This document shows positions 1 to 64,000 of a DNA stretch of 64,000 nucleotides, in pieces. The position numbers and the translations under genes were made by a program. The DNA is from Marinicella algicola (GTDB taxonomy: Bacteria > Pseudomonadota > Gammaproteobacteria > Xanthomonadales > Marinicellaceae). The notes below the pieces were generated by a model. That model was not told where the DNA came from and made no database searches. It saw nothing but the letters and a program-made list of their open reading frames with translations. The stretch lies in NCBI RefSeq assembly GCF_028401385.1, contig NZ_JAQOMR010000001.1:126501-190500 (forward strand), read 5' to 3'. Position 1 is the stretch's first letter. The number at the start of each line of letters is the position of its first letter.

Positions 1-781
1 GAGCCATGTAGAGCGAGACTAAAACCGGTGCCGTGAGGCCGAGTTCGCTCAGCCGCAGCGGCAGAAAGACCGGCAAGGCATAAAGCATGACAGCCTGCGT
101 TACGACCAGGAAGTAAACGGCGATGAGGGCTGGCCGGAGCAGTAGGGTGAGGAGGGATCCCTGTCCCGATCCGGACTTGGCTCACTCCCGGACCTGGGAA
201 TGACGGCCAGCGCGGCGAGACCCAGGGGCACGCCCACGGCGTTCAGACTGAAGGTGGCGTGCCACGAGAAAGCCGTGGCCAGGCCGCCGCCGATGATGGG
301 AAACAGAACGCCGCCCAAGCTGGTCGCCGTGGTGCGCCAGCCCATGACACGGTCACGGATTGCACCGCGATAAAGCGACAGCATTGCCACCGTGGTTCCG
401 GCGAAAACGAACGCCGCTCCGATGCCGAAGATCGCACGGCTGACGATTAATGCCGAATAGCTGGATGCGACGATCCCCGCGCTGCCGGCCAGCCCGTAGA
501 GCAGCAGGCCGCCGGCCAGTGGCCCGCGCGCCCCCATCGGTCGATCATCCAGCCTGCCAGCGGGCTGACGATGGCAATAACAAGCCCGTGCATAGTGAGA
601 ATGAGGCCGGCCGCCGTTCCATCTACCCCGAGATCACCGCGCATGAGTTCCACGATCGGTGTGATGGCGGATCCAGCCATCACCGCGAGCGTCGAGGCGA
701 GCAGCAGCAGCGTCAGCGCAACGCGATAAGGGATCTGAGCTTCTCGGAGTCTTCTCCGTCGATAACCGGCATTGCATGCAT
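1..781 (-). pseudogene. MFS drug/metabolite transporter, frameshifted and cut by the window edge
   Basis: Transmembrane-rich product of the major facilitator superfamily, probably an efflux pump. The N-terminal segment (447-683) reads MAGSAITPIVELMRGDLG and has the MFS loop motif GWMIDRWGR. A frame change near 540-600 then leads into the segment 100-537, which has several membrane helices. A further frame change near 140 continues into helices that run off the left edge. The start region (ATG at 781) is in yet another frame, so at least three indels are needed to read one protein. A TetR regulator lies divergently on the other side of the IS5 element, the usual layout for a repressor/efflux pair. 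The MFS call is firm; the substrate is unknown. Confidence 0.7.
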
Positions 782-794
782 GGACTTCTTCCTA

Positions 795-1638
795 GGCTCA
801 GGACCTATTAAATCACTTGCGACGTTCTCTTCGTTTTGATTCATTGGACTCGAATGGAGAACCGCAATGAGTGATTTTCCGCTGCTGTCGCAGGCGCAGA
901 TGCGCCGGATTGAACCTTATTTCCCGCTGTCCCACGGTGTGCCTCGTGTTGATGATCGGCTGATCGTGAGCGGCATTGTCTTTGTCTTGCGCAATGGTTT
1001 GCGATGGCGCGATGCGCCGAAGGAATATGGACCGCACAAGACGATCTATAATCGCTTCATCCGCTGGAGCAGGCTTGGTGTGTTCAACAGGATTTTCGCT
1101 GAATTGGCGGCCGAATGCGGTGAGCCGGAACAGTTGATGATCGACGCCACGCATTTGAAAGCACATCGCACCGCAGCCAGTCTGCTAAAAAGGGATGTTC
1201 CCAGACGTATCGGGCGCACCAAAGGCGGCCTGAACTCCAAGCTGCATGCGGTTTGCGATGGCCATGGCCGACCACTGATCATGCTGTTGAGCGAAGGGCA
1301 GACGAGCGACTACAAAGGTGCTGCCCGAATGATAGAATCCTTTCCCAAAGCAAAGACGTTACTGGCCGACAAAGGCTACGATGCCGACTGGTTTCGAGAG
1401 GCCTTGGCGGAGCGCAAAATCAAGGCCTGCATTCCATCGAGGGCGAACAGAAAGGTCCCAATAGCGCATGACCGCAAGCTCTACCAAAAGCGTCATAAAA
1501 TCGAGAACATGTTTGGCAGGCTCAAGGACTGGCGCCGAATTCACACCCGATACGACCGTTGTGCACACACTTTCTTCTCAAGCATATGCATCGCTGCTGC
1601 TGTTATCTTCTGGCTATGATTTTAACGAGTCCTGAGCC
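795..1638 (+). mobile_element. IS5-family element (IS427-like), complete
   Basis: 844-bp insertion sequence with terminal inverted repeats GGCTCAGGAC at 795-804 and GTCCTGAGCC at 1629-1638. It is flanked by a TA dinucleotide on each side (793-794 and 1639-1640), the target duplication typical of the IS427 subgroup, so the pre-insertion site was CCTAGG. One transposase gene fills it. The element sits between the divergent MFS and TetR genes and separates the MFS start from most of the shared control region. Confidence 0.9.
867..1619 (+). CDS. IS5-family transposase (single ORF)
   Basis: 250-residue DDE transposase of the IS427 subgroup. The N-terminal DUF4096-type segment includes the motif NGLRWRDAPKEYGPHKTIYNR. 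The catalytic residues are visible as the Asp in LMIDATHLKAH, the Asp in LLADKGYDADWF and the Glu in KIENMFGRLKDWRR, which also carries the expected Y/R/K context. Many relatives are split into two overlapping frames read by frameshifting, but this copy is one continuous frame. It fills the element from 72 bp inside the left repeat almost to the right repeat. It should be functional. Confidence 0.92.
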   Translation: MSDFPLLSQAQMRRIEPYFPLSHGVPRVDDRLIVSGIVFVLRNGLRWRDAPKEYGPHKTIYNRFIRWSRLGVFNRIFAELAAECGEPEQLMIDATHLKAHRTAASLLKRDVPRRIGRTKGGLNSKLHAVCDGHGRPLIMLLSEGQTSDYKGAARMIESFPKAKTLLADKGYDADWFREALAERKIKACIPSRANRKVPIAHDRKLYQKRHKIENMFGRLKDWRRIHTRYDRCAHTFFSSICIAAAVIFWL

Positions 1639-1751
1639 TAGGTGAGACGAAACATTGTGGAAGAATGTGCCACTTCGTATAATTTGTTAATCAGTGGCGT
1701 TTTATGATTGAGCGCAATTGCGCTTCAGCAGCGATATGATTAATATGCGGT
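1639..1751. promoter_or_regulatory. MFS/tetR divergent control region with palindromic operator
   Basis: Intergenic stretch between IS5 and the TetR gene. It contains a perfect 14-bp palindrome, AGCGCAATTGCGCT at 1711-1724, about 28 bp before the likely TetR start. This is a good candidate for the repressor's own operator. IS5 now separates it from the MFS gene on the other side. The assignment rests on position and symmetry only. Confidence 0.5.
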
Positions 1752-2425
1752 ATGGAACCTAGCGCCAGCACCTAGACAATCGGCGGCTGCCACTTCGGGA
1801 ACGAAAGAAACTTCGCACCCGTCAGGCGCTCGCTGACACCGCTCTTGAGCTTTTTACCGAGAAAGGCTTTGCCGCGACGACTCTCGATGAACTGGTCGAT
1901 CGCGTAGACGTCTCGAAGAGAACCTTCTTCCGCTACTTCGCTTCCAAAGAGGACGTCGCGATAGCAACCGAAGCCGAGTTCTGGGAGGCCTATATCGATG
2001 AGGTTCGCGACCGCGACGTGCAGGGGCGCTTTCTCGCCTTCCTGAGAGAGGCTCTCCTGGCCTCGCTCCGCTCAATGGACGCGGAGTGGGACAGGCGTTT
2101 CCTCCAGACGCGAAGGATTGTGGCTTACGCAGGCAGTTCCGTTTTGTACGACCACTCGGAGCTTGCTTCGCTGCGAGCACAGAGGCAGTTGATCGACGTT
2201 CTCGGAGACAAAATCGGCATAGTCGGCCGGGAGGATGTCCGTTTCCGCATGCTCGGCGAATTCGTGCTCGGCGCGTGGCGCTGCGGCGCCAGTAATTGGG
2301 TTGCCGGTAGAGGATCGGAAGCGCAAGGCATTCGCGGGCATGGTGGCCGCGATATGCTCATCCGCAGAGTGGAGGAAGCATTTGATGCGATTCCCGAAAC
2401 CCTTTCGCTTGCTGCACGTGGATGA
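1752..2425 (+). pseudogene. TetR-family transcriptional regulator, N-terminal frameshift
   Basis: A helix-turn-helix domain is clear in the frame that ends at 2425: ALELFTEKGFAATTLDEL followed by VDVSKRTFFRYFASKEDV, then a TetR ligand domain ending ...RVEEAFDAIPETLSLAARG. That frame has no start upstream of the helix-turn-helix, because a stop precedes it. The plausible start ATG at 1752 is in another frame and needs one indel near 1770. The first in-frame ATG (2018) would delete the DNA-binding domain and is not a credible start. Probably the repressor of the divergent MFS gene. Confidence 0.75.
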
Positions 2426-2809
2426 GGCAAACGCTCAGAACTTTCAGACGAGAAAGTCATTCCAGACCGCGTACGTGTGTTTCTCGACAGTTTTCTGGAC
2501 TACCTGTGACGAGATGCTTTCGGATTGAGTTGGTAGACCCTTGGGCCGCGCGACCCGTTGCAGGGCGCTGATCCGAAGGGACGGCGTTAGGGGCAACGTT
2601 ATTCTCGTTGATCCGCAGTTTCCATTCCACGTTCAACGTCGACGGCGCGGCGCCGAACTGACCACGGCAATGTTGTTTTGAAAGGCGCCCGACATAAGCC
2701 TGCTCTTGGGCGTCGTAAGGGTTTGGTTTCGATCAATGAGTTGAACTGTTTCGGAAATTGGCGCCAGCGCAGGGATGCGCACTGACGCTCTCTAACTTCG
2801 TAAGGATCA
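2426..2809. other. Gene-free stretch before IS3
   Basis: No convincing coding sequence on either strand; the short open frames have no recognisable domain. The stretch must contain the left junction of the IS3 element, which I could not locate by inverted-repeat matching. It does not contain the missing half of the ABC ATPase gene found beyond the right end of the element, so this is not a simple insertion. Confidence 0.5.
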
Positions 2810-3175
2810 ATGCTCATGCGGCCGCCCGGAAAAGCACGTCAAGGTGGGCGTTTGTCCCCGCAATCACAGCCCCGCTTTCCAAGCGAAAGTCGCGCTTGCC
2901 GCGATCCAGGGCGAAAAGACGATGGTGGAGCTTTCGCAGCAGTTCGGCATCCACGCCAACCAGATCAAGCAATGGAAAGATCAATTGCTCGAAGGCGCGA
3001 TGAACGTCTTCGATGATGGGCGCAAGGAAGACGCCGCGCCTGTCGTTGACGTCAATAACCTTCATGCGAAGATCGGCGAACTGACGTTGGAGAACGATGC
3101 TCCGCCGAGCCACAGGTCTCGGCTGCGATAACCGGCGCGCTCGGCAAGGCCGGATTGCTGAGCGGAAAACGATGA
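2810..3175 (+). pseudogene. IS3-family transposase OrfA, frameshifted
   Basis: Small HTH_28/transposase_8-type protein. Recognisable segments are RNHSPAFQAKVALAAIQGEK, LSQQFGIHANQIKQWKDQLL (the helix-turn-helix) and LHAKIGELTLEN. The C-terminal segment GALGKAGLLSGKR is in a different frame after about 3093. Another frame change separates the ATG at 2810 from the domain. The correct stop TGA (3173-3175) overlaps the start of orfB as ATGA, typical of this group. Confidence 0.75.
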
Positions 3176-4002
3176 TCGACCGGAACCATACCCTTCCCAT
3201 TTCCCGTCAGGCCCGGGCTCTCGGCATCAGCCGTGGCAGTGTCTACTATCTGCCTCGGGCGACATCGGCGGCAGATCTGGCGCTGATGCGCCGGATTGAC
3301 GAGCTGCATCTGGACTACCCCTTCGCCGGAAGCCGGATGCTGCAGGGGCTTTTGACAGCGGAAGGCCATCACGTCGGGCGGCTGCACGTCAGAACGCTGA
3401 TGAGGAAGATGGGTATTGAGGCCATATACCGCCGTGCGAACACCTCGAAACCGGCGCCGGGCCACAAGATTTATCCGTATCTCCTGAAGAATGTTGCGGT
3501 CACCCGCCCCAATCAGGCCTGGGCACTCGACATCACGTATGTGCCGATGGCGCGAGGCTTTGTCTATCTCTGTGCCGTCATCGACTGGTTCAGCCGCCGG
3601 GTGTTGTCGTGGAAGCTTTCGATCACGCTGGAAGCCGCGTTCTGCATTGAAGCCGTCGAGGAAGCGCTCGCCCGATATGGCAAGCCCGAGATATTCAGCA
3701 GCGATCAGGGATCGCAGTTCACATCTATTGATTTTACCGGCGTTCTGAAAGACGCCGAGATCAAGATATCGATGGATGGCAAGGACGCATGGCGCGACAA
3801 CGTCTTCGTCGAGCGGCTTTGGCGGTCTATCAAATATGAAGAGGTTTATCTTCACGCCTACAAGACGGTCGCAGAAGCCCGAGCCGGGATCGGACGATAT
3901 CTGACCTTTTACAACAGCCGCCGTCCGCATTCATCGCTTGACCGGAAGACACCCGATCAGGCTTACTTCAACGCGCTGCCCGCGATATCAGAGGCAATAT
4001 AA
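3172..4002 (+). CDS. IS3-family transposase OrfB
   Basis: 276-residue integrase-core transposase starting MIDRNHTLPISRQARALGIS at an ATG that overlaps the orfA stop. It has the HTH_21-like segment (RRIDELHLDYPFAGSRMLQG) and an rve core with catalytic Asp in WALDITYVPM, Asp in SSDQGSQF and Glu in DNVFVERLWRSIKYEEV. The C-terminus FYNSRRPHSSLDRKTPDQAY is complete. A version open from 3097 exists, but its first 25 residues are orfA sequence in the wrong frame. Confidence 0.92.
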   Translation: MIDRNHTLPISRQARALGISRGSVYYLPRATSAADLALMRRIDELHLDYPFAGSRMLQGLLTAEGHHVGRLHVRTLMRKMGIEAIYRRANTSKPAPGHKIYPYLLKNVAVTRPNQAWALDITYVPMARGFVYLCAVIDWFSRRVLSWKLSITLEAAFCIEAVEEALARYGKPEIFSSDQGSQFTSIDFTGVLKDAEIKISMDGKDAWRDNVFVERLWRSIKYEEVYLHAYKTVAEARAGIGRYLTFYNSRRPHSSLDRKTPDQAYFNALPAISEAI

Positions 4003-4041
4003 ACAAGGCCGAAAACCACTTAAGAACGACCATCAGCCCGT

Positions 4042-4512
4042 TCAAACAAACCGAGCCACTTCATTCTGCGGCAGGGCCGCAGCTTGTGCGAAGGAGAGCA
4101 GGTGGTTGAATGCAGTACGATTCGGATGAGTTGCCCGTGCATCCAGCAATGCGCCGATGGTCCGGGCTGGATCATTCAACTGGGTGATATGATGACCGGC
4201 GATCATAATTTCGCCCGATGTTGGCCCGGTCAACCCGAGCAGCATCCGCAAGGTTGTGCTCTTGCCCGCTCCGTTGGGGCCGAGGAAGCCGGTAATGACA
4301 CCCAGTTCCGCGGTGAATGACAGATCCTTCACCACCAGCTTATTGCCGTATCTCTTGGTAAGTAGATGCGCTCTAATGCCGGCTGCGGTTGCTTTTTCGA
4401 GATGCTGGTTGGTGTGACGCATCTCCCCATCTGTGAGAGGAAGAATTGCGTTCGATTGGATGTCTTGACTCATTCCGTGCGGTAGGGACCGGCAGTGCCC
4501 GATGATGCTCAT
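4042..4512 (-). pseudogene. ABC transporter ATP-binding protein, 3' part lost at the IS3 right end
   Basis: N-terminal third of an ABC ATPase of the antibiotic/multidrug exporter type. The Walker A motif GPNGAGKST lies in the context [20 protein letters not shown], followed by [17 protein letters not shown] and [20 protein letters not shown]. After SFAQAA the reading enters the IS3 end and finishes with [11 protein letters not shown], encoded by the IS. Q-loop, signature and Walker B motifs are lost, so the product cannot hydrolyse ATP. Several starts are possible (4512, 4475, 4422); the domain begins near 4390. The missing 3' portion was not found in the window. Confidence 0.8.
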
Positions 4513-4518
4513 TCCCGG

Positions 4519-4722
4519 CTACTCTAGGACATAGGCATAGGCATACGGGTAGGCGCATTCGGGGTTGATCTGTTCTGTTACGGGTTGCAAGCCACCGCCA
4601 AAGGCTTTCGAGACCGGAGCGGCGGCAATTGTCGCTAAAGAGGCAGCGAGCAGTGTACGGCGTGTTAATGGGAACTGTCCGCGTCTTTGCACGGCGATGG
4701 GGGCTTCTTGATCGTCAACCAT
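4519..4722 (-). CDS. Small protein with Tat-type signal peptide, function unknown
   Basis: 67 residues from ATG at 4722. The N-terminal region contains LTRRTLLAASLATIAAAPVSKA, which looks like a twin-arginine export signal (two Arg before a hydrophobic stretch and an Ala-X-Ala-like end). After it come only about 27 residues, ending with a Tyr/Ala-rich tail. It lies just downstream of the crotonase gene on the same strand and may be the truncated start of a longer periplasmic protein. I do not recognise a family. Confidence 0.4.
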   Translation of the reverse strand: MVDDQEAPIAVQRRGQFPLTRRTLLAASLATIAAAPVSKAFGGGLQPVTEQINPECAYPYAYAYVLE

Positions 4723-4804
4723 GCTCACTCCGGGAAAAGATGTGCCCTGCCGAGCAATCAAGGCGGGTGGCTTCGGCTGCTCGGTAGGACAACCCGATGC
4801 TTGA

Positions 4805-5653
4805 TTAAAAGGGATTGCGGGGATCGACCAGCAGCGCCGGATCCGGCACAACCGATTTGCTTGCCACGTTTGCCAGCATCTGATGCGCCATATGGAAACC
4901 GAAATCTTCGGAGAGCGCCTTCTTCCAGTGTCTTGACAGGATGTTGTGGGTCGCCCAGCGCGTATAGCGCGGCCTTTTCATTATGTACTGGGCGAGATCC
5001 CAGGCCCTTTGGAGAAGCACTTCACGGGGAAAGATCTCATTGACGAGACCGAGTTCGAGGGCCTTTGGCGCCGGAATGGATTTCGCCGCATAGATATAAT
5101 AGGCGGCGCGCTTTGGCCCCATCAGAGCCTGCAGCGCCATGCCTTGCCCGTCGCCCGGAGGGCTCCCCAACCAGAAGTGAGGGTCCATGAAATCCGCGTC
5201 CGGCGCCGAAAAGGTGACGTCGGACAGCAGTGCGAACTCCGTATGGACGCCGGGACCGTTGACGGCCGCGATGGTGGGCATGTCGACGCTGTAAATGAAG
5301 CTCTCTATATGCTTCCATCCGTCCATCATCCGCTGGAAGATATGATCCGGATCCAGTTCCGCCGCTGGTTTCGGATTGAGCCTTTTCGGATCGCCCATCA
5401 TCCATTTGTCCCCTGTGCCGGTCAGGATCAGCACCTGATTCTCGGGATCATTGCCGACATCCTGCCATACACGGGCCCAAGCATTGTGGGCGGCGTGGGT
5501 ATGTTTGTAGGGACCGTCGTCAGTGTGCATGCGAAGCTCGATGATGCCGCCCTCGCGCCGCATCTTGAAGAAGCTCTCATAACGCTTCGCGTAGTCATCG
5601 AACGATGTTGGGGCGGCATAGCCCTTCCATTCTGCGCGCGGATCCCAGGTCAT
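4805..5653 (-). CDS. Enoyl-CoA hydratase/isomerase-family protein, 6-oxocamphor-hydrolase-like
   Basis: 282-residue crotonase-fold enzyme. It reads VLILTGTGDKWMMGDPKRLN, TIAAVNGPGVHTEFALLSDV (oxyanion-hole region), DPHFWLGSPPGDG and ALELGLVNEIFP. The His/Asp-rich segment around DPHFW and PGDGQGM resembles beta-diketone hydrolases that cleave C-C bonds in cyclic diketones rather than CoA-dependent hydratases; that is inference from residue pattern. The start chosen is ATG at 5653 (MTWDPRAEWKGY), with GGAGG 8 bases upstream. The frame stays open to 5719, but residues beyond position 5678 are encoded by the IS256 element inserted 25 bp upstream of the start. Confidence 0.75.
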   Translation of the reverse strand: MTWDPRAEWKGYAAPTSFDDYAKRYESFFKMRREGGIIELRMHTDDGPYKHTHAAHNAWARVWQDVGNDPENQVLILTGTGDKWMMGDPKRLNPKPAAELDPDHIFQRMMDGWKHIESFIYSVDMPTIAAVNGPGVHTEFALLSDVTFSAPDADFMDPHFWLGSPPGDGQGMALQALMGPKRAAYYIYAAKSIPAPKALELGLVNEIFPREVLLQRAWDLAQYIMKRPRYTRWATHNILSRHWKKALSEDFGFHMAHQMLANVASKSVVPDPALLVDPRNPF

Positions 5654-5678
5654 GAGCGCTGCCTCCGGGAATGGGTTG

Positions 5679-7041
5679 GATCGTGTCCCTGCATGTGGTG
5701 TAGTTGGATCGGTGGTCACCAGTGTTTTCCGCTAGGGTCGGGTTGTCAAAGACCAACCTGATGGAAAGACCACCGATGACCGACGATATGATGAACCTGC
5801 GCTCACTGATTGAGAAGAGCGCCGATGCCGATTTGCTCCGCGAGATGATCGGCTTTGCCGCCGAGAAGCTGATGGCGCTGGAAGTGAGCGCGAAGACCGG
5901 CGCGGGCTATGGCGAGAAGAACGCGTTCCGGCATGCCCAGCGCAACGGCTACCGCGACCGGGACTGGGAGACGCGAGCAGGGACGGTGGAGCTTCGCATT
6001 CGAAGCTTCGCACCGGCAGCTATTTCCCGAGCTTCCTCGAACCACGGCGCATGGCCGAGAAGGCACTGACGGCGGTGATCCAGGAGGCCTATATCCAGGG
6101 CGTCTCGACCCGATCCGTCGATGATCTGGTGAAGGCCATGGGCATGTCTGGCATCTCCAAGAGCCAGGTCTCCCGACTTTGCGAGGAGATCGACGACAAG
6201 GTGAAGGCCTTTCTCGAAAGGCCTATTGAAGGAGAATGGCCCTACCTCTGGATTGATGCCACCTACATGAAGGTCCGGCGCGGCGGGCGGATCGTCTCCG
6301 TCGCCGTCATCATTGCCGTCGGCGTCAACACCGACGGCCGGCGCGAAGTGCTCGGCATGGAGGTTGGCACATCCGAGGCGGAGCCGATCTGGACGGAATT
6401 CCTGCGCAAGCTGACAAGGCGGGGTCTGCGCGGCGTCAAGCTGGTCGTCTCCGATGCCCACGAGGGCATCAAGGCAGCCGTGTCGAAGGTGCTTTGCGCC
6501 ACCTGGCAGAGGTGCCGGGTCCATTTCATGCGCAATGCGCTCGCCCATGCCGGGAAGAACGGGCGGCGGGTCGTCTCCGCCTTCATCGCCACCGCCTTTG
6601 CACAGGACACGCCGGAGGCGGCGAGCACCCAGTGGCGCAATGTTGCCGACCAGATCAGGCCGAACGTGCCGAAACTCGCCACGCTCATGGACAGCGCCGA
6701 ACAGGACGTGCTCGCCTATATGACCTTTCCCAGGCAGCATTGGGCCAAGCTTCACTCGACAAACCCGATCGAACGCCTGAACGGCGAGATCAAGCGCCGC
6801 ACCGAGGTCGTCGGCATTTTCCCCAACGATGACGCCATCGTCAGACTGGTCGGCGCGCTACTCCTCGAACAAAACGACGAGTGGGCCGTCCAGCGGTCCC
6901 GCTACATGACCCTTGAGACCATCGCCACAATGAGCGATGATCCGCTCATCAGCCTGCCCGCTGCGGCAAGCTGATCCGTTCCCGGCCCTGTCCGGAAGGC
7001 ATGGCGAACGCCGAAGCTACACCACGCTGCGGGACACGATC
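5679..7041 (+). mobile_element. IS256-family element with perfect 8-bp target duplication
   Basis: 1,363-bp element. Its ends are inverted repeats GATCGTGTCCC (5679-5689) and GGGACACGATC (7031-7041); the similarity continues inward to GTGGTGTAG (5695) and CTACACCAC (7017). It is flanked by direct repeats ATGGGTTG at 5671-5678 and 7042-7049, the 8-bp duplication usual for IS256-type transposition. Insertion was 25 bp upstream of the crotonase start codon, leaving the ribosome binding site intact but separating it from any native promoter. Confidence 0.95.
5776..6974 (+). pseudogene. IS256-family mutator-type transposase, one frameshift
   Basis: About 400-residue transposase in two frames. The first part, [14 protein letters not shown] to [10 protein letters not shown], runs to about 6000. 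The second, from [15 protein letters not shown], carries the catalytic Asp in [11 protein letters not shown], the Asp in [11 protein letters not shown] and the Glu in [22 protein letters not shown]. At 6000-6001 the sequence has ATTCG where the expected ATT CCG AAG CTT needs two C: a one-base contraction. With that base restored the protein is full length. Since the element's ends and target duplication are perfect, a sequencing error or a very recent mutation is likely. Confidence 0.85.
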
Positions 7042-7049
7042 ATGGGTTG

Positions 7050-7305
7050 TTAAAGCTGCGATCGAGGTGGGCGCGAGGAACTCGACTGTCAGCGAAGTCG
7101 ACTGGCCTCTTGCCCATGACGTGCAATGGTATTTTTCATGGAGGTTACTCTCGTTTCAACACCGCCGCAGGCTGCGGAGGCGGCTCGCAAACAACAATGA
7201 AACGCAAGAATTGCGTGGACATTACAGGCCCGAGCCACGAATGGAGGCGGATGCCCCCTGTCAGAGAGGTTTTCCTTTTCGGGGCCTGCGGACTGCTCTT
7301 CGTGC
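7050..7305. other. Gene-free stretch between IS256 and the histidine kinase gene
   Basis: 256 bases with no supported gene. The first part would have been directly upstream of the crotonase gene before IS256 inserted and may hold its native promoter. The rest is the 3' flank of the histidine kinase gene. Long open frames here continue antisense into the kinase gene and are shadows. Confidence 0.5.
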
Positions 7306-8644
7306 TTAAAGCCGCATTGTTACCTTGGTGCCGTTGGAGCCGCTTTCGATACTGGCATACCCGCCATGTTTTTCGACGATTTGCTTTACCAGGCTCAATC
7401 CAAGTCCGGCCCCCGGCTGTTCGGGACCACGCGGTAGAAAGGCTCGAACACCAATTCCTGATGATCTGCCGGGATGCCGGGCCCTTCGTCGCTCACGCTG
7501 ATTTCGCCGTCCGCCAAGGCGGAGACCGTGATTGTCCCATAGCCGTTGCCGTGCTCGATGGCGTTGCGGATGAGGTTGCCGATCGCTCGGCGCAGGGCGG
7601 AACTGTCGCCTTTGCGCTCGACGCACATTGCGTCGCCCTGAAACGACATCTCGTAACCTGCCGCGATTGCGAGCGGCGCGAGATCCGCCACCGCCATGCG
7701 CGCGACATCGATGAGATCCACCGTTTCGTCGAGATCGACCGTTTGGTGGCCGCGCTCGAAGTCGAGGAGTTGTTCTGCCATATCCGCCAAACGCGCAACG
7801 TCATCCAGCAATCGCCTGCGCTCCGGCCCTTCAGACAGACCCTCGATGCGTGTTTGCACAATCGCGATCGGCGTCCTGAGTTCATGCGCCGCGTCGATCA
7901 AAAAGCGCTGGCGTTTCCTGAACTCATTCTCAATACGGTCGAGCGCGCCGTTAAACGCGATGACCAGAGGAGCAACCTCTTTGGGGATGCCAGCCACAGG
8001 AAGACGGTCCCCACGCCGTTCAGGTTCGATTTGCGACGCCATGTCAGCGACGTCGCTTACGCGCACGATCGAACGCCCGACAATTTGGGGAATTGCGAGA
8101 AAGATTGCCGGCAGCGCAATCGCAAGCAACGAGAGGTAGATCGGATAGGCCTCTTCGAGGATCGCAAGAACAGGCCACCCTTTGCCGGCGATACCGCCGA
8201 AGAGAATCCTGACTTCCCCGACCGGCGTCTCGACGTCTTCGATCGATGCGATTTCACGCACACCGCTTGCCCCGCGAATATCGGCCGAATGAAACAGATG
8301 CACGAGCGGAACAATGGCGGCATAGGTTGCGGGGACAGTTCCTTGGGAAAGAGAAGCCCCGTCGGTTGTGGCAACCACGAACCAAAGCCCTCGTTCCGCT
8401 CGATCAACGATCGAAGTGCCGGTGTTTCCTTGATTGCGAGCTGGCCTTGGCGATCGCGCTCGATCGCCTCCGCCACGGCGGATTTGACCTCTTGCTCCAT
8501 GGCGATATTCGGCGAAAGAACCATCGTGGCATAGACGGAAAGCCCGATAATAACGACAGCAATGACGACCGTGATCACGAGACTGAGCTGCCAGCTCAAT
8601 CTCCATCGGAGCGAGGGATTGGGTTGATGTCCTGCACGCATCAT
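7306..8644 (-). pseudogene. Two-component sensor histidine kinase, frameshifted
   Basis: Inner-membrane sensor kinase of the EnvZ/QseC type. From ATG at 8644 it has a first membrane helix (LSLVITVVIAVVIIGLSVYA), a periplasmic sensing segment, a second helix (YLSLLAIALPAIFLAIPQIV), a HAMP region, the HisKA motif DAAHELRTPIAIVQTRIEGL with the phospho-accepting His, the N box NLIRNAIEHGNG, the G1 box DEGPGIP and the G2 box GLGLSLVKQIVEKHGG. Frame changes occur near 8390 and near 7430. The start overlaps the stop of the response regulator (ATGATG/TGA), so the pair is translationally coupled. The signal is unknown. Confidence 0.82.
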
Positions 8645-9310
8645 TCTTCCCTCAGAAGATATCCGACACCTCGGATATTGTGGATCGTTACCCCGCATCG
8701 GCGTCCGCCAACCGCTTTCGCAGTCGCGAAATGTGGGCATCAAGAGCGTTGGATTGTATTTCCTCCTCGTAATTGTAGACCGCATCCTCAAGCGCCGAGC
8801 GAAGAACGGTTTTTCCTTCCGCCTGGCGAGTGCCTGCCGGACCAGAAGTTCGCGCCTGGGAAGATCAAGCGGCACGGAGCCCGACAGGACATCGAGATGC
8901 AGCGGGTCGATGTGCAATCGCCCTACCCGAATAGTCTGTTCCTCCAGGGTTGGGGGTCGCCGTAGCACGGCTCGCACCCGCGCCATCAGTTCCTCGATGA
9001 GAAACGGCTTGCCCAAATAATCGTCCGCGCCAAGGTCCAGCCCCTCGACACGCTCCATTGGTTCGTTTCTGGCCGTCAGCACAAGGACGGGCGTATCAAC
9101 CCCGGCCCGCCTCAACTTCGGAATGAACGTCAGGCCCTCGCCATCGGGCAATCGCCGGTCCAGGAGAATGGCGTCGTAGTTGTTTTGAAGTGTAAGTTCA
9201 AATGCATCCGCGAGATATAAGGTATGGTCCGTGACAATGCCTTGCTTGCTCAGCGCCGCCGACAGCGCATTCGCCAACTCCCTTTCATCTTCAATCAGCA
9301 GGAGTCTCAT
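8641..9310 (-). pseudogene. OmpR/PhoB-family response regulator, frameshifted in the DNA-binding domain
   Basis: The receiver domain is intact: LLLIEDERELANALSAAL, phospho-acceptor Asp in DAILLDRRLPDGEG, Thr in LVLTARNEP and Lys in GKPFLIEEL. The winged-helix effector follows but changes frame after RQALARRKEK (near 8810) and again near 8695. The conserved end VTIHNIRGVGYLLREE is in a different frame and stops at 8641. Without the indels it is a normal regulator of about 220 residues. It partners the kinase gene directly downstream, with a 4-base overlap. Confidence 0.82.
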
Positions 9311-9604
9311 CGCTTCTCCGTGTTTTATGCAGCAGCAGTCTTTCCTGCCAAGATTGCAACAGCATTACGGGGATACAAAGACATAGAAGGCGTGTTGGTG
9401 AAAACACCCTGCCCCATCGGCCGATCCGGGTTTTAAGTGCGCGCGTCCTGGGCCTGACCGCTACGGCCGGAAGAGCTCCATAGCAGCGGTCTTTCGGCCG
9501 TCTACGGTTGCGGCGGCCCTTCCGGCGTTATGGCGAATGTTAATCCCGGGCTCGAGGGGCACAGAGCTTTAGCGTTGTGGGACTGAACCGGTTTCCCTGC
9601 TTGC
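9311..9604. other. Intergenic region between the response regulator and azoreductase genes
   Basis: 294 bases without a supported gene. It should hold the promoter of the leftward two-component operon and the 3' end region of the leftward azoreductase transcript. I see no convincing operator or terminator. Confidence 0.45.
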
Positions 9605-10222
9605 TCAGGCGAAGGCCTTCTCTCTCGGCAGCATATCGAGCTTGCCGACGAAGTCTTCCATGCTGATTTGCCCGAGATCCACATTCTTGGCACCGCCGCC
9701 GGCGACGACCGTGATATCTTCGATCCCGAGCACATTCAGGATCATCCTGAGATATTGCGTGGCGATGTCAAGATCCCTGATCGGGGAGGTTTCGCCATAT
9801 TCGCCGCCCGAGGCGATCAGCAACGTAGCCTTTTTCCCCGTGACCAGGCCGCTGCCATCGAACCCGAGCGTCAAGCCCTTGCGCACGATATGATCAACCC
9901 ACGCCTTGAGCGCGGCGGGAATGTTGTAGTTATAGACCGGAGTGGCGATAACAAGCTCGTCGCAGTCCAGAAGTTCCCGAACAAGTGTATCGGAAAGCCC
10001 CAACTGTGCCTTCATCTCCGCCGTCTGTGCATCGGGCGGTGTGAAATAGGCAGCAAGCCACGGCATCGTGACGTGGGGAAGCGCCACATCGGCAAGATCT
10101 CGGGTGATGATCTTGCCGTTCGGGTTCAGCGCCTGCCATTCCGCAAGGTAGCGCCGCGTCATGTTGCGCGATACCGAGGCGTTTCCGCGCGGGCTGGTTT
10201 CAACAACGAGAAGTCTGGTCAT
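9605..10222 (-). CDS. azoR: FMN-dependent NADH-azoreductase (AzoR type)
   Basis: 205-residue flavodoxin-fold reductase that uses NADH and FMN to reduce azo dyes and quinones in the cytoplasm. Visible features are the N-terminal FMN phosphate loop [13 protein letters not shown], the FMN-contacting segment [20 protein letters not shown], and IASGGEYG. The start is ATG at 10222 ([13 protein letters not shown]) with AAGGA about 7 bases upstream; the upstream extension to 10255 is unlikely. A LysR regulator is divergently transcribed 97 bp away and probably controls it, a common arrangement for quinone/azo-responsive reductases. Length and motifs are normal. Confidence 0.9.
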
Positions 10223-10319
10223 GCCACGTTCCTTTTCCTGATGGGAGCATGACAAAGAGGATAGGGCTTCCAGCTATTCAGCGGGAGTGATATAAATCCG
10301 ATGCTTTCCATCATATCAG

Positions 10320-11228
10320 GTGATAGTTTTGATTTCATCGCTGAGCCTTGATCAACTGCGCGTGCTGGTCGCGATTGCCGACGCCGGCAGTTTTTCCGCC
10401 GCCGGTCGCAATCTGAGACGGGTACAATCCGCCATCAGCCAGACCGTCGCCACACTGGAGGCCACCCAGGAGGTCACGCTCTTCGACCGGAGCGGTCACC
10501 GCCCGCAGCTCACGGACACGGGCCGGATCCTGGTGCAGCAAGCGCGAATGGTGCTGGCGAGCGCTGCCCGTTTCGAGGCCGTGGCCGCAGGATCACGTCA
10601 AGGGATGGAGGCAGAACTGGCGCTGGCCATCGATCCGCTGGTTCCCACCGCGCCCCTGATCGGAAGTCTTCGCGCGCTGCACGAGACCCATCCACAATTG
10701 CAGATCAGCTTTTCGACCGAGGGGCTTGGAGGCGCGCTCCGTCGTTTGCGCGCAGGCGATGTATCGCTTGCCCTTTGCCTGCTGCTGCCCGACGCGCCGG
10801 AGGATGTGACGGCGACGCCGCTTATCCGGATCAACCTGTTGCCCGTGACTGCAGCAGATCATCCCCTGGCGACCCTTGGCCGTCCGGCAACCCGTGTCGA
10901 TCTGGAGACCCATATCCAGCTGGTTCTATCCGATCCGGCGAACCGGCATGGCCCGAACTATGGCCTGACGGGCTCGGCTCCATGGCGGTTCGTCGATCTT
11001 GGGCGGCGCATGGATTTCCTGCTCGCGGGTTTCGGCTGGTGCCGGATGCCCGAGCACCTTGTGAAGGAGCACCTGGATGCAGGCAGGCTGGTCAGGCTCA
11101 CGCTTGATGACGATACCAGAGGGAATACAGATCCGTTGACGATTTACGCGGCCCATCTCGCCGATCGTGTGCCTGGCCCGGCAGGTCGCTGGCTTTTGAG
11201 CAACCTGGCGGCGCGAGTGGCAGACTGA
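10320..11228 (+). CDS. LysR-family transcriptional regulator
   Basis: 302-residue LysR regulator. The winged helix-turn-helix is at residues 8-67 (LSLDQLRVLVAIADAGSFSA, then SAISQTVATLE and LFDRSGHRPQLTDTG). An effector-binding domain follows, ending ...LLSNLAARVAD. The start taken is GTG at 10320; a TTG a few codons later would also leave the domain intact. It is divergent from azoR, so it most likely binds the 97-bp gap and activates azoR. The inducer is unknown, though quinones or azo compounds would fit. Confidence 0.85.
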   Translation: MIVLISSLSLDQLRVLVAIADAGSFSAAGRNLRRVQSAISQTVATLEATQEVTLFDRSGHRPQLTDTGRILVQQARMVLASAARFEAVAAGSRQGMEAELALAIDPLVPTAPLIGSLRALHETHPQLQISFSTEGLGGALRRLRAGDVSLALCLLLPDAPEDVTATPLIRINLLPVTAADHPLATLGRPATRVDLETHIQLVLSDPANRHGPNYGLTGSAPWRFVDLGRRMDFLLAGFGWCRMPEHLVKEHLDAGRLVRLTLDDDTRGNTDPLTIYAAHLADRVPGPAGRWLLSNLAARVAD

Positions 11229-11330
11229 GCCGCCGCCTGCCGTATCAGCCTGGTCGCCAATTTAGTCATACGGCTCGCGCGAGTTCCTGCCGCCGGCACG
11301 ATGGTCGGGAGCGGAGCTTTTCCGGCCTGC

Positions 11331-12299
11331 CTATTTGCTCTCGATCCGCCCCGGAGAGCCATTTTCAGTTTCACTCTTTATCGTGCTCCAGGCCGGATCA
11401 TCGGGATAAAGGGCGGTCCTGAGATAGGCCCAGGTGATGCGCTGGACAGCGGCAACCCGTTCAGGGCTTTCGTCCGACGTTTCCGCCGCATCATAGCCCG
11501 ATATGCCGCCGAAGATGTGTCCGGCATCGTTCAGGGACAGGAGTGACTTGGGGCCGGGCGCAAGCCGGTAGGCATCGGCCCGCCAGTCCGCGCGCTCGGA
11601 GAACATCGGGTTGACATCCTTGTCGCCCGTAACGACCAGACAAGGCGTCGTCATGCCGCTGAAGTCGCTGTTGACCAGCGCCGGATAAAGCTCGGCGATC
11701 CTGGCGGAGGCACCGCTGCCACTGCCGGGCGGCGAGAACAGCACAGCCGCCTTTATCCGGGGCTCGGAGACGTCGACGTCTTCGCCACTTGCGGGATCCT
11801 TCACGCGCATGCCGGCCAGCATGGCAGCGGTGTGCCCGCCCAGGGAATGACCCACGGCAGCGATGCGGCTCCTGTCGATGCGTCCCGCAAGGCCGGGAAC
11901 GGCGGTTTCGATCTCGTCGAGATGATCGATGATGAAGCTCATGTCCCGAGGGCGTGATTTCCAGAACAGCGGCCCTTCGGGACCAGACACATCGAGACCG
12001 AGGGTCTTCGAGTTCTCGTGCGTCGGAATGATCACCACGAAACCGTGGGAGGCATAAAAGTCGACCAACGGGCCATAGCCACGCATCGAGGCGATGAAAT
12101 TCGAGGAGCCGTGGCCGTGAGACAGCAGGATCACCGGCAGTTTGTCGCCCGTCGCCGGGACGACGACCCGCATTTCAAGCGGTGCCTGGCGTTCCGGGAC
12201 CTCGAAGGTCACCGGACTGAAGGAGAGGATCGGGGTGGCCATCGGCACCGGCGGTCTGTCCGGCTTTACGGTTGGTTCAGGCATGGGCTTGGTCTCCAT
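11331..12299 (-). CDS. Alpha/beta hydrolase, chlorophyllase/PAF-acetylhydrolase-like
   Basis: 322-residue alpha/beta-hydrolase. The oxyanion-loop segment is LLSHGHGSSNF. The nucleophile elbow is GHSLGG (Ser) in RIAAVGHSLGGHTAAML, the acid is probably the Asp in CLVVTGDKDVN, and the catalytic His is in NDAGHIFGG. No signal peptide is seen, so it is cytoplasmic. The ATG at 12299 directly abuts the TGA of the upstream epimerase gene, so the two are probably translated from one message. Substrate unknown; dienelactone, ester or lactone hydrolysis are options. Confidence 0.82.
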   Translation of the reverse strand: METKPMPEPTVKPDRPPVPMATPILSFSPVTFEVPERQAPLEMRVVVPATGDKLPVILLSHGHGSSNFIASMRGYGPLVDFYASHGFVVIIPTHENSKTLGLDVSGPEGPLFWKSRPRDMSFIIDHLDEIETAVPGLAGRIDRSRIAAVGHSLGGHTAAMLAGMRVKDPASGEDVDVSEPRIKAAVLFSPPGSGSGASARIAELYPALVNSDFSGMTTPCLVVTGDKDVNPMFSERADWRADAYRLAPGPKSLLSLNDAGHIFGGISGYDAAETSDESPERVAAVQRITWAYLRTALYPDDPAWSTIKSETENGSPGRIESK

Positions 12300-13211
12300 T
12301 CACGAGGTTGATATCTTGGACAGAGTTCTTCGTTCAATCCGACTCCAGATGTCCTGGATGAGGCCGGCCTTCTGCGCAGGGTGCCATTCCAGGCTTTGCC
12401 TTGTCAGGACACTGGACGCGGGAACGTCCATTTTCGCGATCCGGTCAAGCCAGCCAAAGTGGGAAATCGAGTCTTCGTCTGAAAGCGACGTCACCGACAC
12501 GTTCAGACGCTTGCCGATCGCCTCGGCGACGTCCCGAACCGCAACGCCTTCCTCGCTGACAGCATGGTAGCACTGGCCACTCACACCCTTGTCGAGGACG
12601 AGGCTGTAAAGCCGGGCGGCGTCGAGCCGATGAACCGCCGGCCAGCGGTTTTGTCCGTCGCCCACATAGGCAGAGACATCGTGTTTACGCGCATGATCCA
12701 TCAGGTAGGACGCGAATCCCTGCCGGTTCTGATCGTGGACCTGCGGCATCCGGATGACCGAGACGCGGACGCCGCTGTCGGTCAGCGCCATCGCCACCTG
12801 TTCCGATACGCGCGGCATGCCATGGGCGCCCGCCGGCAGTATGTCGGTCTCGGTGGAAACGTGTCCCATGAGAGGCGGCAGGCCCGACGTAACGACAAAG
12901 CTTTTGCCTGATCCGGCAAGGGCGCTGCCCATCGCCTCGATTGCGAGGCGATCCATCTCGCAGTTGTCGGCCATGCGGGAGAAGTCATGATCGAAGGCTG
13001 TGTGGATGACGGCATCGGCCTGCTCCGCGCCACGGCGGAGGCTCTGCAGATCGCGCAGATCGCCCCGCACGACGTCGCAGCCGGCTTGCCGCAAGGCATC
13101 CGCGGACATATCCGACCGGGCAAGCCCCAGGACCTCGTGTCTGTCGTTGAGCAGGTTGGCCGCGATCGCCGAACCGATGAACCCGGTCGCGCCAGTCAGA
13201 AAAATTCGCAT
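12300..13211 (-). CDS. NAD(P)-dependent epimerase/dehydratase-family protein (extended SDR)
   Basis: 303-residue extended short-chain dehydrogenase. The Rossmann nucleotide-binding motif GATGFIGSAIAANLL is at the N-terminus, followed by VVRGDLRDLQSL and DAVIHTAFDHDF. The usual Tyr-X-X-X-Lys is replaced by a variant: around residues 108-140 the sequence reads VVTSGLPPLMGHVSTE and RVSEQVAMALTDSGVR, as in YwnB/NmrA-like atypical SDRs. Its stop codon touches the start of the hydrolase gene, forming a two-gene operon. Reaction unknown. Confidence 0.8.
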   Translation of the reverse strand: MRIFLTGATGFIGSAIAANLLNDRHEVLGLARSDMSADALRQAGCDVVRGDLRDLQSLRRGAEQADAVIHTAFDHDFSRMADNCEMDRLAIEAMGSALAGSGKSFVVTSGLPPLMGHVSTETDILPAGAHGMPRVSEQVAMALTDSGVRVSVIRMPQVHDQNRQGFASYLMDHARKHDVSAYVGDGQNRWPAVHRLDAARLYSLVLDKGVSGQCYHAVSEEGVAVRDVAEAIGKRLNVSVTSLSDEDSISHFGWLDRIAKMDVPASSVLTRQSLEWHPAQKAGLIQDIWSRIERRTLSKISTS

Positions 13212-13279
13212 TCCTTATCCCTCAGATTGGTTGTGGGAGTGGCTTGTCTCCCCGAGTGCAGACCGCAATTCCGCGCGCT

Positions 13280-14027
13280 TCACCAAGGCACGGTTCCATT
13301 TTCATCGGAGAAGGTTCCTGTCGGGCCGTCGTCACCGATGAGTGCAAGCCGCACAGGCTCGCGCGCGCCCTCTTCCACACTGCGCGTGCCGTTGAAATTG
13401 TTGAGCGCGGTCGAGGTAAAACCGGGGCATGCGGCATTGACCTTGATGTTCGTGCCTTCGAGCGCCAGCGCAAACGCCAGCATCACGGCATGCGCCGCCG
13501 CCTTGGACGCGGAGTAATTGCCGAACATCCGCCGATGCGAGTTGGCGGGATCGGAGTTGAGCGTCAGAGATGCGCCGGAACTGCCGGTGATGACGATGCG
13601 GCCCGCAGGCGACTCGCGCAAAAGCGGAAGCATCGCCTGTGTCACGGCAATCACGCCGAACACATTGGTCTCGAACACGGTGCGGATATCGGCAAGCGGC
13701 GCGTCCGTGAGCAGGTTTGTCCTGACGGCTTCCGCGAACTCCTGGTTCGGCTTCGCCCGAGAGATCCCGGCATTGTTCATCAGGATGTCCAGACGGCCGA
13801 ACCGGGTGCGGATGAAAGCGGCCGCCTGAGCGATCGATGCTTCATCCGTGACGTCGAGCTGGATGGCGTGGGCGCCCGCTCCGATGTCCTGCGCCGCCCT
13901 CTCGCCCTTTTCAAGGTCGCGCGCGCCGACGATCACCGTCAGTCCTTTTGCAACCAGATACTTGGCGATCTGGAGGCCTATCCCTTGAGTGGCGCCCGTG
14001 ACCAGAGCAACGCGTCTCGTCCGACAT
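13280..14027 (-). pseudogene. Short-chain dehydrogenase/reductase, frameshift in the first codons
   Basis: Classical SDR of about 248 residues: VALVTGATQGIGLQIAKYL (TGxxxGxG cofactor loop), NNAGIS, catalytic Ser in IVITGSSGASLTL, and Tyr/Lys in GNYSASKAAAH. The proper start, ATG at 14027 after AAGGAAACTTTATC, is one base out of frame with the domain. Removing one G from the GG near 14022 gives MSTRRVALVTGA. The open frame running to 14266 is an artefact that crosses the promoter and the TetR gene. It is divergent from a TetR regulator with two clear operators between them. Confidence 0.82.
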
Positions 14028-14080
14028 GATAAAGTTTCCTTGTTTCTTTGCTGGCTTTTTGAAGATCGAAGGCGTACTAA

Positions 14081-14120
14081 GCGGAACGGTATTCCGTCTA
14101 TATACGGAACGATGTTCCGT
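14081..14120. promoter_or_regulatory. Tandem palindromic operators in the SDR/tetR divergent promoter
   Basis: Two copies of the same 17-bp inverted repeat, starts 23 bp apart: GCGGAACGGTATTCCGT at 14081-14097 and ACGGAACGATGTTCCGT at 14104-14120. The second has 7-bp perfect arms (ACGGAAC/GTTCCGT) around GAT; the first has CGGAA/TTCCG arms. The consensus is RCGGAACGRTRTTCCGT. They occupy the gap between the SDR start (14027) and the TetR start (14155) and are very probably the TetR binding sites, covering both promoters. Confidence 0.8.
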
Positions 14121-14154
14121 TTAACAAGTGCGTATTGGGGAATTTTTGGAATCC

Positions 14155-14769
14155 ATGCCTGGCAGATCGTCGGAACGGAACGTGCGGGCCGATGCGCAAC
14201 GCAATATCGAGACATTGGTGCGCACCGCTCGGGACGTGTTCGCCACATCCGGGGTCGAGGCGCCAATGCGCGAGATCGCGGAAAAGGCAGGTGTCGGCGT
14301 CGGGACCATCTACCGCAACTTTCCGCAGCGCTCCGATCTGATTGCAGCGGTGTTTCGCAGTGAGGTCGACGCCTGCGCTGACGCCGCGGCCAGTCTTGCC
14401 GAAGGCTTTCCTCCCGGAGAAGCGCTCGACCGCTGGATGCAACGCTATGTCGACTTCATCGTTGCCAAGCGCGGACTGGCCGCCGCGCTGCATTCGGGCG
14501 ACCCGGCATTCGAGGCCTTGCCGGCCTATTTCGACAGCCGGTTTGAGCCTGCGCTGCAAAAATTGCTCGATGCCGCCGTCACCGCCGGAGAAATAAGGCC
14601 CGACGCAAATCCCTATGATCTCCTTCGAGCGGTGGCGAGCCTGTGCATGCCGTCAAGTGATGGAAATCCAGCAGCCGCTCGCCGGCTGGTCGCCCTTCTG
14701 GTTGACGGGCTGCGTTATCGCGCGGCCGGTCCGCAGAGCGCTGCAAGTCCCGCACATAAGCCCGACTAG
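14155..14769 (+). CDS. TetR-family transcriptional regulator
   Basis: 204-residue TetR repressor. The helix-turn-helix is IETLVRTARDVFATSGVEAP, then MREIAEKAGVGVGTIYRNFP and RSDLIAAVFRSEVD. A TetR_C ligand domain follows with SKRGLAAALHSGD-like segments. I chose ATG 14155; GTG 14128 in the same frame would add nine residues but starts only 8 bases after the second operator. It presumably represses the divergent SDR gene and itself through the two 17-bp operators. Confidence 0.88.
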   Translation: MPGRSSERNVRADAQRNIETLVRTARDVFATSGVEAPMREIAEKAGVGVGTIYRNFPQRSDLIAAVFRSEVDACADAAASLAEGFPPGEALDRWMQRYVDFIVAKRGLAAALHSGDPAFEALPAYFDSRFEPALQKLLDAAVTAGEIRPDANPYDLLRAVASLCMPSSDGNPAAARRLVALLVDGLRYRAAGPQSAASPAHKPD

Positions 14770-14795
14770 ACGCTGGGCAGATCTTCTCAGGCAGC

Positions 14796-15240
14796 TCAGG
14801 CGCGGTCGATTCCTGGAACCACGCCGGTCTGCCTCGGAAGAATGGCGTCCGATACGATGTCGAATATGTGATCCGCCCGCGGTTCGAGCGGAGGCTGATC
14901 GGCAAGCCAAGCCAGGGCGCTGATCAGCGCGAAAAGATCGTTGCCATCCATATCATCCCGCGTCAGCCCTTTGGCTTGCGCCCGTTGAAGAAGCTCCGCT
15001 CCCGCCTGCCGCAGATCCACGCATGAGGAGTGCAGGGCCGAGTTTTCGTCGGCGATCGCGGCCACTATCGGCGCGATGACACCCTTGTAGCTGTGGGTCA
15101 CCGCGATCGCCTCGCGCAGCCAGCTCAATAGCGCCCCGTCGGCCTGGTCCCACTGTGCCAGTTCGCCGGCCCTCGCGCTCAACGCGTCGAAGCTGGTTGT
15201 AAATGCACCCATAAAAGTCACAAAACGGCGGGTTTTGGTT
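14796..15240 (-). pseudogene. TetR-family regulator, C-terminal remnant
   Basis: Only the ligand-binding half of a TetR protein is present: SWLREAIAVTHSYKGVIAPI, then LRQAGAELLQRAQAKGL and LFALISALAWLADQPPLEPR, typical of the second half of TetR repressors from this lineage. The helix-turn-helix is missing. Reading upstream, the homology stops near 15240, where a LysE-type transporter fragment begins on the opposite strand, so a deletion or rearrangement joined two genes. It cannot bind DNA. Confidence 0.7.
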
Positions 15241-15245
15241 CCGAT

Positions 15246-15692
15246 GTGAAGCATCGGATTCACAGGTCCATCCTGCGCTATGCGGGCGGCGGTTACCTAT
15301 TGTTTCTGGCCTATAAGGCGGCTCGATCGGCATTTCGGCGCGGCGGGCCGTCGCTGTCGAAGAAGGCGGCGATGCCTCATCCGATCCGCACCTCCTATTT
15401 GACCGGGTTGGGGTTCCACCTGACCAACCCGAAGGCGATTTTCTTCTTTGCGGCACTCTTTGGCATAGGAATGCCATCCAACGTCTCCGCCGGTGATTTG
15501 GCCCTGGCCGTCGTCGCGGTCGGCGCCCAGACAGGGACGATCCCGCACTGCTATGCGCTCGGCTTTTCGTTGCCGGCCGTGCGGCGCGTATACTTGAGGA
15601 TGGCGCGCTGGATCGATGGAACCGAGTCAATTCTGTTCGCAGGCGCCCGGTCAAGGTGCTTGCGCCGTGAGGGACAGGTCTTGTCCGGATAA
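15246..15692 (+). pseudogene. LysE/RhtB-type amino-acid exporter, N-terminally truncated fragment
   Basis: C-terminal two thirds of a LysE-family exporter: LRYAGGGYLLFLAYKAARSAFR, then SYLTGLGFHLTNPKAIFFFAAL and a last helix region ending VYLRMARWIDG. After that a frame change gives a non-homologous tail. The N-terminal helices with the usual PGP motif are absent; the sequence upstream is the TetR remnant on the other strand. Non-functional. Confidence 0.7.
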
Positions 15693-15698
15693 GAGCCT

Positions 15699-16565
15699 TC
15701 ACCGGAACTGTAAGGCCAGCGCATCGGCAAAGGCCCGGACGCGTGGCGTGATGTCAGCCCGGCTGGGAAAGGTGAGGTTCAACGATGGCGCCTCGGTCGG
15801 GATGTCCGGCAGAAGCGGCAGGAGGCGACCCGCGGCAATCGGCGTTTGGCATACGCCCGAGGGCAGCAATGCGGCCCCGGACCCGGCAATGGCAAGATCG
15901 CGGATCATCAACTGGTTGTCGGCCGTGATGACACCGGTCGGCAGTTTGCGCCCAGCCAGCACGAACCGTTCCAGAAATGCTCGCAGATCCGGGGAGGGAG
16001 AGATGAACTCGGCGATCTCCCCAAGCGTTCCGGGTGTGCCGTTGCGACCAACCCAGTCCTTGCTCGCGCAGAATTGCCATCGCACCGGAGCCAGTTTGTG
16101 CTCCACCCGGTCGAGATCGCCACGCCGGCCGATCCGAAGGGCGATATCGACGTCATCAGCAATCATGTCGAGCGCGGCATTGGTCAGCCTTATGTCGAAC
16201 CGAACAGCGGGATGGGTTTGCCGAAATCCAGTCATGGCAGTGGCAAGAGTTTCGGCCGGGAAGTCGGCAGGGGCGGTCAGGCGGATCAGCCCGCTCAGGT
16301 TGCCCGGGTCGCCGCGCACCATGTCCATTGCCGCGATCAGCGAACGCAGGCCGTCTTCCGCACGCGAAAACAGCAACTGCCCGTCATTGGTCAGAGACAG
16401 GGATCGCGTGGAGCGCTTCAGCAGCCGCGTGGCGAGCGCGGCTTCTAGCGAGCGGATATGCAGGCTCACCGTGGAACGTGGCATGGAGAGCGCCTTGGCT
16501 GCTGCAGTGAAGCTGCCGGCGCGCACCACTTCCACAAAGGTTTGCAGCGGATCAAGTTTTTCCAT
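15699..16565 (-). CDS. LysR-family transcriptional regulator
   Basis: 288-residue LysR regulator. The winged helix is at residues 4-63: LQTFVEVVRAGSFTAAAKAL, PRSTVSLHIRSLEAALATRL, LKRSTRSLSLTNDGQ. The CrgA/DhcR-type effector domain is complete. It is divergent from the cupin gene with a 91-bp gap and likely controls it. No defects seen. Confidence 0.87.
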   Translation of the reverse strand: MEKLDPLQTFVEVVRAGSFTAAAKALSMPRSTVSLHIRSLEAALATRLLKRSTRSLSLTNDGQLLFSRAEDGLRSLIAAMDMVRGDPGNLSGLIRLTAPADFPAETLATAMTGFRQTHPAVRFDIRLTNAALDMIADDVDIALRIGRRGDLDRVEHKLAPVRWQFCASKDWVGRNGTPGTLGEIAEFISPSPDLRAFLERFVLAGRKLPTGVITADNQLMIRDLAIAGSGAALLPSGVCQTPIAAGRLLPLLPDIPTEAPSLNLTFPSRADITPRVRAFADALALQFR

Positions 16566-16656
16566 TGTGCAGATATCTGCCCTTTGTAAACATAAATGGG
16601 CATCTTATGCGAACAGTGTTGAGGGTCTAGCCTTCTCCCCAGAAAAGGAGAAGAAC

Positions 16657-17121
16657 ATGACCCAGAACCCCGCACCCGTGCCGCGTGCCAGTGGCCGGTT
16701 GACCTCGATGGGCACGGCCGAGTTTTCCGGCATAGATGCAACGATCCTTATGGGCGGCGACGGTAAGCCGTTCACGGTGATGGAGATGATTGTGCGTCCC
16801 GGGATGGGCGCTCCGGCGCATATTTCTTTTCACGAGGACAAGGTCTTCCATATCTCCGAGGGGAACTTCCTGTTCCTGATCGGCGAGGACCGGATAAAGG
16901 CGAAAGCTGGCGACCACCTGTTCGCGGGCAGGAGGCAGGTTCACAGCTTTTCCGCGCTTGGGAGTAAACCCGCACGGATGACGCTGGTGTCCAACCCTGC
17001 GCATCACGACCGTTTCTTTCGGGCCCTGTCGGCACTTCCGGTTCCACATGATCCGAAAGAGGTGGAGGCGGTTTGCGAGACGTGCGATCAGCGGATCGTA
17101 GGGCCGATTGTTGAGGCCTGA
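16657..17121 (+). CDS. Cupin-domain protein
   Basis: 154-residue single-cupin protein. The first cupin motif covers PGMGAPAHISFHEDKVFHISEGNFLF (His and Glu metal-ligand candidates) and the second covers AGDHLFAGRRQVHSFSALG. The start is ATG 16657 with AAAAGGAG just upstream; a longer open frame from 15616 is an artefact running antisense through the LysR gene. Probably binds a metal or small ligand in the cytoplasm; cupins next to LysR genes are often dioxygenase-like or stress-related. Function unassigned. Confidence 0.8.
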   Translation: MTQNPAPVPRASGRLTSMGTAEFSGIDATILMGGDGKPFTVMEMIVRPGMGAPAHISFHEDKVFHISEGNFLFLIGEDRIKAKAGDHLFAGRRQVHSFSALGSKPARMTLVSNPAHHDRFFRALSALPVPHDPKEVEAVCETCDQRIVGPIVEA

Positions 17122-17133
17122 CGTCCGTTTCGG

Positions 17134-17828
17134 ATGGCCGGACCAAGAGGAGTTTGGAGAACGGACCCGTTTGTCGTCGCCGTTTTTGCCGGGGCGCTCT
17201 TTCTGAACGCCGGAATGCCGGGACCCAGTATAACGGCCCTTGTTTCTCGCGCAATCGCTGTGTGGTATGGCGTGATGTAATTCCGTTCCTGGCAGCGATG
17301 TGGATCGGAGAAGTGATCTGGCTGACCATGGCGCTGGCGGGGTTCTCTGCCGTGGCGCAGACGTTTCAGATAGGATTCCACATTCTGAAATGGCTTGGCG
17401 TCGCTTATCTGCTCTGGCTGGCGATCCGGATATGGCGCCAGCCTGCCGAAACGGCCGTAGGGACCTTGCCGAAGCGCGCGGTGCCACTGCCGATGTTTGC
17501 TACTGGGATGCCGTTGGCGCTGGGCAATCCCAAAATCATGGTCTATTATGTGGCTTTGCTGTCCGCCCTGATCGACGTGTCTTCGGTCGGTGTGCGAGAC
17601 TGGTCGGCTCTTGCGGCTGTCAAGTTCGTAACTCTAGCTGCCATCAATCTCAGTTGGACCTTGATGGCCCATAAGGCGCGGACCTTTCTGCGGACACCAC
17701 GCGCTGTTCTGCTAGCCGACCGCTTCGGGCCGGTGGGGCTCTGTCGCCATAGCCTCAAGAGACTGGGCGGATGTGCATGTCCTTCAGACTTGAGAGGCCT
17801 GATGATTTCGCGGCGGTACACGAGCTGA
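17134..17828 (+). pseudogene. LysE-family translocator, frameshifted
   Basis: From ATG 17134 the first frame gives VVAVFAGALFLNAGMPGPS and ITALVSRAIAVWYGV, with the PGP motif of LysE exporters, then meets a stop. The protein continues in another frame from RDVIPFLAAMWIGEVIWLTM through FHILKWLGVAYLLWLAIRIW and GNPKIMVYYVALLSALIDV to TFLRTPRAVLLADRFG, where a second frame change follows. It starts 12 bp after the cupin gene on the same strand, so the two were probably one operon under the LysR regulator. Confidence 0.75.
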
Positions 17829-18162
17829 TCCGGCGCGCCTTTACGGTCTGGTTGCCGGTGCTGGGCTATCCACCTCGGCCGGTGACGGAGGATCACGCGC
17901 CGCGCATCTTCCGGGGAGAGGTGCTTCTGGTCTGGTGCGACGACCGAATTGGCGGGGTTGTTGTGGTGAAGCCCGGGCCGTCCGTCGATCTGATCTACAG
18001 CGTCGCGATAAATCCCGATTTCACGGCTAGGGCGTCGGGCGCCAACTGATGGCGGAGGCAGAGCGTCGGTCCACCGCTACCGGAAAGACCAGCATGAGAC
18101 TGTAAACCAACGCGCTGATGGAGCTGAACATCGCTTTCTACCGGAGACTCGGATACCGCTAG
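17771..18162 (+). pseudogene. GNAT-family N-acetyltransferase, frameshift and nonsense mutations
   Basis: Starts at 17771 or 17777 (MSFRLERPDDFAAVHELIRR), reads through LPVLGYPPRPVTEDHAPRI and VDLIYSVAINPDF, then changes frame at about 18030. The acetyl-CoA loop survives as GRQLMAEAERRS and the end as LNIAFYRRLGYR, but a TAA lies between them. The 5' end overlaps the degraded 3' end of the LysE gene. The acceptor substrate is unknown. Confidence 0.65.
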
Positions 18163-18264
18163 ACTGGCCGTCGGTCCACGCCGGATCGGCCCGGGTTTAC
18201 TATCGTGGATATGGAAAAACGGCTGCCTCCCACGCCGAGCGCGGTCTGAAGGAAAGGAGCATTC

Positions 18265-18993
18265 ATGCGTGTTCGTATCGTGCAGGCGCATCCCGAGCCT
18301 GCGTCCTACAATGGGGCCATGTCGCAGCGTGCGCACGAGGCTTTGGAAGGGGCGGGACATGAAGTTTCGCTTCAGGATCTCGTCGCCTCCGGGTTCGATC
18401 CCGTGGAGGCCGCGCGACATTATCCCGATCGAACCGAAGCCGAAACCTTCGCTCCTCTGGCCGAACAGCGGCATGGCTGGAAGAGCGGCCACCTGCCCGC
18501 CGATGTCCGTCGCGAGATCGATGCGTTGGAATGGGCCGATCTGCTGATCCTGCAATTCCCGCTCTGGTGGCACGGGCCGCCTGCGATCCTGAAAGGTTGG
18601 TTCGATCGGGTGTTCGTCAGTGGCGGGCTCTATACCAGTCGGATGCGCTACGACACGGGGTACTTCCGAGGCAAGCGCGCGCTGGTTTCGGTCACCTCCG
18701 GCGCGCCGGAGGCGGCGCTTGGACCTGGCGCGCGTGGCGGGGACTTCGAGACGATGCTCTGGCCGCTGCAGTACTCACTGCACTATCTGGGGTTTTCCGT
18801 GCTGCGGCCGTTTATCTCCCACGGGGTGCAGGGGCATGGCTATACCTATGAGGGGGCCGACAGCCTGCGGCTGCGGCTGAGGCACAATCTGAATGAGTGG
18901 GCCGGATATGTGCTGCGGGCCGACACTCTTGAGCCCCTGACATTCCCGGGATGGAGCGACTGGGACAGCGACGGACGTGCGACGGCCCGGTAG
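18265..18993 (+). CDS. NAD(P)H:quinone oxidoreductase, NQO1/MdaB type
   Basis: 242-residue flavodoxin-like fold protein. It has the N-terminal FAD-phosphate region IVQAHPEPASYNGAM, the central LLILQFPLWWHGPPAILKGW and FDRVFVSGGLY that shape the flavin and substrate pocket, and VSVTSGAPEAAL. It should reduce quinones by two electrons in the cytoplasm. The start ATG 18265 has AAGGAAAGGAG upstream. It is followed convergently by an AraC regulator remnant that may once have controlled it. Confidence 0.85.
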   Translation: MRVRIVQAHPEPASYNGAMSQRAHEALEGAGHEVSLQDLVASGFDPVEAARHYPDRTEAETFAPLAEQRHGWKSGHLPADVRREIDALEWADLLILQFPLWWHGPPAILKGWFDRVFVSGGLYTSRMRYDTGYFRGKRALVSVTSGAPEAALGPGARGGDFETMLWPLQYSLHYLGFSVLRPFISHGVQGHGYTYEGADSLRLRLRHNLNEWAGYVLRADTLEPLTFPGWSDWDSDGRATAR

Positions 18994-19001
18994 AGCCGGG
19001 T

Positions 19002-19420
19002 TCAGGACCGCATCCGGCGCTGGAACTGCCCTGGGGTGATCCCGTGGGCGGCGTGGAAGGCGGCGACGTAACCGCTCGCCGTGGCATAGCCCGCGGTATG
19101 CGCGGCGACTTGCACGTTGGCCCGACCATAAGCGGGGCAATTTCCTTGCGAGCCGCAGTTCCCTCATCCAGGCAGTCCAGTTTCGCCCGGTGTTGCGGTT
19201 GACGAGGCGTTGCAGGCTGCGACGCGACAGGTCGAGCGACTGTTCATCTCCCTCCAGATGGGGCACGCCGGTCCGCGTGCGGGGCGCTTGCCAGCGTTCT
19301 GATTAGCTCATTCTCAAGAGCCTTCAACGCGAAGGGGGCCGGATGCGATGGCAGGGGAGCTGTCCGCGCCGGTGGGCATGGACGCCAGGCATGGCGCTGG
19401 CCTAAAATCCTGTGACCGTA
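19002..19420 (-). pseudogene. AraC-family transcriptional regulator, C-terminal remnant, frameshifted
   Basis: Pieces of an AraC DNA-binding domain in successive frames: FALKALENELIRTLASAPHA, then DLSRRSLQRLVNRNTGRNWT with WMRELRLARK (first helix-turn-helix), then VQVAAHTAGYATASGYVAAF and HGITPGQFQRRMRS (second helix-turn-helix and C-terminus, stop at 19002). At least three indels are needed. The N-terminal sensing domain is not recognisable upstream. Convergent with the quinone reductase gene. Confidence 0.65.
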
Positions 19421-20032
19421 CCGATCACGGGACTGCCATCCTCGATAAAGCCACGGTCTCGTCTCTCTGCATTCTGGCACCTCCCCGACATCATCCGTCA
19501 TCCGCACGATATATTTTTCCATCCCTTCCGTCAGGATCGCGCGGACGCGGATCGGAGGACGGGATGCAAATATCGGATATAGGGCTGCTCATGGGGGCGA
19601 CCCTGTTGGCGGATGGCGCAACGAGATCGCGGGCGGAGGCCCCTTCTTCACCTTCCCGGCGCTCAACCGCTGGCATATGCGGAAAAATGTGGCAATAGGG
19701 CCCGTCACGGGCATGGCGGAGGGGCTGTGGCCCTCCATGGCGGCTATTTCGGGGCGGGGCGTTCTGCTTCTGGTGCTGCTGACGGTGACAGCAGACGAAG
19801 ACCGCTCACGGTTGAACGTAGTCATCGGAAAGGTCGTCTTAAAGGAGGCCTAGGTCGCATTGGGCAAGGATCGAGGGGTGTGATGATAGATGGTGTGGGG
19901 CACTGGCCCCATTTGGACGCACCCCGGATATGCCTGGAAGAGATACTGGGTTTCCTTGCATCCAAGGCACGAAGACATGCCCTAAACCTGTCCAAGCGAT
20001 GGCGGGCAGCTCAACCAATCCTCGCTGCATGG
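19421..20032. other. Degenerate region with possible TauE/SafE-permease and hydrolase scraps
   Basis: About 610 bases with no intact gene. On the plus strand 19620-19740 reads NEIAGGGPFFTFPALN, which resembles the AGGG(S/P)FxTFPAL motif of TauE/SafE sulfite-exporter-type permeases, followed by a hydrophobic segment GVLLLVLLTV. On the same strand 19880-19960 reads MIDGVGHWPHLDAPRICLEE, like the C-terminal catalytic-His region of an alpha/beta hydrolase. Both are too short to be more than relics and the identifications are tentative. Confidence 0.4.
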
Positions 20033-20762
20033 TCATCCAGAAAGCAGGAAATGGGAGCGGGTGCGTTCAATGACAATCTGGCGAAATGAGACATTCGCCG
20101 GAGCGGACAAAGCGAAAAGGATCGCATCGACGACGTCCTTGTTTGTCAGACTTTCATTGATCCCGCGTTCTCTGTCCCACTCCGGCGGCACGTCTTCGAT
20201 CATACCCGGATAGATCGATGTCACGCGGACCGAGCTCCCCGCAGCTCCTCGAGAAGCCCTTCGCAAAGCCATCCTGGGCCGCTTTTGCGGCCCGGAATGG
20301 CAGTGAGGCTCCCGCAAACCTCGTATACGGCAAGCCCGACATCGATACGACCGTGTGAATATCCGCGTGCGCCCTGGCCTTGAGCAAGGGCAGCAGTTGC
20401 CGTGTAAGGACCAATGTACCGGTAACCGCGGAGTTGACCACTGCCGATATCTGATCGTTGGTTTGATGCTCAAGGGCTCCGCCTGTCCAATGAGCGCCGT
20501 TGTTGACAAGGATGTCGATGTCTGGATGAGCGATGGCAATCTCGGCGGCCGCTTGACTCACTGATGCAGTGTCGGACAGGTCGCAAACCACGATGTCCGG
20601 CCTCGCGGAGCTATCGTTGAATATTACGTCAGCAATGTCTTGCAGGGCATGTTCGGATCGGCCCAGCAAGATGGGAATCGCCCCCAGGCGCGCGGCAACA
20701 ATCGACAACGCTCTGCCGAGACCACGGCCCGCACCCGTAATAACCATTTTTCTGTTGCGCAC
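20033..20762 (-). pseudogene. Short-chain dehydrogenase/reductase, frameshifted
   Basis: From GTG 20762 or ATG 20747: MVITGAGRGLGRALSIVAAR (cofactor loop), VVCDLSDTASV, DILVNNGAHWTGG, VVSMSGLPYTRF, then RAAKAAQDGFAKGF. The usual YxxxK Tyr is replaced: the segment reads SLPFRAAKAA, so the catalytic Tyr is Phe. A frame change near 20240 leads to VRVTSIYPGMIEDV and the C-terminus ending at 20033. The Phe could also reflect a non-catalytic SDR. Directly downstream of ada on the same strand. Confidence 0.72.
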
Positions 20763-20805
20763 CGTTGCCTCTTTTCCGCTGAAGGCATGGCAGCCGTGGC
20801 CATGC

Positions 20806-21869
20806 TCACGCCGGGGCTTCCTTTTCGAGAAGAGCGCGTTTGCGCTCCACACCCCAGCGATACCCGGAAAGCGCGCCATCGTTCCTGACGACCCGATGGC
20901 ATGGAATAGCCACTGCGATCTTGTTCGCGCCGCAGGCCCGGGCCACGGCCCGAGCAGCCTTCGGTTCTCCGATTTCACGGGCGATGTCGGTATAGGACGC
21001 TGTCCGGCCTGGCGGGATCTGCCGCAGAGCCTGCCATACGCGTTTCTGAAACGCGGTTCCGCGTATGTCGAGCGGCAGGTCCAGGCCGATCTGCGGTGCC
21101 TCGATGAAACCCACCACCTGAGCGATATGCGCCTCGAACGCTTCATCGCCGCCGATCAAATTGGCTTTGGGAAAGCGATCCTGGAGGTCACGGAGCAATT
21201 GCTCCGGATCGTCGCCAAGGCTGATCGCGCAAATTCCCCGCAAACTTTGGGCTACGAGTATCGCTCCAAGCGAACATTGGGCCATGGCAAAGCGGATGTC
21301 GGTGTCCGCGCCACCGTTCCTGTAGGCGGTCGGTGTCATTCCGAGCACGTCGTTGGAACGTTCATAGAAGCGGCTGTTGGTATTGAAGCCGGCGCTGTAA
21401 ATGACGCCGGTGACGCTCTCCGTCTGCTCTGCAAGCCCGGTCCGAATCTTGCTGGCCTGGTGTGCCGAGGCCCACTGTTTCGGCGTCAGGCCTGTGATCG
21501 CCTTGAACTGACGATGGAAGTAGAAGGGGCTTAATCCGATCCGCCGGGCCAGTTCATCGAGCTTTGGGGTCTTGTCCGAGGCCTCGATCAGCCGGCAGGC
21601 CTCGGCGATAATCTCTGCATTCGCTTCCGCCAACGAGTGCCCGTTCGGGTTGCACCGTAGACAGGCGCGATAGCCTGCTGCTTCCGCTTCCGCAGGCGTG
21701 TCGTAAAGGTCACGTTCGTCGGCTTCGCCCTCCGTGAGGGGCAAGAAGGCCGACAGTAAATGCCGGTTGTTTTTACGGCAAAGACGAAAGAACCGTCAGC
21801 CTCGGCATCACGCGCCACCACGCTCTGCCAGCGTGGATCAAGTTCGGTGGATGTCTGCTTTTCGACCAT
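20806..21869 (-). pseudogene. ada: Ada-type O6-alkylguanine-DNA methyltransferase / transcriptional regulator, one frameshift
   Basis: Adaptive-response protein that removes methyl groups from DNA and activates repair genes. From ATG 21869: the N-terminal zinc/methyl-acceptor domain (GIYCRPSCPSRRAKPTN, then ACLRCNPNG, giving the four Cys), an AraC-type helix-turn-helix (LDELARRIGLSPFYFHRQFK), and the C-terminal methyltransferase with RGTAFQKRVWQAL, GRTASYTDIAREIG and active-site Cys in AVAIPCHRVV. A single frame change near 21710, between the first and second Cys pairs, splits it. The total of about 355 residues is normal for Ada. Confidence 0.88.
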
Positions 21870-22053
21870 GTCAGACTCGTTCGATTGAAGATGTCGAGAA
21901 CACCATAGGAGAACCAGTGCCGATCTCACTCCGTTCCTTGCTTTCAAAACAGGGCTTCGGAATTTGAGCGCAAGAAACGGATCGCGCAGCACATTCCTTA
22001 CATGACATCGTCGTCTCGCCGAACACCCCACTGGCAGAAGCAGAGGACTTGAC

Positions 22054-23018
22054 GTGTCGACAGCATCAACAACCAACCGCCCGATGACCGCTTTCGAATG
22101 GGTCATGCTGCTTGCTCTCGCCATTGTGTGGGGCGGTTCGTTCTTCTTTAACGGCATTGCGGTTCTGGAACTGCCGGTCTTCACCGTGGTGGTGTCCCGC
22201 GTGGCGCTGGCCGCGATCATTCTGCTTGTCATCATGCGGTTGCGGGGAGAACGCATGCCCCGCGACAGACGTGTCTGGGCGGCGTTTTTCGGCATGGGCC
22301 TTTTGAATAACGCCATCCCGTTTTCGCTGATCGTCTGGGGACAGCAGCACATCGCCTCGGGCGTGGCCTCGATCCTGAACGCCTCGACGCCGCTGTTTAC
22401 AGTCATTCTTGCCCACCTCCTGACCCGCGATGAACGCATGACGGGGGCAAGTTGTCGGGCGTGCTGATCGGCTTCATCGGAGTCGCAGTTATGATCGGTA
22501 CGGATGCGTTCCGCGATTTCGGCGTGAATGTCGCGGCACAGCTGCTTTGTCTCGCCGGGGCGGTTTCCTATGCCTTCGCAGGCATCTACGGGCGCCGTTT
22601 CAGGGCAATGGGCGTTACGCCGATGAGCACAGCGACCGGGCAGGTCGTAGCGTCGAGTCTCATCATGTTGCCGCTCGTCATGGTGGTGGATCGTCCCTGG
22701 ACGCTCCAGGCACCCAGCCTGAACGCTATCGGTGCATTGATCGGTGTGGCGGCGATCTCAACCGCATTGGCCTATGTTCTGTATTTCCGCATTCTTGCCA
22801 CGGCAGGGGCAACCAACCTGCTCCTTGTGACCTTCCTCATTCCGGTAAGCGCCATTCTTCTCGGCACCCTGATTCTCGGCGAAGTCCTGCTTGCCCGCCA
22901 TTTCGCGGGCATGGCGCTGATCGGCGTCGGACTGGCAGCGATCGATGGACGACCATGGAAGGCCGTCCGTACAACAGCCTTTCGAAAAAGGAAACGACGA
23001 CATCATGACCAGGAATGA
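22054..23018 (+). pseudogene. EamA/DMT-family transporter, one frameshift
   Basis: About 320-residue ten-helix drug/metabolite exporter. The first EamA repeat is WVMLLALAIVWGGSFFFNGI to HIASGVASILNASTPLFTVI. A frame change at about 22445 (after LTRDERMTG) leads into the second repeat, LSGVLIGFIGVAVMIGTDAF to AKYLYF-type helices (LAYVLYFRILATAGATNLLL). The start is GTG 22054. The stop at 23018 overlaps the next gene by 14 bases, so they are probably one operon, divergent from ada. Confidence 0.82.
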
Positions 23019-23232
23019 CCTACGCTGGCAGGCTATCCAGACTTGCGATACGCAGGCTGCCGGAACATTCGTTTATGGAAACAAAGCCGACGGTCTCTAC
23101 CATTCCCCACTTTGCCACAACCGCCCGACTGATCGGGACGCTGTCCTGTTTTTCGATACGCCGGATGAGGCTCGGAAGCACGGCTTCAAAGCCTGCAATG
23201 CGTGTTCCCCGATCATGCCGCGTGGGTGGTGA
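23005..23232 (+). CDS. Stand-alone Ada-like metal-binding domain protein with first Cys replaced by His
   Basis: 75-residue protein from ATG 23005 with AAGGA upstream. It aligns to the N-terminal zinc domain of Ada: WQAIQTCDTQAAGTFVYGNK, GLYHSPLCHNRPTDRD, then FDTPDEARKHGFKACNACSP. In Ada the motif is GxYCRPSC, where the first Cys is a zinc ligand and the methyl-phosphotriester acceptor; here that position is His, leaving H-C-C-C. No helix-turn-helix or methyltransferase domain follows. It may be a zinc protein without acceptor function, or a decayed remnant. Position in the EamA transcript next to a full ada gene is suggestive but unexplained. Confidence 0.65.
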   Translation: MTRNDLRWQAIQTCDTQAAGTFVYGNKADGLYHSPLCHNRPTDRDAVLFFDTPDEARKHGFKACNACSPIMPRGW

Positions 23233-23329
23233 GCGCAAGTCGCTGGATGTAATGAATAGTCAGATAGTAAGGAACTCCTCATTCACACCGCTCCTCGACC
23301 AGCTGATCGTTGAAACAAGGAGATTTCAG

Positions 23330-23997
23330 TTGCGTATCATGTGTCCGAATGGATGGGGCGGCAAGCTTTGTGATCACCTGCAGAATTACCTTCGCGAAAC
23401 ATCGCCCGACGTGCTGTGCCTCCAGGAGGTCGTGCACACGCCCGACACGCAACAAGGCTGGTTGACCTATCGCGATGGCGAACATGTCCTGCCACAGCGC
23501 GCGAACTTCTTTCGCGACGTCTGCGAGGCCTTGCCGGGACACACGGCCACGTTCTGCCCGGCGGCGCAGGGTGTTCTCTGGGACTATGAAAGGGGCTGGC
23601 CGGTGACAATCGCGCATATGCATAGCCTGCGGGATCGGCGCGGGAAAATGGACACGCCCGAGCGCATGCAACAGGCGCAAAGGCTTGCCAGCCTTGCCAC
23701 AGGCGTTTCAGAACCGGGCGATCGCCTTATCATATGCGGCGACTTCAACGTCGAACCGGACAGCCAGACCTTCGAGGTGTTCAGCGAAATCGGCATGGAT
23801 GAACTTGTGACTGGCCGCGGGTTTTCCGGCACGCGCTCGTCGCACTACAAAAACCGGGCCGGTTCGCCGATTACATGCTGGTCAATGGCGCGGTCGAGGT
23901 CGTCTCGTTCGAGGTGCCCGAACACCCCGAGGTCTCGGACCATCTGCCGCCCCTGTCCGGAATTTCCAGTCCCAATAGCGTATCCGGTCCTCCTTGA
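23330..23997 (+). pseudogene. Endonuclease/exonuclease/phosphatase-family protein with internal deletion and frameshift
   Basis: TTG start at 23330 with a strong AAGGAG 7 bases upstream. The N-terminus CPNGWGGKLCDHLQ-YLRE-PDVLCLQEVV carries the metal-binding Glu (LQEVV). ICGDFNVEPDSQTF carries the catalytic Asp-X-Asn. The last conserved block DYMLVNGAVEVVSFEVPE to EVSDHLPPLSG, with the Ser-Asp-His motif, is in another frame from about 23870. Between GVLWD and YERGWPVTIAHMH the roughly 50 residues usual in this subfamily are absent, so an internal in-frame deletion is likely. Hydrolyses phosphodiesters in the family; no specific substrate. Confidence 0.65.
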
Positions 23998-24166
23998 GCG
24001 AACAGCCGTACCATCATGCACGCGAGTGTAAAACGCCATCACGATCACGCATGACGGTCGTAGCCGCTTTGGTTGAAGTTAAAGTGTTTTGTCCGAATGG
24101 TTTCATTGCTCTCTCCAACCGCGTCTTGTCTTGTGATTGCCATCACCTCCGTGGGATAGATCCGGT

Positions 24167-25325
24167 ATGAATTCCACCCGCTCCGTGTCGCCACATCGGT
24201 TGCCCGCTACTGACTGGTGGTCGGTGGCCACCGTCATCATTGGGATCACCGTCTTTGCCGTGGCGCAGGGGATGACCTATCCTCTTATCTCATTGCTTCT
24301 CGGCCAGATGGGCGCATCTGACACGATCGTTGGCCTCAACGCGGCCGCCTTTATGCTTGGTTTGGGAGTGTCGGTGATCGTCGTGCCCGCACTGACGCTA
24401 AATCTTAAGGCTGGGCAAGTGATTGTTGCCGGCCTGCTGGGCGCAGCGGTAATTCTGGCGGGGTTCGCTGCTACCGAGGACCTGAGGATTTGGTTCATCC
24501 TGCGCTTCGCCCTGGGCTTTTGCGTCAATACCATTTACGTCTTTGGCGAGGCCTGGCTGAACGCTGCCACTGCCGACGCGGTGCGCGGTCGCGTCTCGGG
24601 CGTTTATGGCGCGGGCATGTCTGCGGGGTTTGTGATAGGTCCGCTGGCCATCCCGGTGCTGGGCACGGACGATGGATTGGCCTTCGCCGCCTGCGCGGTG
24701 CTGGTCTCTCTCGTTGCTTTTGGTCTCGCGCTTCTGTCGCGCCGCGCTCGGATCGAGCCGGACAAACTGGTGCTCGCCGACCTTCCGCGGTTTGTTCGTG
24801 CCGCGCCGTTGCTTGTCTTCCTGATTGTGATTTTTGGCTTCGTGGACGCCACAGTCCTTTCACTCTCACCGTTGCACCTCACGGCAGGCGGTGTTAGCGC
24901 CGCAACTGCAGCGACCTTTGTGGCAGTCATGCACATGGGCATGATCGTTGCTCAGCCGCTGCTGGGGGTGGTGCTGGACAAAGTGGATCGCAGGCTCGTG
25001 GCGGCAGGATGCATGGCTGCGACAGGTCTGGCTTTCGGCCTGCTTGTCTTCGTACCAGCGACGGGAGCCCTTATCTGGGTGCTTGGCGCGCTCGGAGGGG
25101 CGGCATTCTTCGGCATCTACACCAGCGCGCTTGCAATTCTGGGGCAGGAACATAGCGGTGCAATGCTGGTGGCAGGCGCCTCCGCCTTCTCGCTCGCTTA
25201 CGCCTTCGGGGAGTGATCGGACCCTCTATCACTGGCGGTTTGGTCGATCTTGTTCCCGGCACGACTTTTGCGCCCGTGGCGATCCTGGGCTTTTTGGAGC
25301 GCTACTTGTCATGTGGCGGCGGTAA
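24167..25325 (+). pseudogene. MFS transporter, frameshifted near the C-terminus
   Basis: About 385-residue, 12-helix permease of the YcaD/YfkF-like group. It begins MNSTRSVSPHRL, then WWSVATVIIGITVFAVAQGM and GQMGASDTIVGLNAAAFMLG. The frame is open to 25216, where an indel shifts VIGPSITGGLVDLVPGT out of frame. A second shift near 25295 is needed to reach the natural C-terminus ALLVMWRR at 25325. Everything before residue 349 is normal. Substrate unknown; probably efflux. Confidence 0.75.
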
Positions 25326-25619
25326 AGACAGGTCAGCGATGGTCATCCGCACCATCATCGCTGGGGTGGCCGATGCACCCGGCGCGGCGCATCCATATAG
25401 AGCATCGTACGCAAAACTGGCCCCGGTTTCGCGCAGAAACCGATGCGACCACAAAAGGACAGAGCGGCAAAGCAGTTCAGCTTGAGCGCGCGCCGCTCTC
25501 GCTCCGGTCCATGGTTTTCGCTCATGTGAGGGCAAGTCACTCAGCCAACACATTCTCAGATGGACGTTTTGGGGTGTGTCTGTTCATGCATTTCAACACT
25601 GATTGTATTGCGAAGTTGC
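25326..25619. other. Intergenic stretch between the MFS and flavin oxidoreductase genes
   Basis: 294 bases between two convergent genes. Short open frames have no domain signal. I see no clear terminator hairpin. Confidence 0.4.
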
Positions 25620-26820
25620 TTAGAAACGGCGAAGCCAGATTTCCGTGCGCTTCTTGTCGCGTGCCTTGTAGGTCTCAAGAGCTGCCCGCAAATCGTCTGT
25701 CGTCGACAGACCGCAATCTTCACCGATCTCGGTCAGCCGCATCGTATACCATGCGGTCACACCGCCCTCCGGAGGATCGGTGAAACTCGGAAATGCCGGA
25801 TTTGCCACGTGCCGCGTTTGCCAGAGACTTGGTAGTGACGGCTCAAGGGCAAGCGCTCGCGCCATGCCGACGAGGTCGACGGCGCCGCCGGCCACCGCCT
25901 CCTCAGCCTGGCCCAGTGTCTTGAATCCGCCTGTCGCCATCAGGGGCTTTGTCGTCACCGCCCGGGCGCGCATGGCGAAATCGACGAAATAGGGACCCTT
26001 GCCGCCGCTGTCGGAAGCGGACCGGGCGCCTGGAAAATACGTTCCACCGCTGATATCGATCAGGTCGAGTTCGGTCCCGTCCAACGCGGCGATCACCGAC
26101 AATGCGTCTTCAGCGTCGAGACCGCCTTCCAACTGGTCAGATGAATTGAGCTTCAAGCCAACGGGAAAGTCCGGACCGACGGCCGCGCGCACTGCCCCCA
26201 CGACCTCGAGCAAGAGCCGCATCCGCCCGGCAATGGAGCCGCCATAGTCATCGGTGCGCCGATTGAACAGAGGTGACAGAAACTGGCTGATCAGGAAGCC
26301 ATGGGCGGCATGAATTTCGACCCCGCCAAACCCTCCGTCCCGAGCCAGTCGCGCCGTTCGCGCAAACTCGAAAGGCAGTGCCGCGATCTCGTCCCGCGAC
26401 AGCTCCGCGCAGATCAAGCCGGGCAGATTGAGTGCGCTCGGACCCTTGGGGGTGCTGGTCGAGGGGTAAGCCAGGGCGCCGGCGTGACCGAGCTGGAGCC
26501 AGAGCTGGGCACCATGCCTGGTGCCGGCTCGGGCAAGCGCCTCGAACCGTTCCAGATCGGCGGTGTCGTCGAGAACGAGGTTGCCCGGTTTCTCGGCAAA
26601 TTTGCCGCTCCCTGAACCTCTCCGATAATCGACAGGGCCACACCGCCCTCGGCCCAGCGTTGATACAACCTGATCTGTGCTTGCGTGGGATGCCCTGTCC
26701 CATCGCCCAGGAGTCCGACATTGCTGCTTTCACGATGCGATTTTTCAATACAGTGCCGCAGGGCAGCAGCAGTGGCTCGAACAAAATACCCTGGCGATTG
26801 TCATGCGTGGTTTGGCTCAC
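25620..26820 (-). pseudogene. NADH:flavin oxidoreductase, old-yellow-enzyme-like, multiply frameshifted
   Basis: FMN-dependent TIM-barrel ene-reductase. N-terminus from ATG 26820: ILFEPLLLPCGTVLKNRIVK and AAMSDS. Frame changes near 26700 lead to YQRWAEGGVALSIIGEVQGA. After another change the long second frame runs DGGFGGVEIHAAHGFLISQF, LSPLFNRRTDDYGGSIAGRM (the family signature HAAHGYLxxQFLSPxxNxRxDxYGG), VGLKLNSSDQLEGG and LMATGGFKTLGQAEEAV, ending at 25620. The flavin and substrate His-X-X-His motif (HAAH) is intact. At least three indels separate the pieces. Confidence 0.8.
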
Positions 26821-26866
26821 AACCGGTTTTCCTCCTTGTGGTCCGCTTTGCTGTCAAAATCTGAAC

Positions 26867-27742
26867 TCAGGCAAGCAGATCTGACAGACGATAATCGCCG
26901 GTTTTCGGTTCCCAACCGGTCGCCTGTCGCAGTTTGTGTGATGACATTTGCTGATCAAGCGTTGGCCCCTTGGCCCAGTCGCCGTGGCGTTCGGCAAGAC
27001 CTTCGACGCCCAGGATCGACGGTTCAAGCGTATTGCCATGCCGGTCAGCCAAGGTTTTCACAATGTCGCTCACCCGGACACCTTGTTCTGCACCGGCGTT
27101 GAAATGCCCGGTCAGGTCATGTCTTTCCAGCAGATCGCAATAGGCGCGAGCGAGGTCAGAGCGATGTATTATTGGCCAACGTGTATCGGGGCTTCCCCAA
27201 ATTTCAATCGTGCGCCCGCCTCGTGCGGCGTCAATAAACTCTTCAAACACGCCGCCGTCCTCGGAATAAACCATCGCAGGATGAATGACGGCGGTTGAGA
27301 GGAATTCGGCACGCAACAGCTTTTCGGCATGGCTCACCATCCAAGCAAATGCTGGTAGGGGATTAAACGGCCAACCTTCCGTTGCTACTTCATCTCCGGT
27401 CTTGCCATAGAGCCAACATCCGCCAGTGTAGAGCAGACGACGAGTTTTCGTTGCATTCGCCGATGCATGGAGCAGAGCAGATACAACCCGCGCATCAATA
27501 TCTCCCATGTCCTCAGTAAAAGTTGCGGCGGTTTGGATAATGGCATCATGGTCGATGGCGTCGTTCACCCATGCTTCCGGTGCGCGCATGTCGCCTCGAT
27601 AAGGTATTGCGCCGAGGTTCCTGATCTTTTCTTCAGAGACCTCGGAACGGCATAGAGCGACAACGTCGTGCGATCGGGAGCGCAGTTCGCGAACAATTGC
27701 GGTGCCAATGGACCCCGTTCCACCCAGAATGAATACCCGCAT
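26867..27742 (-). CDS. NAD-dependent epimerase/dehydratase-family protein
   Basis: 291-residue extended SDR from ATG 27742 (MRVFILGGTGSIGTAIVREL) with GAGGGA just upstream; the in-frame extension to 27769 adds an unlikely leader. The cofactor loop GGTGSIG, YRGDMRAPEAW and HDAIIQTAATF are clear. GGCWLYGKTGDEVATEG holds the region of the catalytic Ser/Tyr, here in a variant form. RWPIIHRSDLARAYCDLLER is typical of the family's C-terminal part. Intact. It lies upstream, on the same strand, of the frameshifted flavin oxidoreductase gene. Reaction unknown. Confidence 0.82.
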   Translation of the reverse strand: MRVFILGGTGSIGTAIVRELRSRSHDVVALCRSEVSEEKIRNLGAIPYRGDMRAPEAWVNDAIDHDAIIQTAATFTEDMGDIDARVVSALLHASANATKTRRLLYTGGCWLYGKTGDEVATEGWPFNPLPAFAWMVSHAEKLLRAEFLSTAVIHPAMVYSEDGGVFEEFIDAARGGRTIEIWGSPDTRWPIIHRSDLARAYCDLLERHDLTGHFNAGAEQGVRVSDIVKTLADRHGNTLEPSILGVEGLAERHGDWAKGPTLDQQMSSHKLRQATGWEPKTGDYRLSDLLA

Positions 27743-27997
27743 GGCTCCCTCTATGTGCGCGAGTTGCATCGCCCGTTTACCTGCCTCAGACGATATTTTC
27801 AGTCAAACAACTTATCCGAAACTGCCATATCCGTTTTCCCGAAGCCGCATTTCATTGGCCACGGGAACAGCGGTTGGGCTTCGCGCGGGCAAGATGAGAA
27901 ACTGGCGGCATGGGAACCATCCAGGAACATTTTAGCTTGGCCGCCGAGCTGTACGGAAAGCCGGGACCACGTCAAGTGCGTCGGACGTCCGCTAACC
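27743..27997. other. Intergenic stretch between the epimerase and FtrA-like genes
   Basis: 255 bases without a supported gene. It should contain the promoter of the leftward epimerase gene and the 3' flank of the FtrA-like regulator. No clear operator or hairpin seen. Confidence 0.4.
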
Positions 27998-29024
27998 TCA
28001 GTTTGAAGCTGTATCACCATTTGTGTTCATATCTGAACAATTAGCAGACTGACCCAACGGGTCCTGCCTGAGGTGAAACCGGGTCCGGTAGGTCGCTGGC
28101 GACAAACCGCTGGCGGCGCGGAAATGCTGACGGAAATTCGTGGTTGTGCCGAAACCGGCTCGAACTGTAACCTCTTTTATGGACAGGGTTGTTTCCTCCA
28201 GAAGATCGCGCGCATAAGCCATACGCTGTCGCTGAAGCCAGTCGCCAGGTGCAAGACCGGTTGCCTCACTGATGTGCCGGTGAAGGGTACGAACGCTGAC
28301 ATGAGCCTCCGTCGCCATGCGTTCGACGGTCCATTTTTCGCCAATTCGCCTCTGAATCACTTCGAGCAATTTCGAGAGCCTCGCGCCGGACGGGGAGGAA
28401 GAGACCGCTCGATGAATTGCGATTGGCCGCCATCCCTGTGAGCCGCGACGACCAGTCTGCGCGCAACACTGTTGGCAGCTTTCGCTCCAAAATCCTTTCG
28501 GACAATATGGATGCACAGATCGAGTCCGGCGGCGCTTCCGGCCGATGTGAGGATATCGCCCTCATCGACATAAAGGGCGTCTCGTTCAACCACGATCTCC
28601 GGATAGCGAGATGACAATGCATCGAGGTGGCGCCAATGCGTCGTCGCACGCTTACCCGCAAGCAGGCCGGCCTGAGCGAGCAAGAAAGCCCCGCCGCAGA
28701 TCGCGACGATGCGGGTCCCTTTGCATTTGCCCGGCGGAGAGCATTGAGCAGCCTTTCGGGACCGGCTACGGCCGGCCCGCGCCAACCCGGAATGACAATC
28801 ATATCTGCCGCTTCGAGGAGTTCCAGCCCGCCATCTGCCTCCAGCCGCAATCCGCCGGCGCCCCGGATCGGTTCCGGCTCGACCGCGGCGGTTCTGCAGC
28901 GATACCAGCCGGATCCCATTTCAGGGCGTGACAGACCGAAGACTTCGAAGGCGCAGCCGAACTCGAATGTGCAGAGCTGGTCATAAGCAATGATGACGAC
29001 GAGTGGACGGAAGTCGTTTGGCAT
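27998..29024 (-). pseudogene. ftrA: FtrA/GlxA-type AraC transcriptional regulator, two frameshifts
   Basis: About 335-residue regulator with an N-terminal DJ-1/PfpI-like sensing domain and a C-terminal AraC DNA-binding domain. From ATG 29024: MPNDFRPLVVIIAYDQLCTF, EFGCAFEVFGLSRPE. The frame changes near 28740 into IVAICGGAFLLAQAGLLAGK (nucleophile-elbow-like Cys) and ATTHWRHLDALSSRYPEIVV, and again near 28380 into WTVERMATEAHVSVRTLHRH (first helix-turn-helix) and LSIKEVTVRAGFGTTTNFRQ (second). Such proteins often regulate neighbouring glutathione transferases or catabolic enzymes; a GST gene is divergent here. Confidence 0.78.
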
Positions 29025-29144
29025 GATTGTTACGATAGTGGCAAATTCGGTCACTCGCAATGATGTTGCCGTCCCGGTAGCGTCATCGTTGCGGGAGGAT
29101 CAAAGTACCTTCCCACAAACAAAATTCGACCCGGGATTAAGACA

Positions 29145-29758
29145 ATGAAATTGATCGGGATGCTGGATTCTCCTTTGTGCGGCGTGTAGCGATTTCCTTT
29201 TACCTTCAGGGCATCAGCTTTGAGCACAGGCCTTTATCCGTCTTCTCTGCCTTCGACGCGTTCGCTGCCATCAACCCAGTCGTGAAAGCGCCGACACTGG
29301 TGATGGATGATGGAACCGCCCTGATGGATTCCGGCCTGATCCTTGAACTTGGCGAGCGGCTGGCCTCTTCCGATCGCAAGCTCACGCCGAGCGATATCGA
29401 TGTGCATGTCCAGGCACAAAGGGTTATCGGCCTGGCACTTGCTGCCTGCGAGAAGACTGTTCAGATAGTCTATGAACACAATCTCCGTCCGGCGGAAAAG
29501 CTGCATCAGCCCTGGATCGATCGCGTCGGCGACCAACTGTCGGAGGCCTATCGGCTGCTGGAGGAGCATGTCAGACAGGCCGACCCTTGGCTCTTCGATG
29601 CCCGCCCGCTTCAGGCAGATATCACGAGTGCCGTCGCATTCCGCTTCTCCCGCGAATCGCTACCGGACCTTGTCGATGCCGAGTCTCACCCGGCACTTAC
29701 CGCTCTGTGCGCTCGCGCGGAGGCGACCACAGCGTTTTCCGCTTTCCCGTTCCCGTAA
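29145..29758 (+). pseudogene. Glutathione S-transferase, frameshift in codon 11
   Basis: About 204-residue GST. The start MKLIGMLDSP (ATG 29145) and the body VRRVAISFYLQGISFEHRPL, VFSAFDAFAAINPVVKAPTL, VLDDG-type ALMDSGLILELGERL are out of register by one base. The sequence CTCCTTTGTGCGG at 29171-29183 has three T where four would give SPFVRRVA in one frame, a one-base homopolymer contraction. The glutathione-binding (MDSGLIL) and C-terminal helical domains are otherwise intact. Divergent from the FtrA-like regulator. Confidence 0.82.
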
Positions 29759-29819
29759 GGCGCAATATCGAATGCGTCATTCACGAATATGAAGATTATG
29801 AGTTTATTGAGGATTGCAG

Positions 29820-30098
29820 ATGCCAGGCATAAAAGTTGGTGATGCTTTAGTCGGCGACAGGTTAGACTGGTTGGCGCTCTGGTCTGGGTACACTCATTTT
29901 TATCTTCGCAAGGTGGAAGAAAGAACTACCCAGAGAACGTGGACGGCCCTCGTTGAAAGAACGGGGCAACCCAATGGGTTCGTGGCTGAAATGAATGGCC
30001 GACTTGTCGGTTTTGCGAATTACTTTTTATACCATCGACTGGTTCAGAAGCCGGGTGTTGTCATGGAAGCTTTCGATCACGCTGGAAGCCGCGTTTAG
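29820..30098 (+). pseudogene. GNAT acetyltransferase, N-terminal third, truncated by an IS3 remnant
   Basis: From ATG 29820 with GAGGA upstream: MPGIKVGDALVGDRLDWLAL, TQRTWTALVERTGQPNGFVA and EMNGRLVGFANYFLYHR, the N-terminal half of a GNAT domain. Native sequence ends at about 30032, where the IS3 fragment begins; the remaining 22 codons to 30098 are IS sequence in a non-transposase frame. The acetyl-CoA-binding loop is missing, so it is inactive. Confidence 0.75.
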
Positions 30099-30533
30099 CA
30101 TTGAAGCCGTCGAGGAAGCGCTCGGCCGATATGGCAAGCCCGAGATATTCAGCAGCGATCAGCGATCGCAGTTTACGTCCATTGATTTTACTGATGTTTT
30201 GAAAGAGGCCGAGATCAAGATCTCGATGGATGGCAAGGGCGCATGGCGCGACAATGTCTTCATTGAACGGCTGTGACGGTCTATCAAATATGAAGAGGTT
30301 TACCTTCACGCCTACAAGTCTGTCGCCGAAGCCAGGGCGGGCATCGGGCGATATCTGACCTTTACAACAGCCGTCGCCCGTATTCATCGCTTGACCGCAA
30401 GACACCCGATCAGGCTTACTTCAACACGCTGCCCGCCATATCAGCGGCAGCATAACGACGCCGGAAACCACTTAAGAACGACCATAAGCCCGTTCAAACA
30501 AACCGAGCCACTTCATTCCGCGGCAGGGCCGCA
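30033..30533 (+). mobile_element. IS3-family remnant (3' part of copy 1-type element)
   Basis: 501 bases nearly identical to positions 3579-4081 of the first IS3 copy, covering the second half of orfB and the right end GGCAGGGCCGCA. It lacks orfA, the first half of orfB and the left end. The orfB piece has extra damage: VERL followed by TGA where copy 1 has TGG, and CTGACCTTTACAAC (three T) where copy 1 has four T. The left breakpoint lies in a GNAT gene and the right end abuts the LacI gene, so it marks a deletion or recombination junction. Confidence 0.88.
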
Positions 30534-31573
30534 ATTCCTCCCACCGGGCCGGTCGTCTTTCGTTCCACCAACTGAACGCCCAGTGTAATACGGCGCGCCG
30601 AATTGAAGGTGGCCAGTGACTGTTGCAGAAGCAGAGTTACGGCCAGGCGGCCCATTTCCGCGCGGTCCATATGCATTGTGGTCAGCGGCGGGGAAGCGTG
30701 CGCGGCGAGCGAAAGGTCATCGAAGCCGATGATGGACAGGTCGTCCGGCACGGAAAGCCCGAGGGAGGACGCGGCCTGCATCACGCCAAGGGCGACCAGA
30801 TCGTTGGCGCAGAAGATTGCCGTGGGCCGTGGGGTGCGCTCACGGAGGATCTCCGTGATCTTGTCGCGGCAGGACAGTGTGAGGAGATCGGGATCGCCGA
30901 CATCGATCACGTGGTGAGCAAACGAAAAGGCGACGCCGGCTTCTTCCATGGCATCGCGGAAGCCGAGCATGCGGCGTTTCAGCGATTCCCGGTAGAGATG
31001 GGTCACGTGAATGATTTCGCGATGGCCAAGCTCCAGCAGGTGTTGAGTGGCCGCCCAGCCGCCGAAATTATAGTCCGGCGAGACACTGGAAAGCTGCATC
31101 TTGCGATCCATGCCATTGACCAGTACCGCAGGGCGACCGGTGGAGCGCACGGCATCGATGACCGGCGTCTCGTCAAGACCGACGAGGATCGCAGCGTCGG
31201 CGCGGATGTTGCGCAGGGTGTCGTAGTCTGCGCTTGTCGGGTCGTTGGATGTCACCAGCGCCAGATCAATATCGATGCTCTCCTCGCGAGCACTTTTGAG
31301 CAGACTGTCGACGATCTGACCGTAAAACACGTCATTGGTGACGTATTTGTCGAGGGTGACCACGAGCGCGGATGATATCCGCGTGGCGATTGTGGCGCGG
31401 CCGCTGCGGCCGCGATAGCCGATTTCCTCCGCGATGCGTGTTACCAGAACCCGATTGGCTGCGCTGACGCCTTCCCGATTGTTGAAGACCTTGGAAACTG
31501 CCGCAACGGATAGTCCGGCGGCTTCTGCGACATCTTTGAGCGTTGGTGCGGGCAATGGTTTCGTCATGATCAT
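30494..31573 (-). CDS. LacI-family transcriptional regulator with IS-encoded C-terminal tail
   Basis: 359-residue LacI/GalR repressor. The helix-turn-helix is at residues 11-32 (TLKDVAEAAGLSVAAVSKVF), then a periplasmic-binding-like ligand domain (AILVGLDETPVIDAVRSTGR, AIFCANDLVALGVMQAASSL, DDLSIIGFDDLSLAAHASPP). The native sequence runs to about TTGPVGG; the last 13 residues, ending ALPRNEVARFV, are read from the IS3 end. Only the extreme C-terminus is lost, so the protein may still work. It precedes the uronide operon in the opposite sense, and its promoter shares an operator-like sequence with that operon. Confidence 0.87.
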   Translation of the reverse strand: MIMTKPLPAPTLKDVAEAAGLSVAAVSKVFNNREGVSAANRVLVTRIAEEIGYRGRSGRATIATRISSALVVTLDKYVTNDVFYGQIVDSLLKSAREESIDIDLALVTSNDPTSADYDTLRNIRADAAILVGLDETPVIDAVRSTGRPAVLVNGMDRKMQLSSVSPDYNFGGWAATQHLLELGHREIIHVTHLYRESLKRRMLGFRDAMEEAGVAFSFAHHVIDVGDPDLLTLSCRDKITEILRERTPRPTAIFCANDLVALGVMQAASSLGLSVPDDLSIIGFDDLSLAAHASPPLTTMHMDRAEMGRLAVTLLLQQSLATFNSARRITLGVQLVERKTTGPVGGIAALPRNEVARFV

Positions 31574-31603
31574 TCCGGTCGCTTGGTCTCTTGCCGGCCT
31601 TAT

Positions 31604-31619
31604 ACGAAACTTTCCGAAA
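31604..31619. promoter_or_regulatory. Operator-like site upstream of lacI
   Basis: ACGAAACTTTCCGAAA, 31 bp upstream of the LacI start codon, inside a pair of GAAACTTTC palindromes (31606-31614 and 31617-31625). A 14-of-16 match lies in the GH88/TRAP divergent promoter (32874-32889). Probably the binding site of this LacI regulator, giving autoregulation. Confidence 0.65.
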
Positions 31620-31652
31620 CTTTCCTATTCCCATCACGCGTTGAAGTCGTTT

Positions 31653-32837
31653 TTACCAGAAAAACCGAGTGTGCCCGTCGGAGCGCATCAGCGCTTCCAT
31701 GAAATAATAGTCGCCATAAGGCAGCATCGTGTCGCAGCGTCCGGCAGGAACATGCGCGGCGCCATGGGCCAGAAGCCCCTGGGCACCTTCGGTCTTGGTC
31801 AGATCGCAGGTCAAAAGCAACCCGTCTATCAGGCGATCGGCAAAGGCGCGCCATCGCAGGGCTTCTTCTGCGGGGATATCCTGATCCGCCAGCAGGTAAA
31901 GCCCTGCCGCCATGACGGCGCCTGCTGAGGAATCGATGTAAGGCGTCTCGGTCTCGGGCAGGTTGAAATCCCAGACAGGAACGGAGGCAGAGCCGACCAG
32001 CGCCTCGGCCTTCGCAGAGAGCCTGCGTGCGACCTCGAGATGAGCAGGGTCTTTGGTCGCCGCATAGCACTGTGCAAATCCATGCATCAACCAGGCCTGA
32101 CCACGGGCCCAGCATGACGAATCTGCGTATCCCTGATGGGTTTCGCCGCGAATGGGTTCGCCGGTTGACGAGTCGAAGACGAAGGTGTGGAAGCTGGTAT
32201 CATCATCCCGGACAAGACAGGTGGCGGCAGTGGCGGCATGGATCTGCGCGACATCGCGGTAATCTTCAACCGCAGTCTCGCGGTGCGCCCAGTAGAGAAG
32301 CGCGAGGTTCTGCATGGTGTCGGCTATCATTCTGCCGTTGGCGAAGGCTGCCTTCTCCCGGTCATGCGTGCCCTGTGCGCTCCAAGCCTGGATATAGCCG
32401 CCTTCTGGCCTGAACCGCGCCAACAGGGCGTCGGCGGCTGCAAGGCCCATTGCGCGGGCTGACTTGTCGCCTGTCATCAGCCACTCGGCGACGGAAGAGA
32501 GTGAAAACTGGAAGCCCAGATCATGATCGCGCAGCCGTCGATCGCGGAGGACCTGTTCAAATTCGGGCCTTCTCGCCTTGGCCGCATTCTTGAATGTGCT
32601 GCTGCCGGTCAGCTGACAGGCAAGCCAGAGTTGTCCCGTCTGGAAGCCCATCACCCAATCTGCGCCGTTGCAGTAGATCCAGCGGTTGTCAGCATTGCCG
32701 ATCTTGGGGTTGCGCAGACCGACGGCCGGCATTTGCTGATGGATGCGTTCAACACAGCGTGTCAGGGCTTCCTGATGCGCGACGTTTGTATGCACGTCGG
32801 ATTCCTTTGCGAAATACGAGTCGGCGATACGGTTCAT
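31653..32837 (-). CDS. Glycoside hydrolase family 88, unsaturated glucuronyl hydrolase
   Basis: 394-residue (alpha/alpha)6-barrel enzyme that hydrates the double bond of 4,5-unsaturated uronic acids at the end of oligosaccharides made by polysaccharide lyases, releasing the keto-uronate. The two conserved Asp are at residue 106 in RDHDLGFQFS and residue 173 in GRMIADTMQNLALLYWA; GYADSSCWARGQAWLMHGFA is the family's typical GYxDxSxWARGQAW block. No signal peptide, so cytoplasmic. ATG 32837 with AGAGGA upstream. It is divergent from the TRAP importer, which probably brings in the unsaturated sugar. Intact. Confidence 0.9.
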   Translation of the reverse strand: MNRIADSYFAKESDVHTNVAHQEALTRCVERIHQQMPAVGLRNPKIGNADNRWIYCNGADWVMGFQTGQLWLACQLTGSSTFKNAAKARRPEFEQVLRDRRLRDHDLGFQFSLSSVAEWLMTGDKSARAMGLAAADALLARFRPEGGYIQAWSAQGTHDREKAAFANGRMIADTMQNLALLYWAHRETAVEDYRDVAQIHAATAATCLVRDDDTSFHTFVFDSSTGEPIRGETHQGYADSSCWARGQAWLMHGFAQCYAATKDPAHLEVARRLSAKAEALVGSASVPVWDFNLPETETPYIDSSAGAVMAAGLYLLADQDIPAEEALRWRAFADRLIDGLLLTCDLTKTEGAQGLLAHGAAHVPAGRCDTMLPYGDYYFMEALMRSDGHTRFFW

Positions 32838-33128
32838 GGGGTGTATTCCTCTTGGCGAAATCAACGCCTCCAATTTCGTAAACTTTCGTTATTTCGTCAA
32901 TAGAGAAAATTTGTGTTGACCTTTCGTGTCCCTTGGCAGTACCACTGTAACTGTTCACGCTGCTCAAGATCGTCACTGCAGCGTGGGCGCGGAGGACGAT
33001 ATGAATTTTCGGTTGGCTCGGAAGTCCGGCCGGCAGGCTCCGCAAAAGGGGCCGCAACTCCATCCGAAAGGGTGGTCTGGTCAGGAGGTCCCCGGTCTTT
33101 GCCATGACGATCAGCTTAGGGAAGGAAA
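32838..33128. promoter_or_regulatory. GH88/TRAP divergent promoter region with LacI-type operator
   Basis: 291-bp gap between two divergent operons. TTTCGTAAACTTTCGT at 32874-32889, read on the minus strand as ACGAAAGTTTACGAAA, matches the site upstream of the LacI gene at 14 of 16 bases. A possible -35 element TTGACC lies at 32916-32921. The remainder up to the dctP ribosome binding site (GGGAAGG at 33119) shows no gene. Confidence 0.65.
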
Positions 33129-34118
33129 ATGAAAGTTTCTCGCAAAATTATGGGACTGGCCTGCGTTCTCGCCGTTTTCGCGACCGGCGCCGAGGCCAAG
33201 ACCTACAAGCTCGCTCACAATGTTCAGCCCGATAGCACAGCAGGATATATGCTCTCCGAGTTCGCCGAGCGGGTCGAGGAAGGGACCGACGGCCGGGTAA
33301 AGATCAAGATCTTTGCCAACGGCGTGCTCGGCGACCAGCTTGACTATTTCTCGCAGATTCAGAAGGGCGTCATTGATCTGGGTCTCGTCAACAGCGCTGC
33401 ACTCGAAAATGTCATTCCGGCCTATGGCGTCGTCAATTTGCCCTATATCTTCCGCACATCTGAAGAGTATGGCGCGGTGATGGCCGATCCCGGCGTGCGT
33501 GCAGCGCTTTTCGATGAGGCCGGCAAACACAATTTCGTGCCGCTTGGATTTCTCTCATCGGGTTTCCGGTCGATCTACACGACTTCACCGGTCGCAAATA
33601 TTGACGACCTCCAGGGCAAGAAGCTCCGTACGATGAGTTCCGAGACCTACATCGAAATGCTGGATCGCTTCGGCACTGTTCCGACGCCGCTTTCCTTCGG
33701 TGAACTTTATTCCGGCCTGCAGCAGGGTGTTGTTGACGGTGCGGAAGGCGGGCTTGCGGGGCTGTGGTCGGCAAAATTCGGCGAAGTCGCTAAATATGCG
33801 CTGGAGACCGAACAGACGCGCCTCACCGATTTCGTTGTCGCCAGCCAGAAGTTCGAGGACAGCCTGCCTGCGGAAGATCTGGAAGTTGTGAATGCCGTCT
33901 TCGCCGACATCTCGGCCCGTTCGATTGAAATTGCCGATCGCAGCGAAGCCGAGGATCTGCAGAAAGCCGTCGATCAACTTGGTGTCGAGGTCATCCAGAT
34001 CGACAAGGAGCCGCTGATGAAATCGGTCGAACCGATGTACACGGAAGCGGCCAAGGACCCCGGCAAGGCTGCCTTGCTGGAGGCCATCTTTGCGATCGAA
34101 GGTCGCCAACTCAACTAG
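33129..34118 (+). CDS. TRAP transporter substrate-binding protein, DctP family
   Basis: 329-residue periplasmic solute-binding protein. The signal peptide is residues 1-23 (positively charged start, hydrophobic core, cleavage after AEA). The DctP fold shows TYKLAHNVQPDSTAGYMLSE, VKIKIFANGVLGDQLDYFSQ, LDDLQGKKLRTMSS-type loop (NIDDLQGKKLRTMSSETYIE, carrying the ligand-binding Arg) and LYSGLQQGVVDGAEGG. Its GH88 neighbour suggests an unsaturated uronate or uronide ligand; that is inference. First gene of the dctP-Q-M-DUF2264 transcript; ribosome site GGGAAGG upstream. Confidence 0.92.
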   Translation: MKVSRKIMGLACVLAVFATGAEAKTYKLAHNVQPDSTAGYMLSEFAERVEEGTDGRVKIKIFANGVLGDQLDYFSQIQKGVIDLGLVNSAALENVIPAYGVVNLPYIFRTSEEYGAVMADPGVRAALFDEAGKHNFVPLGFLSSGFRSIYTTSPVANIDDLQGKKLRTMSSETYIEMLDRFGTVPTPLSFGELYSGLQQGVVDGAEGGLAGLWSAKFGEVAKYALETEQTRLTDFVVASQKFEDSLPAEDLEVVNAVFADISARSIEIADRSEAEDLQKAVDQLGVEVIQIDKEPLMKSVEPMYTEAAKDPGKAALLEAIFAIEGRQLN

Positions 34119-34214
34119 AGAGATGCGGGCGGCGCCACCGGGGTCGCCCGTTGACATTTTTCAGGGTGCCGACCGGGCGCAATCTGCCGAGCCGCTCCAT
34201 CCGGGACGAGATCC

Positions 34215-34823
34215 ATGACCAAGCAATCAGAACCTGCATTTGATGAAGTCCTGCGCGAAGATGGCCTGTTCTCGCGCGCCTATAACGGCCTGACACATAC
34301 ACTCGGCGTCGTCCTTGCCCTGCTTTTGGCAATGATGTCTGTGCTGATTTCCTATCAGGTGATCTCCCGATACTTTTTCAACGCGCCGAGCAGCCTGACG
34401 GAAGAACTGTTGCGTTACTCGCTGATATGGCTCGGTATTCTTGGCTCGGCCTACTGCTTCATGCTGAACAAGCATCTGAACCTGCCGCTCCTGGTCGATG
34501 CGCTGAGCCCACGCCGGGCCGGCAGGCTCAACGCCTTCAACGCAGCGCTGACATTCCTGTTCGGGGCGCTTCTGGCATGGGGCGGCTATCACTCGATGAT
34601 TGGCAATGCGCTGACCCTCACACCAATGCTTCATGTCGCCGTGGGCACGCTGCAAAGCGTGCTGCTGATCGCCGGTCTGCTGATTTGTCTGTCGCAGCTT
34701 GTTGTGCTGGCAATGCTGATCCGCTCAGGTCAGACGCGTGTGGTGGATGTCGTTTTCGTCATCGCCTTGATCACGGCATTCATCTTTCTTGCCAGCGTCT
34801 TCCGGGAACCGACACTTATATGA
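34215..34823 (+). CDS. TRAP transporter small permease, DctQ family
   Basis: 202-residue inner-membrane protein with four predicted helices: VVLALLLAMMSVLISYQVIS, SLIWLGILGSAYCFM, FLFGALLAWGGYHSM and SVLLIAGLLICLSQLVVLAM. ISRYFFNAPSSLTEELLRYS is the typical DctQ motif. It scaffolds the large subunit. Its stop overlaps the dctM start (ATGA at 34820-34823), so the two subunits are translationally coupled. Confidence 0.9.
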   Translation: MTKQSEPAFDEVLREDGLFSRAYNGLTHTLGVVLALLLAMMSVLISYQVISRYFFNAPSSLTEELLRYSLIWLGILGSAYCFMLNKHLNLPLLVDALSPRRAGRLNAFNAALTFLFGALLAWGGYHSMIGNALTLTPMLHVAVGTLQSVLLIAGLLICLSQLVVLAMLIRSGQTRVVDVVFVIALITAFIFLASVFREPTLI

Positions 34824-36142
34824 GCTGGGTCGATAACCACCTCGAACTGTTCTCGATCATCATTTTATTCGGCACGCTGTTTGCCTTGCTGGTTCTGGGA
34901 ACATCAATCGCTGTCGGTCTGGCGTTTTCAGGGATCCTAACGCTCAGCCTGCAGGTCGACACCGCGCAGCTTTTCTCGACCATGGGTGAGAAACTGTTCA
35001 ATGGTCTCGACAGTTTCGGATTTCTGGCGCTTCCCTTTTTCGTGCTGGCCGGAAACATCATGAACCAGGCCGGCATTGCCCGCCGTCTCATCGATTTCGC
35101 CATGCTACTTGGCCGGCGTATTCCCGGCAGCCTGTGGCAGACCAATGCGCTGGCCAACATGCTGTTCGGTTCGCTCTCCGGTTCAGGCATTGCCGCTGCG
35201 ACCGCCATCGGCGGCATCGTCACGCCGATCGCGCGCGAGGAAAAATACGACATGCCGATCACCACGGCGGTGAATGCGGCATCGGCTCCATGCGGCATGC
35301 TGATCCCGCCATCGGGCGCGCTGATCGTCTATTCGCTGATTACCGGCGGCAGCGCCTCGATTGTCGCCCTGTTTCTTGCAGGCTATGTCCCGGGCATCAT
35401 CATGGGTGCTACGGTCATGATAGTCGCCTACATCTACGCGAAAAAGCGGAAATATGCGACCGACAAGAGCCCTTTCCGCATGAGCGAGGTGTCCCGCACC
35501 TTCCTGCGGGCGGCACCCAGCCTCATGCTTGTGGTCGTGGTTATCGGCGGCATCGTCATGGGCGTCTTTACCGCGACGGAAGGCTCTGGCATTGCGGTGC
35601 TCTACAGCTTCATCCTGGCGCTTTTCTATCGCAGCCTGACGCCGAAGACCCTGCTTAAGGTTCTGATCGAAACGGCTGCGGCGACCGGTATCATCCTGTT
35701 CCTGATCGCCTGCTCGAACCTGATGAGCTGGAGCATGACCTTTGCCTCGATCCCCGACACGATCGGCGAGATGCTGACCAGTCTCAGCGACAACAAATAC
35801 GTTATCCTGTTGCTGATCAATGTGGCGCTTCTGATCGTCGGCGTGTTCATGGACATGGCACCGGCGCAATTGATCTTCACCCCCATCTTCTATCCCGTCG
35901 TCACTGCAATGGGCGTCGATCCCGTCCATTTCGGCGTGCTGATGGTCTATAATCTGTCGATGGGCGTCGTCACGCCGCCGGTCGGAACCGTACTCTTCGT
36001 GTCATGCAGCGTGTCGGGTGAAAAGATCACCAAGGTTGTGGGGCCGCTTTTGCCGATCTTTCTGGTCCAGATCCTCGGGCTCCTGCTGATCACCTTCGTG
36101 CCGGCCCTGTCGCTGACGTTGCCGCGTCTGTTCGGCGTTTGA
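34820..36142 (+). CDS. TRAP transporter large permease, DctM family
   Basis: 440-residue, multi-helix subunit that carries out sodium-coupled transport. Conserved segments include FGFLALPFFVLAGNIMNQAG, NALANMLFGSLSGSGIAAAT (conserved Ser-Gly-Ser substrate loop), SAPCGMLIPPSGALIVYSLI and NLSMGVVTPPVGTVLFVSCS. All are normal. The start ATG 34820 overlaps the dctQ stop. With dctP and dctQ it forms a complete tripartite transporter. Confidence 0.93.
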   Translation: MSWVDNHLELFSIIILFGTLFALLVLGTSIAVGLAFSGILTLSLQVDTAQLFSTMGEKLFNGLDSFGFLALPFFVLAGNIMNQAGIARRLIDFAMLLGRRIPGSLWQTNALANMLFGSLSGSGIAAATAIGGIVTPIAREEKYDMPITTAVNAASAPCGMLIPPSGALIVYSLITGGSASIVALFLAGYVPGIIMGATVMIVAYIYAKKRKYATDKSPFRMSEVSRTFLRAAPSLMLVVVVIGGIVMGVFTATEGSGIAVLYSFILALFYRSLTPKTLLKVLIETAAATGIILFLIACSNLMSWSMTFASIPDTIGEMLTSLSDNKYVILLLINVALLIVGVFMDMAPAQLIFTPIFYPVVTAMGVDPVHFGVLMVYNLSMGVVTPPVGTVLFVSCSVSGEKITKVVGPLLPIFLVQILGLLLITFVPALSLTLPRLFGV

Positions 36143-36203
36143 TATCGGTGCGCTGGCGGGCTTGGCCCGCCAAGGTCTTCTCCCGTATTTCCGGTGATCC
36201 GTC

Positions 36204-37942
36204 ATGTCTCTTCTGCTCAAAGGTTTTTCCGACAACCCGATGACATCCCGCGCCGATTTTCAGCGCGCTCTCGAAGTCCTTGTCATGCAGCTCTTGCCGC
36301 ATCTTGAAGCCGGTGGTGCTGCCATCGATCTGGAGGAAGGTGCGGCGAAATTCGATATGCGGGCGGCCTCGCTCGAAGGCGTGGCGCGGCCGTTCTGGGG
36401 TCTTGTTCCCTATGGACTGGGCGGTGGTGCGTTCGGTCACTGGCAGGTCTTCCGAAATGCGCTCGCAGAAGGCACCGATCCCGACTCCCCCGCTACTGGG
36501 GCGCGGTGGGAGATATGGATCAACGTTCGGTCGAGATGGCGGCGATCGGCTTTCTTCTGGCCGCGTTTCCCTCCGAAGGGTGGGCACCGCTGCCCTCGCG
36601 TGTGAAGGAAAATCTTGCCGTCTGGCTCGCCGACATCCAGAAGCGTGTCCTTTCACAGAACAACTGGCTGTTTTTCACCGTGCTGGTTCAGGAAGGGCTG
36701 CGCAGGGCCGGGCGCAGCGATCTTGTCGATGACGCGGTGGAGATACGCAACCTCCGCCAACTCGCCGACTGGTACCGGGTCGATGGCTGGTATGGCGATG
36801 GCGGCTCCGGCGCGATCGATCACTATGGCGGCTTCGCGATGCATTTCTACGGGCTGCTCTACGCCTGGCTCAAGGGTGACGCAGGGGATGAATTTTCAGA
36901 TCTCTTCCGCACCCGCGCTCGCGTCTTTGCCGAACCCTTTGCGCACTGGTTTGCCGAAAACGGCGAGGCGATGATCGAGGGTCGTTCGCTGACCTATCGT
37001 TTCGCCACTGCGGGTTTCTGGGGCATGCTGGCGCTCAGCGGCGAGCGGCCGCTTCCGGTTGGCCAGATCAAGGGGCTGTGGGCGCGGCAGCTGCGGCTTT
37101 GGCGAAAGCGTCCGATTTTCCGGCCGGACGGCGTGCTTTCGCGCGGCTATGCCTATCCGAACCTCGGTGTTTGCGAGGAGTATAATTCGCCGACGTCGCC
37201 ATACTGGGCGCTGAAAGCCTTTATGCCGCTGGCGATGTCGGAGGACGCGGATTTCTGGCAGGCGGAAGAAGAACCGCTTGACGCGCCGCGCAAGGTCTAC
37301 CCCATGCCAGGATGCGACACGCTTGTTCAGCGGACCGGCGGCCACGCCATCGCTCATTTTGCCGCACCGATCCACCGATGGCTGCAGATCGACAAATACA
37401 ACAAGTTTGCCTATTCGACGCTTTGCGGTTTTGACGTCGGCGCGCTCCAATATGCCGATATGAACCAATTCGGCGACAATATTCTGGCTTTCAGCTTCGA
37501 TGGCGGTGCCAACTGGCAGATGCGGCAGCAGAACCTTTCGGTTTCCGTTGACCGCGAAACGCTTTCAGTGCGTTGGAGAAGCGGATTGCAGGAGGTCGAA
37601 ACGACAATCACTATTATCGGCGATGGTCGGTTTACCCGCGAGCACCGTTTTGTTCTGGACCGGCCGGCAAGTCTCGTCGAAACTGGCTTTGCCGTGAATC
37701 AGTGGTATCAGGAGGCAGAAAGGCTGGACGGCGACGCTGAAATGGCGCTGGTTCTGAAGGGAGAAAACGCGGTCTCCGCGATCTCCGCGCGGGGTGACCT
37801 GCCACGCGCGAAAATCGACAGTAGCCGCACCAACACCAACATGCTCTCACCGCGAACCCGCATCCCCGGTCTGCGGCTGGAGCTTTCCGCAGGCTATCAT
37901 GTAGTAGAACACGAGTTCCGCCTCGCCAAAATCAACGGTTGA
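36204..37942 (+). pseudogene. DUF2264-family protein, one frameshift
   Basis: About 580 residues in two frames. The first, from ATG 36204: MSLLLKGFSDNPMTSRADFQ to ASLEGVARPFWGLVPYGLGG. The second, from YWGAVGDMDQRSVEMAAIGF through NNWLFFTVLVQEGLRRAGRS, YGDGGSGAIDHYGGFAMHFY and ALKAFMPLAMSEDADFW to the stop at 37942. At 36487-36491 there are five C where six would keep the frame (S-P-R-Y-W), a homopolymer contraction. The family lies in uronide and pectin clusters and contains an (alpha/alpha)6-like N-terminal domain; its reaction is not established to my knowledge. Last gene of the TRAP transcript. Confidence 0.82.
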
Positions 37943-38245
37943 TCGTGCCGCTTGTCCGTTGCTCAAGAACGATCCTTCCGCACGAAGCACGGAAAATGTG
38001 GACGCTGCCAACGCCCTCTATAACAACGGCTCCATCAGCCATAAATCTTGTCGGCGTCTCCGACACCTGCTTGTCAGACGTATGCTCATGCTTCAAGAGA
38101 TAAGGGAGACCTACGAGTACCAGGACGGGTCGGCCCGCACTAGCCACGCCGATCGCGCGCGCTGCAACGCTGTACCGGCAGGCGTCATTCCGGGGACACT
38201 TGCGTGGCAAGGTGGTGGTTATCTACACGTTCCAGCAAAACAGTG

Positions 38246-38268
38246 TCCAAGTCCTGCCCCCGCAACCA
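38246..38268 (+). other. tRNA-fMet-like 3' terminal fragment
   Basis: The segment ends AGTCCTGCCCCCGCAACCA and matches, from memory, the 3' end of alphaproteobacterial initiator tRNA genes (T-arm 3' strand, CCCCGC acceptor strand, A and CCA) with about one mismatch over 21 bases. The upstream sequence does not form the rest of a tRNA. Such 3' fragments are left by integrases that use tRNA genes as attachment sites. It could instead be chance similarity. Confidence 0.4.
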
Positions 38269-38280
38269 CCGATTCCAACC

Positions 38281-38314
38281 CTCCCGAGGGCCCCCTTCGG
38301 GAGTGTATGTTTTT
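38281..38314 (+). terminator. Rho-independent-terminator-like hairpin
   Basis: CTCCCGA (38281-38287) pairs perfectly with TCGGGAG (38297-38303) around a C-rich loop, followed within 7 bases by five T (38310-38314). It lies 12 bp after the tRNA-like 3' end, where a tRNA gene terminator is expected. Confidence 0.6.
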
Positions 38315-38587
38315 GTAGCCTTTCTGAAGTGGCTCGGGAAAACTGAACAGGCGAGATAAGTGGTGACCTGCTCCCCATGCATCTACACTGCGCCCATTTA
38401 TTGGACCGCCGGATGTTGGGTTTTCCGGCTATGATCACGATGGCAGGCTGGCAGCGCCACCGGGATTATGCAACGCGATCGGGACATTGTATCCGATCGC
38501 CGAATGAGGACGGTCCTCATTGTAGATCCTATGCAGGCTCACCGCGGAGCCTGATAATCGACCTCCGCTTTGAAGAGGAGGAATACG

Positions 38588-39730
38588 ATGGATACCGATT
38601 ACGTTGAACACTGCTATGTGGCGCTGGAGCTCAGCCAGAGAAGCTGGCTAATTGGCTATCTTTTACCTGGCTCAAAAAAGGTGCAAACGCAGAATGTCGC
38701 AGGTGGCGACACCGACGCTCTACTGGAGGCGCTGTCAAAGATTGCCAGCAAATGCCAAATGGAAACCGGTCCAGAGCGTTGCTCACATACCCTTCGGGTA
38801 TGTTTCGAGGCAGGCTATGACGGCTTCTGGCTGGCACGATTTCTAATCGATCGTGATATCGACACGTTGATCCTCGACCCTTCAAGTTTCCTGGTTTCAC
38901 GACGTGGACGTAGGGCAAAGACGGACCGAATTGATGTTGAGGCCATGGTATTCACATTGAAGGCCTACACCCTCGGCGACAAATCGGTTTGCCGCCCTGT
39001 TCGTCTACCAAGCGTGGACGAGGAAGATGCCAAGCGCCTGTCGCGCGAACGAACGTAATTGAAGAAGGAGCGTACTCGACACATCAATCGCATACGCGCG
39101 CTTTTGATCCTGCATGGAATTCGATCAGTTCCGGGTCTCTGGGGCGGGCGATGGAAAGACTGGCTATTGAGGACCCGCACCGGTGACGGGCGAGAATTAG
39201 GTTCGTTCATTCGCAGAGAGTTGTGCCGTCAGCTTGAACGTCTTGATCTTGTCAACGCTCAGCTCAAAGCTCTTGAACGGGAGCGCATGGAAGTGTGCAG
39301 CGCTGCAAACGGTGTCAGTAATGTTCAAAAGATCAGGACCCTAAAGCGGCTTGCCGGAATCGGAGAAGTGGGAGCCGTTCAGCTTGTTGGCGAAGTTTTC
39401 CATCGAAGCTTCAAGAATCGAAAGCATTTGGCGTCTTATCTCGGGTTAGCTCCAAGCCCCTATAGCAGTGGAGAAGTTTCCAGAGACCAGGGTATCAGCA
39501 AAGCGGGAAACAAGCAGGCTCGTGTCATGCTTATCGAACTGGCGTGGTGCTGGCTCAAATATCAGCCAGAAAGCCGGTTGACCCAATGGTACCAGTCTCG
39601 TTTCTCAGGGCACGGAAGCCGATCTGGAAAAGTTGGTATTGTTGCGTTGGCTCGCAAACTGGCAATTGCATTTTGGAGGTTCATCGAGGATGGCATTATC
39701 CCAGAGGGAGCAAAAATAACCGCCAATTAA
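38588..39730 (+). pseudogene. IS110-family transposase, interrupted by an in-frame TAA
   Basis: About 380 codons. The N-terminal DEDD (RuvC-like) domain is YVALELSQRSWLIGYLLPGS, LRVCFEAGYDGFWLARFLID and RRAKTDRIDVEAMVFTLKAY (Asp pair). A TAA at 39056-39058 follows SRERT. The same frame then continues with KKERTRHINRIRALLILHGI and the C-terminal Tnp_20 domain: LKRLAGIGEVGAVQLVGEVF, YLGLAPSPYSSGEVSRDQGI (catalytic Ser region) and GNKQARVMLIELAWCWLKYQ. Both halves stay in register, so this is a nonsense mutation rather than an indel. ATG 38588 has GAGGAGG upstream. Confidence 0.85.
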
Positions 39731-40009
39731 ATCATCTCATCTGCCGACGGGCAGTTGAAGGCAAGTGCGGATACCGTGCGTAGATAGGGCAACCAACCAT
39801 ACGCCGAGTTGTAGTTTGGTACTGCGCTTGCCAGCAGCCGTTTGGCCACCGTGGATCGGGATTATGGTGGGGAGCGAGGCTCCGACCGGATACAAGTGGA
39901 GGCACCAACGGTGCCAGATCAGCCAAACGAATGCAGACCCAAACCAACAAGCTCAACCGACTGCAGCAGAAGAGAATTTCAATGGCTTGACAAAATACGC
40001 TTCATACAA
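39731..40009 (+). ncRNA. Candidate guide-RNA region in the right end of IS110 element 1
   Basis: 279 bp of non-coding sequence between the transposase stop and the element boundary. Sequence GCGTAGATA at 39778-39786, 47 bases past the stop, is an 8-of-9 match to the insertion-site sequence GCGTAGACA. The octamer CGTAGATA also occurs 55 bases past the stop of element 2. IS1111-type members of this family carry their guide RNA downstream of the transposase. No structure prediction was possible here, and a match this short can be chance. Confidence 0.35.
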
Positions 40010-40241
40010 GTGTCTACGCCAATCCTCCAACTTTTCGCGCGCATCCGCAAGGCTCATGAACCAGTTCGCGTTCAGGCATTCCGCACGCAGCTTGCTGTTG
40101 AAGGCTTCGATGAAGCCGTTGTCGGTCGGCTTGTCAGGCCGCGAGAAGTCCAGTGTGACCTATGTTCACATAGGCCCACAGATCGAGGTCGCGGGAGATA
40201 AATTCGCTGCCATAGCACGTCGGGAAGAAGTGCTGTCGATA

Positions 40242-40291
40242 GGTTATGGCCAACCGCGGAGCCCCAAATAGCATAGTGGGTGGCCATAACC
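40242..40291 (+). repeat. Long inverted repeat in the left end of IS110 element 2
   Basis: GGTTATGGCCA and TGGCCATAACC form an 11-bp perfect stem with a 28-base loop, between the element's left boundary and the transposase start. The bases just before the stem (GCTGTCGATAGG) share GTCGATA with the target sequence GGTCGATAACGG. It could be part of a guide RNA or a recombinase-recognition structure. Confidence 0.55.
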
Positions 40292-40345
40292 GGTCCCAGG
40301 TCTCAACAGTGGTTTTGCTGAACCACACCGCTGAGGAGACAGGCT

Positions 40346-41563
40346 ATGACCATTCACCATACTACCCCCGCGACCTTGCTGGTCGCCATCGACATTTCCA
40401 AGAATCGCCACGAGGTTCTGATCGGAATTCCGGGCAAGAAGCGCCGCCGGCGCATGACGGTCACCAATACGCTCGAGGACTTCAGAAGACTGTCTGCGGC
40501 CCTAGCCAGCTACGATCTCCCGGTGCGGATCGGGTTCGAGGTGACCGGTAACTATCACCGGCCACTGGCGCACCATCTCGGCCAGTATGGGTTTGAGCTG
40601 AAGCTCGTCTCTTCTGTCGGCCTCGCCCGGACGCGGGAGGCCCTGCACAACAGCTGGGACAAGAATGACCCGAAGGATGCTCAGGTTATCCTGCACATGC
40701 TCGAGATCGGAGCAGTGCAGTTTTTCCATGATCCCCTGGTCGTCGGGACAGCGGACATTCAGGAGCTCTCGAAGACCCACGAGATCGTCTCACGCTCGAA
40801 GACCGAGCTTTGGCACCGCATCCTGACGCATTACCTGCCACTCTACTTCCCCGAGGCTGAGCGGTTTCATCGAAGCTCTCGGACCGACTGGCTCCTGGCA
40901 TTCATCGAGAAGTATCCAACACCGACGATGATTACGACCATGAACCAGGAAGCCTTCATCGCAGACACCTGGCAGGTGGTTGGCAAGAAGGTCTCCAAAG
41001 AGCGCCTGCTTTCAGACATTTACGCCACGGCCGAAATCTCTGTTGGATTGCCCGTACATGCGGGCTCCGACGCCGTGCGCATGTTCCGCCTTGTCCTTGC
41101 CGAGGGCAGAAGCCTTGTCCGCCAACGCAACGAGATCGAGGCCAGGGCAGTCGAGCTGCCGGACTATCAGTTGCTGACAACCATTCCCGGAATCGGTCCG
41201 ATCAACGCCATGACCATTCTGGCCGAGGCAGGTGACCTGCGCCGGTTCCGACATCACCGGCAATTCCTGAAGTTCTGCGGCATGGACCTCGCCACTGTGC
41301 AGTCTGGCATGTTCCGCGGTCAAAGCCGGATATCGAAGTACGGCAACGCCCGCCTGCGTCGTACGCTCTGGATGGCCGGCCAGACTGCCGTTCTCAAGCG
41401 GACCAACAGCTTTCGTGACAAGTTCGAACGCTACATCTCGAAAGATCGACACAACGCTCATCTGCGTCGCAAGGCTTACACCGCGATCGCGGCAAAGATG
41501 GCGCGCACCGTACACGCCGTAGTTAAACACGGCGAACCCTATCGCCCCTTCTTCGAGGGGTGA
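40346..41563 (+). CDS. IS110-family transposase
   Basis: 405-residue DEDD transposase. N-terminal RuvC-like domain: LLVAIDISKNRHEVLIGIPG (first Asp), PVRIGFEVTGNYHRPLAHHL (Glu) and HNSWDKNDPKDAQVILHMLE (Asp pair). C-terminal Transposase_20 domain: YQLLTTIPGIGPINAMTILA and GMDLATVQSGMFRGQSRISK (Ser region), then YGNARLRRTLWMAGQTAVLK. ATG 40346 has GAGGAG upstream. It works with an element-encoded guide RNA in this family. No defects. Confidence 0.93.
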   Translation: MTIHHTTPATLLVAIDISKNRHEVLIGIPGKKRRRRMTVTNTLEDFRRLSAALASYDLPVRIGFEVTGNYHRPLAHHLGQYGFELKLVSSVGLARTREALHNSWDKNDPKDAQVILHMLEIGAVQFFHDPLVVGTADIQELSKTHEIVSRSKTELWHRILTHYLPLYFPEAERFHRSSRTDWLLAFIEKYPTPTMITTMNQEAFIADTWQVVGKKVSKERLLSDIYATAEISVGLPVHAGSDAVRMFRLVLAEGRSLVRQRNEIEARAVELPDYQLLTTIPGIGPINAMTILAEAGDLRRFRHHRQFLKFCGMDLATVQSGMFRGQSRISKYGNARLRRTLWMAGQTAVLKRTNSFRDKFERYISKDRHNAHLRRKAYTAIAAKMARTVHAVVKHGEPYRPFFEG

Positions 41564-41827
41564 GCCCAGGCGGAAGGACCTCTTTCTGACACGAGCCGTG
41601 GAGGCAGGCATCTGACCTCGTAGATAATGTTCGGGCCTTCTGCTTGGGAATTGGGATCTCGTATTAAGGACGGTGAGGGCCGCCATCGCGCGTACCCTGT
41701 GTTTGGCTCATGGAAGAGATCATTTCTTGACGGCAGAGCCCGTCTGGGCAATCTTAACAAGGCACCCGGGACACCGGATGCCCTATGACCTGCTGACCTA
41801 AGCAGCCAGATTTTCTCGACATAGGAC
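41564..41827 (+). ncRNA. Candidate guide-RNA region in the right end of IS110 element 2
   Basis: 264 bp of non-coding sequence after the transposase stop. GTAGATAATG at 41620-41629 is an 8-of-10 match to the target GTCGATAACG. It shares the octamer CGTAGATA, at a similar distance from the stop, with element 1. This could be a guide segment or a shared structural motif. The family biology is established; this specific placement is conjecture. Confidence 0.35.
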
Positions 41828-42373
41828 GTTATCGACCCGTATCGTCTTCGGATAACCGCCTTTCCTGCAGATCCGTTCCAGGGTGTGCACCACATCTTCA
41901 CCGCGATAGGCAAAGCGCGGGTCGGTCGCCAGGCTGAAGCGGGAATGGATATCCACAATGGTCAGGATCCGCAGTTTCTTGCCCGCCGCGAGCTGGTCGT
42001 GAACAAAGTCCATAGCCCAGATATCGTTCGGCCCTATGGCCTCCTGGCGGTCCTCGCGCAGCTTTGCCTTCACCCGGCGTTTCGGGTTCTTGTTCCTGAG
42101 CTGAAGCCCTAACGCCTTGTAAATTCTGCGGGTCTTCTTGATATTGACCGTCCAGCCTTCTCGTCGAAGGAGCACGTGAACACGGCGATAGCCAAACCGG
42201 ACGCGTGTCTCGCATATCTCCTTGATACGCCTTTCAAGAGCGGCCTGACCGATGCGGCGGGATTTGTAATGGTAGGTCGAGGTGTCGAACGTCAAAACCT
42301 TGCAGGCTCGTCTGGATCGACACGCCCCAATCCACCAGTATCCCATCCACGAGCTTGCGCGTCCGGGCAGGCC

Positions 42374-42639
42374 TTAGAGCTTTCGGCGAATGACATCCTG
42401 AAGCATCTCGCGGTCCAGCGTCAGGTCCGCCACGATCCGTTTCAGCCCGGAGTTCTCATCTTCCAAAGCCTTCAGCCGGCGCATCTCGTCAGGCAGCAGG
42501 CCCGCATATTTTTCTTCCAGTTGAAATAGGTCGCCTGGCTGATCCCAGCCTTGCGGCAGATCTCAGCCACAGGCACACCGTCATCGCCCTGCTTGAGAAT
42601 AAACGCATTCTGGGCGTCCGAAAACCTCGATGCCTTCAT
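42374..42639 (-). pseudogene. IS3-family transposase OrfA, frameshifted
   Basis: From ATG 42639 with GGAGTGGAAGAG upstream: MKASRFSDAQNAFILKQGDD, GVPVAEICRKAGISQATYFN, WKK. The frame is then lost at a run of five A (T run at 42509-42513); six A would continue as KKYAGLLPDEMRRLKAL and DREMLQDVIRRKL, with the stop at 42374. A homopolymer contraction. The 5' open extension to 42693 is not part of the gene. Confidence 0.82.
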
Positions 42640-42835
42640 CTCTTCCACTCCTTCTCCCGGCCGGGAAAATACCGCGGAAAACTCTAACTTCAAACGATCC
42701 GGTTTTCAGGGGCAGAGCACGCAGATCGGTCCGCCGCCGTCATGGACCGACAAATCGGTACAGAAAACGGATGTGCCCCAGACCGCCCCAGCCTATTGAT
42801 CCGGCTTGTGGTTTCGCGCCGTGATCGAACCTGTT

Positions 42836-43591
42836 TCAATCGGCGTCCTGCGGATTGCCTATTCCCTTTTCTATTCCATCGAGGACGCAATCGAGGCCGG
42901 TTTTGAACAATGTCTCTGCCGGGACGTCGTCGGCCTCCAGAACGAAACGGGACAGTGTAGGGAAACGGCCGGAATTGATCATTCGTTCTGCGCTTGACCA
43001 GTTCGCCTGTTGCCATTCTGCCTTGTTCAGGCCTGTCTCTGCCCCCAGGCGGATTTCGCTGACCTCATGCTGAATGGCCCCGATGACATAGGCCTGAACG
43101 GTCCTCATCGCCTTGACGATGATGTTGATGTCCTCGAAGCCCCGCACCTTGCTGAGCGCGGCGAGCGCCGTCTCGAAATGAGCCAGCGCGTTCGGTCCAC
43201 GGTGATGACGGCGCCCGCCCAGTAAAGCGGCGAACCAAAGATGCCGAAGCGCCACCTCCCGTGTCCGAAACGCAAAGGCCTTCAGTGCGTCTCGCCAGTC
43301 AACCGAATCCGGCCCGCCGATATGCGTCTCTCCATAGACGTGATCAATCATCAGGTCGACGAGTTCCTCTTTCGTCGCGATGTAGCGATAGAGCCGCATC
43401 GGGACGGCCTTCATCGCTCCGCCGACGCTTCGAAGAGAAACCGCGTCCATGCCTTTTTCGTCCGCGATGGCCACAGCAGCCCGAACGATCATGTCCCGGC
43501 TCAATGCAACGGGCGCGGGGCGGCTGACCGGCTCCGGTCGTTCCCAAATCGACAGGTTTTCGAGGTCAGTCTTCTTCGGCCGTCTTGTCAT
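42836..43591 (-). CDS. TetR/AcrR-family transcriptional regulator
   Basis: 251-residue TetR regulator with an N-terminal extension (MTRRPKKTDLENLSIWERPE), the helix-turn-helix DMIVRAAVAIADEKGMDAVS and AVPMRLYRYIATKEELVDLM, and a C-terminal TetR_C_1-type domain (like TetR class repressors of antibiotic efflux). Intact. It is divergent from a FAD monooxygenase gene with a 300-bp gap. TetR regulators of this subgroup often sit next to such monooxygenases, so it may repress that gene. Confidence 0.88.
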   Translation of the reverse strand: MTRRPKKTDLENLSIWERPEPVSRPAPVALSRDMIVRAAVAIADEKGMDAVSLRSVGGAMKAVPMRLYRYIATKEELVDLMIDHVYGETHIGGPDSVDWRDALKAFAFRTREVALRHLWFAALLGGRRHHRGPNALAHFETALAALSKVRGFEDINIIVKAMRTVQAYVIGAIQHEVSEIRLGAETGLNKAEWQQANWSSAERMINSGRFPTLSRFVLEADDVPAETLFKTGLDCVLDGIEKGIGNPQDAD

Positions 43592-43891
43592 GCTCGAATT
43601 TGTTTCACCTGTCTGCCGGGTTGCATTTCGGTATCGGCTTGCTTGCCATGACGATCATTTCATTTTGTATCATCTCTGGTCAACGCCTTCCATTGCTGCC
43701 GGCCAGGGCGCCCCGGTTTGAAGGCATCGCAGACACCGCGCTTTCAAACGGGCCTGCATCCGTTCAAGTCGGGTGGAAGGCGCGGCCAGAGCTGCTCCAA
43801 ACCAGCTTTACAGTAATTATTTACAGTGTATATATGTGTACGCCGTAAATTTCTGCAAATATGCAGCTTGGATGGCGAAAGGTCTGCCCAC
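43592..43891. promoter_or_regulatory. tetR/monooxygenase divergent control region
   Basis: 300 bp between divergent genes. An AT-rich segment at 43805-43850 contains TTTACAGTAATTATTTACAG (a repeated TTTACAG) and GTATATATGTGTAC, possible promoter and operator elements in an otherwise GC-rich surround. No exact long palindrome. Assignment by position only. Confidence 0.4.
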
Positions 43892-45768
43892 GTGACGAAT
43901 GAAGCAACGAAGGTCTTGGTGGTCGGCGGTGGAATTGTGGGGCTGTCGGCGGCGGTCTTCCTCGCTGCGCGCGGCGTTCAGTGCTTGCTGGTCGAGCGCC
44001 ATGCCGACAGCTCGCCGCACCCCCGCGCGTTCGGTTTCACAACGCGTACGATGGAGCTCTACCGTGCCGTCGGCCTCGGCGCGCGAATTCCCCAGGCGCC
44101 AGCTGGCTCCGGGGCCCCCGCCGGTTGAAGGTCGAGAGCCTGGCTGGCCGTTGGGCAGATGATGAGATCGCATGGACCCCGGCCGGACCTGACGGCGAGG
44201 CCGCGGAGCAGGCCCCGGCCGGCATCGAATACTCGATCTGCACCGGCGCGACGCTGGCCCAGGATCGCCTCGAGCCTATTCTCAGGGCCAGAGCCGCGGA
44301 GCTGGGCGCCGATGTCAGGATGTCGACCGAACTTCGTTCCTTCAATCAGGATGCCGATGGGGTAACCGCCCTGCTGCACCGTGACGGTCGCGAATATACG
44401 CTGAGGGCGGACTACATGATCGCGGCGGACGGGCACTCCAGTCCTATCCGTCAGGCGCTGGGCATCGGGCAAGACGGGCGCGGTCTGCTTCACACGGTAC
44501 GAAGCGTGCTGTTTCGTGCGCCGCTGGAGCAATATCTGCAATCCGGCATCAGCCAGTTCGAGATCGAGCAGCCCGACTTCGCGGGAATGCTGACAACTTA
44601 CCGGGACGGTCGCTGGCTTTTGATGTTTCCCGACGAACAGGACCAGGACGGGCCGGGCCTGGTAACGCTGATAGAGAAGGCCATAGGCCGGACCGATCTG
44701 CCGGTGGAGATCATCACCACGGGCCGGTGGGAACTCAGTGCGTTGATAGCAGATCGCTTCACGTCCGGCCGCGTATTTCTCGCCGGCGACGCTGCTCATA
44801 CGTTACCCCGCGCGCGGCGGCTATGGTGCCAATACCGGCATCGAGGATGCCCACAACCTTGCCTGGAAAATCGCCTGCGTGGTTTCGGGAGTATCGAGAT
44901 CCGGACCTGCTGGATACCTATGATGCCGAACGCCGGCCGATCGCCTGGCTTCGGCACGGACAAATTTTCGCAAGACCGGACTACCGCCGGTTCGCGACGG
45001 AATCGGACGTGGAAGTGCCTGTGATCGAGGACGAGGCGATGGAGCTGGGCCAGTTGTACCGCTCGTCTGCCGTGATGGACGCCAGCGACGAATTACCGCC
45101 AGCCTTGCGGCCCGATCAGTGGAATGGCCAGCCGGGCACGCGGGCGCCCCATGTCTGGGTTGCAGTGGGTGGCGCACGGATCTCCACACTGGATCTGGTG
45201 CAGTCCGGCTGGGTGATGCTGACCGAAGACACGTGCTGGCTCGCGGCTGCGCAGGCTGCAGTCGATAGCCTGGAACTCAAGCTTGAATGTGTCCTGATTG
45301 GCGGGGCGGTTGCGAGATCCGACGCCATCAGCAACCAGCAATGTACTTGATTTGCCGATCGAATGGATTGCCGCCGATCCACAGCGCAGCTCCGCGCTTG
45401 CATCAATTTTCCCGGAGATGATGGATCATCCGGATTACCGGAGAAGCAAATCCATGAGCCTTCGCCAGCTTCAGCCGTTGGCGCCCGACAGTATCTCCGC
45501 TGATGCGCTTGCGAGGGCCGAATTGGCGTTTGCGGGGATCGCGGCCCCTTCTGTTGCGGATGTTGAACCCGATGCCTTTACGCGGGCCTTTGGTATCGGC
45601 CCATCCGGTGCGTCGTTGATCCGCCCGGACGGCTACATTGCCTGGCGCGCCTTTGCGATGCCGAAAGACCCGGCAGCAGCGACCAAGGACGTGCTTTGCC
45701 GTGTTGCCCATGCCAGGCAGTGGCAAGGTCTCGTGTCCCGAACTGTCGGGGGACGCGGTGGTCGATGA
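43892..45768 (+). pseudogene. FAD-dependent aromatic-ring monooxygenase (group A), multiply frameshifted
   Basis: Flavoprotein hydroxylase of the PheA/TfdB/RdmE type. From GTG 43892: VLVVGGGIVGLSAAVFLAAR (FAD dinucleotide fold) and LLVERHADSSPHPRAFGFTT. The frame changes near 44105 into AQDRLEPILRARAAELGADV and YMIAADGHSSPIRQALGI (the DG motif), then VFLAGDAAHTLPRA (GD motif). It changes again near 44810, and the C-terminal thioredoxin-like domain runs through FREYRDPDLLDTYDAERRPI and, in the last frame, FGIGPSGASLIRPDGYIAWR. At least four indels. Hydroxylates phenols or polyketides in the family; substrate unknown. Confidence 0.8.
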
Positions 45769-45832
45769 CAACAACGATACCGCCTTGCCGCTGATGATCA
45801 GCAGGAAGGTCCCGCTATCGGATCAAGGGCTT

Positions 45833-46724
45833 ATGGCGAATGACGGATCACCGCGTTCCAGGCCACGATTGCGGATGGCGGCAGCGCTTTGGCCGGCACC
45901 ATTATTGGCGCCTGCCTCCAGCCGGCAGTTTTGGGTGTCTTCCGCCAAATTGCAGGACGCGGAGGCGACAGCGAAACCGCGCAATCAACAACGAAAGAAG
46001 CTCCGGTATCTGCCGCTGCAGAGCCTCTGGATGTCGTCGCCCTTGGTCGCCTGCTTCCGCTTGGCGACATCGTGGCACTGGCCTTGCCGAGCGGGGCTGG
46101 CGATGCACGCGTTGCGCGGCTGCTCGTGGCGGAAGGTGAGCGGGTCGAAGCCGGGCAGGTGATCGCGGAACGCGATAATCTGCCGCAACTTCTCGCCCAG
46201 AAATCGAGCGCGGAGTCCGAGCTTGCCGCGCAGCAGGCGACATTGGAACAGGCCCGCGCCGCCATGCTTGCGAGTTACCGGGAAGCCCGCGCCAATCAGA
46301 CACGCGCCGAGGCTGCCCTTATGCTTGCAAAGCAGGAGCTTGCACGGATGACAAAGCTCTCCGAAAAAACTTGAGCACGCAGATACAACTGGACCAGGCG
46401 CAATCGACTGCCGCTCAGGCTTCAGCAGAAATTGATCGGATGACAGCGCTCCTCGAACGATATGCCGGCGTGGAGGAAGGCACACAGGCCGACATCGTAT
46501 TGGCGCAGCGCAATGTGGACGTGGCGCGCGCCAGGCTCGATCGGGCCATTCTAGATATTGCCGGGGCAAGGATTGTCGCGCCTCAAGCCGGCACGGTGCT
46601 GGCTATCCATATCCGCGCCGGAGAGAAAGTCGGCGAGGCAGGGGTTGTCACCCTTGGCAACGTAGACCGGATGATGGCCGAACTGGAGGTCTATCAGACC
46701 GACATCGGCAAGCGTGATCTCTAG
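45833..46724 (+). pseudogene. HlyD-type membrane fusion protein (DevB-like), truncated
   Basis: Periplasmic adaptor of an ABC exporter. LDVVALGRLLPLGDIVALAL and DARVARLLVAEGERVEAGQV form the lipoyl-like half. Long Ala/Glu/Gln-rich coiled coil follows (SAESELAAQQATLEQARAAM, then AALMLAKQELARMTKLS). A frame change at about 46370 leads to IVAPQAGTVLAIHIRAGEKV and MMAELEVYQTDIGKRDL. The beta-barrel C-terminal domain is missing: the frame ends at 46724, against the end of the convergent XRE gene. The N-terminus is uncertain. No partner ABC gene is present. Confidence 0.7.
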
Positions 46725-47527
46725 CTCTTCTCCATCCGGTGATCTGCATCGTCAGACAGGCTGGTATAGATCACCAGCCTCAGTGCAGGATTGTCGCTGA
46801 CCAGAAAGCTCGCATGGTGAAAGGCGCGCTGCTTGGCGCCGTCGTAGAGGGTTTTGGCGCCCGCTTCCGGGAACCCGACGTCATGGGCGCGCCACCAGCC
46901 GGAGAATTCCGGACTGCCATCGGTCAGTACGCCGACAAGGTTCTGAAACGCCGGATCGCCGGACCAGAGGTCGTGGTTTGCTCTGAATTGCGCAACCATT
47001 CGACGGGCCTGCGCTGTCCAGCCACAGCCGAACAGGGCTTTCGCTTTCCCGTCAAGGAACATGAAATGAAGGATGTTGCGTTCCGTTTCGGGTATGCGGG
47101 CGAAATCGACAAAGAGTGATGCCGTGGCCTCGTTCCAGCACAGCACGTCCCATCTTTGACCCATGATATAGGCCGGTTCGCGTAGGGACCGCACCACAAC
47201 GCTGACGTCGGCGCTGACCTCTTCAGGCGCAAATTGCTGTCGAGATTTCAAACGTGCCAGCGCCCGCAAATGGGCATGGTCTGTTTCATCGAGGCAGAGC
47301 GCGCGTGCCAGTGCATCTACCGTCGCGATGGAGGGCGAGATCGCCCGTCCTTGCTCCAGGCGAATATACCAATCGATCCCGATGTCGGCGCGCTCCGCGA
47401 CTTCTTCCCGACGCAATCCCTCCGTACGTCGCCGGCGGTTCGTCTTCAATCCCAGCGTCTCCGCCGAAAGTCGAGCCCGGCGCGCCCGCAGGAAGTCGCC
47501 GAGTGCCTTGTTCCCATGTGTTTCCAT
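46721..47527 (-). CDS. XRE-family regulator with MmyB-like ligand domain
   Basis: 268-residue transcription factor. The helix-turn-helix is at residues 8-82 (LGDFLRARRARLSAETLGLK, RRRTEGLRREEVAERADIGI, WYIRLEQGRAISPS). The C-terminal MmyB-like PAS-fold domain includes MGQRWDVLCWNEATASLFVD and RNILHFMFLDGKAKALFGCG. Intact. It is divergent from a zinc-type alcohol dehydrogenase gene 79 bp away, a very common pairing in which the regulator controls the oxidoreductase. Confidence 0.9.
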   Translation of the reverse strand: METHGNKALGDFLRARRARLSAETLGLKTNRRRRTEGLRREEVAERADIGIDWYIRLEQGRAISPSIATVDALARALCLDETDHAHLRALARLKSRQQFAPEEVSADVSVVVRSLREPAYIMGQRWDVLCWNEATASLFVDFARIPETERNILHFMFLDGKAKALFGCGWTAQARRMVAQFRANHDLWSGDPAFQNLVGVLTDGSPEFSGWWRAHDVGFPEAGAKTLYDGAKQRAFHHASFLVSDNPALRLVIYTSLSDDADHRMEKS

Positions 47528-47606
47528 AATGCTAGGATAATACCAGTTCGTCTTTGCCTGGCCAAGACATGCTGTTTTGGTGCGACAATTTGCAAAGAGG
47601 TATGAA

Positions 47607-48675
47607 ATGAAAGCCGCAGTCCTCCGTCAATTCTCCATGCCGCTCGCGATCGAGACATGTCCGGACCCGGTCCCCGCCGCCGGCGAACTCGTTGCCGATA
47701 TTCATGCAGTGCCGGTTCTACCCTATTCCGATGAGGTGTTTGCCAACAGCCGCCCACACGGCCTGCAACTGCCGATCATTCCCGGCTGCGGCGCCGTCGG
47801 TCGTATCCGGTCGATCGGGCCGGATGCGACGCGTCTGAAGGTCGGAGACTGGGTCTATTGCGACCCGACGTTCCGGGCCCGTGATGACGCCGAAACGCCC
47901 GATATTCTCCTGCAGGGCTGGGCCGCTCCGAGTGTCGGCGCGCAGGCTCTCCAGAAGCATTTTCACCATGGCGCCTTCGCCACGCAGATGCTGATGCCGA
48001 TGGAATGCGCAAGCCGCATCGCCCTTGGCGCGGACGATGACCCGACAAGGTGGTGCGCGCTCGGCTCGTTCCTCGTTCCCTATGGTGGCCTGCTGGCAAG
48101 CGGGCTTCGCCCGGGGCAGACGGCGCTGATCAGCGGTGCGACCGGTCATTTTGGCAGTGCGGCCGTGGCCGTGGCGCTGGCAATGGGCGCGGTCACCGTT
48201 GTCGCCCCCGGGCGAAATGCCGCAATTCTCTCCGATCTTTCTGCGCGGTTTGGCAATCGGGTGCGTACGGTTCAATTGACCGGAGACGAAGACGAGGATC
48301 GCCGCAACATGGCTGCAGCCGCCGGACTGATCGATTGCGTCCTCGACATCCTGCCCCGCTGGCGGCGGACGCATCACCCATCCGCGCCGCGGCAATGGCG
48401 GTGCGTCCCGGCGGCACTGTCGTCTTGATGGGCGGCTCGGGCGTAAGCCTTGATCTGCCCTATCGCCATCTGATGCGCAACAATATTACGATCCGAGGCC
48501 AATGGATGTATCCGCGCCATGCCGTGCCGAACATGATCAGACTGGCCGAAGGTGGCTTTCTTCCCTCGACCAGTTCGCCTTCGATGCCTTCCGGCTTGAT
48601 GACGCAAACGAGGCGGTCGCATGTGCCCGGCAAAATGCAGGCCCGTTCCGCATGACGGTTATTCACCCGACGTGA
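47607..48675 (+). pseudogene. Zinc-type alcohol dehydrogenase (MDR family), two frameshifts
   Basis: About 355-residue medium-chain dehydrogenase/reductase. ATG 47607 (MKAAVLRQFSMPLAIETCPD) with AAAGAGG upstream. GroES-like domain: LPIIPGCGAVGRIRSIGPDA and LKVGDWVYCDPT. Rossmann domain: LRPGQTALISGATGHFGSAA. The frame changes near 48360 into AAMAVRPGGTVVLMGGSGVS and again near 48560 into ANEAVACARQN-type end, stopping at 48675. The usual catalytic Cys-His zinc residues are not obvious, so it may be a zinc-independent relative. Confidence 0.78.
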
Positions 48676-48742
48676 GTCGTCACCAACAATGTGAGATCAC
48701 CCACACGGTCATGGCACCATCCGGTCACAGTCTGCCGGGGGC

Positions 48743-49408
48743 GTGCCTGTTGGAACGACTGCCGCAAGTCAACACAGTTGTTTGCGATGTCACCGAACTC
48801 GACCGCATCCCCGGCTGTCGCTTAACCTGTGGTTCAATCTGAGCCTGCGCGAAGTTGAGGAAATGCTGCTTGAGCGTGGGATCGACGTTTCCTATGAGAC
48901 AATCCGCCGTTGGATCGCCAAGCTCGGACCTCGGATTGCCTGCAATCTGCGGCAACGACAGGCGCGCCCTGGCGATGTTTGGCGTCTGGACGAGGTCGTT
49001 GTGAAATGCGCTGGAGAGAAGTTCCGGCTCTGGCGTGCGGTGGATCAGTATGGCTTTGTTCCAAAGCGGATCATCACCGATAAACTGCGCTGGTACGGTG
49101 CGGCGAAGGCGGACGTGGCACCCGGCCTCGATTGCTGGTCGCACAAGGGTCTCAACAATAGGGCCGAGAACAGACATGTGCCGTTTCGAAAACGGGAACG
49201 AACCATGCAAGGCCACCGGTCACCGGGAGCATTGCAACGGTTCGTCGCCATGCACTCCGTTAGCCGCAATTGCTTTTCAGTTCCAGCCCGCCGCCGCGCT
49301 GCACAAACAATCCGCTACCATCGGCTCAAAGCGTTCGATGCAGGGAAATTGCAGCAAACGCAGCTTGATCTCTCATCCGTTCCCAAACGGGCAGACTGGG
49401 TGAGTTAA
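48743..49408 (+). pseudogene. IS6-family transposase remnant with internal deletion
   Basis: Homology begins near 48820 with LSLNLWFNLSLREVEEMLLE, RGIDVSYETIRRWIAKLGP, then WRLDEVVVKCAGEKFRLWRA (first Asp). VDQYG then joins directly to FVPKRIITDKLRWYGAAKAD (second Asp); about 35 residues normally between them are missing, in frame. NNRAENRHVPFRKRERTMQG carries the catalytic Glu. The N-terminal start of the family is also absent. Element ends were not recognised. A dead IS6 relic. Confidence 0.8.
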
Positions 49409-49434
49409 TGTGACAACACCATTCGGAGCGTTGG

Positions 49435-49800
49435 GTAAAGCTCTCAAGGCCGCGCTCGACGATCATTTCGCCGGCCTCGAGAGCCGTATTGAAATCCTTA
49501 TTGCTCAGGAAGAACAGATGGCTGCGAAAGCGCGGCTTTTGCGGTCCATCCCGGGATTGGCCCGGTTTCGGCAGCATGCTGATCGCTGAGATGCCTGAAC
49601 TTGGCCGGATGACCACGGGAGGCCGGTGAGCGCTGCGACATGTTCTTTTTCAGGCTGCACTCGCTGCTGCGTGCCATAGCCCGACGATGAAGCCCCTTGC
49701 CAAACACCTCAAGGAACGTGGAAAACCCCACAAGCTCGTCATCGTCGCCTTCGCACGCAAGCTGATTACGATTGCTAATGTTGTCCCGTGTGTCGGTCGC
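49435..49800 (+). pseudogene. IS110-family transposase, C-terminal remnant with internal deletion
   Basis: Starts inside the coiled linker (LESRIEILIAQEEQMAAKAR), reads LLRSIPG and, after a frame change, LIAEMPELGRMTTG. It then joins directly to ALRHVLFQAAL and AACHSPTMKPLAKHLKERGK, PHKLVIVAFARKLITIANVV. The block between, normally TGLAPVAHDSG-like with the catalytic Ser, is deleted. It is a third IS110 lineage in the window, distinct from the two nested copies. Confidence 0.7.
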
Positions 49801-50023
49801 TATCGCCTTCGCTTGGAAAGCCGGCGAAAGGGGCATTGCCGGAGAATGCATAATATTCCGTGTGGGGCATATGTTGCAAATAGAGTGCTCGGTTGCCCAA
49901 AATGCGTACGGCAAGGGAGCCGATACTCGACGTTCCGGTGACCTACATCGGGCCTTTGATGACGAAGGACGGCGCGCCGTGCAGCGCCGCCCCTTGCTCA
50001 GGTTCCGCCGGAGTTCACATCTA
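49801..50023. other. Gene-free stretch before apnO
   Basis: 223 bases between the IS110 remnant and the 3' end of the apnO gene. No domain signal in either strand. It probably includes the remains of the IS110 right end. Confidence 0.4.
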
Positions 50024-50852
50024 TCAGCCGTTGACGATCAGTTCGGAAGCTTCGCGCACGACCTTGGGATCGAGCGCGCGGTCCCAGTTTTCGCGCACGA
50101 CGATGCCGCGGGCAAAGCGCATCAGGCGGAGCGCGGCATCGGATGGGACTTTCGGGGTGAAGCCGAACCACATCGAGATTTCGACATTGAGATGGCCGAT
50201 CATGAAATCGAATGCCGCTTCACGCGGGATGCCATAGCGGCTCGCGCATAGCTCCACCGCCTCGATCATCACGTCGACAAAGGGCATGGCAATCATTTCC
50301 GAAAGCCCTGGTTCAAGGATCGCAAGCTGCTCGGTCGTCACACGGTGCACCCGCAGGATTGGCGACCACATGGTCTCGCAGATCTCCCGGCCGATCGCGT
50401 AATGCGCCTCCGGTCCCTGCATCAGCGCGCAAATGATCGACTGCGGCGCGACGCCACCATGAACATCGCGGCGTTGTTCGGAATCGGCAAGGTCGGCGTA
50501 AAGCGGGGATGGCAGGGGTGGCCAAGGAAATAGGTGATGTCTTCGCGTTGCGGCAGAACCCCGGCATAGGGGCTGCGGCATCCAGAATGACGACAATGGT
50601 GCCGGCATCAAGTTGCGGCACGATTTTGCCGGAAACCGGGCCAATCAGCGAGTCGGGGAGTGCCAGGACGACCACTTTCGCACCCGCAAGGGCAGCGTCC
50701 TGCTCGACAGTTTCGATTCCCGCCTCGGCGAGACGGGTGCGGCCGGCCTCGCTCACTTCGACAGCCCTAAGTTCGTAACCGGCGTCCCTGATCTTGCGGG
50801 TGACGCGAAAGCCCATCTTTCCGCCCGCACCGAAAACGGCGACTGAATGCAT
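50024..50852 (-). pseudogene. apnO: D-apionate oxidoisomerase, one or more frameshifts
   Basis: NAD-dependent enzyme that oxidises and isomerises D-apionate to 3-oxo-isoapionate. From ATG 50852: VAVFGAGGKMGFRVTRKIRD (cofactor fold), VVVLALPDSLIGPVSGKIVP and GTIVVILDAAAP. A frame change near 50545 then leads through HPCHPPLYADLADSEQRRDV and MQGPEAHYAIGREICETMWS to the phosphogluconate-dehydrogenase-like C-terminal domain (VTTEQLAILEPGLSEMIAMP, FIGHLNVEISMWFGF-type). Length about 275 residues. The apionate assignment rests on family resemblance plus the apsD/apnL/oiaX/oiaK neighbours. Confidence 0.78.
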
Positions 50853-50891
50853 GAAATTTCCTCCTGCTAGGTGATTTTACCATATACTGAG

Positions 50892-50933
50892 TATACCAGT
50901 AGGAGAAATCATGTGACAAGTCAATCTGGTATA
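50892..50933. promoter_or_regulatory. Inverted operator pair between apnO and gntR
   Basis: TATACCAGTA at 50892-50901 and, in inverted orientation, TCTGGTATA at 50925-50933, in the AT-rich 119-bp gap between the divergent apnO and GntR genes. The same TATACCAGTA, followed by TGCCAGTA, occurs upstream of the ABC binding-protein gene and apnL (56491-56508). Probably sites for the GntR regulator. Confidence 0.65.
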
Positions 50934-50971
50934 ATCTGTTGAACTTCTGCTAAGATAGCCAAATCGCTTCA

Positions 50972-51702
50972 CTGGACCGGAGTCTGCGACTTGAAAAAGA
51001 AATAATTCGGAAGAAAAAACTGTCCGACGAAGTGCGTGAGCGGCTGCTGGCGGAAATTGAGGAGGGGCACCTGCCCCCGGCGCACCGCTGCCTTCCGAGC
51101 GCGAACTTATGGAAACGCTGGGTGTTGGCCGACCGGCAATCCGCGAGGCGATGCAATCGCTCCAGAACCTCGGTCTCATACAAGTCCGACATGGCGAACG
51201 CCCCCGTGTCGCCGAACCTCAGCTTGATCTGCTTGCCGAGCAGCTTGCACTGACCATGCACCATGTGCTGACCTATGATTCGAATGTTCTGGCGCAACTG
51301 AAGGAAGCGCGGCTACTGATGGAAGCCCAGCTCGCCCGCATCGCGGCCGAAAAGGCCACGGCAGCCGACGTCACCGAACTGAAGGCGATCGTGGCACAAC
51401 AGGCCGAGCTTACCGGAGAAACGCCGCGCTTTATGGAAATGGATGGTGTCTTTCACGGACGGCTTGCCGAGGTTTCCGGCAATCTGCTTATGGCTTCGGT
51501 GGTGCGGGCGATTTTCGCCTGGCTCAAACGGTTCCACCCGGTGGCGGTGAGGACCACCGGCCTTGAAAACGTGACGCTTGAGGAACACCGCGCAATCATC
51601 GCCGCCATAGAAGCAGGCGACGGCGAAGCGGCGGACCAGGCAATGCGCCACCATTTGTCCCGCGCCAACACGCTTTACCGTGCTTTTGATGATCCGGCCT
51701 GA
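50972..51702 (+). pseudogene. GntR-family regulator (FadR/FCD subfamily), frameshifted
   Basis: About 243 residues. First frame: RKKKLSDEVRERLLAEIEEG HLPP. At 51073-51077 five C stand where six would give LPPGAPLPSERELMETLGVG; the second frame continues with VGRPAIREAMQSLQNLGLIQ (winged helix) and the FCD ligand domain (LKEARLLMEAQLARIAAEKA, MDGVFHGRLAEVSGNLLMAS, EEHRAIIAAIEAGDGEAADQ). No ATG exists in the first frame; CTG 50972 or another rare start must serve, or a further indel is present. Divergent from apnO, it probably represses the apiose genes until inducer binds. Confidence 0.78.
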
Positions 51703-51707
51703 CGGCA

Positions 51708-52691
51708 CTATTCCTCGTCAACGCGGATCTTGCGCCGGCTTCTGAGGGTGATCATCCGGTTGCGCACGGAATCTATGACAACCGCAAGTAGGATGATCGC
51801 TGACTGGATCAGCGGCTGAAGATAGATGTCTACCCGCAGAAAAACGAGGCCGGATTGCACCATCTGGATCAGCACCGCGCCGAGCACCGTTCCCGGCAGT
51901 ACGGTGCCGACCCCGCCGAACAGGCTCGCGCCGCCCAGCACCGCGGCCGCGATGGCATAAAGCTCGGAAAATTCGCCGAAGCCGGCATTGACGATGCCAA
52001 GCTGTGACACCGAAATGAAGCCGCCAAGAGCCGCGCATACGCCGCAGACAAGATAGGCCGAAACGAGCGTGCGCCCCACCGCGATCCCGGCGCGCGTCGC
52101 CGCCTTGATATCGTTGCCCACGGCATAGATATGACGTCCGACACGCGTTCTGGTCAGCACGATATGACCAAGCACAGCAACCAACAGAAACACGATGATC
52201 GGGTTCGGCAGGCCGAAGGTGCGGCCCGCGCCGAAGCTCAGGAGATCATTGGGCAAGATCACGCCACGGGATTGGGTGAGCAGAAGGCCGACGCCGCGCC
52301 CGGCGACCAGCATGCCGAGCGTGACAATGAAGGGAACCATTCGGAGCCTGACGATAAAAAAGGCGTTGATGCCGCCGAAGACAAACCCGGTGGCCATCGC
52401 CCCGATGGCGGCGATGGCGGGCGAAACGCCGAAATCGCGCATCAGAAGGCCGGCAATCACCGAGGACAGATACATGTTGGTGCCGACCGAGAGATCAATG
52501 CCGCCGGTCAGCATTACGAAGGTCATGCCGATCGCGACAATGCCGATGAAGCTTGCCTGCTTGACGATGTTCTCGAAACTCTGGAATTGCAGGAACCGGT
52601 CGGACAGCGCCCCGAACACCATAAAGATGACGATGAACAGTAGTGCCGGCGCATGGGCAAGCGCGAAATTGGTGATCCGATGCAGGTTCAT
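51708..52691 (-). CDS. Sugar ABC transporter permease, RbsC type
   Basis: 327-residue inner-membrane permease with about 9-10 helices. IGMTFVMLTGGIDLSVGTNM is the family signature near residue 60, VPFIVTLGMLVAGRGVGLLL the next helix, and the loop AVGNDIKAATRAGIAVGRTL interacts with the ATPase. YAIAAAVLGGASLFGGVGTV is typical. Intact. Its start overlaps the stop of the ATPase gene by 4 bases. Part of the four-gene leftward importer operon of the apiose island. Confidence 0.92.
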   Translation of the reverse strand: MNLHRITNFALAHAPALLFIVIFMVFGALSDRFLQFQSFENIVKQASFIGIVAIGMTFVMLTGGIDLSVGTNMYLSSVIAGLLMRDFGVSPAIAAIGAMATGFVFGGINAFFIVRLRMVPFIVTLGMLVAGRGVGLLLTQSRGVILPNDLLSFGAGRTFGLPNPIIVFLLVAVLGHIVLTRTRVGRHIYAVGNDIKAATRAGIAVGRTLVSAYLVCGVCAALGGFISVSQLGIVNAGFGEFSELYAIAAAVLGGASLFGGVGTVLPGTVLGAVLIQMVQSGLVFLRVDIYLQPLIQSAIILLAVVIDSVRNRMITLRSRRKIRVDEE

Positions 52692-54209
52692 GCGACTGTC
52701 CTCCCGCCGAAGGCTGCCGAAAGGATGGCCTGGCGGTCGAATTGACCGCGTTCGAAGCTCGAGTTCAGCATGCCTTGATGCATCACGAGAATGCGGTCGG
52801 CAACGCCGATCAGCTCATCAAGTTCGGAGGAGATATAGAGGATGCCGACACCCTCTTCCGCGAGCTGGTTCATGATCGTGAACACCTCGTATTTTGCGCC
52901 GACATCAATCCCGCGCGTCGGCTCATCCATGATCAGCACCTCGGGCCTGTTCATTACCCATTTGCCGATCACGACCTTCTGCTGATTGCCGCCCGAGAGG
53001 CTGTGAACCGGAATGGAAAGTGTGGGATCGCCAGTGCGCAGCCGCAATCTGGACGACATGTCGCCGATTTCATCGGACAGCGCGTCGGCCTTCACCATGC
53101 CGCCGGCGCCTGCAAACCGGCCGAGGCTTGCAAGTGCCATGTTGTCGCGGATGGAGCTGTCCATCAGCAAGCCTTCATGACGGCGGTCCTCGGTGACGAA
53201 TGCCATACCACGCGCCACCCGCTCGCGCGCGCCTTCATCCGGCAATTCCACGTCGTTCAGTCTGATGTGACCGCTGCTGTGCGGATCCAGACCGAAGAGA
53301 ACGCGCGCCATTTCGAGCGCCCGGCGCCCATCAGGCCGAAAAAGCCCAACACCTCGCCCCGTTTCAGCGAGAAGGAAATGTCGCGAATAACGCCGGGTTG
53401 GCCAAGACTTGCAACCTCGAGCACCGGCGCGCCGATTGCGGCGTGGCGCTCGGGAAACAGCTGCTCCAGCGAGCGGCCGACCATGCTGAGGATCATGCGG
53501 TCTATATCGAATTCGCCCGTAGGCCCGCCATCGACACGACTTCCGTCGCGTAGAACAAGGATCTGGTCGGCAAGCGCCATGACGTCGGCCAGCACATGGC
53601 TGATATAGATCATCGACCGACCTTCGGCGCGCAGCCGTTTCAAGAGCGCGAAGAGCACCTCGGTTTCGCGGGTCGTCAGCGATGTCGTGGGCTCGTCGAG
53701 AATAATGATTCGGGCATCAAGCGCCAGCGCCTTGGCAATCTCGACAAGCTGCTTCTCGCCCGGCGCGAGCGTATCGACCGTTGTATCTGGGGAAAGATCG
53801 AGCCCGACCTGACGCATTGCCTCTTCCGCCTCGCGCCGCATCCGCCGGCGGTTGACGATCGGCAGCTTGCCGGTATGCGGCAACCGGTTCAGCAATATGT
53901 TCTCGGCGATGGAAAGATTGCCGAACAGGTTCAGCTCCTGATGAATGAAGGCGATGCCAGCAGCGCTCGCATCCGCGGGCTTTTCCGGCGTATAGGGTTC
54001 GCCAGCCAGCAGCATTTTCCCTCATCGGGAATATGCACCCCGCCCAGCATGTTCATCATGGTCGATTTGCCGGCTCCGTTTTCGCCGACAAGGCACAGGA
54101 TTTCGCCAGGGGCAAGAGCAAGGTCGACGCCCTTGACCACCTGCACGCCGAAGAAGCTCTTGCCCAGGCCCTTGAATTCCAGAAGCGGTTCGCGTGCTAC
54201 CGTGTTCAT
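52688..54209 (-). pseudogene. Sugar ABC transporter ATP-binding protein, RbsA type, two frameshifts
   Basis: About 507-residue protein with two tandem ATPase domains. Domain 1: LCLVGENGAGKSTMMNMLGG (Walker A), IHQELNLFGNLSIAENILL, LAPGEKQLVEIAKALALDA, RIIILDEPTTSLT (Walker B). Domain 2: SLSGGNQQKVVIGKWVMNRP and VLIMDEPTRGIDVGAKYEVF. Frame changes: at 54015-54018, four A (minus strand) where five give EGKMLLAGEP; near 53320, one G where GG gives GRSEMARVLFGLD. Both are homopolymer contractions. With them corrected the gene is normal and overlaps its neighbours on both sides. Confidence 0.87.
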
Positions 54210-55281
54210 TTGAGCGCCGCCTCCCGCCGCCAGACATCGAGATAGGCCGCCAATAGAATAACGCCGCCCTTAACGATGAAGACCGCGAAAAATGACAGGT
54301 TCATCAGGTTGAGCGCGTTCGAAAGCAGCGTGAACAAAAGAACGCCGTATACGGTCCACAGTATCTTGCCCGACCCGCCGAAAAGGCTTGTTCCGCCGAT
54401 GACCGTGGCGCCGACGACGTCCAGCAAAGGTTCATATTATCGCCGAAAGCGGGGCGGCCCATTTCGAGCCTGGCCGAATAGAGCACCGAGCCAATCGCCG
54501 CGCAGACACCGGAAACCAAGAAGCTCAGGATGATGACGCGGCGCACCGGCACGCCGGAAATCGTCGAGGCGCCGGGATTCATGCCGGTGGCGTAGACCCA
54601 ACGGCCAAAAATGGTGCGCGACAGGCCGATATGGGCGATGATGGCCACCGCAATCGCGATCAGCGCCGACCACGACAGGAAGCCGCCATAGCCGCGCTCG
54701 GCAATTACACTGAAGGAGCTTGGCAGGTTTGTGACGTTTTCGGAATGGGTCAGCCATACCGCAAAGGCGGAGAAAAACAGCAGGGCAATCAGCGACATCA
54801 TGAAGGCCGGTATGGAGAATCTCGCGATCAGAAAACCGGTCAGCGCGCCGATCGCGCCGCCAACAACCAGCATCACGATCACGGCTGCGGGCATCGACCA
54901 TATATGGCCGGAAAGAATTCCGCCGTCAGGCCCGATGATTGTTCCCCAAAGCACCGTGCCCTCGAAGATGCGCGGATCGACGCCGAGCGTCATCACCGCA
55001 GCCCCAATCACGCTGGTCACCGCGATTACGGCGATCTGGCTGAGATCGATGCCGCCGACGATCATGACATAGGTCTGTCCGATCGCGATGACCAGCAGCG
55101 GCCAGACATTGGAAAGAAGGTTGGAGAGATTGCCGGCCGTGGCAACGCTGGGGATGAAGGGAATCAGCAAAACAAAGAATGCCAGCGTCACGTAGAGCAC
55201 GAAATGCTGTGACTTCAGCACCGCATTGACAAACCCGGCGTTGCTGCTTTTGCCGCCGGAAGAGGCGGTCTGGTTGGGCAT
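54206..55281 (-). pseudogene. Sugar ABC transporter permease, RbsC type, one frameshift
   Basis: About 358-residue second permease. From ATG 55281: FVLYVTLAFFVLLIPFIPSV, IAIGQTYVMIVGGIDLSQIA (signature), RFSIPAFMMSLIALLFFSAF and GRWVYATGMNPGASTISGVP. At 54426-54428 three A (plus strand) replace four, shifting the frame after FGDNMNLL. The end VVGATVIGGTSLFGGSGKIL to VWRREAALK is in the next frame and stops at 54206, overlapping the ATPase start. A homopolymer contraction. Confidence 0.87.
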
Positions 55282-55430
55282 GGGGTCTCCTCCAGTTTAA
55301 GGCGGCGGATGGCGAAAGCCACCTGCGCTACACATCGCCAGGCCGGATCGTTCCCGCCCCGGCATTCAGATGCATATTGCCAGTTCGGAGCGCCGCTTTC
55401 CTCAAACGTCGGCACTCCGCCTATCTCTTG

Positions 55431-56425
55431 TTACTGGTCGGCCAGGACACAGCCCCACATATCAGCGTGGCGCTCGGGCTCATTATCCTGGGTCAAGGCA
55501 AAGCCTTTGTCGTTGATCATCTGGTTCGGCGTATTGTCGCCGGACTCGATCGCGGCAAGCAGCGCCTCCACGGTTGAATCTGCTTCGAAGAAGAGATCCT
55601 GTACGCCGGTGGAATCCACATACCCCTCGCGGATCAGGTTGCAGGCCGTGACGTCGCCGTCCAGACCGCCGAGGATCATGTGCCCCTCCTTGCCCGAAGG
55701 CGTCCAGCGCCCCTGCTGCAGCAAGACAGCGCGAATCTGTGGGAAAAGGAAGTCGGACGAAGTGAAAATTACGTCGACATCCGGATTGGCCTGCATCGCG
55801 CTTTCGAGATTGGCGAGCGCCACCGTTGCGTCCCACTCGGTCGGCACTTCGATCGGTTCGGCGTAAAGGTCGGGATTGGCGTTGATGACATTGAAGAAGC
55901 CCTCGCGGCGACCGATCGCATTGGTATCGGCAAGGGCGCCCACCATGATCAAAGGCTGCACCTTACGGTCAAGATCGAGCGCGCGCGCTTCCTTGGTCAG
56001 ATGTTCGACGGCGGCCTCAGCGATCGCGACATTGTCGGCAACCACGACGATCGCATCGTTCGGGTTGGAGGGTTCGGCGGACGATTGAAGACAGCAACGG
56101 GAACGCCGGCCTCGTTGGCTTCGGCGATCATTTTGATAACGCTTTCGCCGTCTTGCGGAATGATGATGATGCCCTCGACACCCTGTGTAATGCAATCACG
56201 CACCTGTTCCAGCTGACGGTTTGCATCCTCGTTGGCGTTGACCTCGATGACGTCAATGCCTTTGTCGGCCAGCGATTTTGTTATCGCCTTGTGACCGGCC
56301 ACCCAGAATTCGGTCTCAAGGGTCTGATAGGCGAAACATATGCTTTTGCCATCTGCTGCAAAGGCCCCGCTGCCGGCCAGAACGCTCGCAGCCGCAACGC
56401 TTGCGGCCAATATAAATTTCTTCAT
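55431..56425 (-). pseudogene. Sugar ABC transporter substrate-binding protein, RbsB type, one frameshift
   Basis: About 330 residues. Signal peptide MKKFILAASVAAASVLAGSG followed by AFA and cleavage before ADGKSICFAY. Periplasmic-binding fold: FWVAGHKAITKSLADKGIDV, CITQGVEGIIIIPQDGESVI, GVPVAVFNRP. A frame change at about 56088 follows, then DAIVVVADNVAIAEAAVEHL, GALADTNAIGRREGFFNVIN, VIFTSSDFLFPQIRAVLLQQ and GHMILGGLDGDVTACNLIRE. ATG 56425 has GGGAGGAAAGC upstream. It would capture apiose or apionate, inferred from the operon; binding residues cannot be told from sequence alone. Confidence 0.85.
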
Positions 56426-56490
56426 GCTTTCCTCCCTTTCGCAATGATGAACTGCGTAACCCGAAATCGGGCTTGCAGTTATATTGTTAT

Positions 56491-56508
56491 TATACCAGTA
56501 TGCCAGTA
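56491..56508. promoter_or_regulatory. Operator-like TATACCAGTA repeat in the ABC/apnL divergent promoter
   Basis: TATACCAGTATGCCAGTA contains two direct CCAGTA half-sites. The first ten bases are identical to the site at 50892-50901. It lies between the binding-protein start (56425) and the apnL start (56568), in AT-rich sequence. Likely a binding site of the island's GntR regulator, controlling uptake and catabolism together. Confidence 0.65.
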
Positions 56509-56567
56509 ATGCAACAAAAAGTCGGTCAGGCTGCGCCGAAACGAGATTTGAGGAAACGTTCCGCATC

Positions 56568-58216
56568 ATGAAGGACATTGAAATTCAGCACGACAACGGC
56601 AATCTGAGCGCCGTTTTCAGCGAAAACGGACTGACGTCGCTGGTGCTCGACGGCGTTGAAATTCTGCGCGGGCTGAGCGCGCCGATCCGTGATCCTTCCT
56701 GGGGCACCATGAAGGAAGATGGGATCGCCACCAACCTCGTGAAAACGGGGGATGGATGGCTTTACACCCGCACCGCCAGGCTTGCGGAGGGCGAAGCCCG
56801 GCAGGAAATGATGATCCGGCTCGAAAGCGACGGCAATGGCTTCTCGGTCACCGCCCGCTTCTCGCTGCAAGCCGAGCGCGGCTTTGCGGCCAACCGTGCC
56901 GGCTTCTGCCTTCTGCATCCGCTCGCAGGCCAAAGGGGGCGCCGCTTCACCTGAAACATCCCGATGGCCGCGAGACCGCTACCCGTTTTCCGGCGCTGAT
57001 CGCGCCTGCCCAACCCGCGCGCGACATTGCCGCCATGGAACACAGGATCGGCGCGATTACCTGCAGCTACCGGTTTTCCGGCGAGGTCTTCGAGATGGAG
57101 GACCAGCGCAACTGGAGCGACGCCAGCTACAAGACCTACTGTCGGCCGCTCTCCCTGCCGGTTCCGATGCGGCTTGAGGCTGGCGAGCGGATCGAGCAGG
57201 AAGTCACAATTATGCTTTCGCGCGATACGACAAACACCGCCGCGCCATCCGCACCGCCCGCATCGCAGGCTGTCAGACTACCCGAATTGCTGCTGATCGC
57301 CGAGCCCGGCGCCATTGCGATGCCACCGGTCCGACCTTCGGGCTGGTTGCTGCGCGAGGACCGGACAACCCGTTTTCCGACGAGGCGCTTTCCGCCTTCG
57401 CCGAGCTGTCGGGCGATACGCCCTTCGATCTTGAATATGTCACCGGGAATGATCCGGAAGCGGAACTCGCCGCCTTTGCTGAACGGCTCTCGCGTCTCGG
57501 ACTGGCCCCCGTCATGTCATCGCTTTGCCGGTCGCCTATCTCAAGAGCTATCAGCCGGAGGGGCCGTGGCCGGATCCCCCACGCCGGAAGACGCCGTCAA
57601 TGCGGCGGCAAGGGCCTTTCCGCAGGCGCGGGTTGGGGTCGGGATGCTGACTCTGTTCACCGAGTTGAATCGATGCCCGCCGCCCCAAGGGCTAGGCGAC
57701 TACGTGACCTATGGCACATCCGCGATCGTTCATGCGGCGGATACGGCAAGTGTCTTCCAGACATTGGAAGCATTGCCCGACATTTTCGCCTCGGCAAAGG
57801 TACATGCCGGCAAGCGGCCCCAGCGACTCGGACTGGTGGCGATCCCGATGCGATCAAACCCGTATGGCGCGGGTCTGGCCGACAATATGGATGGCCGCCC
57901 TAAAGCCATGGCTGGCTTCGACGGCCGCCACTTTACCGGGGAAGGTGCGGCCTTTGCCGCCTGTGCGGTGCTGCTGGCGGCAGCTTGCGGTATCGAGGCG
58001 ATGGCGCTTGCGGCTCCGCGCGGTCCGCTTGGCCTCCATGATGCAAACGGCAAGCCAACCCCGCTTGCCGATCTGATCGAGGCCCTTTCCCGCTTTGCGG
58101 GCGCTGCGATGGAGCTTGTCCGGCATGACGATGGCGCAATGACGCTCTGCGGGCCCGTTGGCAGGCTGCATGTCGATCCGGCGGCGAGGCGCGTTACATA
58201 CACGGAGGATAAATGA
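56568..58216 (+). pseudogene. apnL: D-apionate lactonase, several frameshifts
   Basis: About 550 residues in the family of lactonases that open D-apionolactone to D-apionate. First frame: ENGLTSLVLDGVEILRGLSA, PIRDPSWGTMKEDG, FAANRAGFCLLHPLAG. It changes near 56935 into HRIGAITCSYRFSGEVFEME and DQRNWSDASYKTYCRPLSLP. A middle section 57310-57550 is in another frame (SGDTPFDLEYVTGNDPEAEL). The last frame has VGVGMLTLFTELNRCPPPQG, GTSAIVHAADTASVFQTLEA and GPLGLHDANGKPTPLADLIE. The stop overlaps apsD (ATGA). Family identity is inferred from recognisable segments and pathway context. Confidence 0.75.
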
Positions 58217-59253
58217 TGGCATCTTTCAAAGGGGCATTGATCGGTTGCGGCTTCTTTGCCCGAAACCACCTGCATGCCTGGCGCGGACTTGAAGAGGCCG
58301 AACTTGTTGCTGTCTGCGACCGAGACCGCGGCCGCGCCGAGCAGGCTGCAAAGGAATTCGGCATCGCCGCCGTTTATGACGATGCGGAGGCTCTGTTTGC
58401 GGGCGAAAAACTCGATTTCGTTGATATCGCCACCACCGCGCCTTCTCATCGCCCGCTGGTATCGCAGGCCGTGCAGCATGCGCAGACAGTGATCTGCCAG
58501 AAGCCGTTTGCCGAGGCGCTGGAAGACGGGCAGGCGATGGTCAAGGTTGCCCGCGCGGCAGGGGCGACGCTGATCATCCACGAAAATTTCCGCTGGCAGA
58601 AACCGTTCGTAACGCTAAAGAAAATGGTCGATGAGGGCCGAATAGGCGCGTTGCAATTCGCCCGTTTTTCCTTCCGTCACGGCTTCGACAACTACGTCAA
58701 CCAGCCTTATCTCGCCGAAATCGAGCGCTTCACGATCATGGATGTGGGGCTTCATCTGTTCGATCTCGCGCGCCATTTCATGGGCGATGTCACGCGGATT
58801 TCCTGCAACAGCCAGCGTCTCAATCCGAAGGTGCGCGGCGAGGACGCCTTCACCGCCATGCTGGTTCACGAGACCGGGACCACAACCATCTGCGACTGCT
58901 CGTTCCGCTCGGTGATCGATCCCGATCCGTTTCCGCGCACACTCGCCTGGATCGAGGGCGATACGGGAACGCTGGCGCTGGCAGCAGACGGTCAACTGAC
59001 GTTGCACACAAAGGACGGGCGGCAGGTATTTTATGAAGCGCCCGCAATTCCGGCCTGGGGCGAGGCCCCGTGGCATTTCGTCCAGGACAGCGTCATCCGT
59101 TTTCAAACGCACGTGATCGAGGTGATGGCAGGCCGGGCAGCCGCGCAGCCTTCCGGCGCCGACAACCTCATGACGCTGGCGCTGGCGCTTTCGGCCTATG
59201 ACTCGGCCGCAAGCGGTTCGACCATTCATATCGACAAGGGAGATACGCTTTGA
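58213..59253 (+). CDS. apsD: D-apiose dehydrogenase, GFO/IDH/MocA family
   Basis: 346-residue NAD-dependent dehydrogenase that oxidises D-apiose to D-apionolactone. Rossmann fold: FKGALIGCGFFARNHLHAWR and LVAVCDRDRGRAEQAAKEFG. The EKP-like motif is ICQKPFAEAL, with the catalytic Lys. The substrate-side motif is IMDVGLHLFDLARHFMG, with the catalytic His. Only the central gene of the pathway is undamaged in this window. Starts within the apnL stop (ATGA) and ends within the oiaX start (TTGA), so all three are translationally coupled. The apiose specificity is inferred from the neighbours. Confidence 0.85.
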   Translation: MMASFKGALIGCGFFARNHLHAWRGLEEAELVAVCDRDRGRAEQAAKEFGIAAVYDDAEALFAGEKLDFVDIATTAPSHRPLVSQAVQHAQTVICQKPFAEALEDGQAMVKVARAAGATLIIHENFRWQKPFVTLKKMVDEGRIGALQFARFSFRHGFDNYVNQPYLAEIERFTIMDVGLHLFDLARHFMGDVTRISCNSQRLNPKVRGEDAFTAMLVHETGTTTICDCSFRSVIDPDPFPRTLAWIEGDTGTLALAADGQLTLHTKDGRQVFYEAPAIPAWGEAPWHFVQDSVIRFQTHVIEVMAGRAAAQPSGADNLMTLALALSAYDSAASGSTIHIDKGDTL

Positions 59254-60417
59254 ACGACCGTATCGAAGCCGATTACATCATCGAAACGGCGGGCGAACCG
59301 GAAAGGTCGCCACCACCATGGCTGGCGAGCAATCCTCCGGCACCTTCACGAAGGTCCCCGGCGAGACCCCGGAATTGCTGGAACGCGCCGGAGCACGGGT
59401 TGAAAACCTGGAAATCCTCGAAACCGTCGCCGAACCCTCGCTGCCGGGCGCGCGCCAAGGCGCGCCGATCCGGCGCGCGCGCGTGACGCTGTCCTGGCCA
59501 ATGGCAACCGTCGGGCTTTCCGTGCCGCATCTCTCAATCGTGATTGGCGGCAATCTGTTTGAACTGAAGGATTTCTCCGGCCTGAGACTTGATGACATCC
59601 GCCTGCCGGAGGCTTTTCTCGCAGCCGGACCGGGACCGCGTTTCGGCATCGAGGGAACGCGCCGGCTTTCCGGCGTGCATGGCCGGCCATTAATCGGTAC
59701 GATCGTCAAGCCGTCTGTCGGCCTGCCCCCGAACAGACGGCCGACCTTGCCGAAACCATGGCCGAGGCCGGGCTCGATTTCATCAAGGACGATGAATTGC
59801 AGGCCGACAGCCCCGCCTGTCCCTTCGATGAGCGCGTGGATGCCGTGATGAGGCGACTGAAGCGGCATGCCGAGCGCACCGGAAAACTGCCGATGTTTGC
59901 TTTCAACATCACTGGTGAATTGGACGATATGAAGCGGCGGCGCGACCATGTGCTCAATGCCGGTGGTACCTGTATAATGATGTCGCTCAATGCTGTAGGG
60001 CTTTCAGGTTTCATGGCGATTTCGCGCGACAGTCCGTTGCCGGTTCACGCCCACCGTGCCGGCTGGGGCGCGCTGAGCCGCCATCCGATGCTCGGCTGGT
60101 CGTTTCCGGCATGGTCGAAACTCTGGAGGCTTGCCGGAGCAGACCATATCCATGTGAATGGCCTCGACAACAAGTTCTGCGAGAGCAATGAGAGTGTGAT
60201 CCGCTCGGCCCGCTCCTGCCTCGAACCGCTTGGCGCCTCAAAACCGGCAATCATCATGCCGGTATTTTCCTCGGGCCAGACGCCGAAACAGGTGCCCGAG
60301 ACCTATCGCGCGCTCGGCGCGGACGATCTGATTCACGCCGCAGGCGGCGGCATTCTCGGCCACCCCGGAGGACCTGCCGCGGGGTGGCCGAAATGCGGGC
60401 GGCCTGGGAGGCAGTAA
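59250..60417 (+). pseudogene. oiaX: RuBisCO-like 3-oxo-isoapionate-4-phosphate decarboxylase, frameshifted
   Basis: About 415-residue RuBisCO-like protein. TTG start at 59250 (MNDRIEADYIIETAGEPE), overlapping the apsD stop. The frame changes near 59310 (into MAGEQSSGTFTKVPGETPEL), near 59730 and near 60370. GTIVKPSVGL carries the Lys equivalent to the loop Lys of RuBisCO. GLDFIKDDELQ keeps the Lys-Asp-Asp-Glu metal site, including the carbamylatable Lys. HAHRAGWGALSRHP and HVNGLDNKFCE hold further active-site positions. In the pathway it decarboxylates the OiaK product to L-erythrulose 1-phosphate. Confidence 0.82.
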
Positions 60418-60418
60418 C

Positions 60419-61746
60419 GTGACAGCATTCACGAATGGCAGGCCGGTCTGCGCCTGGTATGGCGATGACTTCACTGGCACCCTCGCCGTTCTGGAAATCT
60501 TCGCCTTCGCCGGGCTTTACGGCGCGGCCTTTCTCAAGATGCCGACGGCGGATGAGATGCTTCGCTTCGAAGGGCTCGACGTCATCGGACTTGCCGGCAC
60601 GGCACGGGCGCAATCGCCCGAATGGATGGACACCAACCTGCCGACGACCTATCGCTGGCTCGCGGCTACGGGCGCCGAGATTGTGGCCTACAAGGCCTGT
60701 TCGACGCTCGATTCAGCCCCTGGAGTCGGCTCCATCGGCCACGCCGCCGAGTTGGGGCTGACGGCGTTTTCGCAATCGTCGGTCGATTGCCTTATCGCCT
60801 GCCCTTCCATGGGGCGCTATCAGGTTTTCGGCAATCTGTTCGCGACCGGCCCTGATGGCGCCGTCCACCGTCTCGATCGGCACCCGGTGATGACCCGCCA
60901 TCCAGTGACCCCTATGCATGAGGCCGATGTCGCACGCCATCTGGCTGCCCAGACCATGCTGCAGACCGTCAGCGCTCATTCGGCGACGACACGACCGGAA
61001 ATCGACGGCATCATCTGTCTCGATGCCTATAATGCCGCCGATATGGAAAGAACAGGCGCTGCGATCTGGAGCGAACGCGGGAAACGGCGATTCGTGATCG
61101 GCTCGCAAGGGGTTCAGGTCGCTCTTGTCGCCCATTTCCGAAAAAAGGCATGCTTGCCTCCCCGCCTGCGCCGCCACGACCCGAGCCGCGTCCGACGGTG
61201 GTCATTTCAGGCTCGGTGTCGCCGACAACGGCAGCGCAGATCGACCATGCGCTTGCCCATGGTTTTGAGGGCATCCGCATCTCGTCCGGACGAGCTGCTG
61301 CCGGGATCGGCCGAGGCCGCATCACAACGGGCCACCGCGAGCGCCAAGGCCATTCTCAACCGGGGACGGATGCCGATCATCTTCAGCGCCACCGGGCCGG
61401 ATGACCCCGCGGTTGCAGCATTCGGCGAACTTGTCCGTCGGCAGGGCCATGCCCCGCAAAGGCGCAGGAACATCTGGGCGAGGCGCTTGGGCAAGTGGCG
61501 CGCTGTGTGCTGGCTAAAACCGGGCTCACCCGTGCCGTGATTGCCGGAGGCGATACCTCCGGGCGGATCATGACCGCCCTGGGCGGGTTGGCCGTTACTG
61601 CGCTTTATCCGGGCAACACACCTGGTACATCGCTCTTCCGACTTGCAGCCGACAATGAACTCGACGGGCTCGAAGTGGCGCTGAAGGGCGGCCAGATGGG
61701 TTCCGTCGATGTATTCACGCAGCTGGCCGGGGAGCAGGCTCTCTGA
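60419..61746 (+). pseudogene. oiaK: 3-oxo-isoapionate kinase, four-carbon acid sugar kinase (DUF1537) family, frameshifted
   Basis: About 440 residues. GTG 60419: RPVCAWYGDDFTGTLAVLEI (N-terminal acid-sugar-binding motif DDFTG), FEGLDVIGLAGTARAQSPEW, YKACSTLDSAPGVGSIGHAA. Frame changes near 61140, 61290 and 61460. Then PTVVISGSVSPTTAAQIDHA, AKAILNRGRMPIIFSATGPD and TRAVIAGGDTSGRIMTALGG (the C-terminal nucleotide-binding GGDTSG motif), ending SVDVFTQLAGEQAL. It phosphorylates 3-oxo-isoapionate for OiaX. Two bases after the oiaX stop. Confidence 0.83.
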
Positions 61747-61759
61747 GATCAGGAAACCG

Positions 61760-62521
61760 GCGGCTGAGCGCAGCCGCATCAACTCGAAGCTTTCGATGCA
61801 GAGAAACTTGCAGCCTGCATCGCCTGGTTGGGATCGATCGAACCGGGCGTGCCGAGTTCTGCGACTTGCGCGATCGTCTTTCCATCACCCAGGCCGCGCC
61901 ACGGCACGGCGCGTTCTGCTGACGCTGACCCGCGAGGGATATGCCGATTATGATGGGAAATACTTCACGCTGACGCCGCAGATCCGGCGCCTCGGGGCTG
62001 GCCTCTCTGCCGCTGCCGCAACTGGTCCAGCGGTGGCTCGATCAGCTTTCCGAGCAGATTGGTGAAAGCTGTTCGGTGGCGCTTCTGGATCAAACCGAAA
62101 TCGTCTATGCCGCCCGCGCGGCGCAGAAGCGTGTCATGTTGATCGGCCGCATGCCCGGCACGCGCCTGCCTGCCTTTGCACCTCTATGGGGCGCATCCTG
62201 CTGGCTTCACGGCCCCGCGAACAGGCGATCGCCCTGATCGAAAAATCCGACCTCACACCGCGCACCTCCTTTTCCGTGACCGACCCGGCGGAGATCCTCG
62301 GGTGTGTCGACCAGGCGCGTGAAGACGGTTTAGCCATTTTCGACCAAGAGGTCGAAGCCGGTCTCCATTCCATCGCTGTGCCGCTGATCGGTAAACGCGG
62401 TAGAACCGTCGCCGCGCTCAACACCGGCATGGCCGCAACGGCCGCAGGCGTGGATACACTAGCCGACACGTTCCTGCCGAAACGGCTTCATGTCCAGGCA
62501 GGCCTGCGCCGCGTGCTCTGA
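61760..62521 (+). pseudogene. IclR-family transcriptional regulator, frameshifted
   Basis: About 250 residues in several frames. The helix-turn-helix half is broken: EFCDLRDRLSITQAA, then in another frame ARRVLLTLTREGYADYDGKY and FTLTPQIRRLG. The effector domain is clearer: LPQLVQRWLDQLSEQIGESC, SVALLDQTEIVYAARAAQKR, VMLIGRMPGTRLPAF, then MGRILLASRPREQAIALIEK and GLHSIAVPLIGKRGRTVAAL, ending at 62521. It is like PcaR/PobR-type regulators. Last gene of the rightward apiose operon and a second candidate regulator for it. Confidence 0.72.
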
Positions 62522-62790
62522 GTGACAACCGGTTTTCCGGCTATGTTGGTGAGCGTTCGTGCGATAAATCGCAGATTCCAAACACGCAACGGCAGCTGGC
62601 CAAGCATGACATCCGCTGTCTGCCTCTTCTCCCAAGGGCAGGCATACCAGCACTTTTGCTGATCGTCGCTCAAGCCGACAATGGCTGTGCGTGACTGCAT
62701 TGCCAGGATCGCCGATCCTGCGACGACAACCCCTCCGGTGCTGTCCGAAATCTCTATCAGACTCCCTCCGACCTCGAAAGGATATACCAT
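62488..62790 (-). CDS. Hypothetical protein, about 100 residues
   Basis: Open frame from ATG 62790 (MVYPFEVGGSLIEISDSTGG), then VVVAGSAILAMQSRTAIVGL, CWYACPWEKRQTADVMLGQL and LRVWNLRFIARTLTNIAGKP. The composition looks protein-like and it lies mostly in a gap with no other gene, but its 3' end overlaps the IclR gene antisense. I recognise no family. It may be a remnant. No clear ribosome binding site. Confidence 0.3.
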   Translation of the reverse strand: MVYPFEVGGSLIEISDSTGGVVVAGSAILAMQSRTAIVGLSDDQQKCWYACPWEKRQTADVMLGQLPLRVWNLRFIARTLTNIAGKPVVTQSTRRRPAWT

Positions 62791-62863
62791 GCGGTTACGC
62801 TCGTGTTTGCGCCTGGGGTTGCTATGCAATCTCTATGGAGGCTGCCAGCATCTGGGGGACGAG

Positions 62864-64000
62864 CTATAACTTGATCGCGATGTTCTTGCTCTTGCAGTAG
62901 GAGAGCATGCCCTCGAGGCCTTTTTCACGACCGAAGCCGGACATCTTGTTGCCGCCAAAGGGCACTTCCACGCCACCGGCAAAATACTCGTTGACGAAGA
63001 TCTGCCCCGCATCGATATCACGGGCGAGCGTCAGGGCCCTGGAGATGTCCTGCGTGTAAATGCCGCCGACGAGCCCATACTGGCAGTCATTGGCAAGCTG
63101 CAGCGCATGTTCGGGATTGTCTGCAATCTGGACGGTCAGTACGGGGCCGAAGATTTCTTCCTGCACCAGATCATCACTGGACGGCGTGTCGGCAATGATC
63201 GTTGGTTTGTAGAACCAGCCTTTGCCGGTTTCCGGATCGGTCGCTACCTCGCCACCGGTGAGGATTTCTGCACCGCGTGCTCTGGCCTGATCGATGATGC
63301 CGGCGACTTTTGCCAGATGTGCGGCGGAATTCAGCGGGCCGAAATCCGGGTCGCGGAGCCCGTGGCCGAGGCCGAATGTTTCAGCCCTGCGAACAAGTTC
63401 GGCGACGAAGTCATCATGGATCGAGCGCTCGATCACCAGCCGCGAGCCTGCCGAACAGATCTGCCCGGCATTTTCGAAGATCGCGCCGAGAACACCATCG
63501 ATGGCCGCTTCGCGATTGCAATCGCCAAGGACGACGACTGGTGATTTCCCGCCAAGTTCCAGCACCAGCCGGGTAACGTGTTCGGCGGCGGTGCGCATCA
63601 CCCGCTGGCCGGTGACTACGGAGCCGGTAAATGTGATCTGGTCGATATCTGGATGCGCTGTCAACGGTGCGCCGACGGCAACGCCGGTTCCGGTGATAAC
63701 ATTGCAGATGCCATCGGGAAGGCCTGCGCGCGACAGCAGTTCGGCGAGCATCAGCGCGGTGAACGGGGTCTGCTCTGCCGGTTTGGCGACAACGCAGCAT
63801 CCGGCGGCGAGGGCGGGGGCCATGCCGCGCGCTGCAGTCGAAATCGGATAGTTCCACGGAATAATTTGCGCGGAAACGCCCATCGGTTCATTCAGGCTGA
63901 AGCCGAGATAGCCTTTTGCCAGCGGAAAGCTTGCGCCCTGCAGCTTGTCGGTAGCGCCGGCGTAATATTCAAAGGCGCGGGCGGCACCCAGAACGTCGCC
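62864..64000 (-). CDS. NAD(P)-dependent aldehyde dehydrogenase, partial at the window edge
   Basis: C-terminal 378 codons of an ALDH; the N-terminus lies beyond 64000. Visible are AQIIPWNYPISTAARGMAPA (cofactor-binding Asn), VVAKPAEQTPFTALMLAELL, ITFTGSVVTGQRVM, catalytic Glu in LVLELGGKSPVVVLGDCN, catalytic Cys in ENAGQICSAGSRLVIERSIH, and EEIFGPVLTVQIADNPEHAL. No frameshift in the visible part. It faces the apiose operon. A role in oxidising an aldehyde derived from pectic sugars is possible but unproven. Confidence 0.9.
   Translation of the reverse strand, partial: GDVLGAARAFEYYAGATDKLQGASFPLAKGYLGFSLNEPMGVSAQIIPWNYPISTAARGMAPALAAGCCVVAKPAEQTPFTALMLAELLSRAGLPDGICNVITGTGVAVGAPLTAHPDIDQITFTGSVVTGQRVMRTAAEHVTRLVLELGGKSPVVVLGDCNREAAIDGVLGAIFENAGQICSAGSRLVIERSIHDDFVAELVRRAETFGLGHGLRDPDFGPLNSAAHLAKVAGIIDQARARGAEILTGGEVATDPETGKGWFYKPTIIADTPSSDDLVQEEIFGPVLTVQIADNPEHALQLANDCQYGLVGGIYTQDISRALTLARDIDAGQIFVNEYFAGGVEVPFGGNKMSGFGREKGLEGMLSYCKSKNIAIKL

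Follow-up and report, generated by a model that had tools for sequence, protein, structure and literature searches.

Degradation of D-apionate by the transcarboxylase/hydrolase OiaT of Xanthobacter autotrophicus was reportedly described by Carter and coworkers in 2018, and in the same year Kim and coworkers are said to have described a D-hamamelose pathway whose RuBisCO-like protein (RLP) is, by the title of their work, an oxygenase. The products of OiaT are 3-phosphoglycerate and glycolate. The accessible part of one source assigns D-apionate degradation in X. autotrophicus to OiaT, an RLP transcarboxylase/hydrolase (PMC6302742), and the accessible part of another states that the D-hamamelose RLP pathway of Ochrobactrum leads to 3-phosphoglycerate and glycolate (PMC8914248). 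Other clusters carry the RLP OiaX, for example those of Rhizobium sp. T1470 (locus L102) and Martelella mediterranea DSM 17316 pMM593 (L099).

The island described here lies in a window of 64,000 nucleotides (the whole stretch of DNA that was analysed). With the X. autotrophicus OiaT pathway it has in common the set of ApsD, ApnL, ApnO, OiaK and RLP, the lack of erythrulose-phosphate isomerases, and a member of its RLP clade that carries the OiaT name in JGI. The OiaX systems resemble it in that their upstream enzymes are homologous and their regulator is NanR-like; however, the importers of L102 and L099 contain a DUF2291 protein and a single permease, whereas that of the island has two permeases. 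The OiaX systems also differ in the D, G, and Q that replace E60, N123, and H327 of the RLP, and in the triose-phosphate isomerase (TPI) and RpiB encoded by all OiaX carriers (4 of 4). The D-hamamelose pathway, compared through the accessible part of its description, is said to result in the same two products but, unlike it, the island holds homologues of ApnO, ApnL, and ApsD.

Gene content of the island

As judged from homology, an apiose-type gene island is present in the window. Positions 49953-61761 form a single alignment block with M. mediterranea IOP_24 (91.4% DNA identity), in which apnO, GntR, permease, ATPase, permease, binding protein, apnL, apsD, RLP and the oiaK-like kinase follow one another. 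Domain and profile matches recovered the genes that the earlier note had claimed, from apnO through the kinase, in the order and on the strands given there:

50024..50852, minus strand: apnO-like D-apionate oxidoisomerase; NAD_binding_2 and PGDH_C on two pieces; intact orthologue L002:1800-2627; deletions near 50507 and 50569
50892..50933, no strand assigned: inverted pair of operator-like TATACCAG elements between apnO and gntR
50960..51702, plus strand: NanR-like regulator of the GntR/FCD type with an inferred start; deletions near 50994 and 51074
51708..52691, minus strand: ABC permease 1, intact; BPD_transp_2; deletion-free in the alignment
52688..54219, minus strand: ABC ATPase; ABC_tran on both pieces, L002 orthologue; broken near 53314 and 54019
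54210..55281, minus strand: ABC permease 2; BPD_transp_2; broken near 54427
55431..56425, minus strand: periplasmic sugar-binding protein; Peripla_BP_4 on both pieces; broken near 56070
56491..56498, plus strand: third TATACCAG element, between the binding protein and apnL
56568..58216, plus strand: apnL-like D-apionate lactonase; NF049900 match; four deletions
58213..59253, plus strand: apsD-like D-apiose dehydrogenase, intact, 346 aa; GFO_IDH_MocA
59250..60422, plus strand: RLP of the non-OiaX (OiaT-type) clade; deletions near 59302, 59731, and 60384
60419..61746, plus strand: oiaK-like 3-oxo-isoapionate kinase; SBD_N and NBD_C; gaps near 61147, 61281, and 61448

Homologues of ApsD, ApnL, ApnO, and OiaK thus occur all together in the island. 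Profile searches proposed in the earlier note, carried out with the intact orthologues at locus L002, stayed below the curated cut-offs for ApnL (NF049900, 371 bits and 258 for the window piece, cut-off 750) and OiaK (NF042436, 388 and 261 bits, cut-off 700), and the OiaX model failed too, as detailed below. These NCBIfam cut-offs are unsafe as a sole test: in a canonical OiaX cluster, the kinase misses the OiaK model as well (467 of 700) and ApnL passes with 1030 against 750. For the GntR regulator, NF003011 (cut-off 260) gave 271 bits with the L002 orthologue and 240 with the window piece. The best solved relative of the L002 ApsD is 5uhw (E 1e-100). For the binding protein, ribose-type proteins are among the closest solved chains (best E 2e-18), and these solved relatives offer no clue to its ligand. 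Among the publications searched, none joins Martelella with D-apiose. Of the apiose island proposed earlier, importer, dehydrogenase, lactonase, oxidoisomerase, and kinase are retained by homology, but not the RuBisCO-like decarboxylase.

Type of the RuBisCO-like protein

The earlier assignment of the RLP as an OiaX-type decarboxylase is not supported. With the OiaX model NF042437 (cut-off 700), the intact L002 orthologue reaches 400.8 bits and the longer piece of the window 212, whereas two canonical OiaX proteins pass with 781.8 and 782.4; three further members of the window-type RLP clade score 415-474 bits. In a tree of 50 rows, in which the L002 orthologue stands for the RLP of the window, a fully supported (100*) branch with a length of 1.24 parts 16 OiaX rows from 34 window-type rows, and the OiaX of L102 is 43-45% identical to window-type RLPs. 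E60 is found in 33 of the 34 window-type RLPs (one gap) and N123 and H327 in every one (34/34), whereas the OiaX rows have D, G, and Q at these positions in 16 of 16 cases, so that this three-residue rule tells the two RLP types apart among the 50 sequences of the comparison. Judged by its sequence, the RLP of the island, the only one found in the window's genome, is of a non-OiaX type.

It is unlikely that this RLP is instead a divergent OiaX decarboxylase whose product, L-erythrulose-1-phosphate, would be handled by unrecognised isomerases: although OiaX is its best-scoring NCBIfam model and, according to the accessible part of the source, Rhodobacteraceae strain LCG007, with a cluster annotated with a decarboxylase, grows on D-apiose (PMC11747546), the score is far under the cut-off, the clade is separate, the residues at E60, N123, and H327 differ, and neither RpiB nor a second TPI was found in the genome.

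Among the active-site positions of RuBisCO that were mapped, window-type RLPs keep T65, K175, K201, D203, E204, H294, R295, and K334 in addition to E60, N123, and H327, the three that OiaX has lost. All 34 have Ser in place of K177, which departs from the active site of a carboxylating RuBisCO. We propose only tentatively, as a possibility that is rather doubtful, that the clade consists of carboxylating RLPs of the RuBisCO type, in which E60, N123, and H327 mark the recapture of CO2 (or O2) on the enediolate. If true, a RuBisCO-like carboxylation step would operate inside a heterotrophic sugar pathway, and the three residues would decide which of two products is formed from a single substrate.

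RLPs of the window type were found in Alpha- and Betaproteobacteria, Bacteroidota, Armatimonadota, and one haloarchaeon, where most of them bear generic RuBisCO names. They replace OiaX in clusters with a canonical ApsD (at least 60% identity) in 5 of 29 loci (L103, L108, L111, L112, and L115), which points to the same substrate as that of OiaX.

Isomerases and the last steps

As erythrulose-phosphate isomerase genes were not seen, the earlier note had concluded that genes for the final steps must lie elsewhere, a necessity that falls away if the RLP is an OiaT, which would need no such isomerases. A profile search of the window's genome gave no match to RpiB (the same model matches 7 of 14 control genomes), TPI is present as a single copy, and an erythrulose-phosphate isomerase pair (LerI/DerI-type, TPI and RpiB) was not found in this genome. 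The absent genes are better explained by an OiaT-type RLP, because the genome is without RpiB and has one TPI. TPI and RpiB adjoin OiaX at 3 of 9 loci, or 4 of 11 after addition of two more OiaX loci, and a window-type RLP at 0 of 29. At the genome level, 4 of 4 OiaX carriers and 2 of 7 carriers of a window-type RLP (G121 and G128) possess the pair; G124, which carries RpiB, was kept out of both groups, its locus L010 showing no RLP. In G128, the window-type RLP is located with a DHA kinase, a glycerol-3-phosphate-dehydrogenase-like gene, and an FGGY kinase, a gene set that suggests another pathway. In G121, a DeoR-type regulator is the only neighbour of the RLP identified. The corrected RLP type changes the reaction that the RLP of the island is likely to catalyse and would explain the absence of isomerases in the genome.

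A predicted pathway for D-apiose

Probably, the island serves to import the plant sugar D-apiose and to degrade it by the transcarboxylase/hydrolase (OiaT) branch, both substrate and reactions being predictions from homology. The putative OiaT assignment is based on the clade, one JGI name and the exclusion of OiaX. That name, '3-oxoisoapionate-4-phosphate transcarboxylase/hydrolase', belongs to P0035 (66% identity) and is the only apiose-specific one visible among the matches listed (at least 120); for OiaX-type relatives, apiose-specific names visible among the matches listed are OiaX or decarboxylase. D-apiose would be taken up by the ABC importer and oxidized by ApsD to the lactone, which ApnL would open to apionate. 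ApnO would convert apionate to 3-oxo-isoapionate by an oxidation with group shift, and OiaK would phosphorylate the latter. The OiaT-type RLP is predicted to remove the carboxyl group and, in the manner of RuBisCO, to recapture it on the adjacent carbon; hydrolysis by the same enzyme would then yield 3-phosphoglycerate and glycolate. Both compounds would enter central metabolism directly, and therefore no erythrulose-phosphate isomerases would be needed. For GlcD (glycolate oxidation), each of the 16 genomes searched, among them that of the window, gave matches below the cut-off, so that GlcD is uninformative as to the putative glycolate sink.

Quite unlikely, too, is a role of the island in degrading some other branched or four- to six-carbon acid or sugar, such as D-hamamelose, with the RLP as an oxygenase or carboxylase. 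Such a role would agree with a title that calls the D-hamamelose RLP an oxygenase (Kim et al., 2018), with the products given for the Ochrobactrum hamamelose RLP in the accessible part of its source (PMC8914248), with ApnL and OiaK orthologues that stay under curated cut-offs, and with clusters of the RLP clade that are without ApsD and ApnL (L109 and L110); the D-hamamelose RLP may itself belong to the window-type clade. However, homologues of ApsD, ApnL, and ApnO are all in the island, and the same RLP type occurs in the five canonical-ApsD clusters named above. In the OiaT reading, the island is a new member of a known pathway type with predicted substrate and activity, and it draws attention to a mostly generically named RLP clade in which the residue rule is amenable to assay.

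Integrity and origin of the island

Permease 1 and ApsD are encoded by intact genes, and the other 8 of the 10 genes show deletions when compared with M. mediterranea IOP_24. The alignment of the block has 23 gaps, of which 21 are bases missing from the window, in 20 cases a single base. The frameshifts look like sequencing errors, because almost all are one-base deletions and parE and pyrG of the same genome are likewise broken by frameshift. Differences to M. mediterranea comprise 674 synonymous and 272 nonsynonymous ones, 679 of 947 fall on third positions, and 1 apparent new stop by substitution occurs over 11.4 kb of coding sequence; these codon statistics show that the island is under purifying selection. 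A decaying set of pseudogenes without function, which deletions in 8 of 10 genes of the assembly might suggest, is very improbable and was rejected in view of the gap pattern (20 of 23 being one-base deletions, as in long-read errors), the broken parE and pyrG, and the synonymous excess with its single apparent stop.

The carrier was placed as a Martelella bacterium, with PurB as the marker because no 16S gene was found in the genome of the window; three genomes labelled as of the same family had no comparable PurB, and such kinship labels were set aside. On the evidence of divergence, the island moved horizontally, because the chromosomal backbone is merely 79% identical to IOP_24, as compared with 91.4% for the island. 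A complete sugar pathway would thereby be documented as horizontally mobile within a genus.

Gene coupling and regulation

The earlier note had described one regulated unit that included an IclR gene. The ATGA (58213) and TTGA (59250) couplings are real, and a third, GTGA, is found at 60419; IclR, however, lies outside. The block common to M. mediterranea IOP_24 stops at about 61746-61761, and the IclR gene (61894-62521) is best matched (81%) in G134, which is a Martelella genome that lacks a close ApsD, so that it was rejected as regulator of the island and is considered flanking DNA.

The TATACCAG element is present in both divergent intergenic regions of the island. Chosen after inspection of these two regions, it occurs at 5 sites in the window, 3 in the island and 2 outside, where 0.18 are expected window-wide, and it was found in 17 of 26 loci scanned. 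The NanR-like GntR regulator would repress both divergent arms via the TATACCAG sites. In L102 and L116, a TATACCAG element adjoins oiaX too.

Gene Content and Limits of the Island

Judged from sequence comparison, the block at 49953-61761 is a real, horizontally transferred island of apiose type, and the new points of use are a corrected type for its RuBisCO-like protein (RLP), a residue signature, and the exclusion of the IclR gene. The features concerned are, from left to right:

48743-49408, IS6/IS240-type transposase piece (DDE_Tnp_IS240), about 550 bases left of the block
leftmost gene of the island, minus strand, ApnO-like protein
next to the right, plus strand, NanR-like GntR regulator
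after the regulator, minus strand, permease, ATPase, permease, and binding protein
right arm, plus strand, ApnL-like, ApsD-like, RLP, and OiaK-like proteins
61894-62521, IclR gene, next after the block end

Two start/stop overlaps described in an earlier note were confirmed (ATGA at 58213 and TTGA at 59250), and a third occurs at 60419 (GTGA). In a DNA alignment, the block is 91.4% identical to a locus of Martelella mediterranea IOP_24 (L002), and this similarity stops directly past the kinase gene, at 61746-61761. The IclR gene, previously counted as an island member, lies outside the shared block and is regarded as flank because its best match (81%) is found in G134, a Martelella genome without a close ApsD, and because in IOP_24 its match is located on another contig (C16) than the island (C18). 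Ten other Martelella genomes match it at 66-74%. An aldehyde dehydrogenase at 62860-64000 is 85-87% identical to homologs in three genomes (G130, G139, and G129), all without a close ApsD.

The transposase DDE_Tnp_IS240 has further copies elsewhere in the genome. The window is IS-rich, with additional IS3-, IS256-, and IS110-like proteins, discerned by eye, at 3097-4002, 6051-6974, and 40346-41563. A second carbohydrate cluster (30494-37942) encodes a LacI regulator, a GH88-family hydrolase, a TRAP binding protein, a DUF2264 protein and, judged by eye, a TRAP-like permease (34427-36142), which suggests breakdown of an unsaturated uronate-containing polysaccharide.

A second alignment, with L002 as reference, has 23 gaps. 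At 21 of them the window lacks sequence, a single base in 20 cases, and these deletions hit 8 of the 10 island genes. At another place in the assembly (L089, 5541-7600 and 9553-10713), the ORF translations of two essential genes, parE and pyrG, likewise show broken frames. Coding differences between the island and L002 comprise 674 synonymous and 272 nonsynonymous ones and 1 apparent stop, and third codon positions hold 679 of the 947. By these counts, the pattern is one of deletion-type sequencing errors laid over genes under purifying selection, and proteins of this genome should be read with such errors in mind.

Host and Horizontal Transfer

The assembly comprises 4.67 Mb in two contigs, with the window at C1:126501-190500. 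By PurB identity, this genome matches 13 of 13 genomes of the IOP_24 genus at 92-96% and four further genomes, found via loci, at 79-84%; in the ten remaining compared genomes, three of them labelled “same family,” the best matches have 26-35%. Therefore, the host is treated as Martelella and kinship labels are set aside. Those three genomes possess no PurB comparable to that of the window's genome, and their label looks wrong.

The backbone parE-tpiA-pyrG-purB (about 11.5-11.9 kb alignable) is 79.2% identical to IOP_24, 79.1% to G135, 82.5% to G138, and 83.4% to G134, values that cover one stretch and count aligned parts only, so that true identities are lower. A close ApsD (94%) occurs in 1 of 13 Martelella genomes, IOP_24; three others have ApsD at 47-49%, and best matches in the other nine reach 25-33%. 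Because the island is more similar to IOP_24 than the backbone is and the close ApsD is so patchy, these comparisons indicate transfer of the island between lineages that had already separated.

Type of the RuBisCO-Like Protein

According to a review passage (PMC6302742), RLPs acting on 3-oxo-isoapionate-4-phosphate exist as decarboxylase (OiaX) in A. radiobacter K84 and as transcarboxylase/hydrolase (OiaT) in X. autotrophicus. The earlier reading of the island's RLP as a decarboxylase was not supported. Its intact L002 orthologue scores 400.8 bits on the OiaX model, under the cut-off of 700, three further RLPs of its clade score 415-474 bits, and two canonical OiaX proteins score 782 bits. 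A quick IQ-TREE phylogeny with SH-aLRT support only, consisting of 50 rows (40 from loci and 10 of 320 listed proteins), separates 16 OiaX-type from 34 window-type rows, the latter including the L002 orthologue, by a branch of length 1.24 and support 100. Among 120 listed window-type matches, one apiose-specific name is visible, the JGI name “3-oxoisoapionate-4-phosphate transcarboxylase/hydrolase” for P0035 (66% identity), and the other names shown are generic RuBisCO; listed matches of the other type are called OiaX or decarboxylase wherever an apiose-specific name is visible. Placed by clade, OiaX score, and one JGI name, the island's RLP is probably of the OiaT type.

RuBisCO residues listed in a passage of PMC5786004 (Y20, E60, T65, N123, K175, K177, K201, D203, E204, H294, R295, H327, K334, and L335) were mapped by motif and by HMMER alignments to solved chains, Y20 and L335 falling outside the mapping. 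Both RLP types retain T65, K175, K201, D203, E204, H294, R295, and K334, and K177 is gone from both. Window-type RLPs retain E60 (33/34, with one gap), N123 (34/34), and H327 (34/34), positions occupied by D, G, and Q in 16/16 OiaX rows. The same motifs are visible directly in the two pieces of the window RLP. A decarboxylase could dispense with those residues that in RuBisCO serve around the gas and the carboxylated intermediate; for recapture of CO2 and subsequent hydrolysis of the product, they would be needed.

A haloarchaeal plasmid (Halalkalicoccus, L113) encodes a window-type RLP with a kinase, a PGDH_C protein, and a GntP permease. An R. etli/R. phaseoli RLP, reported in a passage of PMC8914248 to aid growth and CO2 uptake, is said there to adjoin ribose-transport genes; in canonical Rhizobium OiaX clusters, a binding protein likewise has a D-ribose-type annotation and, because ribose-type transport genes adjoin both, the reported RLP may be OiaX.

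Isomerases and the Last Steps

The end product of the OiaX route is L-erythrulose-1-phosphate, and the route requires a TPI-type and an RpiB-type isomerase (LerI/DerI). The X. autotrophicus activity, as Carter and colleagues are said to have found in 2018, yields 3-phosphoglycerate and glycolate. Among 45 loci searched, 38 have a near-full RLP, and the seven others (L010, L012, L013, L018, L019, L021, and L023) are uncounted. The TPI-RpiB pair adjoins OiaX in 3 of 9 loci and a window-type RLP in 0 of 29, these loci being relatives and not independent; adding OiaX loci L122 (without the pair) and L123 (with it) gives 4 of 11. Counted by genome, each of the 4 OiaX carriers examined (G125, G131, G135, and G140) has the pair, as do 2 of the 7 genomes carrying a window-type RLP (IOP_24, i.e., G121, and G128; not in G122, G123, G126, G127, or the window's own genome, G000). 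G124, which has RpiB and no RLP in its locus L010, is excluded from both groups. The pair of G128 sits among a dihydroxyacetone kinase, a glycerol-3-phosphate-dehydrogenase-like gene, and an FGGY kinase and likely belongs to another polyol pathway; in IOP_24 a DeoR-type regulator is the sole neighbour identified. None of the 9 Martelella genomes that lack a close ApsD has RpiB. The last steps had been supposed to be encoded elsewhere, a view that gains no support from the window's genome, which has one TPI, no RpiB match, and no RLP match besides the island's own. With a last step of OiaT type, isomerases are not required, and such an RLP would finish the pathway without them.

Locus L119 combines an OiaX-type RLP with TPI, RpiB, aldo/keto reductases, and a 3-keto-5-aminohexanoate cleavage protein; neither ApsD nor ApnL was found there.

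Substrate

Canonical-type ApsD (at least 60% identity) lies beside a window-type RLP in 5 of 29 loci (L103, L108, L111, L112, and L115), and three of these (L103, L111, and L115) also have the canonical importer. Because canonical ApsD, with or without the importer, accompanies the window-type RLP, the two RLP types swap within otherwise alike clusters, as would be expected for one substrate with two ways of finishing. This same-substrate view is weakened by window-type clusters L109 and L110, which lack ApsD and ApnL and likely act on a different substrate. Also, a D-hamamelose RLP, reported in a passage of PMC8914248 to act as oxygenase, may belong to the window's RLP clade. For the island itself, we infer apiose as substrate. 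L109 and L110 contain, besides the RLP, a kinase, an SDR, a 2-keto-3-deoxygluconate permease, a cyclase-family protein, and LysR.

Regulation

The L002 orthologue of the regulator passes the NanR subfamily model (271 bits, cut-off 260), and E. coli NanR binds GGTATA repeats, as a passage of PMC8012715 states. The reverse complement of TATACCAG contains GGTATA. This motif, chosen after being found common to both of the island's divergent intergenic regions, occurs 5 times in the window vs. 0.18 expected, three sites lying in those two regions. It is likely a common operator of both island arms, which the NanR-like regulator would repress. A scan of 26 related loci (from a total of 47) shows TATACCAG, irrespective of position, in 17. 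The two window sites outside the island are at 18631 and 46761.
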